Program-made: the position numbers and the translations under genes
Source of the DNA: Medicago truncatula
Taxonomy: Eukaryota; Streptophyta; Magnoliopsida; Fabales; Fabaceae
Direction: 5' to 3'
DNA: 64,000 nt
Assembly (NCBI RefSeq): GCF_003473485.1
Contig: NC_053048.1
Span: forward strand, 40,048,755 to 40,112,754
Notes under the pieces: model-generated
Told to the model about the DNA's origin: nothing
What the model saw: only the letters and a program-made list of their open reading frames with translations
The model's database searches: none
Shown: piece by piece, positions 1 through 64,000 of the stretch
Numbering within the stretch: position 1 is the first letter of the stretch
Layout of the letters: every line of letters begins with the position of its first letter

Positions 1-3000
1 TAGATTTATCATTTGCATTCAACAAAATTGCTTTTAGGTATGGAATCACAGCATCATAATACTTCTGAAATTTCTCCTGTTAACCATGAAATTTTTTAAT
101 TTGTTAAGTATAAGACTTAATATTTTCAATAAAAATAGATTAGACTTAAAAAAAAAGTGTGATTACTATAAAGAAAAATGATTGTATAAAGCACCTGTGA
201 AGAATCAGCGACCGATGCTAAAGCTGTCAAAGCACCCTCTTGAACCATCTGCTTTCCACTCTGCAATTCATGCATGAAAAGAATTGAAAATCAAATAATT
301 TTAAATTTATCATCCCAAATCTATGAAAATTTAAAGCAGCATAACATCTTTTAATTATAAAGCATTTTGCAACAAGTGATGAAACAATGTGAGAATGAAA
401 TACAACAATACTCATACAAAATCATGAAAGAAAAAAATAACAAATTAGAAGCCTAAAGCTTCAGCTAACCAAAATTTAAAGATGAATAAAATATAGATAG
501 AGTAAATGCAGATCCCCCAGTAAATGGAGACCAAAACAATAAACAAAGGAGAATCACGAAGTTCCATTTCCTTAAAACGAAATCGAGATGTATTATGAAG
601 GAAAATAATATATGATCTTCAGTCACCAAAAAGATATTATTAAAATATTCTCTGACATTTTTGCCAATAAATATCAATGGCAAACAAATACCTGAAGGAG
701 TACAAGAAGTTTGCTCACAATCCCATCCAAATAAGGTACCAAAATATCCGGGGTGCAATTCTCAGTGAAATTTAGCACTGCAGAAGCAGCATGAGCCTGA
801 ATATAAAAGTAATAAAATAAATAATGATGAACTAATGACTTTATGAAGTCAAATGAGATATCAAAGACCGGAAACTCAAGATTCATATTTATGCATAAGT
901 AGTGGCACTAAATTACAGACACAGTAAGTAATTATAAAGAGATAAGTTGGGTCAGAAGAACTCTAATACTTTAATGAAATTAATCATATAGCTTTGTTAG
1001 ATTGATGAAAAAATATTATAAAGAAATCCAGAATACTAAAAATGCATAATCCAAAAAGCTAGCCCAGCCAATTTAATACTCGAGTCAAAATGTTTGGCAA
1101 GTGTGAGAAAAAACTTTGCACAAAGATTATATAGAACTCACGCCAGTTACAACTTTATAAAAAATATGTAAACAAACTCTATAACCTATAAACAATCCAT
1201 GGGGTAACACATGATAAATGCATGTGATTACTTTGATCAAACACAAGCGGAATCAACCAATGCATAGAAATAAAATTGTCTCTTTCCAATAGAATACAAC
1301 ATACAATCAAGGGACAAATGAAAGAACAATAATGAAATCCAATAGAGCTAGATTACCAAGTCCATCTTAAACTAACATGAATGAGAACATGGAATGGTTT
1401 ATAAAAATAACTTTACTTAAAGAACAAAAGAGATGCCCAAGTGACTTGAATAAATAAAGTTTACAATGTACTTGGTCTAGATAAAAGTGCAAACCTGTAC
1501 TCGAGGATTTTGAAAATCATCCATGGCTCCAGCTAATGCCGGAAGCACTAAGTGGTGATATTTATCCTGCAAGTCTGGCCCCAAATCTGTGGACAATTGC
1601 CCGATTGCATTTATAGCCGCCCACCGCACCCGAGGGTTTGGATCAGGAAATGAATTCAAAACCATTGATAATACATGCTCCAAGTTCTTTGTCATCACCT
1701 GCATCACCAAAGGTTATGGTTTAAGACACAAACACATGCATAAGTTATTTTTCCACCTAACTAACCCCAAATATTCACCCGTATTGCAGACTAAATACAG
1801 GTTGAAATTTGAAAAATTATTGAGACAAAACATGCACATTTTTACAAAAACAACAACATAATAGTAGTTAATACAATAAATTAAAAAATAAATCACTTAT
1901 GAAAGAAGAACACTGGCCAGTACAAGTAAAAGAATACCTTTGAACAACCCTCTGCAATTTGTGCAAGTGCAACGAGTGCAGCATGGTGTTTTTGCCATTC
2001 AGGTGCAGCCAAATAAGTAGGCAACAATTCAGACGCAACTGGCACAATCGTGTTCCCGCCCAAAGCAATTGAAAGTCTATCCAAACATTCCTGACCAAAT
2101 CCGTAGTTACTAGTCTCACCAGCATCATCATCCTCGCTCACCGCAGCATGCCAAGCAGGATCATCCTCAATATCCAACAACAAATTCATTAGCACACCAA
2201 ACAACTTCTTTACAAACTGCGGTAACTTCCTCATCATCCCAGGAGCACGCTCTCTAGCCTCAGCAAGTGTAACGACAAACTCAATAGCCAAATGGCGAGT
2301 CCCTTCTTCTAACGACTCAGCCTCAGCAATCTGCAGCATGGCGCCAACAATGTCAACAATTTGCCTCCGCAGGAAACGTGGCTCAGTCCCAGCAAGCTCA
2401 ATGAGAAGCTCAAGTGCCTCCTGTGCAGTTGCCTCTTGACCAGAATTCAATGCCTCGGTCAATGTCTGCATCATGAGGGGCAGCAAATCCTGAAACCTAA
2501 TATTACAAATGCAAACTTAGTCAAAAAAAAATCTATTTAGTTAGGTCAATCACAAAAATAGTTCCAGTCCAAAAACTGAACCAAACTAAAATTTGAAATA
2601 ATCATTCCTCTCTCCCCTCCCATCTATTACCCTCTAACTAAACACATACTCTTAAGAGGGGTTGCTTCTGCATCTGTTTAAAGACAGTTCAACAATAATC
2701 AATAACTTTCTAATTAGTTAAAACAACAAGTGCATCTGGACCCTACAAACTGAGGGTCAATTTGGATAAACAATTTATTTACAACTTATAGCACAAACAA
2801 TTATCATGATAAATGCTGATGGATAATCTTACGTAAGCTATTTATATAACAAAAGATAAAATGAAGTTAAATTACTTTTCTATATGCTATATAAGTTGTT
2901 TTTATAAATTAATATGAGAAAACTTATGAAAATAAGATGCAAAAAAAGCTTTTGAAAATTATTTTCATAAATTCTCCCAAATAGTCTCACAAAACTTAGG

Positions 3001-3956
3001 TCATAAGATAAGCTCACATAAGGGCTTGTTTGGATTGGCTTATTTTTGAGCTTATGAAAACTAGCTTATCCAAATAAATAAGTTTTTATGTTAATTCATA
3101 AGTTTTCACTAACGAAAACTGTATCTTCATAAGCTCAAAAATAAGCTCAAACAAGCCCTGAGTAATACATAAAAAGCTTGACAAGCTAATGAATAATACA
3201 TAAAAGCTTATTTATTTGCATAAGCTCAAAAATATGTCAATCAAAATTGAATCATAATTTTGGCTGGTGGATATACCTGTCACGGTCGGATGAATTGGAG
3301 AGACACTGAACGAAATTGATACTGGCAGCAAGGGCAGCGATACGAACATCCGAAGAGGAAGTAGCAGCACTGAGACAACGAAGGAAAACAGAATGAAGAG
3401 TAGACAATTGAGGAAGTAGGGTTTCACCAATATAATGCGCCAATTGCGCAAAAACAAGCAACGCAATCTCCTGAAGCCTAGCATCATTGGAAGTAACCCA
3501 TTGAAAAAGAAGCGGAAGCAAGTCAGGCCAAGAAGACAGGTCATCAGAGAGAAGAGCAGAAGCGAGTTCCGAAACGGTGTCGCATAGCTTCTTAACGATG
3601 GATTTGATTGGTTCTTGATGGAGAGATGAGAGAAGGAGAGAACGGAGAGTGGATTGAGTTGAAGGGGAGAGGTGTGGGTAGATGAAAGAGTCGTCGTGGT
3701 GGCGCGTGAGATGACGACGGAGGAGGATGGTGGACATGGTTCGTGTTTCGGGGTTAGAGGAAGTGTGGAGAAGATGGGAGAGTTTGAGGATTAAGGAATC
3801 GGGATAGGTTTGTTTGCAGAGATTGAAGAGATTTTCAGCTTGGGAACGTTGGTCGTTGATGGTGGACATGAGGTTTGTGATTAGGGATTCGAAGTGGGTT
3901 GAATCTGGTCCTAGAATTAGAGCCATTTGTGCTTGATTTTGATCGTTCAACGCCAT
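1..3956 (-). CDS. Importin-5 / importin subunit beta-3-like karyopherin, 5' part (runs off the window)
   Basis: This gene encodes a nuclear-import receptor of the importin-beta family, which binds Ran and carries cargo such as ribosomal proteins through the nuclear pore. Six exons read in frame with canonical GT-AG junctions: 3956-3277, 2496-1938, 1698-1495, 796-692, 260-195 and 76-1. Together they give about 563 residues, the N-terminal half of a family normally near 1,100. The translation shows HEAT-repeat helices, including [19 protein letters not shown] and [14 protein letters not shown], which match plant IMB3/KETCH1 (known family). The ATG at 3956 begins [18 protein letters not shown] and follows a GA-rich leader. 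Introns of 116-780 bp separate the exons; the 780-bp first intron carries two repeat elements. No lesion is seen, so the gene looks functional. The 3' half lies to the left of the window. Confidence 0.93.
2751..3005. mobile_element. MITE-like repeat in importin intron 1
   Basis: The stretch runs from a 'ggtcaatttggataaacaa' type end to a 'ctcccaaatagtctcacaaa' type end. Related sequence recurs in the window near 9421-9870, 32518-32880 and 62272-62345. The ends and internal phrases ('acttatag', 'aagttgtttttataa') look like a common short non-autonomous legume element. No coding capacity. Boundaries are approximate. Confidence 0.45.
3020..3160. mobile_element. Palindromic MITE in importin intron 1
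   Basis: The two ends are near-perfect inverted repeats. The left end reads agggcttgtttgg...cttatttttgagcttatgaa, and the reverse complement of the right end reads cagggcttgtttgagcttatttttgagcttatgaa. The element is about 140 bp and could fold into a hairpin in the pre-mRNA. No clear target-site duplication was found. Confidence 0.7.
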
Positions 3957-3981
3957 CGTTGTGAATTGAATTGAATTGAAT

Positions 3982-4033
3982 TGAGAGAGAGTGTTTTGAT
4001 GGATAGGGCAGAGAGAGAGAGAGAGAGAGAGGG
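3982..4033 (-). repeat. GA/CT microsatellite in importin leader
   Basis: A run of ten GA units at 4011-4030, preceded by TTGAA repeats and GAGAGA at 3982-3989, lies 30-75 bp upstream of the importin ATG. On the sense strand it reads as a CT-rich leader, typical of plant 5' UTRs and core promoters. Confidence 0.8.
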
Positions 4034-4147
4034 AGGGAAGAAAGAAGAGTATTCTCTCTCTGCTGCTCGAAAATCTGAAAATAAGGGTTTTTGGTTTTGA
4101 ATGGCGGGGTGATGATGCGCCTCCCTAAACTTTCTTATCCTATTCAC

Positions 4148-6797
4148 TTTCCGCTTCTTTGCTCATTAGAAGAAGAATATTATGTTGTTTTAATTTTATA
4201 ATAATTTTTTAAACTATATGTTAATGATATTGTATATCAAACGGATAGAAAAATATTATTCGAATTTTTATTATAATAAAATGGATCTGCATCGTCATGT
4301 GTGCGTTAAATTTTCATTGTTATACTATTAAAAATAAAAATAAAAAATATTAGTTTAACATTACAGGAGACGTGAAGTGAAGTGTAGTGTATATTTTAAC
4401 ATTAGAGGAGACGAGAATGTAATTAAGGCTTCTCTCAAGTGAGGGGAGTGTATACATTCACATAAAAGGAAAAGATAATGTAATCTAACTATTTCTTTGG
4501 GGAGAATAGTGTAATTTACTCTTATATAATTATGTCCATATTTAATTGATTTTTTATAATGAAAATTCTTTAAAAATATATTAAAATAATAAATTAATTA
4601 ATGTGTACATATTGTGCTCAATTAATATTAAGGTAAGTAGTATTTTCTAAAACGGATAAATATAAATACTAAACTTAAAAAGAAAAAAAAGTATGATTGA
4701 ACCTAACTTTAGAAATAAATAATAGAACAATATCATACCATACCATGTGAAAGTTCATATGAAAAATGTTTCTTAATATAAAAAAGACGATAGAGTAAAA
4801 ATAAAAGGAAAATATCAATCTAAAATTGTTCAAAAAAAAAACCAATCTAAATCTTGTAAAATAATTACGTTTAAAAATGAAAAAAAAATATTATTTAAAT
4901 AGTTGTCACAAAATGTTAACTAAAAAAAAAATGTTAACTCATTGCCATTGGAATCTCTTCGAGATATAGTTGTAAAACGGCTTCTAGTTAGATTATAGTT
5001 AATAAATAAGTTTCATCTTATCAAATTGAGCATAATACTAATAAAGAAAGGAAAATGTTAACAGCACATGTTAATGTACTACAAATATAAAAAAATTATG
5101 AAAATTATTTTTCAAAAAATTACTATATGTAAATTAATTATTTTCAAGTATGAAATTAACTTGTTTATGTGTTCAAACTCAAGTTTGATGATTTGAATTA
5201 AGTTGTTTTGAAAATTTTGCTTAATTGTGTGAAAATCAAGAAATTGTTGATGATTATTGCTTAAACATATTTTGAATCACTTGTTGAATCATTGGGTATG
5301 TTTGATTATTCATGGGTTATGAATTATTGGTGTTGGTTGTGAAGTTTGGTGTGAATTGTGAAGTTTTGGAGTTTTGTGAAAAATGAACATGATTATGAAA
5401 ACTTGATTAATTGATGATATGAATTCATGTTTAATGTGTTTTAATTGTTCTTTTTGCTTGTGTTATATGTTGATGAAGTTTGTACAACGATTTTGGATCA
5501 ATTGGAATAAAAAAATGGAAGTTTTGATGTGAGTTCCCGAGAGGGAACCCATTTTCTAGGTTCCCTGTTTCTGCAGAGCTCGATGGGCGAGCCATCTTTG
5601 TGCCTAGGCGAGAAGTGCATAACATCACACGCTATTTTGTGCGTTCCAGGCCTTTGATTTCAGATATTCCCGAGTGCTCCTTTTGTGACATTTCAATGCA
5701 ATTTCGATTGATAAAGTTGTTGGAAAATCTTTTACTTGGATTTGAAAGGGTTTTATCAATTTGAGACGAACTTTAAATGAGAAATGAGCATGAACTTGAA
5801 ATAATCGAATGACATTTTTTCTTAAATGAAATGATGATGTTACGACTTGTCTACTGTAACGATGAACTTCGATGAAACATGTAGATTTGATAAAGAACTA
5901 TAAGAGCATGTAACTTGGTTTTTGGTAAAAATGTGAAAATAGACGAACTTTGGTGAAATGTTGAATTGTGATTTGTTAGCTTGCAGATGACTTTGTGCTC
6001 ATGATAATATGTTGGATTATGATTGAATTGATGATTAATATGCATGAGATATGATGAATTGTGTGAAATGAAAAATAGACGAACTTTGGAGAAAAATAGA
6101 CGGCCTTTGACAAATGATGGCTCAAGCCAAGTTAACTTGTAAAAGATTGTTATCTATTGTTTATATGATGTTTGATTATTGTTTTAATGATGAAATGTAT
6201 TCATCAAAAGTGGATTATATTGGAGTAAATGATTGTTTGTCTAAAATGTTATAATTGTTAAATGATGAGATTTTGCTTCTTTATTGTGGTGAATGTTGAA
6301 GATGATTATAATGATGATTATGATGATGATTTTTGGTGATGATGACTTGTTGATGTATGAATGTAAATACTTGATGATGCAAATGATGGGTTTTGGTGAA
6401 TATATTATATGATGGTGGGAATTATATAACATAGAGTTATAAATTATGCATTGTCGAGTCTTTACGTGATAGTCGATGCATTCATAGTCATCATTGAGTC
6501 TTTGGTGAAGAACGTAATTGGTGGGGATTACGTTAATGGATCAATCGGTAATAGTTACTTCCGACATCCAAAATGGTACCACATGCATGGAGAGATGTGT
6601 GTAGAACATTGCATGCATATGAGTCTATATTTATTGTCTCATATTTGACTATATGAAGGATGGAGAGTGTATCTCAAAAAAAATTATTAAAGGAGGAAAA
6701 CATAGATTATAACATAAGAAGGGTGAAGAGTGTAATTTAAGCTTTTTTTAAAGGAGGGAAATTTTTTTTCTAATATGTTTTGAAGTAGCAATAAACG
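4148..6797. other. Intergenic, AT-rich; decayed repeat sequence
   Basis: No gene is seen. The part at 5160-6650 has lower AT and a repetitive texture (GATGAT/TTGATG runs, 'gaaaatagacgaactttgg' phrases near 5935 and 6070, a GC-richer patch at 5530-5650 and a patch at 6450-6600). It resembles an old LTR-retrotransposon remnant, but no LTR pair, primer site or pol motif could be fixed. A phrase of the type 'aacataagaaggg..gagtgtaatt' occurs near 4390-4520, 6660-6750 and 8470-8560, so it is a dispersed repeat. Confidence 0.5.
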
Positions 6798-8395
6798 TCA
6801 CAAGAAAGGGGGGGTTTGAATTGTGACCCTTTTAAAAATTATTCCTGAAACTTTAAATTAGATTTTATGTACTCAAGAGAGATCTTGGTAAATATTAGTT
6901 GAACAGATAACTATTAACTTGATGTATAAAGGACCAGAACGTTCTGGAAAGATATAATATAAGTGTAGAATGTTAAAACAATAATAAACTGAATTTTAAA
7001 CCTTTAGTCAAGTATTAAGCAATTGTTTTATCTTGGACCAGAATGTTCTGGAGGCAGTTTAATTTATCAGAATAATATGAGTTAAGTTAGGACCAGAGAA
7101 CTCTGGATTAATATGGTTGAGATTAGGACCAGAATGTTCTGGAGGTGAATATTAAAGCTTTGTGATAATGTGTGTGTTTAGTGTATATAAGTAAAAGAGA
7201 TAAAGAGAGAGAAAGAGAGAATAACACAGGAGAGTTATCCTGGTTCACCAAACCCGGCTACTTCCAGTCCCCACACTTCGTGTGAGATTATCCACTATAG
7301 TATGCAGTTGGTAGAAACTTCTAACCAACACTATAAGGTCTTGATCACACCAGATCAGTCCGTAACCACTGTATTATCAACCTCAGCAGGCTTCTACAAT
7401 TCTTTGCTTTCGCACAAGAAAGGTTGGAACTCTTCCTATCTCAAACTATTGAGCCCAATAGACTTGAGATCTAGTTATCTCTTTGTAAGGTGATTTGTTT
7501 GGATCGAATGTCTCAAACAAAGGTAATAAAGATGTTGTTTGGATCTGGCGTCTCAAACAAAAGATGTGTAGGATGTTGTTTGGAACTTTATATGTCAAAC
7601 AAACTATCCTTGTACAACTTAGAAATATGTTCTCAATGAGAAAAGATGATTGAAGAGATTGATAGCTTTTGCTTTGAGAGAGATAAATGCTTTGTATTTC
7701 AAACTCTTGCATTTCTCCTTCAATGTCCTCTTCTATTTATAGAGCTGAACCCCTTGGAGAGCAAGCCAATAAAGAGCTGTTGTGCTTTCAATTTGAATTT
7801 GAATTTTGGCTCCAAAGAGACTTGGGGAGAAAGCATGTAGAGAATGTTTCTTCAGTTTCACCCAGATCATTCTCTCAGTTCCAACCAAAACTTGAACGAA
7901 ATTGTAGAGCACGTGCTTGCTTAGTTGGTGATGAGCTGTGATCAAGCCTTTGTAACTTGCTGCCCAGTTGATGATGTTTGCTTAGATCATCTTGATGATG
8001 TCATGTAGCTTGAAGATAAATATTGATTCTTTGAATATTCCTTTTCCTCAAAATTCCTTAATGGATCGAAAAAGCCACACGAGGGCCCAAGGATAATTTT
8101 ATTCTTTTTGCTTCCAACACATGTGCAAGAATATAATTTATTTCCTTTGTTTCTTTGTCCTTTAATGCATTTCCAAGAACCTTGATTTCTTTCCTCTTTA
8201 AGTGAGACAAAAGAGAATATTTGCTTTGGTCTTGATCTTAATTATGCATATCTTGACAATTGCCCAAAAAGCTCATATTTGTTCATATCCATTTTCAATA
8301 AAGATTTTGTTATCCCTTGTGAGTGCCAGAACGTTCTCTTGTTTTTACTAAACATTCTCATGAAACATTTCTCACAAAATTCATTAGTAGATAAC
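6798..8395 (+). mobile_element. LTR-like retrotransposon remnant with a polypurine tract
   Basis: A purine-rich tract (caagaaaggggggg, about 6800-6812) is followed by TGAATTGTG, the arrangement expected of a polypurine tract and 3' LTR start. The following ~1.5 kb has no long ORF but contains repeated palindromes CCAGAA(C/T)GTTCTGG at 6934, 7038 and 7129, a variant at 7093, and a half copy at 8326. It also has a 'cctggttcacc..cccggctacttccagtcccc' segment of the sort seen in copia-type LTRs. No second LTR or pol gene is present, so this is a solo or broken element. The right boundary is a guess. Confidence 0.4.
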
Positions 8396-9279
8396 AATAT
8401 AAATTAAAGTAAATATGTTTGTTATCTTTAAAACATCAATAAAAGATTTTGCTCTCAACATGTTTTGCATGAGAGAGGAGGGGAATGTATACTTTAACAT
8501 AAGAAGGAATGATAGTGTAATTCAATCATATTTTGGAGGTGGGACATGTAGTTTACTCAATAATATAACGTTACAAGATTTTACGTGGTTACTAAAATAG
8601 TTATTTAATAAATAATAAATGCATATTACATAAATATAATGGGGGCTAAAATTTACAATCACTTTGTATTTTTAACATATATAATATTTATTCTCACATA
8701 TCATACATGAACTAAGTAGACATATTTAATACATGAAAAATAAGAAATATATGTATCATTTGCACAATATAATAGTGATTCATGAAAGTAGTTGGTTGTG
8801 TTTTGTGTGATTGAAATACATGTATCATGGAAATGTTAAAGAGTGCCCTTAGAACATTGATTAAGGGGACAAAAATATAAATGTCGTGTATTAGTTATGT
8901 TTTTATAGTTTCTTTAATTAATAAATCATGCATTCAACGAAGTTTTTGGTATGCTGCTAAAATTATTCTTTTTACTAATTAATTCAAGCAATTTGAGAAT
9001 AAATTATTTACTTTTTAGACCATTCATTACCAACAAAAAGAATGAATTTGGTTGTTTATTAGGATTGATATTCAGTAAGTTTTGTGGAAAATAATTTATC
9101 TTAATATCTTCTGTTATTTATTGTGATGTTTCTTAGATTTATTTGTTTTATATGTAGGAGATGTCTTTCTTTATATTGATTAGTTGTACATGTATCTCTG
9201 TTAGTGCCATTTTTTTAAAAAATTATAAAAAAATTATATCCATTTCAAGTTTGACTAATGTGAACAAATGAAACAACTC
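8396..9279. other. Intergenic, AT-rich
   Basis: No gene seen. It holds a copy of the dispersed 'aacataagaagga..agtgtaatt' repeat at about 8467-8560; the rest is featureless AT-rich DNA. Confidence 0.5.
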
Positions 9280-9980
9280 TAATAACATGATTAAGAGATG
9301 GACACTGTTATTTTAGTTGGTTGGGGGACAAAAAATCTCAGGGTCAGCCCTATATGTATGTACTCATTCAATTGAATCAAATACTTTCAACATGATTTTA
9401 TACATTTTTCATTGAATTTAGGGTCTGTTTCAAATGACTTATTTGAGTTTATGTACGTACATAAACTTTTGTGTGAGACTATTTGGGAGAACGCGTGACA
9501 ACTTATGATAGGTTGAGAAGTTGTTTTTCAACTTATTTATATTAATTGTTCATGATTGATTTGTTTAGACTTATCTACTTAAATATTTGTGAAACTGTTT
9601 GAGATACCTTATAAAAACAATTTATGACATGTTAATAAGTTGTTTTAATATTATTTGATAGCGTGTGAAAACATCATATAGTTTAAATGCAAACAATTTG
9701 ACTTTATTTTTTATTTTTTGGTTACAAAAATAAAATATACTTAAATTTTGTCAAAGAAGTATATACACAAGTACTAATATAATAACTAATAAGTGTTTAC
9801 TCAAGGTGTTTATTTAGATATACTTAAGTGCTGATATAATAAGTGTTTAACTAAGTTATTTATTCAAAAAAGGCCTTATTTACGTTGACAAATTTCGGGA
9901 GTTTTGGTTAGTAACCGTTTTTGTTTTGTTTTCACATTGCTAGATGTTTTACATGTCAGTTCTTTGTCACACTTATCTTT
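9280..9980. repeat. Dispersed repeat, copy 1 (partner at 32020-32975)
   Basis: Shares ordered phrases with 32020-32975: 'atgattaagaga', 'attttagttg.ttggg', 'aaacttttgtgtgaga', 'tttgtttagacttatctacttaaatatttgtgaaa' type text, and 'tttgttttcacattgctagatgttttac'. The partner has an extra ~350 bp between 32108 and 32460. It includes sequence related to the MITE at 2751. Confidence 0.7.
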
Positions 9981-10948
9981 TAGGTTACGTCATTTCTTTG
10001 TCTCACTTATCTTCTAGGTTAAAGATTAAGAGTGTGTTTGTTTCATGGATTGAAATTAAATTACTTGGAATGCTAATCCCATAAGTATGATACCTAAGAA
10101 TAACATTCATATAGCAAAAATAAACAAAGTTGTTTGATTTAAAAAATACAAATAAAATGAATACAAATGAATGTGAATAGTAGTGAGAAGTTATAGTTAG
10201 TTGATATTTATTTATATCTGAATGTTAGATTCCCACTTAAGCATGTGAATAAAATATGAAGAAATCATATGTAAATAACATTCCTCAAAATAAAAATATC
10301 CATGAATAATTTTTTAAAAACTTGAAACAAATATAGGAATATTGTATTCCCAACTTCACATTCTGAGAGACTAACGTTATAAACCTTGAAACAAACACAC
10401 ACTAAGTGTTTTTTCAAGTTGACGATCTTCCACCAGCCAATAAACCAGTTGATGCCCGGGGTTTGTTGAAGGGTTCCTCCAGGGCAAAACTATCAAAAAA
10501 ATCAATTTTTTATTTGAATAATTCAATGGACCGTTTTTTAATTAGCAGTTCTCTATCCCCGTCTTATGGATATATATTGACTATCCTATTAAGTTAGTGT
10601 AACCTAGCAACCATATTCATCAGTGAGAGGGCAATATCATTTTTCACAACGTGAAAACGAGTAATGGATATGACCATGATCAGTACATGTTTAAGATCAA
10701 TGTTTAAGATCAATGACACTCAAGTTGACAAGAGAGCAAAGTGTGAGGTTTTAGGTGGAAATAAGTGTGTGTCTTTCATTGTAGTGAATTGTGGTTCTTA
10801 TAAGCGCCAAAGAAGACTCGTTGGATTGTGATGGAGGAGTTGTTACAAATGATACACATCAATGCATGGATCCAAAGTGGCCATCAGGAGGAGCTAATAG
10901 CCGTTGGTGCGTTATAGGTGAGATAAGATGTGAGGTTGAGGAAGAGTT
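9981..10948. other. Intergenic; small unrecognised fragment
   Basis: AT-rich, with a GC-richer island at about 10410-10490 and a short open stretch at 10791-10948 (starting at TTG, not ATG) that resembles no family I know. A 16-bp direct repeat 'gtttaagatcaatg' occurs twice near 10688-10718. No supported gene. Confidence 0.45.
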
Positions 10949-11282
10949 CAATTTGAGGAAAAGTTCTACATTTACATTTAACTTTAATTATATTTCATAC
11001 AAGTCATTTATACACTTGAGGTGATAACTAAATGGGTATGAGTTTAATCGTATAACCTCAAATTTCTAAAGTTGTAAAATGACAATTATTGTCACTTTAA
11101 TTAATAAAAAAAATTCTACCTTCTCTATTTTTTTTTTTATGAAAAAAATGCAACCCATTTCAATTTGAGGAAAAGTTCTACAATTACATTTAACTTTAAT
11201 TATATTTCATGCAAGTCATTTATACACTTGAGGTGATAACTAAATGGGTATGAGTTTAATCGTATAACCTCAAATTTCTAAA
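10949..11282 (+). repeat. 122-bp near-perfect direct duplication
   Basis: The unit at 10949-11070 recurs at 11161-11282 with about two mismatches, separated by a 90-bp AT-rich spacer. The low divergence implies recent duplication. The unit has no coding potential I can support. Confidence 0.9.
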
Positions 11283-12210
11283 AAAATGGAGGTAAAGTTA
11301 TGGAACCAAATTGAGACGGTTTAAAGTTAAGGGACCATTTTTTAAATTTAGGGTTTAGGGTTACCATTTGAGTGACCATTTTTCACAAATGGGTATGAGT
11401 AACTAAATTGGTCTCATTTGAAAAATGGTCACTCATTTTTACTTAGGTAATTGAGACCTTAAGTACCCATTTGAGTGACCATTACTTAAGTAATTGAGAC
11501 CATTTTTAAAACCGTCTCAAATGGATATGGGTTTATATGTTACCATTTGAGTGACCATTTTTCACATTGCTAGATTTTTTAACAGAAGGGACCACTTAGG
11601 TAAACAGAGGCAAAGTTATGAGACCAAATTGAGACGGTTTAAAGTTAAGGGATCAAAATGAAATTCAAAAATAAGTTAAGGGACCAAAGCATGTATTAAG
11701 CCTTTTTTTTATATAATAATTAAGAAGCAAATAATTTGTTATATACTATGTAACATATAACACTTCAGATTGAAAGGTTGTTCAGTTTTCAACAAATCAA
11801 AAGTATCATAAGAAAACCAGAAGTATATTAAAATTTCAAAGCTAATTAATTATCACAATAAAAAGAAAACCAGAAATAAGTTCAAAATTACAACATTTAT
11901 TAACATTTATTTTTGAATTTCATTTTGGTCCCTTAACTTTAAACCGTCTCAATTTGGTCCCATAACTTTGTCTCCGTTTACCTAAGTGGTCCCTTTTGTT
12001 AAAAAAAACTAACAGAAGGGACCACTTAAATAAACAGAGGTAAACTTATGGGACCAAATTGAAACGGTTACATAACTTTACCTAAGTACCCATTTTTCAC
12101 AAATGGTAACTAAATTGGTCTCATTTAAAAAATGGTCACTCAAATTTCTTAACCGTCTCAATTTTTTAAGAATTTAAAAAAATTCTTAAAAAATGGTCAC
12201 TCAAATGCTT
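11283..12210. mobile_element. Nested MITE complex with inverted and direct modules
   Basis: A ~45-bp module of the type 'aaagttatgggaccaaattgagacgg..' occurs on + near 11288, 11606 and 12033, and inverted near 11932-11975. Arms 11575-11673 and 11909-12005 are close inverted repeats around a ~235-bp spacer. A second module 'actaaattggtctcattt..aaaatggtcactca' occurs near 11403 and 12107, with inverted partners near 11359 and 11551. This is a well-known type of legume MITE ('ggtcccttaacttt'), inserted in itself. Confidence 0.75.
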
Positions 12211-13267
12211 ATAAAAAATGGTCTTCAAATATTTTCTACTAGTATATTCTGTCTTTGTTTTTAAGTAAACTCGTTTGTATTCCTTATAATTAGTTTTTTT
12301 AACAAAACAATATTTAATTATAAATTCTCAAGTGTCAAAAACATAAAAATTTATATTTATTCATTTATTGTTAAAAAATTGTAAACTTTTGCAAAAAATA
12401 TATTCTATAATGTACTAAATATAACTAAAAAAAGTAATTTATTAATTTTGAAGGATACACATGAGTTGACTAAAAGAAGAGAACGAAATTGCTAACAAAA
12501 ACATTTGAAGGACCATTGTTTAATGAATATTTTTAGAGGTAAATAATATATGATGCATTTATACATACCAAACTCTTATTTAACCCATTAAACAATTTGG
12601 TTTCAAGATTTAATGAATGACAAATTTGCTTCCTAATTTAATATGATCAATCTTAGGATCATCATGGTCACATAAATGCCAAATTAATATGTTGGATGAT
12701 ATTTTTTATTCAAAAAAAAAAAATGCTGAATTATGTTTTCTTTTATCATTCGGAATCAAACTTGGTACCTCAAAGTTTGTAACACTCACACACCCTACAC
12801 TAAAATACATAAATTCGTTCTATTCACTTTGTTATATTTATAGTCCATTTATGAGAAAAATACACATGTGATAACTTAGTGGGATCCACTAAATAACAAT
12901 TTTTTTATTTTTTTGTGTGTCTTTCCATCTCTCATACATGCACAATAAATATATAAAAGTATATGGAGCAAAGCCAAACTTAGAGTACACACGTCACACC
13001 AATTTGATCTAACAACCATACAAAATATATTTTTACTTAAATTTTACAACGGAGTGAGTATTGTAGACTTAAATAGAGATTATTTAGTTAATTATTGTCA
13101 TTGTAAACATAGTAACTATCTACTGATTAATGGCATGATGGTTGATAGGTACTAGTTGCACGCCACCTCCTGTTACATTAGTATAAGATATTGCACATAA
13201 AACTGATTAATAATACTTACAACATAATTGAGACGTATTGGATTGATTTTATCTCCCTCTCCATGCC
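12211..13267. promoter_or_regulatory. Upstream region of the exostosin gene, no defined element
   Basis: AT-rich 1-kb stretch ahead of the ATG at 13268. No TATA box could be assigned with confidence and no gene is seen in it. Confidence 0.3.
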
Positions 13268-16200
13268 ATGTTTCGTCCTTCTTCCCTTTACCAATACTCT
13301 CATACTCATGTTGCAAGTTCATTCAAGAGCTTTTTCTTCTTCATTCCAACTACCTTAGCTCTATTAACCTCACTTTCCATTCTCTTCTATGTTTACTATA
13401 CCTCAATCATCTTCACACACCATCATCAACATAACAACCAACAATCCACTCTTATTAACTTCAAATCATCATCTCCAAATTTCATTCTTCCTTCTCCAAC
13501 CCCTCACTTAACCAATACCTTACACAACAATCATTCTGAGTTCATCAAGTCTCATACTTTCCAATTGGGTCATGGCCTTGGACCACAAAGTCAACGGGGT
13601 TTGCCACCTCAATCCAGCTCAAATGGTATGCACAACGTTTCAATATATATATATATATATATATATTTAATATTGTTGTTTGTTAATATAGTTTGTGTGG
13701 TATAATTTTTTATTTGAGTTTGACTTTGTCAAAATAAACACTATATATATATATATCATATTATCATTCATTCATTTTAAGGTGGCTTTTGTTGGAGGAG
13801 GTATAGAAACTTGTTTAGTATTCAAAGTTTTAAGTCTTTCACGTCTCTTGATCCATGAGACCATTTTTACAACCATGGCATGCTGTTGTTGAACCTTGGA
13901 ATTTGTTTAACTAATGCATGATATTGTGTAATGTATTCTACGTAGTTACTGATTACATGTAACTCTTTCTCAATAAGACACAAACATAGTTACGTGGACC
14001 TTTCCCTTTTTTTGGAAATGTTGTGGACATTATTTGCTTGATATTAGTGGATATTGTTATATACGACAATGTACATGTGACATAACACATGTAATTTGCA
14101 GTTTACTTGCAAATATGTGTAATTGAGATGAAGCTAGCACCAGGGCATGAAATTCGAACTTTCCATCAATATAGAAACTTTCAAAAGTTTACTATCTTAT
14201 TGTGTATCAGTATCACTAACGCAACCTATGATTGCAATATTCTATTTTCTTTTTTTGGTAGAAAAAGAGGGACCAAAAAGAGGGCCAAAGAAGCCCTTCA
14301 TTATTTTATTTTAATATTCCTAGATAAATGGCTCACACTTATGGCACCCTATAAGAAATGGTTGTAGACAAAAATAAAACATGGGAGAAATTAGGGATGT
14401 CAATTTTCTCCCATATACAAAAACCCATATAATACGTGTATGAGTAAATTATAAATAAATTATAATAATTTTAAATACGTATTAATTTATTTAGTTAAAA
14501 AATTATTGAGTAATTAAAACAAAGATTTTAACATTTAAATTTCTTATAACTTTTTTTTTTTATGTATGTGTGTAATCAATCATTTTTTTTTGAAAGGACT
14601 CTATATATAATCATATACACTTTTGTGGTAAATATGAACTTGCCATCCATTTGGATTCCACAATGCTTAATGGATTAGTCTCCGCAGTTATGCGTGGAGA
14701 ATACCCGGTTTACACAAAAAAATATGATTCAATATTTTGTTGTTTTTAACCCAATTGAGTTGATCTGGTGGCATTGACTTGAGATCTGGTCTCATATTCG
14801 ATTATCTTTGATGTCAATTTGAGTGTGATAGTTTAGTTTCTTAAAAAAAAAAATTGGTGTTTTTTTTACTATATCATTCTATATTTTGTTGTTATAAGTA
14901 GAGATTATAATTTCCCTAAAAAAAAGTAGAGACTATAATTGGTCCATTAATCGTGTTAGGTTAACAATTTAGTTAGTGCTTTTACTCTCATACGTTTGAA
15001 ATTATTGAGTACTAATTTTTCAAACTACACCTTTTTAATGCAAATTTATCCAATATTAGTATTCATTGTAGAGTTCATATGAGCATATTTTTTTGTCATT
15101 TCAGGACAAAACAAACACGAAAACTCAGTTTTTGACGGTTCAAGAAAATTTAAGGAAAACAACAATGTGTTCCATGATAGAGATATCTTTCTAGAAGACT
15201 ATAAAGAAATGAATAGAAGCTTTAAGATATATGTTTATCCTCACAAGAAAGATGATCCTTTTGCAAATGTGCTATTACCCGTGAAAACTGAACCCAGTGG
15301 CAATTATGCCAGTGAAAGTTACTTCAAGAAAGCACTTATGAAGAGTCATTTCATTACAAAAGATCCAACAAAAGCAGATCTTTTCTTCATGCCTTTTTCC
15401 ATAGCAAGTTTGCGGCATGATCGTCGAGTTGGTGTGGGAGGTATCCAAGATTTCATTAGAGACTATGTTCAAAATATGATTCACAAGTATCCGTATTGGA
15501 ACCGCACCAACGGCGCGGATCACTTTTATGTGGCATGTCATTCAATTGGAAGGTCTGCCATGGATAAAGCACCAGATGTGAAATTCAATGCCATTCAAGT
15601 TGTTTGTTCATCAAGTTATTTCTTAAGTGGTTATATTGCTCATAAGGATGCATGCCTACCACAAATTTGGCCTAGAAATGAAAATCCACCCAACCTTGTT
15701 TCATCAAATAGGTACCATTTCTTCCTCTTTCTAGGTACATTATTCTGAATCATATGTGTTCTATAGTTCATGTTTTATTATTGACATAGCATGTAACCTA
15801 ATCCACTTGGTTGATTCCACATCAAAAAGTTTTATGTCACAAGAATGAAAAACTTGACACATCACCACTTTCGGGTCTAAAAATATGAACTAGACAACAA
15901 AAAACTAGATTTTAAATTAATAGAGGACCAACCCCGTTAGTAATTAAAAATAGGCGGACCGAAACTGCAATTAAATTTTTTTCTAAAGAAACGTTGCAAC
16001 AATGATTTTATTACATGATATAAAAGTAAAATTCATTGATTTTGACAGGAAAAAGCTAGCTTTCTTTGCTGGAGAAGTGAATTCGCCGGTACGGATAAAT
16101 CTTGTGGAGACATGGAAAAATGATACAGAAATCTTTGTTCACAATGGAAGACTAAAAACACCATATGGTGATGAGTTATTAGGAAGCAAGTTCTGTTTTC

Positions 16201-16544
16201 ATGTTAGAGGCTATGAAGTGAACACAGCACGTATTGGAGATTCATTATACTATGGTTGTGTTCCAGTGATCATTGCCAACTATTATGACCTTCCATTTGC
16301 AGATGTGTTGAATTGGAAGAGCTTTTCTGTTGTTGTTACTACTTTAGATATACCTTTATTGAAAAAGATTCTGAAAGGTATAGTAAATTCTGGTGAGTAT
16401 TTGATGCTACAGAAGAATGTGTTGAAAGTGAGGGAGCATTTTCAGTGGCATTCACCTCCCATTGACTTTGATGCATTCTACATGGTTATGTATGAATTAT
16501 GGCTTAGACGAAGTTCTATACCTATTCTTTTGGGGGATTCTTAG
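13268..16544 (+). CDS. Exostosin-family (GT47) glycosyltransferase, complete, three exons
   Basis: This is a probable Golgi type-II membrane glycosyltransferase acting on cell-wall polysaccharides or glycoproteins; donor and acceptor cannot be told from sequence. Exons 13268-13625, 15105-15711 and 16049-16544 join in frame to 486 residues. Introns have GT-AG ends (acceptors ..tttcag at 15104, ..tgacag at 16048). Residues about 22-49 form one hydrophobic signal-anchor, then a Ser/Asn/His-rich stem. The exostosin domain follows from about residue 140 with FKIYVYP, TKADLFFMPF, WNRTNGADHFYVACHSIG, KLAFFAGE (324-331) and GCVPVII (391-397), all family landmarks. It ends WLRRSSIPILLGDS. Length fits the plant subfamily (about 450-500). 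The 1.48-kb first intron contains AT microsatellites. No lesion seen. Confidence 0.92.
13641..13664 (+). repeat. AT microsatellite in exostosin intron 1
   Basis: About eleven TA units near 13641-13664, with a second shorter TA run at about 13742-13757. Likely length-polymorphic. Confidence 0.85.
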
Positions 16545-17360
16545 GAACTGCACTGCATTTATTTAAGTGTATTGAATTGGTTTGCTCTGCAAAGTAGAGT
16601 TATATTATCCGGAGTATTATTTGTACATAATTGCCACCAAAGTAGTTCACACAAGATCAATAAAGTAACCATATGTTTGCGTTTGATCCAACAACAAGAC
16701 AAACTTTACTACAAAAAGTTGTACTATGATTTAGTGAGAGATAAGAATTTCAGTTTTCGTATGGTCCATTACCTCCCGTTTATCAAATCCCTTAAACAAT
16801 TTTACAATCAAATGCAATTGGAGTTGTCATATCCGATGCTTCATTTTTTAACGGATCAAACACGCTGTATAAAAATCTACCAATTAGGGAAAGACATCAA
16901 TTCTAAAGCACATCTATTAAATCTCCAATTGATCATTTATCATGTCACATAATCAACTATTTTAATGTTAAGTAATATGTAACTATGAACAAGTTAAAGG
17001 CCAAATTTACAAACGCACAATACTTTTAGACACCACAAAAACTTTTTAAGAGTTAACTCATCTTAGCACTATTATTGTCCATAAAATTGATATAAATTTG
17101 TAAGATGAAAACGATGTTTTAAAAATTCAATCTAAATTTAAAAATATATTTATTTAATAAAAAGAATTCTAAATAAAGAAAGTAAGGCAAAGCCACGCAC
17201 ACAACACGGGAGATAGGTCCCCCCCGGGACACGACCGACATGACTTTCTGTGTTGAAAATGAAAACTGCTTACTCAACTTTTCGTTGCTTACGCGTAAAT
17301 ACGAGTGTGGCTGCCACGTCACAATATCTTACACTACACGGATAATAATAACCAAAATCC
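16545..17360. other. Exostosin 3' flank and upstream region of the next gene
   Basis: No gene is seen. An open stretch at 16572-16952 is AT-rich and matches nothing I know. The interval 17180-17340 is locally GC-richer (cccccccgggac near 17219, acgtggc/cacgtc type motifs near 17310) and probably belongs to the promoter of the downstream gene. Confidence 0.45.
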
Positions 17361-17368
17361 TATAAATA
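17361..17368 (+). promoter_or_regulatory. TATA box (TATAAATA) of the Lys/Glu-rich protein gene
   Basis: A consensus TATAAATA sits about 535 bp before the coding ATG. The gap is explained by a leader intron: the 5' UTR exon probably ends at 17459 (..ctactacag|gtacag) and the acceptor is ..atttatgtag at 17876. Transcription likely starts near 17390-17400. Confidence 0.6.
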
Positions 17369-17896
17369 CCACAAATATACACAAACTCTTTCCAACACAT
17401 TCCTCAATCTGTTTCTTAGTTTCTTCAAACCGAAGCATCATCATTATTCACTACTACAGGTACAGGTACTATTAATGTTACCTTTATCTTACTTTTCTTC
17501 TATTTTCATCATACATATCTGCATTCAAATTAGAATTAGATCGATGTATCTGGATTTAAATTCAGATTTGATTGTTTGTACAAAAAAATCTTAGACTTTG
17601 TAGACAGAGGTTTGAAGAATGTAGCTAACATATCAAGGTGTAACGTTGATTGACATCTTTTTTTTTTTTTTGCTTGGATGGACCATGGAAAATCTTTGAT
17701 TATTGTTTCAGATCCGATCTTGTTGTATATATTCCAACCAAACTTTCAGAAATTATTTTGTTCCATATATATTGTCGTACAATTCGGTTCAACTTGATTA
17801 CCGGTTCTTTTTATGAGTTTTTTGTATGTCAAAGAATAGTGAAATTAACAAGTTTTATTTACATATATTTATGTAGATATCACTGTGTCAAGCAAG

Positions 17897-18613
17897 ATGG
17901 AAGAATCCAATATTCCAATCAAGATTGATGATAAATCAGCAGGTGATGTAAAAGAAGATAAGGTTGAGATAGAAAAAGATCTGGAGATTAAATCAGTAGA
18001 GAAAGATGATGAGAAAAAGGAAAAGAAGGATAAGGAGAAGAAGGACAAAACTGATGTAGATGAGGGTAAGGATAAGAAGGACAAAGAGAAGAAGAAAAAA
18101 GAAAAGAAGGAAGAGAATGTTAAGGGTGAAGAAGAAGATGGTGATGAAAAGAAGGATAAGGAGAAGAAGAAAAAGGAAAAGAAGGAGAAGGGAAAAGAAG
18201 ACAAAGACAAGGATGGTGAAGAGAAGAAATCTAAGAAAGACAAGGAGAAGAAAAAGGACAAGAATGAAGACGATGATGAAGGTGAGGATGGAAGTAAGAA
18301 AAAGAAGAATAAGGATAAGAAAGAGAAAAAGAAGGAGGAGGATGAGAAAGAAGAGGGTAAAGTATCTGTAAGGGATATTGATATAGAAGAAACCGCGAAA
18401 GAAGGTAAAGAGAAGAAGAAGAAAAAAGAAGACAAGGAAGAGAAGAAGAAGAAATCTGGAAAGGATAAGACCAATGATCCTAGTAAGCTGAAACAGAAGC
18501 TTGAAAAAGTGAATGCAAAGTTAGAAGCACTCTTGGAAAAGAAGGCTGATCTAGAAAGGCAGATTAAAGAAGGTGAAGATGGAGGTCAAGATATTAACGT
18601 GAAGGACAAGTAA
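17897..18613 (+). CDS. Highly charged Lys/Glu-rich protein with C-terminal coiled coil
   Basis: 238 residues from the ATG at 17897, the first ATG after the inferred leader-intron acceptor at 17876; an extension to 17885 would need GTG. Residues about 15-190 are almost entirely K, E and D in KKDKEKKKK-like runs, predicted disordered and strongly basic/acidic mixed. Residues about 196-230 (SKLKQKLEKVNAKLEALL and following) form a heptad-like amphipathic helix, a likely coiled-coil dimerisation segment. No signal peptide, membrane segment or catalytic motif. The family is not recognised; similar low-complexity proteins occur in legumes, but function is unknown. A TATA box, leader intron and a poly(A)-like aataaa at 18700-18705 support a real gene. 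Confidence 0.75.
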   Translation: MEESNIPIKIDDKSAGDVKEDKVEIEKDLEIKSVEKDDEKKEKKDKEKKDKTDVDEGKDKKDKEKKKKEKKEENVKGEEEDGDEKKDKEKKKKEKKEKGKEDKDKDGEEKKSKKDKEKKKDKNEDDDEGEDGSKKKKNKDKKEKKKEEDEKEEGKVSVRDIDIEETAKEGKEKKKKKEDKEEKKKKSGKDKTNDPSKLKQKLEKVNAKLEALLEKKADLERQIKEGEDGGQDINVKDK

Positions 18614-19171
18614 GAGATATATAGCACAACAGTTCAGAATACCATGGATGATCATTTACTGTAATCATATAATATAATAATGCTTAATTTTGTTTTGTAT
18701 AATAAAGCTGTTTTCTTAATTTTGAGTGAAAAATGATGCATTTGTGCATATAATGAAGAGACTTATCCAGCTTCTATTTCCATCTTGTCTAGTATTTCTC
18801 TTCTTTTTTATTTAGAAATCAGGACCAGATTCTAGAACTCCGACGTCAATCTTACTAATGTCATCGTTGTTACTGTTACTCACTAGTCTAACTGAATCAT
18901 CATAATCTATAGTTGATTATACTTAAAAGTTATTTGTATTCTCTAATAATATACCAGTGAAAACTACACTTCAATATACACCAACATTTTTTGGCAACTT
19001 CATAGTTACACTTCAATATAACATGTGCTTTCTTTGACGGAAATTAGACCAAGATTGTCATTGTTACATATGATACAGTCAACTCATTCAACCATGGTGG
19101 AATTATATTTCTTCCTCTATAGTCTAGTGGTTAAGAAAACATAGTGTTACATAGTTAGTAAGTAAGAAAGA
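18614..19171. other. 3' flank of the Lys/Glu-rich gene and spacer
   Basis: Contains the probable poly(A) signal near 18700. The rest shows no gene. Confidence 0.45.
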
Positions 19172-21141
19172 ATGAACACATTATTATTACCCAAAAGATC
19201 GGTTTTGCTTTTGTTTTCCATCCTCTTATTCATAATTGTCGTTACCATTAGTAATGCAGAAGATGAAGAGGCAAATTACATGTCCGACCTTTTGTTTTGA
19301 AATCACTAACCTCAACTCCCTCTAACTGGTCTAACAAAACTCACTACTGCAAATGGAATGGCATCAAATCTCAGTCAGTGCCCTCTCTAATCTTACTCAC
19401 ATTGATCTCCACAACAATTCACTCACTAGTCCTTTGCCTTGTTTGTCAAATTCCGTCATGCTTGAAACCTTGTACCTTGGTCACAATAACTTCACCTCCA
19501 TGCTAGACTTTTGCTTTGTATGGACAAATAGTCTTAGAACCTTCAACCTTAGCAATAACTTGAATCTTGTCCCATGGGTAATTCCATTGGGTTTAATTGA
19601 TTCCTCGTTGTTGCACACCCTTGATCTCGAAGCTACAAATATCATAGATTCCTTGGAATCGGGAATGTTTGATTGGTATCCGAGTTTGCATACTGTTTTT
19701 CTCTCTAACAACATCACCAGACCTCTTCCCCTGTCTCTTGGCCAAATTATTTCGCAACAATTAGGTGGAGGACAAAATGAAACTGCTTCTAGTCATGGAG
19801 GGCCATCTAAAGCAAGACTTACACCTGTTTGGATTGTATGTATGTATGTATATGATACCCATTCTATATTTAAACATTTTACCCGTTATATCTGAGAGAT
19901 TTAACAATTTAAAGTTACTGATTATATCTTTACGAATATTTTTTTGACTAGTTTAGTTTTACCAACTTACTCTTATTACTTTTGTGATGATAGAATATTG
20001 TTCATAATTATCATTAAATTTTTTGAAACAATGTAGGGGCATTGATGTTAGGCGTCGGAATTGTAATACTTATTGTGATTATTTTTAAACGCAAGAGGTA
20101 TTCTATTTTAGTACAGAGGTGGATCTTCAAAAAAAACAATGAAATCTACTGACTACAATGCGGAGGATTTCATACAAAGTTATAATATGTCGGTGCCAAT
20201 CAAACACTATAGATATGCAGAAGTAAAAAGAATGACAAACTCATTTCGAGATAAATTAGGTCAAGGAGGATATGGTGTTGTGTACAAAGCAAGCTTACCT
20301 GATGGTCGTCAAGTGGCAGTGAAAGTAATAAAAGAGTCCAAGGGAAATGGAGAAGAATTTATAAATGAAGTTGCTAGCATTAGTAGAACGTCACGTCACA
20401 TGTGAACATTGTCTCACTTTTGGGTTTTTGTTATGAGAACAAAAGAGCTCTGATATATGAATTCATGCCCAAAGGATCATTGGATAAGTTCATCCATATA
20501 AGTGGATCTCCTGATGCTATTTGTGATTTGGATTGGAACACAATGTACCAAATTGCTACAGGCATTGCTCCTGATGTATTTCAAGGATTTTGCATCTTGA
20601 TGTCAAACCCCAAAACATTCTTTTGGATTAAGATTTTTGCCCAAAAATCTCAGATTTTGGACTAGCTCAAATATGTCAAAGGAAGGATAGCATTGTATCC
20701 ATACTTGGTACAAGAGGAACTATAGGATACATAGCACCGGAAGTATTTAGTCGAACATTTGGTGGAGTTTCTCATAAGTCCGATGTATACAGTTATGGTA
20801 TGTTAATACTAGAAATGATCGGGGGAAGAAAGAATTATGACACGGGAGGGTCATGTACATCGGAAATGTACTTTTCAGATTGGATTTATAAGGATCTTGA
20901 GCTAAGTAATAACCTTAATTGTTCTGCAAACTCAGAAGAAGAAAATGATATGGCAAGAAAGATTACTATGATTAGTCTTTGGTGCATTCAAACGAATCCA
21001 TCAGATAGACCATCAATGAGTAAAGTGATAGAAATGCTTCAAGGACCACTTGGGTCAGTGCCATATCCCCCAAAACCTTTCTTATACTCTCCTGAAAGGC
21101 CATCATTACAAATTTCATATGTGTCTTCCAACAATTTGTGA
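19172..21141 (+). pseudogene. Broken receptor-like kinase: TMK-like LRR ectodomain plus LRK10L-like kinase
   Basis: The ATG at 19172 opens a signal peptide (MNTLLLPKRSVLLLFSILLF..). A TMK1-type LRR N-terminal cap (PSNWSNKTHYCKWNGIK) and LRRs (LTHIDLHNNSLTSPLPCLSN, LETLYLGHNNFTS) follow in other frames. After a possible intron (acceptor ..aatgtag at 20036) comes a transmembrane helix (GVGIVILIVIIFKRKR), then a kinase of LEAF RUST 10-like type: [39 protein letters not shown], and a C-lobe to 21141. Lesions: a TTTTG duplication near 19291-19300 (frameshift), loss of LRR sequence near 19374, one extra A in the run at 20129-20136, a CGTCA duplication near 20390-20399, a deletion near 20567-20590 before the catalytic loop, and a TAA just after the catalytic loop (about 20629). 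It cannot make an intact receptor. Two adjacent pseudogenes rather than one fusion is possible. Confidence 0.85.
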
Positions 21142-21736
21142 CAAATCCAATCTTACTGAAGAATGGTTCCAAAAAATCAAATAAGTTCAGCAAAGACAAC
21201 GGTGAAAATGTGAATGTAAGGTTGCATATTTTGCTTGAAATTCAATGCATTTTCATATGTTTCTAGTAGGTGAACTTCTTGCTACTAATGAATTTGAAGA
21301 TATTACTTTTTTTATCTGAGTTTGAACATATGTTCTTTTACTCATTCAACTCCTTTAACTTTTAGTAAGTTGCAGGCCTCATGAATACTTTCTTGCATGT
21401 CATCCGATTGTACATGTTTTACAGGCACAAATTTAACACTTCATTGGTTTCTCTTTATAATTAACACTACTCATTATGTTTTTTTAACACTACTAAAAAG
21501 AACATAAGTTTATTGTCATACCATCATGAGGAAAAAAATACTTGATATCTCAAAATTTAAGCTTTTAACTTCACTCTCAATTCTCTACCATATAGAATTC
21601 TTCAAAGAAACAAGAAATATGTACAAGTCAGTTTATCAGCACTAGTCCTGTTATGTACCAATCCACACAACAGTACGTCTAGCCACAAAATCATCACATA
21701 CATGTTCCAACGACAATGTAATATTGTGATCAAATG
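21142..21736. other. Spacer between the receptor pseudogene and the CHX gene 3' end
   Basis: No gene seen; AT-rich. The CHX 3' UTR presumably occupies its right part. Confidence 0.4.
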
Positions 21737-24700
21737 TCATTGGTGGAGGAACAACGCCTGCTCCTGTTGATCCATACCACCAGCAAAAAACTGCGCAGAT
21801 GCAATAGAAACAGTGCGTTTTTTTTTCCACAAACCATTACTTTCAGCCTCTTTTTGAAATATCAAAATGGATGTCTTAGCAGCAGAATTCAAATCAGTCA
21901 AAGTATCACCAAGAGGACCCAATACAGGCTCGTCCAAAACAGGATCCAACGTTTGTGCCAATGACATCTTCCTTCTATGTCCTCTCCCAATAATATACAA
22001 ATCAAACCCTTTATTCCCTATCTTATTTAAAAGCCTCACAGTTTCCTTCTCATCTTTCACCGCTTTTTCTAAATATCTCATTGTCGGTGTATCAACTGTT
22101 TGACACACAAACTCTCTTAAATATTCTCTGTCCATTTCACCAAACTCATCTTCAGGATTGTCCCAAACAAGCCTCACCACTGTTAACTGAACATCCATGT
22201 TCCTACTCATTCTCCAAGCATAAGAAAGTGCTTCGCGGTCATCAACACCGCCAATGTAGAACATTGCTATTTTCTTCACTTTAGAATGCTTCTCACCGCC
22301 AAAATCACGGTCGACGAAAATGGCTAAACAACATGGTGCTTCTTTTGCTAGGTTCTCCAAAACTATTCTTTTCTGATCTTTGCTTGCATGGTCTCTGTTG
22401 AAGATGTTGACGGCTCTAGCGGTGGCTGTGCCGGCGCCTAATCCATCGTAGGTTGGTTGCTTGTATAGAGTTGTTATGATGAGGTTGACGTGTCTGCGGG
22501 TGCAGAGGTTTATGATGTCTTTGTGCATGGATTTGTAGTGGGAGACAATTCTGAGTTTGTCAGCAAAGATGGCTTGGCTGAGGTTGTCAAAGCTGCCGAG
22601 GTTGTCCCCATTTTCTCGCTTCAAGCTGTATACCTTGCTTGAATTGGAGCGAAATGATGGCTTCCGAGCGTCTCTTATGATTAGCGATGAAGTTGGTCGG
22701 TCTGTCATCTTGACCAATTCCACTGCCAACACCTGAATTTGAAATTATAATGTCACAACTAAAATATTCACAAATAAATTCAACCCATTCCTGAAAATTA
22801 GGAGAGCTGCTAGCTAGTACACCCTCATACCTGAATTGGGGACCTAACTGATGGACTCGATGCTTTGAGAAGGTCGATGATGGCATCCGCATCGTGTTTT
22901 GAGTGGACACAAGCCAACACTCTAAGCGGTGAGTCAGGTCGTGTGCCATGCATACTTTTCCTTTGACTTCCAAGAAGTTTGCTTGATGTAAGGGTTTTTG
23001 CGATGATAGCCAAGACAGGACCAGCAATAGCTGTCATTAACCAACATGCCAACAACATCACCACATATGTTTGGCTATTTAGTTCCTACATCACAAGTAT
23101 ATATATGCATACACTTTATGTTACTATATGTTGTACAATAATATAACAAACCTAGCAGTTTTTCGATCACTAAGTCCCTCTTAAGCATACCTAATAAAAA
23201 AAAATTAAATTACATGGAAATAATAAAAAATAAAATTATTGCAGTGTATCTCGAGTTTTCAGTTGTTTCAGTTTTTACTTATGTTAGAAGATCAAACATT
23301 AAATGGATGAATGAGTGGTATGAAAAAGGATATGTTATTGGACAAAACATACACAATTTCTCATTTCCTATGACTAAATCTTAGCAGTGGGATTAATCAA
23401 ATGATTAAGGGTGTTGATCTTAAATTATTAGATTAATCTAACGACTGATATTCTAATGGAGAGAGTCAGGAGCAATTGTAAAAGATCTAGCTATGTGAGC
23501 CTTACTTCCTTTTCTTTTCTTTTTTGTACGGATCACTGCTTAATTGATCAAACTTGTAAATTTCACACGGAAATAAAGAATGAGATGAAAAAAGAGTGTG
23601 GTCTGGTGCCATTTTAATTTCCGTATTTGCTAATAAACTGTAATCTATAGTATATAATAATTACTATATATGTTAAGGTTGTTTGGTAACTTACTAGGCT
23701 ATCCATGGCAGTGTATAAAATGATTAGTGGCATTGTCCCTTTAGTGTTCATGAGGAGTGCAAGGGACAATCCTTCCAAAAGTGGCATCTGATATAACCAA
23801 GAAACTACAAATACAAACACCATTTTTACCAAGAAAGCCAACACAATAACAATCACAACGGTTAACCAATGTGTGTCTAAAGCCAAATCTTGAATAATAG
23901 TTCTCTCCCCAACAATGAGAAAAAACAGTGGCATCATGAATGCAGACACAAAATCGAAAACCTTATCTTGAACTGCATTGTTAAGTGCACCCTTTGGGAT
24001 AATAACTCCTAAAAAGAAAGCACCGGTTATTGAATGTGCACCTAAACCATGTGAGATTGATCCAATGACCAAAACCATATGAAGAAGAATCACCACTTGT
24101 GTCTCAACAAACTCGCGATCACCATTTCCAACTTTTTTAATAAGCCAATTAGCAAAAGGATGGACCAAATAAAAACATACCAACTCAAATGCGAGGACGA
24201 CAAGTAGTGACCAAAAAGAAGCATAATATAATTGCGTTAGAACCATCAAAAGGAGTGTCCAAGATAACAAGTCATTAATCAACGATGAAGTTAAAGCCAA
24301 TTGTCCATTTTCTGTTAGCAGAAGCTTTAAATCTGAAAGGATTTTAGCAACTTCAGGGAACTCACTACTGCAAGAAAGTGTCATTCCCCAAAATATTGCA
24401 CCTCTCATGTGTTTGTCACTATCTGAATGTGGCAACGATTTATGACCCATGTCGGTTACAAGAAGGTAGTATAAGCCAGCACCAACTGGTAAAGTGAAGC
24501 CTACACCAGCAATTGCAACAACCATTGCTTTCTTATTGTAGTAAAACCTTGTGATTGGTTTCAAGTCTACTTCTAAGCCAACCAAGAACACATAGTAAAC
24601 AAGTGTTAATGCTCCCACTGTCTCTAATGGTAACATATTGCTGTAAGGGAATATGCTTTTGAATACATTATTCCATTTTCCCAAAGCAGATGGACCTATT

Positions 24701-25103
24701 AAAAAACCAGTCTAGCAAAACAATCACAAAGATTAGGTAATGTTTTTCATATACATAAAATATAGTATGAAAAATGTAAAGGATAATCAAATCTTCAGGA
24801 GTTTAAAAAATGAGTCATTACAACTATTAGCGAAGAAATAATAATGAAATGAAAGGGTTAGAAGAATATACTTACAAAAATGTTGGGAACAATACGAGGT
24901 ACATTGCATAATTCAGAGACAAAGAGGAAAATACGATTGAGTAATAAGATAAGAACAAATTGAAGAACAAATACAGGTAGTGTTTCTTCTAAGGAATTTT
25001 CATTCCAAAGCAATGAACCGTATGATAATGTCTTATTGAAACACACAAGCGTTGTTTTGTCGGGGTTTTTAATAATGGAATATGTAACGTTTGAGGAATT
25101 CAT
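21737..25103 (-). CDS. Cation/H+ antiporter of the plant CHX family (CPA2), complete, four exons
   Basis: This is a membrane antiporter exchanging K+ or Na+ for H+ on endomembranes or the plasma membrane; ion and location are not decided by sequence. Exons 25103-24876, 24711-23695, 23085-22831 and 22732-21737 join in frame to 831 residues, matching the family length (about 780-850). The ATG at 25103 is preferred over an upstream TTG. Roughly a dozen hydrophobic helices lie between residues 45 and 445. Within them are GFLIGPSALG, VFLVGLEVDL, SCSSEFPEVAKIL (about 188-201) and SSLINDLLSW (218-226), whose Asn-Asp pair occupies the ion-binding site of CPA2 antiporters. The hydrophilic C-terminal regulatory domain carries the usual RVLACVHS, SPIQV, DRDFGG and YIIGRGH segments. 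It ends unusually with a Gln-rich tail (GGMDQQEQALFLHQ). No lesion seen. Confidence 0.93.
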
Positions 25104-26860
25104 CAATTTTTATTCAATGATGATTTGCATTAGCCAACACTTTTACAATCTTTGAAATCTGCATGCAAATAGGATTGATGAGATATTGCACAATTGTGAA
25201 GCAAAATTTGAAATCAAATCCATGAAGGGGGATAGATTTCTTGTCCCCCCTTCTTTACAAAGAGAAATATCAAAATGGGAAGAAAGGGATTTTGTCAAAA
25301 AGTGTAGAACATAAGAAAAGCCAACCAGGTCAATGTTGTAGCATGGTTGTTAAGAATTAAGATACGGTTGTCTTCTTAATTTTAGAGAATCCATATTGTT
25401 TTCTTTTTTTCTTTACAAATTGTTTTCTTGTGTTTACATATAATCCCTTTGGTTTTTGTTTGGCATAACCCATAAACTAATTGTATTTTTATCAGAGTTG
25501 ATAACTTAATTTTGAGACGCTAGCGTTTGAATTTATAATCTTTCGTTTTTCTTCTACTTTTACTCTTATTATTTTAATCAAAATCTATTTTTACCTTTTA
25601 TAATTTATTTTAATTTAAAATACAAAATGCATCTTAAATACAAGGACATGAAACATCAATGATACAATTAATTATTAATATAAATGACATGAAAAATAAG
25701 AAAGTCAACCAACACATGACACATCATTAATGAGAGAGACAAATCACTAAAATTGACGAGAGACTTAAAAAAAACCCAAGAAATGTATTACAAGAGAACC
25801 AAAATGGTGGTTTTAGAAATATGGGAACTAAAATTTCGATTAAGTTAAAATAAAGTGACCAACATGTATGTAAGCTTGTTTTTAGGGAGGCAAAAGTGAT
25901 TCTAAGTATAAAAAATAATCATTTACAATGTGTTAAGTCATCGATCAGCATTGGGCTCAACAATGTGGAATATGTGTCGGTGGCAGAGTTCTAGACACTT
26001 GATTTACGTAAGAGTTGGTTATTGTGGTTATTTTGCTTTAGCTAAGTTAAACTAGTTTACGATTGGATACAACCGACATAACAAAAGTTTTGCCAAGAGA
26101 CTTTTGCTACAATTTCTCTCTTTTTCTCTCCTCTCTCTCTTTTTCTTTGTTCTTCAAGCTTTCTTCATTGTTCATCATTGCTGAACTTCAATAATCTTTA
26201 TCTTCATGTTAGGTGACTACGGACCCAGCAAGACAATATAGCCAGAAAAAGTTACGGGCTCCACAAAACAGTCGTCACAAGGAAAAGAAACCAGATGAAA
26301 TTGAACTTAACTGTAATGATTTGAGAGAATTCAAATCCTTTTAGATTAATTCCTTTGTTTGGATAGTAATTTGTAGAGTTTTCAAAATGATGGAAATTTA
26401 TGAAGTATTTTGTTCAAGTTAAATTTAGAGAATTTAAAATGACACCTAAAACCTATAAATTTCAAATTTCTTCCTTGTTATATTTTTTTGAAAACTTTGC
26501 GTTTTGGTCCTCATTTTTCTAAGTTTTCAAATTGACATCAATAAATTTTCAAAAGTTGCTAATTGACCCCTACTTTTTTTTAAAAGCTACAAATTGACCC
26601 CTCAATTTTTTTAAAAATTACAAATTTGAAAGATACCTTAATATCAAAGATTTATAATTTGAAGCTTATGTTGGCTACTGGTTGTATTATTTTATGGTTT
26701 GTAAAATTAGTGAAGGATCAGAGTGAAAATCTTTATCTACGTAAATATGTATAATGTAAGGGTCAATCATTGTACATCCCCGTGTTACACATAACTGAAA
26801 ATAAAGCTATATACAATTGAGTCCTGATAGGTGAACATCCATAGCTGGCAACCCACCTTA
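25104..26860. other. Intergenic; CHX upstream region and short repeat debris
   Basis: No gene assigned. A pyrimidine-rich stretch at 26108-26165 (tctctc) resembles a leader or LTR U5 region. A short open segment at about 26211-26345 (VTTDPARQYSQKKLRAP, PDEIELN) shares wording with 30655-30720, suggesting two copies of one gene- or element-derived fragment. Confidence 0.4.
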
Positions 26861-27640
26861 TACACCCTCTAGTTGGCATGGTAATTTTGATATTTCAACA
26901 CTCAATTGAGGGCGTTTTATCAAAACTCACAAACTGTGTAAAAAAAAAAACAATTCAAATAAAATCACGTTTTCTCTTCCTCTCCTCCTCACCGTTCCTC
27001 ACTCCTCCACCAATACCGTCTGCCGCTCTTTCATCCTCTCCGCCGTCCTCAACACCAATCTTCTCTATTTCCTTCTCTCTCCGTCGTTTTTGTATTTCTC
27101 CCACCACTCTTTTTTAGGCGACGGCGGCGGAGCTCTCACCATTCTTTTTAAGTGACGGCAGCGGGGGCGACAACCTCACCTTCAGCCATCATCATCGTCG
27201 ACCAAGACTACGAGATCGGGAATCTCACCCTTAGTCGTCGTTATCGTTGCAGTCGGAACTGAGAACGAGACGTCGGAATGTCGATGGTGGAGGTGGACAT
27301 ATCAAACACATGAGAGAGATAGCGAGAGTGGTTGGGGTGGAGAAGCCAAAGGAAAAGGAAAGACATGGTAGTTGTTGCCGGAGCTGTGAAGAGAAGGGTG
27401 ATGATGGTGGTGAAACCTTGAGTTAAACAGTTATGAAGGAAAGAGACGGAAAAGAGAAACATAAAAGCTGTGTTTTTTTTTTTTTTTTTATGTGTGGGGG
27501 CATTCATCTTTCTTCAAGATCGGATCATTTTTTTCTTTTGTTTTATTATTTTTCAATAGTGTTTTGTGATGACATTTTGTCATTACTCTTTTAGTAGAAA
27601 TTTTTCATGTAATTTTAGGGTTTTTTTTATTGGAATTCAT
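26861..27640. other. GC-richer patch, probable mobile-element or gene fragment
   Basis: The interval 26960-27300 is much richer in C and G than its surroundings (CTCC, GCGGCGG and GTCGTC runs). Open frames exist on both strands (26878-27117 + starting GTG-like text, 27241-27507 -), but neither matches a family I know. It may be a captured gene fragment in a transposon. Function unknown. Confidence 0.3.
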
Positions 27641-28790
27641 GGAGCTGCAAGCCACAAAAGACAAAGAAAATGAAGTTTGAAGTATTGGAAATCGGCCACC
27701 GATTTTGCTGCCAATTTGCAGATGATGGACTCGACAAAAATCGGCCGCCGATAAGCATAAATCGGGCGCCGATTTCGCACCATTGGGTCACACATTTGGG
27801 ATTTCGGCCACCGATTTTGGAGCTCGGTGGCCGATTTTTACTTGCCTATAAATATAAAGAGGTGTTTTCTGATTAAGGGGTCACGAATTTTGAGACCTAA
27901 AGACATATTTTGAAGCAGAGACTTGGAGATATGGTGGGAAACCATCGAAACTAAGAGTCAATCATCCTTCACATGTATGAATCCTTTTTCTTAGCTTATA
28001 CTTTAGCTATGAGTAACTAATTCTTTTGTGGTTAATTCCTGAGATGAATCTGATGTAATCCTACGGGAACCCTAATTTGTTGAACTCCATTGAACATTAA
28101 TGAAAATTTAGTCTTTATTCATATTACCTTGTGTTTAATGCCTTATGTATGTTTATCATCGACTATTAACCCTAGCTTTATGAATATGCATATTGATCAT
28201 AGAAATTGAATGACCACTAACCCTGACTTTTAACTCTGAACTAGGTAATATGTTTAACCTAAGTAATCAAGCTAGAGATAGATCATTATTAGGTTATGAC
28301 ATATGGATTAACGTTCTTTTAATACCTCCGCCGGTTTCGAATTCATTTAAGAGATTAAGGGGTTGTCACTTGCGGGGAGAATTCTAGGTCAAAAGATTGG
28401 GTAGAATTACTAAGTTAATTCGTCGTGAAACTAAATAATCATTGATTGAATTAGGAAAGCAAATTACCATAGGAGAGCTTCAGAGGATTCGAAGGACTTA
28501 ACCATTTTTCTCTCAGATTTTCTAAAACCAATCCTTTATTATTTTTAATTCCGTTTATGTTACAAAATCAACTCAACTGCCTAGGGCACCAATATAAATT
28601 TTACACATCCTTTTTAATAATGAAATTGCTAAGTAGAAGTTAATACAGTCCTCGTAGAAACGAATTTTTATTACTTCGATTGAATTTGTTTCACTTCTCA
28701 AATATCTATCATTTTGCCTTATCAACATGTGTATAGAAGGTACACGGGTGTTTACCAATCTTTTCCTATACAATTTGTAGTACTAGTGTG
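27641..28790 (+). mobile_element. Probable LTR-type element fragment with ATCGGC palindromes
   Basis: Five copies of a palindromic motif (ATCGGCCACCGAT type) lie between 27690 and 27838, just ahead of a TATA box (tataaatat, about 27846). A ~900-bp non-coding transcribed-looking region follows, with 'ctcgtagaaacgaatttttattacttc' type text near 28650, which is common at the 3' end of legume LTRs. There is no gag/pol and no second LTR, so a solo LTR is most likely. Both boundaries are guesses. Confidence 0.35.
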
Positions 28791-29842
28791 TAGTTCTAAA
28801 AGCATACATATATTAAATAAATAATGCAACAATAGTGGCAAAATCATAAGTTTATCCTTTATGCGCCGTTGGCTACAACAAACATTTTTGTTTGGCCTTC
28901 ACTTTTTGTTTTGGTTTTTATGGTGGCTAATATTACTCTTAATGGAGCTCATATGTTTTGTTTTTCGGTCTATCTCATTTAGTTTTGAGATTGAATACAT
29001 CTTAACACTACATCTAGATGAGAATTGCATCTATTTAATGAACCATTTGACGCATTGATACTTGGGGGTATTCAAGTATTTGTGATGCCCACTAATAAGT
29101 TCATTTGCCATAGTTATAACAAATTGAACTAACTACAAACTAACTAGGTGGGAAAATACATTGTACAATAGGGCATGGTAATAAGCAAATTGTATTCTCG
29201 ACCAACACACACGTTTGGTGTAAAATGCCATGTGAAGCCATAATGATTTGAAATGTTAAGAGATAGTAAGTAGTTATTCATAAGCATTATCACTTTGCAT
29301 TGTATGAATGGGAACACCAAATTGTGTTTTTGTCTCATGATAGAATACCCGAAAAATTGAGAACCATTCTGACCTGTTTTTCATAAACTAAATAAAAAAA
29401 TTATAAATAAACTTAAAGGCCATAGCATAACCCATAAATTTTTGGTCTCCTAACTTTGCAAAAATTGCAATTTTTGTCTTTTAAAAAGACAAAACAACAC
29501 TTCTAACCCTTGTATTTACCTTTGGCAAAAGGTTGATTTTGACTCGGTCAACGCATATATGACACATCATTTAAGGAAATATAATGTCAAGTGTGTAATT
29601 TTTTAATTAAAAAAAATAAAAAAAACTAGCTAATTAATGATAAAATAAAATAAATGAAAAAAGGGTATTAGCCATAATTCATAAAGATGCTCTAAAGATG
29701 ATGATGAAGATGGCACCTCACTTAATGTTTGTGATTTTTTTATGAATGATTTCAATGCTTAAGAATTATTATTTTTTAAGTTGGTTCTATAGTTTTCTTT
29801 TTGAAAGATTTGGTTCATATGCACTAAATTTTAGTTTATCTT
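28791..29842. other. Intergenic, AT-rich with MITE-like text
   Basis: No gene seen. The phrase 'ggtctcctaactttgcaaaaattgc' near 29442 and following text to about 29600 resemble the ends of 'ggtccctaacttt' MITEs. No complete inverted-repeat pair identified. Confidence 0.35.
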
Positions 29843-30104
29843 AGCATGTCGCTTATGTTGCTGCTCGAGGTGCTGTTTATGTTGTTAATACTTCATGGCT
29901 TCAAGATTGTGACAGGAGAAGAAACTACTCCCCGTTCTAACACACATGCATACAAACTTCTTTTTCCAAATTGTGTGGTATGCTTATTTGTGTTATGTTA
30001 CTTTTTTGCTAATTCTTGGGTTTTGTTACAGAGATTGTGAATATGCTTCTGCGGAGTTCATAGAATTTGTCGGAAACTTACCACAAATTCTTTTTCGCTT
30101 GTAA
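29843..30104 (+). pseudogene. BRCT-domain fragment (TopBP1/MEI1-like?), frameshifted
   Basis: After an acceptor-like ..tatcttag (29844) one frame reads HVAYVAARGAVYVVNTSWLQ then DCDRRRNYSP, which has the look of a BRCT core ending in the conserved W-x-x-D/C helix. After a one-base frame change near 29930 it continues RSNTHAYKLLFPN, the usual end of such a domain. A possible next exon starts at about 30031 (..ttgttacag). The parent family is a guess; plant TopBP1-like proteins have this wording. There is no start codon and no flanking exons, so a dead or captured fragment is likely. Confidence 0.4.
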
Positions 30105-32019
30105 AATCATTGTCCTTTGAAAAGTTTACAATATAGTAGAACTCGCTGTCTTTGCAAACATTATTGATTTGACACTAAGAACGTCGGCATGCGAGCATTG
30201 TGGCAACATGTCGCCAATGAAAGCGGACAACCAGGTGACGGCGAGGTTGAAAACACTACAGCGATGTAGGTGTGGGTGATTGGAGACGTTTGCTAAAACA
30301 CTCTCTACATATAAGAATTCCATAAAGAAAAATGTTGTAGATCCCGACAAAATTTCAAGCGAAATTATCACGAACACCTTTGTATTGTGTATGTGTATCT
30401 TAATATTGTAGCATGATATTTTTTTCCAGCCATCCTTGATTTATGCCTTGAATTCACGAAAGCTCGTGAAATTGCTTGTCGTTATGAATAGCAATACTCT
30501 TCCATAAATTATTTTGCCAACGTTTATCTTGGACACTTTTAAGAACCTTAAATGATAGATTTATATAAAAATTTATAATCTGTAATTAAAATTTTTAATG
30601 AGTAATAATTTCTTAATTTGCATTCCTTAGAGAAGTAACTCGAGCAATTTTATTTTGTCAAGTGAAAAAGGAAAAAGCTATGGGCTCCAAAAAAAAACTA
30701 GATGAAATTGAACTTAACTATAAAACCGTACAGACCATTTTGGGATGGAAGTTGAAAAGAACGAAAGCACAAACAAAGACTATCATAGTAAGAGTAGCAA
30801 ATTGTGAGAGTGAGAGAGAATTGCAACAGCAGACGCAAACTTTGTATTTTACTTCTTACAAAATCACAAATTTTTAAATTTAGTTTTATAAAATTATAAT
30901 TTTAGTCTTTTATAATATTGTAGTTTATAGAAGTAGTCTTTATTTTAAAAACATTTAAAAAAAGGATTTATCCTTTAAAATAGACTTTATAAAATGCAAA
31001 TAAAGACTAAAAGTAAATAATTCTTTTTTGACTAAAATATAATTGAAAGCTTATAATTTTATAGGGACTAAAAGCATATTTAATCTTTATATTTTTATAG
31101 ACTTAAGTACAGTTTTAGCTCTCTATTTTCACTCAATCAGAAAATTGATCCCCCAATGATAAAATCATTCATTTTTGATCTTTCGCTCATATTTTTTGAC
31201 TAAAAAATGACAACGTGACATATTCTAAACGATGTGTCATACAATATGATGATCTAGATTGATTAACCTCGATGAAATTACAAGAAAATCTCTAAAAAAC
31301 CTAAATTTAAAGATAATATATCACCATTTCCAAGTTAAAAAAACTGATGGAGGGTCCCTATAAAATAATATGTTCATATTTAGAGGAGTACAATAAAAGA
31401 ATAAATGAGAGACCAAAGGAATAATTAACGTGGTTAACGTTCCTTATCTAATTTGAAAGTCATAACTAATTTATAACTTATTGATAGAATAATAGAATGT
31501 TACAAAATTTTATGTTGTTTTTTTTGAAAGAAAAATTTTATGTTGTTATTTAAGTAGTTATATAGAATATATAATAGAATGTTTTCATCAACTTTTAATT
31601 CCTCAAAAATTTCTCATCTTCACTTTTGGTCACTTCTTTAAAGTAAACTCATATGTAAAATTCATATTTTAGAATACAATTTTTGCAAAAATATAAGAAT
31701 CTCTCCAAAAAAAATAATAATAGATCTTTTTGACAGAAGATGAATTTAATATGAATTTTTATATTTTTTACGGTTAAAAATTCATATTTAATTTGTGTTT
31801 TGTTAAAAAATTCTAATTTTTTTTGGGTAATTCTTTTTTCAACATTTTACATATTTCTGCACAATTTCACAAAAAAAAAAAAAATACAAAAATTGACTTA
31901 AAAATAGTGACCAAAAGTAGTGATTGAAAATTTTATAGGGACTAAAAGTTGAAAGAAATTTTTAGAGGGATTAAAACGAAAAGTCGGTATATTTATAGGG
32001 ACCAAAAACATATTTAACC
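30105..32019. other. Intergenic; MITE-type repeats of the 'tatagggacta/ccaaaa' class
   Basis: Contains 'tatagggactaaaag' (31062), 'ttatagggactaaaagttg' (31935) and an end 'atttatagggaccaaaaacat' running to about 32020, all typical of a non-autonomous legume element family. A 'DEIELN'-coding fragment at 30655-30720 matches one at about 26290-26316. No gene supported. Confidence 0.45.
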
Positions 32020-32975
32020 CTAATATGATTAAGAGACAACTACTATTATTTTAGTTGTTTGGGACACAAAAAAAACTTAGGACCGCCCTTGTATGTACGT
32101 ATTGATTCTATAACATCCGAGGCTAACGAGGACCGGGAGCGATCGCGGTGCACAAGGCATGACAACGAGCGGCTCATGACAGCTTCTAGACAAACTGAAT
32201 CCACATCGGAATGAGATAAATTTTGATGTCGTGCAGGTATGAGACTACATGGTTGAAGGAAAAATTATAAGAATTGTTTGACAATACTTATATCAACAAG
32301 ATGTCTTTTCGGTAGCCCAAACTATAAGAACTCCACAATTAAACGTGTTTGACTTGAAGTAGTTTAGTTTCTCAAAAAACGTGCGAGTAATGACAAAATA
32401 CGTTGAAAAGACCCATGTTGGTTTGTGAGGTCAGTCGACAATCCTAAAAGGGTTTGGAAATACACATTCAATCAAATCAAATACTTCTAACTTGTTTTTA
32501 CACATTTTCCATTTGATTTATGGTATATTTCGAATGATTTATTTGAACTTATATACTCACATAAACTTTTGTGTGAGATTGTTGAACATATGGAAACAAC
32601 TTATAAAGCAATTTGATTTGTTTGGATTTATCTACTTAAATATTTGTGAAAATATTTGAGAGCAGTTATAAAAATAATTTATGACATGTTATAAGTTGTT
32701 AACTTATATGTTAAATAATTTTATATTATTCAACGATTTATGAAAATAACTTATAGCTAATATGAAAACAATTTGGTTTTATTTTTATCTTTTGGTTACA
32801 ACTTACATATATAAAAGATACTTAAGTACTCATATAATGAATGTTTGATTAAGTTGATTATTTAATCGGGGCCTTATTTATGATTGACTTATTGACTAAC
32901 TGTTTTTGTTTTGTTTTGTTTTCACACTGCTAGATGTTTTACTTTACACGTCGCTTCTCTATCACACTTTTGGAA
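32020..32975. repeat. Dispersed repeat, copy 2, with a ~350-bp insertion
   Basis: Homologous in order to 9280-9980. The segment about 32109-32460 ('taacatccgaggctaacg' to 'gggtttggaaatacaca') is absent from copy 1 and is GC-richer at its left end (gaccgggagcgatcgcggtg), so it is probably an insertion. Confidence 0.65.
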
Positions 32976-33156
32976 TTTAAGCATTTCCACCTTATTTTGC
33001 GTACAGATTTCAATAACATGTTGTCAGATTGAAGGAAAAAGAAAAAGAAAATGATTGCGAATGAATCAAGATATGGAATAAGAGAATGGAAGAATTGAGA
33101 TTTGTGAGCTATAGATCGCGCAATAACAACAATGGTGTTACGCCAAATTTGGGGTA

Positions 33157-33409
33157 CTGATACCATGTGAAATGTTGAACAAAAGCTTCGTAGAAGAATA
33201 AAAAATGGAGAAGAAACACAATCTAAGAATAAAAAAGTAACAATCACGAATATAGTTATTTCAAGGATACATGATGTGAATCCTATAGAGTTTGCTGTCT
33301 ACTCTAACTAACTTCCACAAGGACTGACTAACTATATTAAAAATTAGTTATTAGTTAGGTTCCACTAACTTGCATTACAAGTGATCATTTCTTAACATTA
33401 CAATTAACA
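33157..33409 (-). mobile_element. Ty1-copia-type LTR with adjacent primer-binding site
   Basis: Read on the minus strand, a ~237-bp LTR begins TGTTAATTG (33409) and ends GTTCAACA (33173). It is followed eight bases later by TGGTATCAG (33165-33157), the initiator-Met tRNA primer-binding site used by plant copia elements. Body text (gttagttagagtag, ttctt-rich end) fits. Beyond the primer site the internal region is lost or decayed, with no pol. It is a 5' LTR relic; size suits a small copia or TRIM element. Confidence 0.6.
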
Positions 33410-34159
33410 AAAAGTGTGGTTTTATTTGAAGTCACATGAAATTAAGCCACTTAAATTAAGTCGCAGCTTAAATGTGCGATTTATTTTGGACATGACACAA
33501 CAAATGTGTGACTTCAATACAATCAAATAAAACTCAACTCGCAAAAAATGTCTTCTACTGTGAACAAAACGGTAAATAGTTATCACATTGTTAAATATAT
33601 TGTTTAATTAACATGTTTAATTTATATCCTCAATACTACAAGTTAATATCATTGGAGTAGCTTCGTGTAGTGATAAGGAAAAAAGGATAATTGTTTAGCA
33701 AAGCAACAGGAGGCAAGCAAGGTCATCAATTATAGGGGGCAAAGTTTGCTAAAGTGAATAAAGAACAAATTTACAACTACAAACATACAAAAAACAATGG
33801 TAAAATACTACATCCTAACTGGAAAAAAATAAGAGTGAGGTCAAAAAAAAGATACCATATCAAAGAGCTCAAATCCTATCAATGGTCTAACAAAAATGCA
33901 TATATTTTCAGTATAACATATTCCATAGAGTTAAAGTTGAATTTCAAACACAAGAAGAAAAGTTAGATTAGCAACAAATAATGTGCACAAGTTTAGAAAG
34001 CTAAATATAATGCTTCTTGATTACTTTCTTTAGGTAGCTCCATGCCTCAAATTTCAAGCCCAACAGATTGAACACTCTATAACCCTTGGGGATATGGCTT
34101 ATCATAAACTTCCTTAGGCATATCAGTCAGTGCCCTCTTCGTCTGTCGTGGCTTATCAG

Positions 34160-34174
34160 AAAATCCCTTGGACA
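34160..34174 (+). repeat. LINE target-site duplication, left copy
   Basis: The 15-bp string aaaatcccttggaca at 34160-34174 recurs at 36312-36326 directly after the LINE poly(A). Confidence 0.85.
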
Positions 34175-36311
34175 TGGTTTGATTTTAGAGGTAATGATTT
34201 GGTGGTTTCCCATTTGCAATATGCCGATGATACGCTTTGCATTGGGAAGGCTTCGGTTCAAAATCTTTGGACTATGAAGGCGATCCTTAGAGGTTTCCAA
34301 ATGGTTTCGGGTTTGAAGATAAATTTCTCCAAAAGTTCATTGGTTGGGATTAATGTTAGTGAGGACTTTATGGCCATGGCGTGTGATTTTTTGAATTGTA
34401 GTGCGGGTAGTATCCCTTTCAAGTATTTGGGGCTTCCGGTGGGTGCGAATATGAGGAGTATGTCAACTTGGGAGCCGTTGGTGGAAACCATTGGAGGGAG
34501 GTTGAATACTTGGAGCACTCGGTATATTAGCTTTGGAGGTAGAATTGTTCTTCTCAATTCGGTTCTTAATTCTATGCCTATATTTTACTTATCTTTTTTG
34601 AAAATGTTGGTGGGTGTTTGGAAGAGGATTGTTAGAATCCAAAGATAATTTCTTTGGGGTGGTGTGGGTGGGGGCAAGAAGATTAGTTGGGTTAATTGGA
34701 AATCGGTTTGTCAACAAAAGGAGAATGGGGGAGTGAGGGTGAAAGATATTCGGGTTATGAATATTAGTTTGTTGGCTAAGTGGAGGTGGAGGTTGATTGA
34801 TGGGAGGGAAGCTTTGTGGAAATAGGTGCTTGTGAAGAAATATGGGGAGTGCGTGGTGAATGTTTTGGAGAATAGCAATTATGCTTGGCCGACGAACTCC
34901 TCTCTTTGGTGGAAGGAAGTTGTGAAATTAGGAGACTATGGTGGTCCAAATTGGTTTAACTCGGAGGTTAAGAGGAAGGTGGGGAACGGAAGGTCAACTA
35001 GCTTTTGGAGTGATAGGCAGAGAGGGGACAAGTGCTTTCGATTAAAGTATCCAAGACTTTATTCGATTTCAAATTATACGGAGGCTTTAGTGCGGGACAT
35101 GGGGGAGAATGTCGAGGGAGGTTCGGTTTGGATTTTTCATTGGAGAAGACATCTTTTTATGTGGGAGGAGGAACTTTTAGTTAGTCTCAAGGAAGATTTG
35201 GAAGGAGTTGTGTGGACTCAAGACGAGGATTTGTGGAGGTGGAATTTAGAAGATAATGGTATTTTACGGTCAAGTCGGCATATTTAAGGTTGGAGGAGTT
35301 GGTGTTGCGGGAAGATAGGTGGCGGGAGGAAGAAAAAAGGGTGTTCAAAGGTTTATGGGAAAGTCCGACTCCATCTAAGGTGGTGGCTTTTGCTAGGAAG
35401 GTGCTCCTTAATAGGATTCCAACTAAGGCCAATCTTGCCTTGAGAAATGTAATCAATCCCTAAACCCTAAACCCTAAACCCTAAACCGATTTAGGGTTTA
35501 GGGTTTCGGAAGAAATAAGGTGAGGAAAGGGCGTGGGCTTATTTGGCTTGCAACACCATGGGTTTTGTGGAAAGCGCGTAATGATGATATCTTTAATGAG
35601 AGGAATTTTGATGTGGACGAAATTGTAGAGGTGAAAGTCCTCTCTTGGAGGTGGTTGTTGAGTAGGACACAATTTCCAGTTTGGCTCTTTTACGAATGGA
35701 ATTGGAACCCCATCTTATGTCTTCGTAGGAAAGGAAGGAGGTAGGTGCGGCTTTGGTGGGTGTGAGTTGTGGTGCAGGTGTGCAACTATATCAGCTGATT
35801 TTTTTTTTTCCGGCTGTGTGTCCTGAGGTTTTTGTGCTGCATTTTTGTTGTTGTTGGCTGTTTGTTGTTTCTGTCATGGTTTGGTGTGAGGGAGCAGTTC
35901 TGCTTCTGCCTGGCACGTCTCTTGGTTGCTATTTTTGGGAGTGGGAGGTGCTGTGGACGTTTTGGGGCTCCCTGGGAGCGTGGCACTCTCTTACTTGCAC
36001 TATTTTGGTTGAGCTGCGGCTGTGTTCTGTGGTTTGTGCAGCAGCTGTGCAGTCCGGTTGGTGGCTTCTATTTAGAAGGTTTGTTGCTTGGTGTTGACGC
36101 AGGGCTATTCTTGTGGTTAAGTCATTGGTATATGTTTGCGTCATTACTCTTTTAGGTGTGTTCCTTTGTTTAGTGGTGGTTTTTTAAGGGGGTTTTGTTC
36201 GAGCCGGTGTTTGTAAGGCAACCAATTTCCCCTTGTTTTTTTTCCCACCCGAGCTTATTAGTGCTTCTTGCACGGGCTTGTTGGTTAACAATATTTGCCG
36301 ATTAAAAAAAA
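34175..36311 (+). mobile_element. 5'-truncated LINE (non-LTR retrotransposon), inactive
   Basis: The element begins inside the reverse-transcriptase domain with the catalytic YADD box at 34220-34231. It continues through the RT thumb (FKYLGLPVGANMR, RLNTWSTRYISFGGRIVLL) and the C-terminal plant-LINE region (WWKEVVKLGD, SFWSDRQRGD, TPSKVVAFARKVLLNRIPTK, then GLIWLATPWVLWKARNDDIF). Stops at 34646 and 34823 plus a frame change near 35262 kill the ORF. A ~550-bp 3' UTR ends in a 12-base poly(A) at 36304-36315. A 15-bp target-site duplication flanks it, so this is one retrotransposition event with 5' truncation. An inverted telomere-repeat scar sits at 35458-35506. Confidence 0.9.
35458..35506. 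repeat. Inverted interstitial telomeric repeat
   Basis: Four CCCTAAA units (35458-35485), a 4-base centre, then TTTAGGG TTTAGGG TTT (35490-35506): the plant telomere repeat in head-to-head orientation. It lies inside the LINE reading frame and replaces roughly 60 codons of the expected zinc-ribbon (zf-RVT) region. Confidence 0.95.
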
Positions 36312-36326
36312 AAAATCCCTTGGACA
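36312..36326 (+). repeat. LINE target-site duplication, right copy
   Basis: Identical to 34160-34174; overlaps the last bases of the poly(A) run. Confidence 0.85.
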
Positions 36327-36764
36327 CATGCTTATCAGAAACAGAAGTCTAACCACTATCTTTTAGATCATAAGCTTCAACGGACTCAGGCACAAAGTCA
36401 GGCACAAATCTCCTAGGAGTCTCACCACAATTTTGTAGATAAGCAGCTTCTACCGATTCATAAGTATCAGACACAAGGGTCCTGAAAGACTCACCACTAT
36501 CTTGTGGATCAGCAGCAAAAACATAATCAAACCACTGAAGCCTCTCTTTGAAATGGTTTTCAATTTTCTCCTGCCTATTAGGATCATGCAAATACCTAAG
36601 AAGGTGATTCTTCTTGGCAGCATCACCAAATTCCCTGATCGCCGCCTCAAATCCCTTCTTACGATATATAGGGACAACATATCTCCTCCTGTATCTACAT
36701 GCATCCGAATAAAGCTTGTGGGCCTCAATCCGCAACTCTTGTATAGAACAATGTCACATAATTC

Positions 36765-36900
36765 GCAGTTCGCTTCGGTACGTGGTACGGGTTCGGGTAC
36801 GCGGTATACAACTTTCAAAGAATCAGGTACGTAGGGGGGTATACATAGTTGGTACGCTATTTCGGTTCGCGGTACGTGCTAATATATTAATCGGTACATG
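36765..36900. repeat. GGTACG-rich repeat
   Basis: About seven GGTAC(G) cores occur in 125 bp (36778, 36784, 36796, 36826, 36851, 36871, 36893), interleaved with 'ttcgggt' and 'ttcggtt'. It adjoins the 5' break of the decayed locus at 34077-36740. Nature unknown; possibly a transposon end with subterminal repeats. Confidence 0.6.
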
Positions 36901-37224
36901 TTATAAAAAATAATAACTAAATAAACAAAAAATGATTAAAAAAATTAATTCAACTTCATTTTAATAAAAAACAATTTATAAAATAGGCTGCTAATGTTAT
37001 CAATCTACACTCACTTCCTTTTAATAAAATTAAATAACCTATGTTTTGTTTTCTAAAATGATTGTTTTATAAAATGATTGTAACTTATAAGTAAGATTAT
37101 AATTTGTTTTGAAAAGGGGTCAGATTAGCATTTGTAAATAGTCCAGCTTCAACAGTTACAACATGAAAATGGTTCAGGCCCATATACTAAGTCCAGCGGT
37201 CCAGTAAAAACAAAATCCTAAAGG

Positions 37225-38012
37225 TCATCTTCCTCCTTCAGATTTAGACTGTAATAACAATTGCGATTCAGTTTTCAAACCCAATTTTCTTCTAGATCTA
37301 TTGATTCTTGTTGTAACAACGGCTTCCTCCTTTACATCATCATCTTTAGAAACCGTTTCTTCCTTATTTCTAGATCTATTTTTCCGGATTTTCTGCGGGA
37401 AATCGGAATACGCTTGTGACTGCAAATTTTCAGGCGAATTCTGGCGAACCAAATGGTTCGTGCAAACCGATTCGCGGTTCTCCTAAGGTGGCGACGAATT
37501 ATGTGACTCTGGTATAGAAGGTTCTTCGTATTGATACAGAGGACCTAATTTCATCTTCAAATCTTCATCAATGTCAAAATATTCCTTCTTTCGCTGGCTC
37601 TGGCGCCTCTCTAATTTATTAATCTCATCAAGAATAGTTTTGCGATTTAGTCTATCAGGAGCTGTATAACTAACAAGCTTTTGTGCTAAAGCAACATGTT
37701 GTTTTGACAATCACAAGTTTTTCTTTGATAACCTTGTTAATGAATCAGAAAGAGCATGCATACCTTCATTAGTTCTCGTCAGCCACTTCATACGGTCCAC
37801 AAATTTCACGAAGTCATTCTTTGGGATCGGTGCAGTAAGATATGCTGGATAAGATTGAATAAGTCTTCATCGGTGTAGCCATGTTCATGGATTTTCTTGA
37901 GGGTAAACATCTCTAGATCAAAACCAATTTGAATTAACAAGGAACATGCTTCATTGATTATCGCTTGTCGCTTGGGAACAGATGCTTCCTCTAAGAGAAT
38001 TGACTGAGCCAT
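37225..38012 (-). pseudogene. Decayed gene of unknown family
   Basis: The ATG at 38012 starts MAQSILLEEASVPKRQAII and continues EACSLLIQIGFDLEMFTLKK to about 37838. There the frame shifts to SYPAYLTAPIPKNDFVKF-like text ending KKNL followed by TGA (about 37710). The next frame carries LSKQHVALAQKLVSYTAPDR, a charged helix, then TAG (37485-37483), and reads on in phase to 37225 through a basic tail. One frameshift and two in-frame stops make an intact product impossible without unusual decoding. The wording (alpha-helical, no signal or membrane segment) matches no family I can name. It could be a processed copy, as no introns are seen. It may once have joined the locus at 34077-36740. Confidence 0.5.
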
Positions 38013-40228
38013 GCGATCAATCTAGTCGATTGCAGAGAAGGAGAACGATTAGGGTTTCTGTGTTCTCTTTTTGATGGGTGTGTGTTGCAGTGTTGTTGAT
38101 AACTAGGGTTAGTTGCCCCTTTCTCAAGAAAAGGGCATTGGGTTATCAGGCCCATCTTTTTTGAGGGAAAGTCCCATTTATTCAATAACACATTCTTTTT
38201 TTATTTATTTTTAGGGACGTCATTCTTCTTTTCATTGTTAATATTTTTTAGGCTTAATATTGGATTAGTTTCTAGATTTTAACCCCTCTATTTCTGACTT
38301 TCAATTTTATCCAATCCTCTCTATTTTGTCAATTTCAAAATGAAACCAAACACCTAAGTTAAATATATTAGTGTAGGGACTTAAGAACGAAATGACTCGT
38401 TATGACTTAGAAGGTGACTTCCATATTTCAGCATATATAAAACTAATATGTAGTTTGGTGAATATTAGTTAATATAAATAAGGAGATTTGAAACCATTTT
38501 TCAAGTTGATTTTCTTAAGTAAAAACAACCAATAAAAATATAATTATATAATGTACCAATATACGTGTACTGTTTTTTATAAAAAAAAAAATAAAGGTAA
38601 AATTATACAATTCGTCTCTTAATTTAATTTTAAATAACACTTTTGTCCTTTATTTTTTTATTTAATTTTTTATGTTTTAAAATGTCAACATTGTTATCCT
38701 TTTTATCAAAACAAAATAAAAAAACTCATTAAAAAACTTATAAAAAACTCATAAACAACCCATATCTTCATCATACAAACATAGAAACTCAGATTTCATT
38801 GAAAAAATGATATAATACTGAGATTTTATAACATAAATGATTAAATCAAGAAAAAAAGAGATAAAAAACGAAAATATTACGTGAAATTAAGTTAAGCAAC
38901 GAATTGTGTAATTTTGCAAAAAATAAATTAAATATCGAATTGGATCTTTCAGCCAAAATTTGTTAGATTTTAGTCCAATTAACGTTTATATTTAAATGTT
39001 TATTTTGTACATGTCCAATTTAAACATTCTTTATTGTTGGAGAAAGATATGATAAACGGGAGATGTTACCAATTTAAGGTTGATATTCGATGATTGTAGT
39101 CTTTACATGAGGAAGATTTATTTCATATGACACAAATGAGGTTTACTGTTAGTTCGGGATACACACCGGATTAAATAAGTCAATGGCGTTTTTTTCAGTA
39201 GCAAACACGTGGTGTGCGGTGGTCAAAGTGGTTGCTGAATCTATGGATTAGTGGTGGTGGTGGAGGTGTGCGAGGATATGAAAGAGAGAGAATGAAAGAT
39301 AGTGTAAAATAAATAATATAGTGTTGTGAGAGCGGAATAAGAATATGTTCCTCATTTAATCTAACAGACATAATCAATTTTTCCATAATGAAAAAAAAAA
39401 AACTCCACTAACCCATGTTAAATGTCACCTACACATCAAATACTATAGATCTGAAGTTGTTTCGTCCTTCATTTTTTAATAGATCAAACACACTTTAATG
39501 AAAGTTGCTTATTGTACCAAAAAAACACATGCGGGTTGCGGAGAAAGTCTTTCACGAACACAACCTGAAATAAATATTATTTAGACACACTCACATGAAA
39601 TTAACAAAATTAAATAAAAAGTAATTAATTGCATCTAATGATATCATGTAATTTTTTTTATTCTCCTTTAATTTTCGCTTGGCTTTATGTGTGCTCAAAT
39701 ATTTTTGTTTGAGCTTGTGTCCAAATAAGTGTGTCTCCTACCAAGTTGCGTGTGGTTCTCATGTCTGCGCATGCAATGAAAGGTAAATATAATATTATTA
39801 AATGCCACGTTCTATGTTTCTTTCAAACCATAAAGATGACAATCTCATATGTGCGTGAGGAAAATGAATCACAGTATCACACTGTTCATAATTTGTAACA
39901 AGAGGTGAAATCCAAATCAAAGACTTGCTAGTTGCAAAAATCAATTACAGATTTGTATTTGTCATCTTCTTAAATTAAAAATCTTTTAAATATTAAGTGT
40001 ATGTTGGGTTTAACTTTCCATAATTAATTTTTGTAAAATTGATTCCAGCCTTTTTACTAGAAAATAATAACTCAAGTTAGGAACTTTCTAAAATAATTTT
40101 AGAAAAGGATAAGAATAGGGATATACACCTAATTGCTTACGTTGTTATACATACATCAACAAGAAACCATTTAGCCTCTTTAAAAGGCTGCAAAGACAAA
40201 GTGGATAACTCTCAAGAAAGCAAGAAAC
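38013..40228. other. Intergenic; upstream region of the first BAHD gene
   Basis: No gene. The part 39840-40228 is one of three copies of a BAHD upstream flank (others: 42448-43500 and 55469-56040). The last ~90 bp before the ATG at 40229 is nearly identical to the flank of the gene at 54067. The GGTGG run near 39250 is simple sequence. Confidence 0.6.
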
Positions 40229-41629
40229 ATGGTGAGTGTCCAATCTCAATCCATTGTAATCCCTTCCAAACCAACTCCTAATCCAAAACTCTTCTCATTA
40301 TGTGAACAAATCAAGCTTCGCACTCATGCTCCTCTCCTCTATGTCTTCAAACCACATAATCACAAAAACACCTCAACTTTCCTTGAAACACTTAAAAAAT
40401 CCCTTAGCCAAGCTTTGGTTGCTTACTATCCACTAGCGGGAAGGTTGAGTTTGATCAAAGGTGGAAGATGGGAAATTCATTGTAATGCCAAAGGAGCACT
40501 TCTATTAGAAGCCAAATGTGAAGAATTAACCAATTTGAACCAATTGGGTGATTTTGTACCAACTAATTTGGTATCACAACTCATACCAAACATTAATTAC
40601 AATCTTCCCATTGAAGATATTCCCTTATTGGCAGTGCAACTTACAAGGTTCAATTGTGGCGGTTTTACATTAGGTGTTGCCTTATGTCGAGCCGCAACTG
40701 ATGGAACCGCAACCATGTGTTTCATGAACGCATGGGCTAAGTTGGCGCGTGGAGAGAATTTGGATCCAAGTGAGTTTCCGTGTCACGATCGAACTATGTT
40801 GAATTCACGCAAACTCACACATTCTTCATCCTTACATCGGCATCATCATGAGTTTGACACGCCTCCTATTCAGGTAGATCATGATTTGGGCAACACTAGA
40901 GAAGTGAGTGTTGCTATTGTGAAACTCACGCGAGAACAAGTTTCAATACTTAAGAAAAATGTTAACTCTCGTGTGAATTTTCAACCCACCTCCAAAGATG
41001 TCCCTAAGACAAAACCTTACTCAACTTTTGAGGTTATTGCAGGATATCTTTGGAGGTGTGTCAGCAAAGCACGTTGCATGGAAAATAATGACCAACCCAC
41101 AAGGTTGTCCACATTAGTTAATTGTAGAAACCGCTTAAAACCACCTCTTCCTAGTGGCTATGCCGGGAATGCAGCATTTCCAACAGTTACACCAATTCGC
41201 TCCTTTAATGATCTTACTTGCAAGCCTTTGGGTGATGCGGTTGAAGATGTTCATAAAGCACTTGAAAGAGTAACGGAGGAATATGTAATGTCAGCACTTG
41301 ATTACATAGATAGGGAGAAGGACATGGATTTATTGAGATATAATTTCCACTATCCAGCAAAGAGTGTGTGCAAGGGACAATACAAGGGAAATCCAAATAT
41401 TTTTGTTGTAAGTTGGATGAATTTTTCGTATAAGGATGCAGATTTTGGGTTGGGAGAACCTGTTTATTTTGGTCCAGGGTACATGGATTCTGAAGGGAAG
41501 GCATTTGTTATGAATAATAATGGTGGTGATATTGTGGTGGCGATTTCTTTGGAGGTATCTTGTATGGATAACTTCAGAAAAATTTTCTATGATGATATCA
41601 AAGAGGTGTTTTGTACTTCCAAATTGTGA
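40229..41629 (+). CDS. BAHD acyltransferase A1, catalytic His replaced by Arg
   Basis: 466 residues, single exon, ATG to TGA, a normal BAHD length. BAHD enzymes transfer acyl groups from acyl-CoA to amines or alcohols in the cytosol. The closest wording I recognise is the spermidine/shikimate hydroxycinnamoyl-transferase group. Landmarks: YYPLAGRL (66-73), NYNLPIEDIPLLAVQLT (123-139), RAATDG (154-159) where the family has HxxxDG, TLVNCRNRLKPPLP, GNAAFPTVT, EYVMSALDYI, NPNIFVVSW, DFGLGEP (405-411; usually DFGWG), YMDSEGKAFVM. Arg154 is encoded by CGA at 40688-40690; Asp158 is retained. Copy A2 at 54067 differs at about 30 positions by eye. The intact frame suggests selection despite the altered active site. 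Substrate unknown. Confidence 0.9.
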   Translation: MVSVQSQSIVIPSKPTPNPKLFSLCEQIKLRTHAPLLYVFKPHNHKNTSTFLETLKKSLSQALVAYYPLAGRLSLIKGGRWEIHCNAKGALLLEAKCEELTNLNQLGDFVPTNLVSQLIPNINYNLPIEDIPLLAVQLTRFNCGGFTLGVALCRAATDGTATMCFMNAWAKLARGENLDPSEFPCHDRTMLNSRKLTHSSSLHRHHHEFDTPPIQVDHDLGNTREVSVAIVKLTREQVSILKKNVNSRVNFQPTSKDVPKTKPYSTFEVIAGYLWRCVSKARCMENNDQPTRLSTLVNCRNRLKPPLPSGYAGNAAFPTVTPIRSFNDLTCKPLGDAVEDVHKALERVTEEYVMSALDYIDREKDMDLLRYNFHYPAKSVCKGQYKGNPNIFVVSWMNFSYKDADFGLGEPVYFGPGYMDSEGKAFVMNNNGGDIVVAISLEVSCMDNFRKIFYDDIKEVFCTSKL

Positions 41630-42447
41630 TGGATGTTGTCCCAATATTTGACAATGAAATTTTCTTGCATGTACATGCATTTTTTGGTGCTTGTACTAGA
41701 GTTGATTTTCCAAAATGGAGTTGGTCAAATGTAGTGTGATTCAATTGGGAAAGAGTCGTGCAATTGCTTTGACTATTTCTGTTATATATAATTAAGTTTG
41801 AAATTAAGTTTTGATTTGAAAATTAAGAACTAAGGTTATTCAAATCTGTTGAAACTTGAAAGGTGGCTTAATATTTCTGATACAGTGACGTGATGCACCA
41901 CGTTTTTCTTTTGTTTGCACCGCCATCTATTCATTGATATCTAAATGGGTTCCACCAATAACTATTTATTAATGTAAAACAATAAAATCAACTCAAACAA
42001 TGATTATTTTAATGAAAAGTTGTGTGGAATCCACTTAAGATTGAGGTCTTAAGTGAGATCTTAGATCTTCGTAGATCCCCAATTTTTTTTTTCTTCCATA
42101 TTGTGGCTACCTATTAAGTACCGGATCTTAAAAGATAAAAACTCTAACCAATGTAGATGCTCTTAATAAATAAAATCACAACTTTTTAACAAGATAGGGA
42201 TGGATGAGGTGTAAAACAAGGACTTGTTATAAAGTCATTCATCTTAATACTATTCTCAAATACGTCTAATTACAAAGTTCTTATGCATTAATACCGGTGA
42301 TATGATTGCACATTATAAATAAATGACAGCGATTGCTAAAATACTTTTATATTTTCTCGACAAAAATATTCTTTATTTTTGTTTTTAATTGTAAAATCTC
42401 CATAATTTTAAGATGTAAATGCAATTAAATATTTACTGGTCTTATGT
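41630..42447. other. 3' flank of BAHD A1
   Basis: About 41630-41700 matches the 3' flank of the gene at 54067 in inverted orientation (the 'aaattttcttgcatg.acatgcat' region). Then AT-rich DNA without a gene. Confidence 0.5.
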
Positions 42448-42748
42448 GCAGTTTTTTTGGGTTATTGTTTTCTAGTAAAAAACTTAAAAAAATGCTTATC
42501 AGTGTTCCTGAACACACTTTAAAGATTTTAAATGATATAGTTTTATAATGTTTGTGTATTCAATACATTGTAAATTGTAGGTTTATTTTTTATAAATTAT
42601 TTCTAAATTTAAATTTTAAAAAAGTATTCAAGAGATACTCGTTAATAAGGAATACTCGATTCTTCAAATGAACTTTAACTTTAACTTTAGTTTTTTTTTT
42701 TTTTTAAAAGACTTTAAAATAGTTATTCATCAAAGTCTCACTTATTCA

Positions 42749-43068
42749 ATGACCAGAGTTAAACGAGGATCTATCGCTCGAAAACGGAGGACAAAAATGA
42801 GTTTATTTACATCAAGCTTTCGCGGAGCTCATTCAAAACTTATTCGAACTATTTCGCAACAGAAAATAAAAGCTTTGGTTTCGGCTCATCGGGATAGAGA
42901 TAGGAAAAAAAGGGATTTTCGCAGTTTGTGGATCAGTCGAATAAACGCAATAATTGCCCAAAATAAAAACAAAGTATACTGTATTTATAGTAAATTAATT
43001 TATAATCTGTACAAGAGGTCAATTGCTTCTTAATCGTAAAATAGTTGCACAAATAGCTATATTAAAAG
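42749..43068 (+). pseudogene. rpl20: Plastid-derived rpl20 fragment (NUPT)
   Basis: The ATG at 42749 begins [20 protein letters not shown], then [20 protein letters not shown], then [20 protein letters not shown]: chloroplast ribosomal protein L20. Near 43016 the frame shifts; the natural continuation [18 protein letters not shown] is readable in another frame to about 43068, where nuclear flank resumes. The 3' end of the gene is missing. There is no transit-peptide exon, and the sequence sits inside a duplicated nuclear flank that lacks it in the partner copy (55760). It is therefore a nuclear insertion of plastid DNA and not a functional transfer. Length about 370 bp (42700-43068). Confidence 0.85.
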
Positions 43069-43228
43069 GGAATGTCCGGCTTATCAATTTATCCTTTAAA
43101 TATTAAAATTTTGATATATTAAACTTTTTTTTTTGTCACAAGTTAAACAATAAATAATATTAAAAGAGCAATAATAGTTTGGTTGGTTTTGAAAAGAACA
43201 ATGATAGTAACATATGAAAGTCTTAGTG

Positions 43229-43312
43229 AGTTTAACTCAGTTGGTATGAACAGTGCATAAAATTTTATATGTAAGGTCCGGAATTCAAATCTCGGTAAAA
43301 AAAAAAGAAACA
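43229..43312 (+). mobile_element. tRNA-derived SINE
   Basis: A box-like 'gtttaactcagttgg' followed ~45 bp later by a weak B box 'ggaattcaaatctc', then an A-run. The same design is found inverted at 57836-57912. Typical legume SINE; diverged. Confidence 0.5.
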
Positions 43313-43782
43313 TGAAAATGAGAGGAAAAAAAGGTTAACTATGTTCGGTTATTAATATTTAAAAGAATATTAATTTAAGAAAATGGCAAATACAAAGCTA
43401 TAATTGATTTTTGCAATTAGCAAAGTCTTCGATTTGGATTTCACCTCTTGGACAAATTACGACAGTGTGGTACATTTTCCTCACACACGCATGTGAGTGA
43501 GAGTGTCATCTTTGGGGATTGAAAAAACATAGCATGCATCGTATCGTTTGGCTTTGTTCGTAAGTTTGGAAAGTAGGGGAAGAAAGAATTTAGAGGAGAG
43601 AAATATACGAGAAATTTTTCATATTTTTTAAAAGAAAATTTTGTAAGTGAGCGATAAATTAATGTTTATGATTATATTTTTAATTTGAAAAATACTATGG
43701 TAATATATATTAAATTTGAAGAATTTTTATAAACACTTATAAATCTCTACAAGTTAAACTAACCCATCTAAATTATTATCGA

Positions 43783-43858
43783 AGATAATCGAACCTGAGA
43801 TCTCGAAGAGGAGCATACTCCAGATCTCACGTCAGTACGACTAGGCCACCCGAGTGGG
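43783..43858 (-). mobile_element. tRNA-derived SINE fragment
   Basis: On the minus strand 'gggtggcctagtcg' (A-box region) is followed by 'gatctcaggttcgattatc' (B box GGTTCGA). Resembles widespread plant tRNA-derived SINEs. Confidence 0.5.
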
Positions 43859-46319
43859 TTAGAAGAGAGTACAAAGTTGAATTGTTAAGTGATAGATACA
43901 TGTACAAAGTTGAATTATTAAGTGATGGGTGGCATTTACCCTACACAAGTGTAAAACTTGTGTAGCATGCACAAATTCAAAAGTTACCTGCAGCTATGGG
44001 TTTGTAACCTGCTATTAATAAATACAATAAATTAATCAAACATTTGATTAATGTAAAATATTGGTTTTTTTGTTTTTGCTGGATGCACCCCCTCCTAACT
44101 CAAACACTAGCGGCAGTAAAACATAACATATTAGAAATTTGGTGCTCATGTTCAGATCTTCATTTTTCAGCTTTAAACACACATGTATCTCCATAAAATT
44201 CTTTCTAGAAACATCATACTCCATAACTCTCAAAGCAAAATAAATTTTAGATCTAGATTTGAATCAAACTCATATTCACGAAATCAATCCCATACCTTTA
44301 TCCTTTTTGTCACCTTAAACAAACCTGTTTTAATTTCTTGTAAATTTTAATTTTTTTCTCTTTTGATTTTGCCATTTTTCCTATGCGCTAATTAACCAAG
44401 GATTTATGGAAAATAAAATCTAGGACATGATTGGTTTATATACATTTTGTTGCTGATAGGTTTGAATAAAATCATTAATGTGTTTATTTTGTTACCCTTT
44501 TCCATCAATCAATGGGTTTTACTAATTCATGTGGAAGGGTGTCAAAAAGCATCAGCTTTATTTTCAGATTTGGATACTCGAGTAATGCATTTTCATCCTT
44601 TTTTAAATAATTTGAGCTTTTGGATAATGGTTTAAGGTACAACTATAATCATATTTTATGTTTTATTATAAGATCTTTATGAAAGTGTGTTGTTCAGTAT
44701 ATTGGTTTTACTCGAATTTATTTTTGTGTTTTTTGTTGGAAGAGTTTAGTTTCTACCTTTTTTGAATTCTGAAAAAATTTGAAGATTGATGAAGATAATG
44801 GAAGTTAAAGAAGAAGAGGGAAGAAGACGATGAATAGTAGAAAAAGAATGGTTGGTGGAGGGTTTTTATTTTTTATTTGTTTGAGTTTTGATGATGAATG
44901 TGATGAATTTTTTTGGATTTATTGATGAAAATGATGAATGTTGCTGGGTTTGATAGTGAACATGAAGATGAGATGAATATTGCCCAGATCCAATACTATA
45001 GTTACAAAAAAAAAACTGAATAAAATATTGACATTTAATAATTATGTGGGGTCACGTTTACTGTTCATAATATCTCAGCAGCAGGTCACAATAAGTTTCA
45101 GGTAACAGATCTCAACCGTTGATATATAATAATATTATATCAATGGTCCAAATAAATTTTCAACAACACATTATTTAACTTGTGTATGATACACAACTCT
45201 TTTGCTTGGGTACCGTAAACGCCACCGATGGATACATGTACAAAGTTGAATTGGTAAAAAAGAGGGGCCACAAAAGAGCATCTAAGATCCAACAAGAAAA
45301 TAAAACTAAACAGTTGTTCCAACCTTTCTAGACATGCAGCAACCAAAAAGATCATAAGAAAGCAACGTAACATCATTTTTAAATCTCCTCAAAAAGGAAA
45401 TGAAAAAACTTCATTCTTAAATAAATCAATGAGTACATCCTTTAATAACTATTATAAGCAAAAATCTATCTTTAAAATTTATTTAATAAATGATATAAAT
45501 GATCTATATATTAAACTACATATATTATTTATTAGATTACATACATAAACATATGCATCGCTAACTTTGTTCAGCGATGCACACATATTAATTTGTCTGT
45601 CATCCACACGTAATTCGCTGCTTTGGTATTTGATACAACACTATTAAGGAAAGAAAAGAAAAGAAAATAAAGCAGGGTTCAAATCTTGGCACATGAATAA
45701 AGTAAAATATAAACTAAAATCTGAAAAATATTCTTGATATCCATTTGACTAGAAACCAGTACCAATGTTTGTGTGGTCAAACCACAAATTTAATTTATTT
45801 AAGCATAATCACACAAATAAAAAATAGTTAAAAAATAAATAATAACTTTTTTTATTATTAGTAAAATAATTAAATGGTGTGTGTTTATGTATGTTTTTTT
45901 TTTACAAGAGTGTGTTTACGTATGCTTAAATAATTTGGATTTGTAATTTAACCACAAGAATTATCCAAAAACCATATACTTTTGGATGGAACAAATTACT
46001 TTTGGATCCGAATTCATTCATATTTTTTAGGTCCTTTGTCTTCATCAATTAGGGTACACGCTAAAGATTTAAAAAAGGAATTAAAATATAAATTTTGTGT
46101 TGAAATTTTTTCATTACATGAAAACTTTGTCTTAGACTACTGGAATTGTGTGAAACTTTGTGTGAAGCTTTTTATCCTTGAAAAAAAAATACTTGTTTCA
46201 TAATTGCGCATATCTAGCAAATTCTATTGTTGAATTGTTTTTCATATTGTTGTATCTTGCATGGCTTCTTCAAATTTCAGTATATCCGATTCTAATAGGA
46301 GATTTCACGTTAAATTTTT
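43859..46319. other. Intergenic; diverged segmental-duplication sequence
   Basis: Parts match 56060-56290 in order: 'gagagtacaaagttgaatt', 'agtgatagatac', 'aacaagaaaataaaacta', 'aaatctcctcaaaaa', 'aaagaaaataaagca.agttcaaatct'. Between the matches about 1.4 kb is unique here. No gene recognised. Confidence 0.55.
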
Positions 46320-47393
46320 CTTCAATTCGTTCTTAGATTTCAATTCTAATCGCTCCTTAACCACTTGATGGATATAATCAGTTGACTTATATATGAAAAG
46401 CGTAATTATGATAATTAGTTTCAGTACTGCAAAAATTTAGCTAAAAATGAAGTTAATATTGTTCTTAAAAGTTATTAGATGAAACTTGTATATAGTAGTA
46501 TGCTATTTTGGATATAATTTGTTAATCTTGGGAGTTGTATTTTTTTGTTCTTCCAGCTCTTAAGAAGAAGAAACGTTTACCTTTTGCTTATAGTTAGTCC
46601 ATAACATTATACTAATGTTTGACTAAACCAAACACCAGTTTAGAAGGTACAAACGTGGAACCAAATATAGGGTTAGCGTGTTTCGCTAATTAGATCAATG
46701 CTTAATCTAATTAGTGCTGAACACTAAGAAACTGAGATTAACATTGACTCGTAAAAATCAGTAATGATATGCGGAAAAAAGAACTGATTTGATTATAATC
46801 ACATGTGTCAATGCCATGCCGGACACTAATGTATTACATTTGCTCTAAAATGTCAGTGCTACATAGCTGATGAATGTTCTCTTTGCTAGAACTCTATATT
46901 TTCCTTCTTTTTTATGTGTTGGATGAAGCTTAGACTATAAAAAACAAAGAGTCCTGCTCATACCCAAACCAATCAGACTTGTGGCAACTAATGAAGTTGT
47001 GTACCTTTTACCAGGGACTGTGTTCCTTTTATAGCAGAGGTTTTGTGAGACTGATGCATATAAAACGGTTAGAGGCGTTGTGTGCATCTCAGTGTGATTT
47101 GTGGAACACTGCCTGATTTGATCAGGGGATCCGCTGGCGTGTGTTGCCGGAGTACCGTAGTGCTTTGACTTCTTAGGCCGAAGATCCTTACGAAATCGGC
47201 TTAGCACAATCCAAAACATATATGCTAATCAATTTTATTACATGAAAAGAAACAACACAAGAAGCACAGGATGTGTTCTACAAGTGCACCAAAGCACAAT
47301 CAACAATGCCAAATGAACAAAATCCTCTAAAGAAAAACTAATAGAACATACAAAACATTACCAAACAAAAATTAAACAGCCCCTAATCACAAC
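46320..47393 (+). repeat. Segmental duplication, copy 1 (partner 58850-60045)
   Basis: Long collinear similarity to 58850-60045, beginning 'ttcaattcgttcttaga' and running through 'accaaacaccagtttagaaggtac', 'gatatgcggaaaaaagaactg' and 'gttagaggcgttgtgtgcatc'. It is the 3' flank of the BAHD B gene/pseudogene pair, so the whole ~3-kb unit was duplicated in tandem. Confidence 0.85.
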
Positions 47394-48239
47394 TGTTGTA
47401 TTTGGCTTCAAATTTATGGTTTTGAGAAGTAGAGAAATCGTGACATGATTTCATCAACGTGTCACGATTTTTTAGGCAGTGAGCATGGTTTTTTAGGGTG
47501 CTCAATTGTGTCACGATTTTGGAAAAACGTGACACGATTTTCAACTTGCTGGGCACATTTTCAAGATAAGGTTGGTCGTACCTTGGGTCGTACGCACCAA
47601 TCGTGTCACGATTTGGACAATTGTGACACGATTTTGACAGTTGAAGACTGCTATATTAGTGTTTCTTTGCAGATTTTGAAGGAGAGCTTTGAGAGATAGA
47701 AACTTGGATTACAAAGGAGGTAACTTTAGGGTTGAGTGTTTTTGTAGTAAGGTTCTCTTGGGTTGAGAAACATTGTAAACATCTTGGGTAGTGAGATTTC
47801 ACCATTGGAAGGATCAAAAAGCTTCCCTTTGTGTTTTCTCTTAGGAATCATTGAGAGTGTGCGTGATACAAAAATGAGTAGAAATTAGGTCTTGTTCTTT
47901 TGTAAGCTTATAAGCTAATTTCTTGTAACTCTTTTGTAACACTTTCATCTTAGTGGATTGGAGGGCTGCTCTCTCCCCCAGATTAGGTCATATTAGATCG
48001 AACTGGGTCAACAATCTTGGTGTGTTTGTTCCTTTCTTTCATTGCTTATCTTTATTGATTTGATTATGCTTATGGTGTTGCTCTACACTTAGATTTAGGT
48101 TTGTTTTTGTTGTTGTTGTTTGGATACACTTTATCTATTGATTACCACTTCCTTTGGTCCACACATCTTGGTTATTCATTGGTGTGATTTTGTCCGAATT
48201 CACAAGAGCAATAAACCTTTATTTCCCTCAAAAAAAAAA
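47394..48239 (+). mobile_element. LTR-like insertion with repeated GTGTCACGATTTT
   Basis: Present in copy 1 and absent from the partner (60050). It starts TGTTGTATTTGG and holds at least five GTG(T/A)CACGATTT motifs between 47455 and 47640. The remainder ('ggattggagggctgctctctcc', 'cgaactgggtcaacaatcttgg') reads like the R-U5 part of a copia LTR. No ORF. The right end is near an A-run at 48230-48242 and is not resolved; a solo LTR is the best guess. Confidence 0.45.
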
Positions 48240-48450
48240 AATATTGAACCTTTATTTAAGGTTTTTTCTAGATTACCTTTGAAGAATGGTGGGTAATTTA
48301 CCCACCAACCAATGAAAATGAGCAATTTGTTGGTGGGGTCAAGATAGTTCATGATACCACTTAAAAATATGCTTATGCGGCTAATGTGTATTGATTGAGG
48401 TAAATTACCCACCATTCTTTCATGGGTACCCTAGTTGTCACCTTTATTTA
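48240..48450. mobile_element. MITE with terminal inverted repeats and direct flanking repeat
   Basis: Arms 'gaatggtgggtaattta' (about 48283) and inverted 'taaattacccaccattc' (about 48401) enclose ~100 bp. A direct repeat 'acctttatttaa' flanks the element (about 48248 and 48440), and the partner locus at 60060 has a single similar site, so it is a plausible target duplication of Mutator-like size. Confidence 0.6.
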
Positions 48451-48497
48451 AACAGAAGGGTTATCAAAATCCAAGGTTTTGACACTATCATCAGTCA

Positions 48498-49868
48498 TCA
48501 CAATTTGAAACTAGTGATCATCTCCATATCCTCATAAAACAACTTCTTCAAAGCATCAATATGAAAAGGTTGCAAACAAACACTTATAACAAAACCATCA
48601 CCATTACCTTCATCAATAACAAAAGCCTTACCAATACTATCAGAATTAACAAACCCGGGAGCCAAACAATCAGGTTTCCCCCATCCATAATAAGTCTCAT
48701 AAAAAGGAAAATTAGTCCAACTATAAACGCAAAAATTCGGGTCACCACCAAATTGTCCATTTCTTCTAGCGAAGTTGTAAAACTTGTCCCTTAACCAATT
48801 CATATCCTTCTGATTTTCAACATAATCAAGAACAGATCTTACATATTCATTGTTCACCTTCTCAATTGCTTCCCTCACTTTCCCAACCACATAACATAAT
48901 GGCTTGTTCACAACATCATCAAATGAACAATTTTGTGTCACCGTACGTAGGAAATGTTGCATATCCAAAATAGTTCTTGGGAAGAGGTGGATTCAACCTG
49001 TTTCTACAATTAACCAAAGTTGTTAACCTTGTTGGTTGGTTCCAATTTCCTTCAACACGCACTTTACAAACACACCTCCATATGTAACCACTAATAACCT
49101 CAAAACTAGTATTACCTCGTACCTTGTTTTGGTTTTCATTATTGTTGTTTGCTTTGTTCTTGATCGTATTTCAACTTGGTGTTTGGTGAGTTTCAACATG
49201 GTAGTGGCAAAGAGTGGTGTAATGGTGTTTTACTCACATGTGTCGAGTTATAACTACTAATTTCCCAAAGAGGTGGTGGAGAAAACTCATGATGATGAAA
49301 ACGTGGTGGTAAATGAAGGATTTTTGAATCTAACAAAGTTTTATCAAGAAAATGGTATCAAACTTGAATCTAAAGTCTTTCTAATTTTAGTAAGTTTTGC
49401 CCATGAGTTGATGAAATTAGCAGCTGAGGCCCCATCAAGTACGGCACGACACATAGCAAGACCAAGAGTGAGGGACCCACATGAAAACTTGGTGAATTGG
49501 ACAGCCAACAAAGGAACATCTTCAATCGGAACATCATAGTTAATTTTTGGAACAAGTTTTTTGACAACATGTGTGGAATCAAAACTACCTAAATCTTTGA
49601 AAGTAACATCACACGTGGCTTCTAAGAAGTATGTACTTTATTGTTGCAATGAAGTTGTAGTAAGTGGTTTTGTGGCTAAGGGATAGGAGTGAGTGTTTTG
49701 GAAAGAGAGGTTAGATTAATGTGTGATGAATGATTTTGACTTGTAAAATAGATAAAGCTGGTATTCATGATTAGGGAGCTTGATTTGTTCGCAGAGGGAA
49801 AGAGAGAGTGTGGTGCTTGGTGTTGTCTCGGAAGGTTTTACAGTGTACGAACAGTCCATGCTAACCAT
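48498..49868 (-). pseudogene. BAHD acyltransferase B pseudogene (paralogue of 60117)
   Basis: The ATG at 49868 opens MVSMDCSYTVKPSETT, homologous to the start of the intact gene at 61514, and the copy runs to a TGA at 48498. The last 150 residues are open (VGKVREAIEKVNNEYVRSVL .. ISVCLQPFHIDALKKLFYED). A TACG duplication near 48943-48950 shifts the frame at the FPTVTQ segment, and further frame breaks occur in the middle and 5' parts. The active-site region still reads MCRAVLDG, with Arg (CGT) at the usual His, and the DFGWG box has become YYGWG. It is inactive as a protein. Confidence 0.88.
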
Positions 49869-51540
49869 TTTTTCTTCTTAATTTCCAGTGAATGTGGTTG
49901 TTGTTGATAGCATTGTTGTCAAAATTTCGACTTAAATCTTAAAATCTTAGATAGTTAAATTATGGTGCAACTTCATCCCCCATCACACAAAGGTGGGTAA
50001 GGTTATCCATGTGATGTGTCCCCATACATAATCATTCAAGTGTCCCATACTAGTGAGATGATGGTTAATGTATCTAGGGAAACTAGCAGTGCAGTTAGAG
50101 TTTGCACAATACTTTTTGATAGAAGTAAATTAAATTTATGTAACTACAAATGCACCCTCAAGAAATTAACATGTAATTCTTTACCTAAGTCTCTTTACAT
50201 TCCCTCTTCCTCTTCTTCCAGTTTCAAGAATTCCAACTTTTATGAAAGAGTAGTGTTGCATGAATGAGTGCTATAAAATGGCAGAAAACGTTGCTGAAAC
50301 ATGACCCTCAATTTGACAAGTTCATGTATGTGGGTCGACCCACAAGAGGTTGAAGAAGACATCGTTCACAAAACCCTCTCGCAAACTGAGGAGATAGAAA
50401 TACTTGCATAGAAGCGTACCTAACACCTCATTTTTGCACACATCCAATAAAAAGATTACAACACACTAAATAAATGAATAAAAATTAATTAAAAAAAAAG
50501 TTATTAAAATTTGAAAAACAAGTCTGTTCATTTTTTTTTTTCCTTCATGGAATCTTAATATGAATATGGAAGTAGCATGATCAACGGCGAAACTAGCAAT
50601 ATTTCCATAAGGTGACCACATATAAAGATTTTTTTTTTTCTACTTAAACTAATCTAATCAGGCAGACAAAAAAAACTCACAATAACTATTACTTATATAA
50701 AATATTCTAATAAAATATACATACTTGATTAAACAAGAACGAATTGTACCAAAAATGCGGCAATAAAAAATTGTACCAACAAAGTGACGGTAGAATAGCG
50801 GATTGTACCAAAAAAGCTACAACAATATAAATAAAAACTAATAGTAGCTATTTATGAAAATTGAACTCGGCGACCCTTGAAAGACTCGATTCATCTATAA
50901 TTGCATATGAGTTTTTTTTTTTTTGAACAAGCCAAAATGAAATATGATATTAAAACAAAAGTGAATCACCGCGCACAAGACGGCAATAGATGAAACACCC
51001 ATCAAAAGTCACAAAAACACCCATACATGAAAGAGGTTGTCGGATAGTCAAAAGCAAAAGTAATCAAATTTGCCTTCAACCACAAAAAATAAGTTGGCTA
51101 AATTGACTTGCAATATCCTTTTCAATGTAAATAACCTAACTATTTGCAAGAAAATTCATCTCTCTCTTGTTTGTAGTCTTTTGTGTTGTGCAATTGTGGT
51201 GTGAAAACTGAAAAGTTAAAAAAAGTGTATCCACTTATTAATTGCATGGTGGGTTGTGGGTGTGAGCGTCTTATTTATTTCTTAAATAAACCAATGATTA
51301 TTATTATTTATCATTTAACTTTTTAGGTGTTAATCTTCCAGTTCCTATACTACGGGATCAAATGATTCAAAGTTTAACCGAAAATTAAATAAGGATGAAA
51401 AAAAAATATTCCACTTAAAATAAAATTTGGGGTAGTTTTTTTTTTTGAAAGAAACTTGGGGTAGTTAAATATATATTATTAGGGGTAGCTAAATATAAAT
51501 ATATACCTACCCGCTAAAAAAAAATTGGGGTAGCCCTCCC
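49869..51540. other. Intergenic, no gene recognised
   Basis: The first ~100 bp is the 5' flank of the BAHD B pseudogene. The rest is AT-rich with small unrecognised open stretches (50016-50267). Confidence 0.45.
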
Positions 51541-52960
51541 TTATGAAAGCATCTTCCCCTGAGCATGACGCGAAGCCACCCTAGCAAACTTATGAGCAAC
51601 TTCGTTGGCTTGTCTCTGAATAAACCTAATACTAGAGGTTGCTAAATCAGAAGCTAACAAAGGTTTACAGTCATTGGTCATTTCACCAAGCTTTTGGAAT
51701 CAAGCTCAAAATCCACAATACCCAACTGCAGATCATGCACCCAATACATTGTTGATAATAAACCTAAAGTCTCATCGAAATCCACATCAAGGAGCGGAGT
51801 CATCCATTTGTTTTTAGCTAACACACAACGACCTTCATCATCTCGAATACACATACCAATGCCGACTCGATTTAGAGCATGATAAAAAAAAAGCATCTAC
51901 ATTACATTTGAACCTGTCGGGACTTGGTTTAAGCCACTACAAATTGCCTTGGGTAATGGAATGTTGAGACGTATGATGACGAATATTTTAGGCATTCTTC
52001 CAGATAGTAAGAAGGGAATATGCACGATCACATATGGCTTGACTTGTTTCAATGACATTGTTTTAAACGTTCTTATTCCTATGCTTCCAAATACTCCATA
52101 GGGTAACACCAAAAACTTGCTTTTGTTGCTGATACAAATGTTATATGATAGAAAACACATTAGTCGGAAAGCTTGCACCAGAATCAAAGACAACCATCAA
52201 AGGGCTAGATAACATGAAGCGCTGCCAACAAAGCACGCTTTTACTGCACATAAAAAACAAATGAGTACCATATTCCCCAAAGTTGTCACACACCGCACAC
52301 TGAACGCCTTTTGATTGCAATCGGATTCTCGTAGGCAAACAATTGTGGCAAGCTCTCCACAAGAAATTCTTTACCTTTAGTGGCAATTTTAAACTCCAAA
52401 CACAATTTTAATTACCTGGAACACGATGTTGTAAAACTGCCACATCATGATTCAGAATATCCTGATAAGGACTCTTAACTGTATAAACACCGTCCTTCTT
52501 AAGCTTCCATAGGCACATCATGAGTCACCGAAGGGAGCAACATAGTATTAAAAATGCTTCTGGTTGTAATATTGTCAAAAAATTCATTAATTAGCTCCAT
52601 ATTCCATTGCTTCTTAGGTGTTATCAAACAAATCTGAAACAGTGATATATGTCCACTTCAAGTGTTGATGAGTAGTTGGTAAAGTGCGCGCAACATTATT
52701 AAGCCATACGTTCTCTCGTACCTATACTCCATTGAAAACCAAGGTGAATCACATCTTTCACACTCCAAATACTACGCCAACCATAGCTATGATTATAGCT
52801 TGTACAAGCTCCAAAGTAATCACCTTGAGGAAAGTATTTAACTTTGAGTAAATGAGTGATTATAGATTCTGGAGTAGAAACCAACTTCCAAATCCGCTTG
52901 CCAACCATCGCCATATTAAATGCTTTAAGGCCCTTAAAACCCATTCCACCAAACATCTTA
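51541..52960 (-). mobile_element. Decayed LINE fragment (RT C-terminus, zinc ribbon, RNase H)
   Basis: On the minus strand, in order from 52960: MFGGMGFKGLKAFNMAMVGK with WKLVSTPESIITHLLKVKY (RT C-terminal part), MPLKVKNFLWRACHNCLPTR with CAVCDNFGEYGTHLFFMCS (zf-RVT), and GIGMCIRDDEGRCVLAKNKW with LGIVDFELDSKSLVK (RNase-H-like). They lie in several frames with stops between. No YADD box, so it is 5' truncated and dead. Confidence 0.8.
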
Positions 52961-54066
52961 GGAACGGAAAGTCATTTACCTAAGGTATTTAGCTATATTT
53001 TTTGTTATTATAAAGTTGAACAGTGGTTTGATCCTTAAAATTATGGTTTGAGTCATTTACTCTATATCCTAATTCCTTTGTTTTAAGTTTAATTTTTTAA
53101 TTAATAAATTATTTTATATAATGCATGGAAAACCAAAATATCTTAGCTCATCATTTCGTTCATTTTTTATATTGATTTTGTTAACCAAGTTTTTTTTTGT
53201 CTAAGAAACAAATATTTTCTACCAAATACAATTGCATAAGTTTTGTAAGGCTAGTTTCATTTGAATAAATGTTAAAAAAATATCTTAAGTTTCTAGTGGC
53301 CTTTGTTTTGGGTGAAAAAGAGTGAGTTGGATTACTATTAGAAGGAAGATAAAAGAAAAGACAAATAAAGATGGAGAGAGAAGAGGGTTATAACAAAGAA
53401 AAAGGATACTTTTTCCAGTTTTATTTTATTTATGTTTTTCACAAGCAGTTTTCTTTTCAATAAACATATTTTTACATTTTTTAGTTTAATTTTTTTTAAT
53501 TTTTTATTTTATATTTGTACAATCTGTAAATATTTGAATTGAAACCAATTTATAAAAGAAACATAGCAAGTTTATACATTGTGCTCAGGGACGACCCTAG
53601 GTTAGGCCATTGTAGGTCATGCCCTCACAAAGTTTTGGGTAAAAAAAATTAATACTATATACTCTATAATATAGGACCACACATAAATATAATTTGATTA
53701 ATTAAACAAATCACTTACACTTAAAAAAAAAAAACTCAAACTACAAATCCTTTTAATCTCGTGATTGTTTAATTATTTATATAGAATAATATTTTTATTG
53801 ATATTGAAAATGAGAAAATTATTAAACAGTGTTGGAATATATCAAACAAAACCAGGGAGCTAGTTATATATATAACAAAAATAATCAAAGCAACTGCACA
53901 ACTTTCTTTCCCAACCGAATCACTGCATTAGACCAACATCAACCTCATTTGGAACCCAAATTAATATATTTCTTCTCTGATATGGAAAACAAACTCTTGT
54001 ACAAGCACCGGAAAAATGCATGTGCATGCAAGAAAATTTCGGTGTCAAATATTTGGACTACGCCCA
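52961..54066. other. Intergenic; 3' flank of BAHD A2 at its right end
   Basis: AT-rich. The interval 53960-54066 matches the BAHD A1 3' flank in inverted orientation. No gene seen. Confidence 0.5.
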
Positions 54067-55467
54067 TCACAATTTGGAAGTAGAAAACACCTCTTTGATA
54101 TCATCATAGAAAAATTTCCTCAATTTATCCATACAAGATGCCTCCAAAGAAATCGCCACCACAATATCACCACCATTATTATTCATAATAAATGCCTTCC
54201 CTTCAGAATCCATGTACCCTGGCCCAAAATAAACAGGTGCTCCTAACCCAAAATCTGCATCCTTATACGAAAAATTCATCCAACTTACAACAAAAAGATT
54301 TGGGTTTCCCTTGTATTGTCCCTTGCACACACTCTTTGCTGGATAGTGGAAATTATATCTCAACAAATCCATGTCCTTCTCCCTATCTATGTGATCAAGT
54401 GCTGACATTACATATTCCTCCGTTACTCTTTCAAGTGCTTTATGAACATCTTCAACCGCATCATCCAAAGGCTTGCGAATAAGATCATTAAAGGAGCGAA
54501 TTGGTGTAATTGTTGGAAATGCTGCATTCCCAGCATAACCACTAATAAGAGGTGGTTTTAAGCGGTTTCTACAATTAACTAATGTGGACAACCTTGTGGG
54601 TTGGTCACTATTTCCCATGCAACGTGCTTTGCTGACACACCTCCAAAGATATCCTGCAATAACCTCAAAAGTTGAGTAAGGTTTTGTCCTAGGGACATCT
54701 TTGGAGGTGGGTTGAAAACTCATGCGAGAGTTAACATTTTTCTTAAGTATTGAAACTTGTTCTTGTGTGAGTTTTAAAATAGCAACACTCACTTCTCTAG
54801 TGTTGCCCACATCACGACCTACCTGAATAGGAGGCATGTCAAACTCATGATGATGTCGATGTAAGGATGGAGAATGTATGAGTTTGTATGAATTCAACAC
54901 GGTTCGATCGTGACACGGAAATTCACTTGAATCCAAATTCTCTCCACGCGCCAACTTAGCCCACGCGTTCATGAAACACATGGTTGCGGTTCCATCAGTT
55001 GCGGCTCGACATAAGGCAACACCTAATGTAAAACCGCCACAATTGAACCTTGTAAGTTGCACTGCCAATAAGGGAATATCTTCAATGGGAAGATTGTAAT
55101 TAATGTTTGGTATGAGTTGTGATACCAAATTAGTTGGTACAAAATCACCCAATTGGTTCAAATTGGTTAATTCTTCACATTTGGCTTCTAATAGAAGTGC
55201 TCCTTTGGCATTACAATGAATTTCCCATCTTCCACCTTTGATCAAACTCAACCTTCCCGCTAGTGGATAGTAAGTAACCAAAGCTTGGCTAAGGGATTTT
55301 TTAAGTGTTTCAAGGAAAGTTGAGGTGTTTTTGTGATTATGTGGTTTGAAGACATAGAGGAGAGGAGCATGAGTGCGAAGCTTGATTTGTTCACATAATG
55401 AGAAGAGTTTTGGATTAGGAGTTGGTTTGGAAGGGATTACAATGGATTGAGATTGGACACTCACCAT
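54067..55467 (-). CDS. BAHD acyltransferase A2, inverted duplicate of the gene at 40229
   Basis: 466 residues, single exon, ATG at 55467, TGA at 54067-54069. It differs from A1 at about 30 residues counted by eye (for example A/T at 65, P/S at 180, E/A at 410), so roughly 93% identical, with no indel. It keeps Arg154-Ala-Ala-Thr-Asp158 instead of HxxxD and DFGLG instead of DFGWG. The substitutions are mostly conservative or in loops, and the frame is intact, which suggests both copies were retained as proteins. The upstream ~90 bp is nearly identical to that of A1, so core-promoter control should be similar. Acyl-CoA-dependent transferase activity is family knowledge; with Arg in the base position it is uncertain here. 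Confidence 0.9.
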   Translation of the reverse strand: MVSVQSQSIVIPSKPTPNPKLFSLCEQIKLRTHAPLLYVFKPHNHKNTSTFLETLKKSLSQALVTYYPLAGRLSLIKGGRWEIHCNAKGALLLEAKCEELTNLNQLGDFVPTNLVSQLIPNINYNLPIEDIPLLAVQLTRFNCGGFTLGVALCRAATDGTATMCFMNAWAKLARGENLDSSEFPCHDRTVLNSYKLIHSPSLHRHHHEFDMPPIQVGRDVGNTREVSVAILKLTQEQVSILKKNVNSRMSFQPTSKDVPRTKPYSTFEVIAGYLWRCVSKARCMGNSDQPTRLSTLVNCRNRLKPPLISGYAGNAAFPTITPIRSFNDLIRKPLDDAVEDVHKALERVTEEYVMSALDHIDREKDMDLLRYNFHYPAKSVCKGQYKGNPNLFVVSWMNFSYKDADFGLGAPVYFGPGYMDSEGKAFIMNNNGGDIVVAISLEASCMDKLRKFFYDDIKEVFSTSKL

Positions 55468-56761
55468 GTTTCTTGCTTTCTTGAGAGTTATCCACTTTGT
55501 CTTTGTAGCCTTTTAAAGAGGCTAAATGGTTTCTTGTTGATGTATGTATAACAACGTAATTTGTTGATGTCATGTATAGCAACGTAAGCAATTAGGTGTA
55601 ATCCTGTCCTTTAGTAAAAATTATTTTAGAAAGTTCTTTTACTTGGGTTATTATTTTCTAGTAAAAAACTTAATTTATAATTTCGTTTTATTTTAAAGTT
55701 ATGAAAACCTTAAGGAGGTTCTACACATAAAAAGATTCTTCAAATAAACTTTAACTTGGTGGGTTAGGGTTGTCAGACTTGTCAATTTATCTTTTAAAAA
55801 TTAAAATTTTAATATATTTAAAAAAAAATGTTATAAGTTAAACAAATGCTCTAAAGACATTTGTTAGCATTTCTCATATTTAAAAGATTTTTTTTTTTTT
55901 TGAAGGGAATCATATTTAAAAGATTATTAATTTAAGATTATGACAAATACAAAACTATAATTGTTTTTTGCAACTAGCAAAGTCTTGGATTTGGATTTTA
56001 TTACCTCTTCACAAATTATGAACAGTGTGGTACTTTTCATGCCAAACTGGTCGAAACCTCACATGGAAGAGAGTACAAAGTTGAATTGCTAAGTGATAGA
56101 TACACGTACAATGTACATACATTTTTTTTTAGAGGAAGATACATGCACAGAGAATCTAAGATCAAACAACAACAAGAAAATAAAACTAAAAAGTTAGATA
56201 CATCATTTATAAATCTCCTCAAAAAAGAAGAAAGAAAACTTCATGATAAAAGAAAATAAAGCACAGTTCAAATCTTAAAGAAAATAAAGATAAAAGAAAG
56301 ACATGTTAAGCATTGCACAAATTAACTATTTTGGTACCACGTTTCAAACGTTAGTACCACTCTTTCTTTAACTTGTCTCAACAAAGTTGTCTCAAACTAT
56401 TTTGGTACCACAAATTAACTATTAAGTGATAGACATGACAACGTTTGATACATCTTAAAATCATTACCACTCTTTCTTTAATGAGTAGTGATATTTTTGA
56501 CAACTATTTTGGTATAATGTTTGAGACAACTTTGTTGTTTTACCTTCTCATTGATCAAAAACAATAGAAAGAAAAAAAGATAGAGAGAGATTGAAAACAT
56601 AGTGTGAGTATGAAAGAGAAAATTGTACAAAAGTTATACTAAAATTGTTGTACAAATATCATTTCTCTTCTTTAATTGAGTGAAACATGCACGTTTTTCG
56701 TCACTTTATGCGGATCCCATTTTCAAAGTGTGGGACACACATGTTTTCCTCAATTAAAAAG
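55468..56761. other. BAHD A2 upstream flank and spacer
   Basis: 55469-56040 is the flank shared with 39840-40228 (inverted) and 42448-43500 (direct). It carries a small internal duplication ('cgttg.tatacat.acatcaacaa' near 55536 and 55565). 56041-56290 matches 43860-45690 in pieces. No gene. Confidence 0.6.
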
Positions 56762-57455
56762 AAGGCTTAATACATGATTTGGTCTCTTAACTTATTTTTG
56801 GATTTTATTTTGGTCTCATAACTATAAATTGTCTCAATTTGGTCCATTATGTCTTTTGCCGTTACCTCTTTTGGTCCTATCCGTTACATTTTAACTATTT
56901 GATCTATTTTTCAAATAGAAACCGTTGGATCATGTAGGTTTATTGTAGCCTACGGTGAATGATTAATACCGATTTTTTGAAGAAGCAAAAAATATATAAA
57001 AAAAAAATATTACAAATTTTTATAAAGTCATTTTCAAAATGAAAAAAAAAACGAAATTTTTAAAGCTCAGATTTTTTATAAAAATTTGAAAAAAAAAAAT
57101 ATTTTCCAGAATTTTGTAAAAACCTTTTTTTTTTTGCGAAAAAAAATCTGACCTTTTTTAAAATTTTCATAAAAAAATAAATTTTTTCAATTTTTTTCAT
57201 TTTGAAAATGATTTTATAAAAAATCTTGAATATTATATTTTTTGCTTCAAAAAAATCAGATGTTAATCATTCACCATAGACTACAATAAACCTACATGAT
57301 CCAACAGTTTCTATTTAAAAAATAGATCAAACAGTTAAATGTAACAGATAAGACCAAAAAAGATAAAGACAAAAGATATAAGGGATCAAATTAAAACATT
57401 CTATAATTAGAGGACTAAAATAAAATCCGAAAATAAATTAATGACCGGTTAACAC
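56762..57455. mobile_element. Large foldback element (~690 bp hairpin)
   Basis: The left arm (from 'ggcttaatacatgatttgg') and right arm are inverted copies along almost the whole length: 'aaccgttggatcatgtaggtt' against 'aacctacatgatccaacagt', and 'gaatgattaataccgatttt' against 'aaaatcagatgttaatcattc'. The centre is an A/T-run tract near 57100. It belongs to the same 'ggtcccttaactt' legume family as 11283-12210. No ORF. Confidence 0.8.
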
Positions 57456-57835
57456 TTTTCAAAACCAGATATACTTGTATCGGGAATAGATACAAAAGGA
57501 CATCGGGAAGGAAAAATTTCCTTGAATGTCAATCCTTTAAACTATGAAGTCATCATGTTTTTATAGCCTTGTAGGTTCTTTGGCTTCATCTATTAGGCAC
57601 CTCTGTCCGTAATTACTAATTAGAAGACATTTTTTGAGATTTTTTTTTTTTTTTTCTCTTTTTATAAGATTTTTAGTTATTTCTAATTATATTAATTATT
57701 TCTTTATTAACGTAACTTTATTTATTTCACATATTTTTCTTCAATCAACAATAAATACTATGTTGAAAATATAAACTAACTCTCTCTTAAATGATTTAAT
57801 TGTAAAAACAATAGTAATTATAAACAATTTTTTTT
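57456..57835. other. Intergenic, AT-rich
   Basis: No gene or clear repeat boundary seen. Confidence 0.4.
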
Positions 57836-57912
57836 GGTGGTATCAAGGGTTTGAACCCTCAACCTTGCATTATGCATTGTCCTTGCCAACTGTGTTAAAC
57901 TCATAGAGACAT
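57836..57912 (-). mobile_element. tRNA-derived SINE
   Basis: Minus strand: 'gagtttaacacagttggcaagg' (A box), then 'gagggttcaaaccc' (good B box) ~40 bp later. Same family as 43229-43312. Confidence 0.55.
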
Positions 57913-58849
57913 TATAAATAAATTTAATACTACAATCAACTTTCTTAGTTACCGAGGATTCTGAAGAAAAAAAAAATAATAAACTTTGTATTGAAAAAAT
58001 AATTTTAAAACTTTTATTTAAAAAAATTAAACTTGACATTGAATGCACAATTTTTAAAAATATATTTCTAAATTTAACTTCTTAACTTTTTTTTTTTTTT
58101 GACAAAATTTGACTTCTTAACTTATAAACTAATGATACAAATAGCATCTTCTTATTAATAGTTATAAAATTATTAAGTCAACCAGAGGGAGTATGTAATG
58201 TGATGCTCAACTCAAGCAAAAGATTTTATCATATATCATTTTAGAAAAAATATTATGTTTTTTTGTCAAGTAGTCTAGCGGCTAGAGAAATTCACCTTAA
58301 CAGTGAATAACTGTCGCAGATATTTTTTAAGTCGGTTCAACAGATCTTAAAGTGTCAGTGTGCAATTAACTACCATTGAAAAATGTTGAACGACAGTTAA
58401 TTGTCGCTGATATAAGAGAATGAGCAATTCCATAAGTGAGAAGAGTAATTTTTAAAGGGTTTGTCTAACATGTGCAATATTGCACATGTTAAGGTAACTA
58501 AAAGTAGCAAGTTTTTATTGAAACCAACAATTATTTAACAAAAAGTTATATATTTAATACAAAATGTTCAAGTTCCAATACAAAGTTACTATTTTAAATT
58601 TCTTAACATGTGCAAATTTGCACATGATAGAAAAACCCATTTTTAAATCACCAAGTGGAGAATTAAATCAATATCTAAACCATTAACGACTCATTTCATA
58701 TATGTAAATATGAAATTATTTTTCATATTAGGTAAATCTTTACAAGTTTGAGAGTCAAGTCTTGCAAATGAGTTTACTTCCAAACTATGTATTGTAAGAG
58801 ATTTCCAAGTTTCAGAATGTCCAATTCTAATATGAAATTTTACGTTAAA
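57913..58849. other. Intergenic
   Basis: AT-rich. A palindrome-like pair 'acatgtgcaatattgcacatgt' lies at about 58469-58490. A weak tRNA-like phrase 'gtagtctagcggctagag' near 58270 could be another SINE relic. No gene. Confidence 0.4.
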
Positions 58850-60045
58850 TTTTTCTTCAATTCGTTCTTAGACTTCAATTATAACCACTTGATGATATAA
58901 TCTGTTGACTTATATATGAAAAGCATAACTGTGATAATTAGTTTCACTACTGCAAAAATTAAGTTAAAAGGATGAAGTAAATATTGTTCTTAAAGAGTGA
59001 TTAGATGAAACTTGTATATAGTATGTGTGCTACTTTTTGGATATAATTTGTTGATCTTAGGAGTTGTTATTTTTTTTCCAGCTCTCAAGAAGAAATGTTT
59101 ACCTTTTGCTTATAGTTAGTCCATAAATGAAATAAAACATTATACTTATGTTTGACTAAACCAAACACCAGTTTAGAAGGTACAAACGTGGAACCAAATA
59201 TAGACTTAGCGTGTTTCACTAATTAGCTCGGTGCTTAATCTACTTAGTGCTCAACACAAAGAAACTATGAGATTAACATTGATTCGTAAAAACCAGTAAT
59301 GATATGCGGAAAAAAGAACTGATTTGATCATAAACGCATGCGTCAATGCCATGTCGGACACTAATGTGTTACATTTGCTCCAAGTGTCGGTGTTACATAG
59401 CCAATGAATGTTCTCTTTGCTAGAACTCTATTTTTCCTTTTTTTTTTTTTGAGGAACTCTATTTTCCTTTGTCTCCCTCTTTTTTGGTTAAACGTTTATT
59501 GAGATTGTATATGATGGTCTTAGCAAGTAATAAAAGAATGTTGGTGTTTTTTTAACTTGTTTTATGTGTTGGAGGTGGGAATGAATGAAGGTGAGGAAGA
59601 CTACAAGATAGAAAGAGTTCTACTCAAACCCAAACTAATCAGACTTGTGGTGTTGGATGAAGTTGTGTACCTTATACAAGGGACTGTGTTCCTTTTATAG
59701 CAGAGGTTAGTGAGACTGATGCATAAAACAGTTAGAGGCGTTGTGTGCATCTCAGTGTGATTTGTGGATCACTGCCTGATTTGATCACGGGATCTGCTGG
59801 CGTGTGTTGCCAGTTCTTAGTCCGAAGATCCATAAGGAATCGGCTTGGCACAATACAAAACATATGCTAACCAATTTTATTATATGAAAAGAAACAACAC
59901 AAGAAGCACAAGATGTGTTTTACAAGTGCACCAAAGCACAATCAGCACAGAAAGTTCAATGTCAAATGAACAAAATCCTCTAAAGAAAAATTAATACAGC
60001 ATGCAAAACATTCCCAAACAAAAAACTAAACAGCCCCCTAAATCT
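58850..60045 (+). repeat. Segmental duplication, copy 2 (partner 46320-47393)
   Basis: 3' flank of the intact BAHD B gene, collinear with the flank of the pseudogene at 48498. It lacks the LTR-like and MITE insertions found there, so those postdate the duplication. Confidence 0.85.
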
Positions 60046-60116
60046 AATCACAAAATTGAACCTTTATCTAACAGAAGGGTTATCAAAATCCAAGGTTTTG
60101 ACACTATCATCAGTCA

Positions 60117-61514
60117 TCACAATTTGGAACTAGTGATCATCTCCATATCCTCATAAAACAACTTCTTCAAGGCATCTATATGGAAAGGTTGCAAACAAAC
60201 ACTTACAACAAAACCATCACCATTAGCTTCATCAAGAATATAAGCCTTACCAATACCATCGGAATTAACAATACCAGGAACCATACAATCAGGTTTCCCC
60301 CACCCAAAATCGGACTCATTAAACGGAAAATTAGTCCAACCAACAACATACAAATTCGGTTCACCACCAAATTGTCCATTTCTTTTAGCAAAATTATAAA
60401 ACTTGTCCCTTAACAAATTCATATCTTTCTGATTTGCTACATAATCAAGAACTGATCTTACATACTCATCATTCACCTTTTTAACAGCTTCCCTCACTTT
60501 CCCAACCACAGAACAAAAAGGCTTGTTCACAACATCATCAAATGAACAAGTTTGTGTCACTGTAGGAAAAGTTGCATTCCCAAAATAATTCATAGGCAAA
60601 GGTGGATTCAACCTATTTCTACAATTAACCAAAGTTGTTAACCTTGTTGGTTGGTTCCAATTTCCTTCAAAACGCACTTTACTAACACACCTCCATAAGT
60701 AACCACTAATAACCTCAAAACTAGTATAACCTCGTACCTTGTTTTCATTGTTATTGGCTTTGTTCTTAAGTTTTTCAACTTGTTTTTTGGTGAATTTCAA
60801 CATGGTAGTGGCAAAGAGTGGGTTTTTACTCAAATGTGTTGAGTTATTACTACTATTTTCCCAAAGGGGTGGTGGAGAAAACTCATGATGATGAAAACGT
60901 GGTGGTAAATGAAGGATTTTTGAATCCAACAATGTTTTATCTAGAAATGGTATCAAACTTGAATCTAAACTCTCACCTTTGGCAAGTTTAGCCCATGAGC
61001 TAATGAAACTACCAGCAGAAGAACCATCAAGAACAGAACGACCCATAGAAAGACCAAGAGTGAGTGACCCACAAGGAAACTTGGTGAACTGAACAACCAA
61101 TAAAGGAAGATCTTCAACTGGAACATCATAGTTAATCTTTGGAACAAGTTTTTGGACAACATGTGTAGAATCAAAACTACCAAAATCTTTTAAAGTGATA
61201 TCACACGTGGCTTCTAAGAATTGAACACCTTTGTTGTTGCAATGAAGTTGTAGTAAGTGGTTTTGTGGTTTGATCCAGCTTAATCTACCTGCAAAGGGAT
61301 AGTAGTGAGTGAGTGTTTTGGAGAGAGAGGTTATGAGAATGTTTGTTGAAGAGATGAGTGATGAAGATGAATGGTTTTTGTTTGTGAAGAGGTAAAGTTG
61401 GTATCCATGATTAGGGAGCTTGAGTTGATCACAGAGGGAAAGAGAGAGTGTGGTGGTTGGTGTTTTCTCTGAAGGTGTTACTGTGTATGAACGGTAGATG
61501 TGGATGTTCACCAT
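60117..61514 (-). CDS. BAHD acyltransferase B, intact, Arg in place of catalytic His
   Basis: 465 residues, single exon, ATG at 61514, TGA at 60117-60119. Landmarks: YYPFAGRLSW (71-80), NYDVPVEDLPLLVVQFT (128-144), GRSVLDG (158-164) where HxxxDG is expected, LVNCRNRLNPPLP, FGNATFPTVT, EYVRSVLDYV, NLYVVGWTNFP, intact DFGWG (402-406). Arg159 (CGT) and Asp163 correspond to Arg154/Asp158 of the A genes. The A and B types are clearly paralogous but far more diverged from each other than the two A copies. The intact DFGWG box argues against simple decay. Likely cytosolic; substrate not predictable. Tandem relative of the pseudogene at 48498. Confidence 0.9.
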   Translation of the reverse strand: MVNIHIYRSYTVTPSEKTPTTTLSLSLCDQLKLPNHGYQLYLFTNKNHSSSSLISSTNILITSLSKTLTHYYPFAGRLSWIKPQNHLLQLHCNNKGVQFLEATCDITLKDFGSFDSTHVVQKLVPKINYDVPVEDLPLLVVQFTKFPCGSLTLGLSMGRSVLDGSSAGSFISSWAKLAKGESLDSSLIPFLDKTLLDSKILHLPPRFHHHEFSPPPLWENSSNNSTHLSKNPLFATTMLKFTKKQVEKLKNKANNNENKVRGYTSFEVISGYLWRCVSKVRFEGNWNQPTRLTTLVNCRNRLNPPLPMNYFGNATFPTVTQTCSFDDVVNKPFCSVVGKVREAVKKVNDEYVRSVLDYVANQKDMNLLRDKFYNFAKRNGQFGGEPNLYVVGWTNFPFNESDFGWGKPDCMVPGIVNSDGIGKAYILDEANGDGFVVSVCLQPFHIDALKKLFYEDMEMITSSKL

Positions 61515-62455
61515 TTTTTTGTTCTTGTACTGTTTGGTGTGGTATATTGTATTGTAGTAGAAGCCAAATCCTGTTCTGTTTAGATTTAGACAAGGAATAA
61601 GGATAAGACAACAATGTTTAAGTTTGTCGTCTTCTTATCCTAATTTTCCATCGATTAATTTTAACATTCGAGACATATTGAAGAGTAAATATAAATATTT
61701 CTACTTGTCTAGAGTGGAGGAGAGTACTGTAGAGTCATGTCATTTTCTACTAGTCGTGTCTCTGTTCCTCTCATTTTTGTTTTTAGAATTCAATCCTGTT
61801 TATTTTGTGCATTCCATTTTTTTCACAAGCTTTTTAAGAATTCTTTGCATTTTTTTGTTGTGGTAGAGGTAAAGGTGAACTATGAATTGAATTCATAAAA
61901 ATTAGCGTGGTGCTGTCTCCCCCGTGAGGTCATTTGGTTGTAGGATGACTTTTCAGCCTAAAAAAACTCGATTCGAGACTTGGACATCGAGATAAAATAA
62001 AAATTGACGTGAATCAGACACGGACAAAAATGCATGCCAAATGTTCAAAATCAAAACTTCCACACTCTTAATGTTTTGTTTTTTTTATAGACATAAGTTC
62101 AAAATAACAGCTATTCAGAGTAAATAGCATTAGTAGGGTTGGTAGCAACCGTTACATTTATCATATAAGAGTTTTTTTTTTTTTTTTTTTGAGAGAATCA
62201 TATAAGAGTTATGTACATGCTATTTCTATATAATAAAAAAATGGATAAAATAAAGTCAAGCTGCATGCATAAAAGCTATAAGTTGATCTCATAAGCTATC
62301 TTGGAGAGCTTATAGAAATAATTCGGAAACAGCTTATGGACAAGTCTATGTTTTTTCCATAATCTCTACCATACAGGAACAAGTGTTTTTGCTAGCTAGT
62401 ATGGTCAAATAAGCCAGAAGGCACATAGTCGATGATAATAGAAATACAGTTAAAA
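61515..62455. other. Spacer between BAHD B and the GH3 gene
   Basis: Contains the BAHD B upstream region. MITE-like text at about 62272-62345 belongs to the family of 2751-3005, and there is a T-run at 62173-62190. No further gene. Confidence 0.5.
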
Positions 62456-64000
62456 TTAAAAACTAATCATAACTTTGATATCATCGTTGCCACTGACTCC
62501 TTGCCATTCAATGGTCCAGCCACCGCACTGATGTCCTAGATTATTTGCATGGCTTCCGGCCACAAGTATCTTTGGAACCTTTTTAGGAAGAGGTAACAAA
62601 GGCTTCTCAGGAGATTTACCATTTTTTAGAAGGACCATGGATTTCCTCACAGCATCCCTAGCCAGTTCTCTATGCACCTGTTCAGAATTCAAATAAGCAT
62701 AGATGAGACATTTATAGGGTGATCCTTATAAGATATCTAATTGTAAACTTAGGGAAGTAAAAGGAAAATAACTAACCTTAATCCCAAGATACTTGACCAA
62801 ACTGTAATCAGCAAAAGGGTTCTCAAAAATACCCATCATGAATTTAACCCGCAAAATTCTTCTCACCGCATCATCAATTCGAGTCATAGCAATGAATTTA
62901 TTATTCATCAATGTCGTTAGTTCATCAATGAATTCGGTGTAGTTCTTTGTAACCAAGAACTGCAAACAAAAGCAAAGTGTGTAACAACATGAAATATTTC
63001 CTCACTGTATGAACATTATTAATTCAAGCATACATATCATATAATTTAGGCTTAAATTACCATGTCAATGCCAGCAGAAACTCCTGCTAAAACTGAATAA
63101 GTGCAGTTAGCACGATATGGAGAGGTGATCTTATCAATACCGTCTGAATCTGAAATAACAAATCCCTGTTATAATCCAAGAAAAGCTTAGGGGATTAGTT
63201 ATTTGAAATTTTGCATATATGATGATTTAGATTTTCGAGGATACATTTGATGAACAGATTATTTACCTGGAAATGGAGAGTGTTTTTGAGGAAGCCAGTA
63301 ATTAGGTCGTGATGAGCATGCATTTTATCTCCATTCCAACTCGAGTAAGATACCATAATGGTTGCCACACCCTTGCTAATGGAGCTCAAGTAGCCTGGCA
63401 TGTGAATTTCCATCAATCCATCTCTATCTATGACAGTGTCACTCTCATCTATCCCATTGGTTGTTCCACCGACGTAGTGCTTAGGGCAAGCTATAACCTT
63501 TTCTCTGCCCATCAGTACAAGAGTATTTAAGAAAACTTAACACTCTAACTAAGACAAAATCAATAACATGTTTTAACACAAAATAAGCATTTTATAGTTT
63601 GTTGCAACATAAGGAATTCTTCCGTCCTTGCTTTTAGGACAAATTATCCACCCACATACAAAGTAAACGGACACTAAATTCTTACTTTCTGACAATAACA
63701 GGAACACCCTTAGGCATATTATCAGGGATTTCCCCTTGCAGTCCTGATATGATTTCAGTCATAGCTTGAACTATTTTAGGATCTTGACTGTAGCTTTCAT
63801 AACACCTACCCCATCTCGGATTTCTACAGACCTGTCAACTTTCAAGAGTATAAGACAGTGCTTAAATCTGAGTATAATTTGATAATAACATTAAAAGTTG
63901 GTAGCATTTACTTACTGCTACACAAGGTGCAAAAACATATTGAATTCCTGTTGCTCTAACTTCAAGTGCAGTTGCAGCTCCAATTCTCTTGACTAGTTCA
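62456..64000 (-). CDS. GH3 beta-glucosidase-like gene, 3' part, C-terminus shortened (possible pseudogene)
   Basis: Six exons join in frame with GT-AG ends: 64000-63916, 63831-63686, 63504-63267, 63165-63061, 62959-62777 and 62677-62456. The translation matches plant exo-beta-glucanase/beta-glucosidases of family GH3, secreted cell-wall enzymes: [101 protein letters not shown]. Oddities: the nucleophile Asp is kept, but the usual SDWxG reads SDSDG; the KHYVGDGG segment is two residues short; and after WQGVSGND the frame ends at 62456 (DDIKVMISF stop), removing most of the C-terminal domain. The 5' end lies beyond the window. Likely inactive or a recent truncation; an exon further 3' was not found. 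Confidence 0.82.

Follow-up and report, generated by a model that had tools for sequence, protein, structure and literature searches.

An old BAHD-fold gene lineage in Medicago truncatula carries arginine in place of the catalytic histidine

A cluster of three intact single-exon BAHD-like genes and one pseudogene, belonging to two diverged types, A and B, lies in a 64,000-nucleotide stretch of the Medicago truncatula genome (hereafter the window). A1 is found at 40229..41629 on the forward strand and encodes 466 amino acids. A2, at 54067..55467 on the reverse strand, also encodes 466 amino acids and is 93% identical to A1, while B, at 60117..61514 on the reverse strand, encodes 465. All three frames run from ATG through stop without interruption or intron (ORF analysis), which confirms the open frames that an earlier note on this DNA had claimed. 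That note had also read RxxxDG at the motif position of all four copies, and this reading holds: RAATDG in A1 (40688..40705, forward strand; Arg codon CGA at 40688–40690) and in A2 (54991..55008, reverse strand; CGA), RSVLDG in B (61023..61040, reverse strand; CGT), and RAVLDG in the B pseudogene (48498..49868, reverse strand; Arg codon CGT at 49446–49448). The residues concerned, R154 in A1 and A2 and R159 in B, align to His155 of Arabidopsis SHT and to the catalytic His of HCT.

The intact proteins match Pfam profile PF02458 with scores of 298.2 (A1), 283.4 (A2), and 331.7 bits (B), far in excess of the cut-off of 22.7, and predicted structures of the Arg proteins show the two-domain BAHD fold; an NCBIfam profile search with the A1 and B proteins gave no match. 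DFGWG is present in B, and its place is taken by DFGLG in A1 (residues 405–409, 41441..41455, forward strand) and A2; this motif is reported to be variable across the BAHD family (PMC12299259). The predicted fold, the CoA contacts, and the active-site Trp are largely intact, in support of the note's claim that the remaining fold motifs are kept; DFGLG in type A refines that claim and calls for caution. Since RxxxD stands in place of the catalytic HxxxD motif in 4/4 window copies, we describe A1, A2, and B as BAHD homologues and do not file them as functional acyltransferases.

Duplication has shaped both types. A1 and A2 lie in the two halves of an inverted duplication (40051..41790, forward strand, and 53867–55667, respectively), whose alignment has no gaps in 1401 aligned CDS bases versus seven in 330 flanking bases. 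Amino-acid differences between them are concentrated beyond codon 179 (30/31, with 1/31 before codon 180), and the sequence immediately 5′ of the start codon hardly differs between them, a pattern that suggests recent gene conversion in the 5′ part of the pair. The B pseudogene is 88.1% identical to B over 1345 aligned bases and differs from it by 11 internal indels, eight with lengths not divisible by three (13 gap events were printed, of which the first lies at the alignment edge and the last trails beyond the stop). After allowing for gaps, no stop codon is left in register. Its 3′ flank (46271..47383) matches the 3′ flank of B (58806–60037) in two pieces (84% and 87%), which shows a segmental duplication of B. 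Other features of the window include palindromes at 56787–57441, 11575–12006, and 58445–58651 (self-inverted at 72–76% identity, with a foldback or MITE-like look) and ORF fragments at 34130–35287 that resemble a non-LTR retrotransposon reverse transcriptase (translations judged by eye). A Lys-, Glu-, and Asp-rich ORF of 242 amino acids that contains low-complexity repeats occupies 17885–18613 and is flanked by genes that by eye are exostosin-like (ORFs 13268–16544) and CHX antiporter-like (ORFs 21737–24684). Tandem-repeat and composition scans of the sequence added nothing.

Arginine at the motif position is confined to the window copies among the BAHD-like loci that we surveyed across the genome (430 Mb in 42 contigs, with the window on contig 7). 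Among 120 loci with a readable motif, 116 carry His, including clade-V paralogues and loci whose match is interrupted by stops, whereas all four with Arg are window copies; this survey is incomplete, as 133 BAHDs have been published for M. truncatula (PMC11847488). By batch, His was read at 31 loci (plus the four Arg copies, from 36 loci given, of which L051 lacked the motif), at 69/69, and at 16 readable of 18 fetched. Left out of the count were L051 (a C-terminal piece), L148 and L154 (motif outside the sequence retrieved), and several short weak matches. Family-wide looseness of the motif is ruled out as an explanation by the 116/120 loci with His, and an artefact of assembly or annotation by the presence of Arg in four separate copies, two diverged types, and two codons (CGA and CGT). 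Two further loci differ in other ways. L151 (G000 C6:6486160-6486240), a BAHD-like fragment, reads HVVTGG, with His present and the motif Asp replaced by Gly. L008 (G000 C4:3703114-3704439), a His paralogue, is interrupted by one in-frame TGA, on either side of which the frame is otherwise open, and may be a recent null copy.

Mapping the motif residue onto a BAHD tree indicates that the Arg copies share one ancestry. Our main tree has 19 rows, drawn from SHT-type, HCT-type, and related proteins, for which L025, L028, and L032 serve as outgroup; a 25-row tree also contained L004, L006, L019, L022, L024, and L029, and clade II proteins are absent from both. In the 19-row tree, the four Arg copies come out as a single clade (100/100 with the motif columns, 100/99 with 17 motif columns removed). 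With the distant outgroups of the 25-row tree, the fork joining A and B receives 91/89 with the motif columns and is unresolved without them. By parsimony, one H-to-R change is enough for all four copies. Placing the single change before the split of A and B agrees with the earlier note, in which Arg was held to be the older of the two. Alternatively, His might have changed to Arg twice in parallel, or Arg might have spread between the types by gene conversion within the cluster. The difference in Arg codon between A and B and the signs of recent 5′ conversion between A1 and A2 are what such histories could leave, but the residues neighboring the motif differ between A and B, and their union without the motif columns means that one change suffices; we consider both variants very improbable.

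The Arg lineage is distinct from SHT and apparently ancient. AtSHT groups with L001/L002 (100/100) in the 19-row tree, the Arg clade lies outside this group, and constraining B and the pseudogene to join SHT is rejected (p-AU 0.0016). SHT and HCT have been placed in clade Vb (PMC11847488), a name that we extend to the Arg lineage because it groups with them. Both Arabidopsis and Medicago are represented within the SHT group, so the Arg lineage branched off before these two species diverged. The protein path between A and B is 1.03, compared with about 0.67 within SHT (19-row tree), and their dS is about 2.6, close to saturation. Judged by this depth, Arg itself may be as old as the Arabidopsis–Medicago split, or younger if the Arg clade evolves faster.

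Selection on the Arg branches resembles that on their His-bearing paralogues. Under a codon model with branch classes (our own script, one starting point per fit), a single ratio gave an omega of 0.203, and separate classes gave 0.202 for Arg branches, 0.190 for His branches, and 0.324 for the pseudogene; the separate classes improve the fit by 1.1 log units, so the Arg lineage as a whole gives no indication of relaxed constraint. Finer classes put the Arg stem at 0.076 (P = 0.002), the A stem at 0.155 (P = 0.0005), and the B stem at 0.214 (P = 0.015), all below 1, although these long branches are saturated. Compared as a pair, A and B have an omega of 0.158 (2dlnL 116.5 against 1). Toward the present the estimates are less decisive. 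Tips are marginally below 1 (A 0.51, P = 0.049; B 0.21, P = 0.051), and the pseudogene branch, at 0.32, is not different from 1 (P = 0.22), which indicates that recent branches give little power. For the A1–A2 pair alone, omega is 0.71 (2dlnL 1.0, not different from 1); the two genes differ nonsynonymously at 31 codons and synonymously at 13, and the amino-acid differences favor less conserved columns (P = 0.038). The proposed retention of the Arg copies under selection is therefore borne out for the Arg branches overall and for A versus B, and not for the youngest pair, which at the amino-acid level is indistinguishable from neutral; the A copies may be weakening at present.

These data bear on whether the cluster has lost its function and is drifting, in which case the B pseudogene and the A copies would represent stages of decay. 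The pseudogene, the near-neutral ratio of A1 and A2, and DFGLG in type A would fit such decay. Against it stand the joint constraint on the Arg branches, as strong as that on the His branches, the low A–B ratio, and the three open frames, with indels between A1 and A2 restricted to the flanks. Moreover, other BAHD-like loci with internal stops still read His, so Arg is not a usual mark of decay, and we regard this explanation as improbable. Within this genome, an old and long-retained loss of the catalytic His beside SHT and HCT, arising most simply once, is well supported.

In the active site, most CoA contacts are conserved. We mapped residues in AtSHT numbering, with contacts as named in PMC7838080. 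Glu265, Arg298, and the active-site Trp388 are unchanged in the three intact proteins; all three have Lys in place of Arg246, like the non-SHT rows compared; and Thr262 is Ser or Thr and Arg263 Thr or Ser. At position 387, A has Ser and B has Gly (GW, versus SW in His-type clade-V rows), and Thr390 is Asn in all four Arg copies. The spermidine contacts of SHT are lost in A1, A2, and B (Asp314 to Thr, Cys292 to Leu, His411 to Met or Val, and Asp416 to Lys). Thr314 and Lys246 also occur in His-bearing HCT-type rows and so are not special to the Arg clade. Membership in the SHT group is rejected for the Arg proteins, which lie outside the SHT clade and lack these contact residues. Across the alignment, 63 columns are invariant among 11 His-type rows (where filled), and A1 and B both retain 44 of these. 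Twenty columns, the His-to-Arg column among them, are fixed in the four Arg copies in a state absent from those His rows.

Could these proteins still be ordinary CoA-dependent acyltransferases, the His being made dispensable by a strongly nucleophilic acceptor, by another base, or by Arg itself? Arginine is a poor base near neutral pH, and the residues that bind spermidine are gone. Mutagenesis has found His essential in several BAHDs (PMC5489795), but COSY coumarin synthase remains active as H161A/Q (PMC9898226), and the Arg proteins retain the Trp and most CoA contacts. We consider ordinary acyl transfer decidedly unlikely. A second possibility is a regulatory or binding pseudoenzyme that catalyses nothing itself and instead binds either an acyl-CoA or a partner protein, in the manner of the CER2-LIKE/GL2 proteins and the fatty-acid elongase. 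Those proteins belong to clade II, which the papers on them keep separate, GL2-LIKE requires its motif (PMC11269236), and a pure scaffold need not keep the active-site Trp; this role is unlikely, though a serious contender.

With somewhat less than even confidence, we tentatively prefer a third reading from the sequence comparisons, in which an old BAHD-fold lineage exchanged His for Arg, most simply once, and carries out an altered reaction on an acyl-CoA. A1, A2, and B would be what survives of a separate clade-Vb lineage, a neighbor of SHT and HCT, where Arg took the place of the general-base His, most simply in one event, ahead of the A/B split. An acyl-CoA, probably a hydroxycinnamoyl-CoA, would still be bound in the usual tunnel. 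The center, however, would now be basic, with Arg at the His site and a clade-specific Lys at the position of SHT Asp416, and judging from these two residues its partner would be anionic, a carboxylate for example. The reaction would most likely proceed without a His base, as in EPS1 and COSY, and so differ from classical BAHD chemistry, in which a base catalyses the acylation of a polyamine or alcohol. Retention under selection despite the lost His itself suggests a role other than standard acyl transfer. We accordingly favor an altered reaction with an anionic partner over a binding pseudoenzyme, and the latter over acyl transfer without His.

A broader and more speculative idea, on balance unlikely but with a real chance of being right, is that the Arg clade represents a widespread, unnoticed class of eudicot BAHD-fold proteins predating the Arabidopsis–Medicago split, in which Arg and Lys would recruit an anion beside a bound acyl-CoA, for a reaction or a CoA-sensing role new to this fold. 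Such a clade could have escaped attention, since certain surveys drop family members that lack HxxxD: one removed motif-less sequences, going from 74 genes to 69 (PMC5033976), and another excluded loci without HXXXD or DFGWG (PMC3123328). In a review and a family survey, absolute conservation among BAHDs is claimed for the His or its motif (PMC10585174; PMC3123328). In Brassica napus, HXXXD is reported in about 97.5% of members, with some clade IIa and IV proteins lacking it (PMC12299259). Non-His sequences were retained in an M. truncatula survey that counted 14 clade-Vb proteins (PMC11847488), and these may include A1, A2, and B. Our search of titles and abstract starts, with most subscription papers and supplements outside its scope, found no paper on Arg or RXXXD at the BAHD His site, which does not by itself show the motif to be unpublished. 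The question lends itself to direct testing: the three intact genes each have a single exon, the plant appears to be a genetic model, and an R-to-H variant offers an obvious control.

Known BAHD-fold proteins provide several points of comparison. Arabidopsis SHT (PDB 6lpv) differs from the Arg clade in its His155, its spermidine pocket, and its separate clade. EPS1, the isochorismoyl-glutamate pyruvoyl-glutamate lyase (PDB 6wao/6wcs), lost both His and Trp and became a lyase (PMC9898226). It has Ser at the His site (read from the alignment), whereas the Arg clade keeps the Trp and so lacks the double substitution of EPS1, which also matches L068, a paralogue from another group (E 3e-62), far better than B (E 3e-16). 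COSY (PDB 8dqo) is likewise a BAHD able to do without its His. The legume enzymes HMT, HDT, and HHHT of red clover and bean resemble the Arg clade in belonging to clade Vb, and they use hydroxycinnamoyl-CoA with carboxylate-bearing acceptors (PMC11847488), but PvHHHT retains the catalytic His150. The same paper describes one characterised BAHD with Ser at the His site, so His loss alone does not exclude acyl transfer. Several CER2-LIKE/GLOSSY2 proteins work without His on the BAHD fold (PMC5489795; PMC11269236): CER2-LIKE1 and -4 lack it, and His mutants of CER2 are functional (PMC5489795). They differ in their clade II placement and elongase partners, and those of Arabidopsis are described as lacking the DFGWG that B possesses. 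A lineage beside the HCT and SHT enzymes that selection has preserved without the His would join EPS1 and the CER2-LIKEs as another instance of this fold departing from its classical chemistry.
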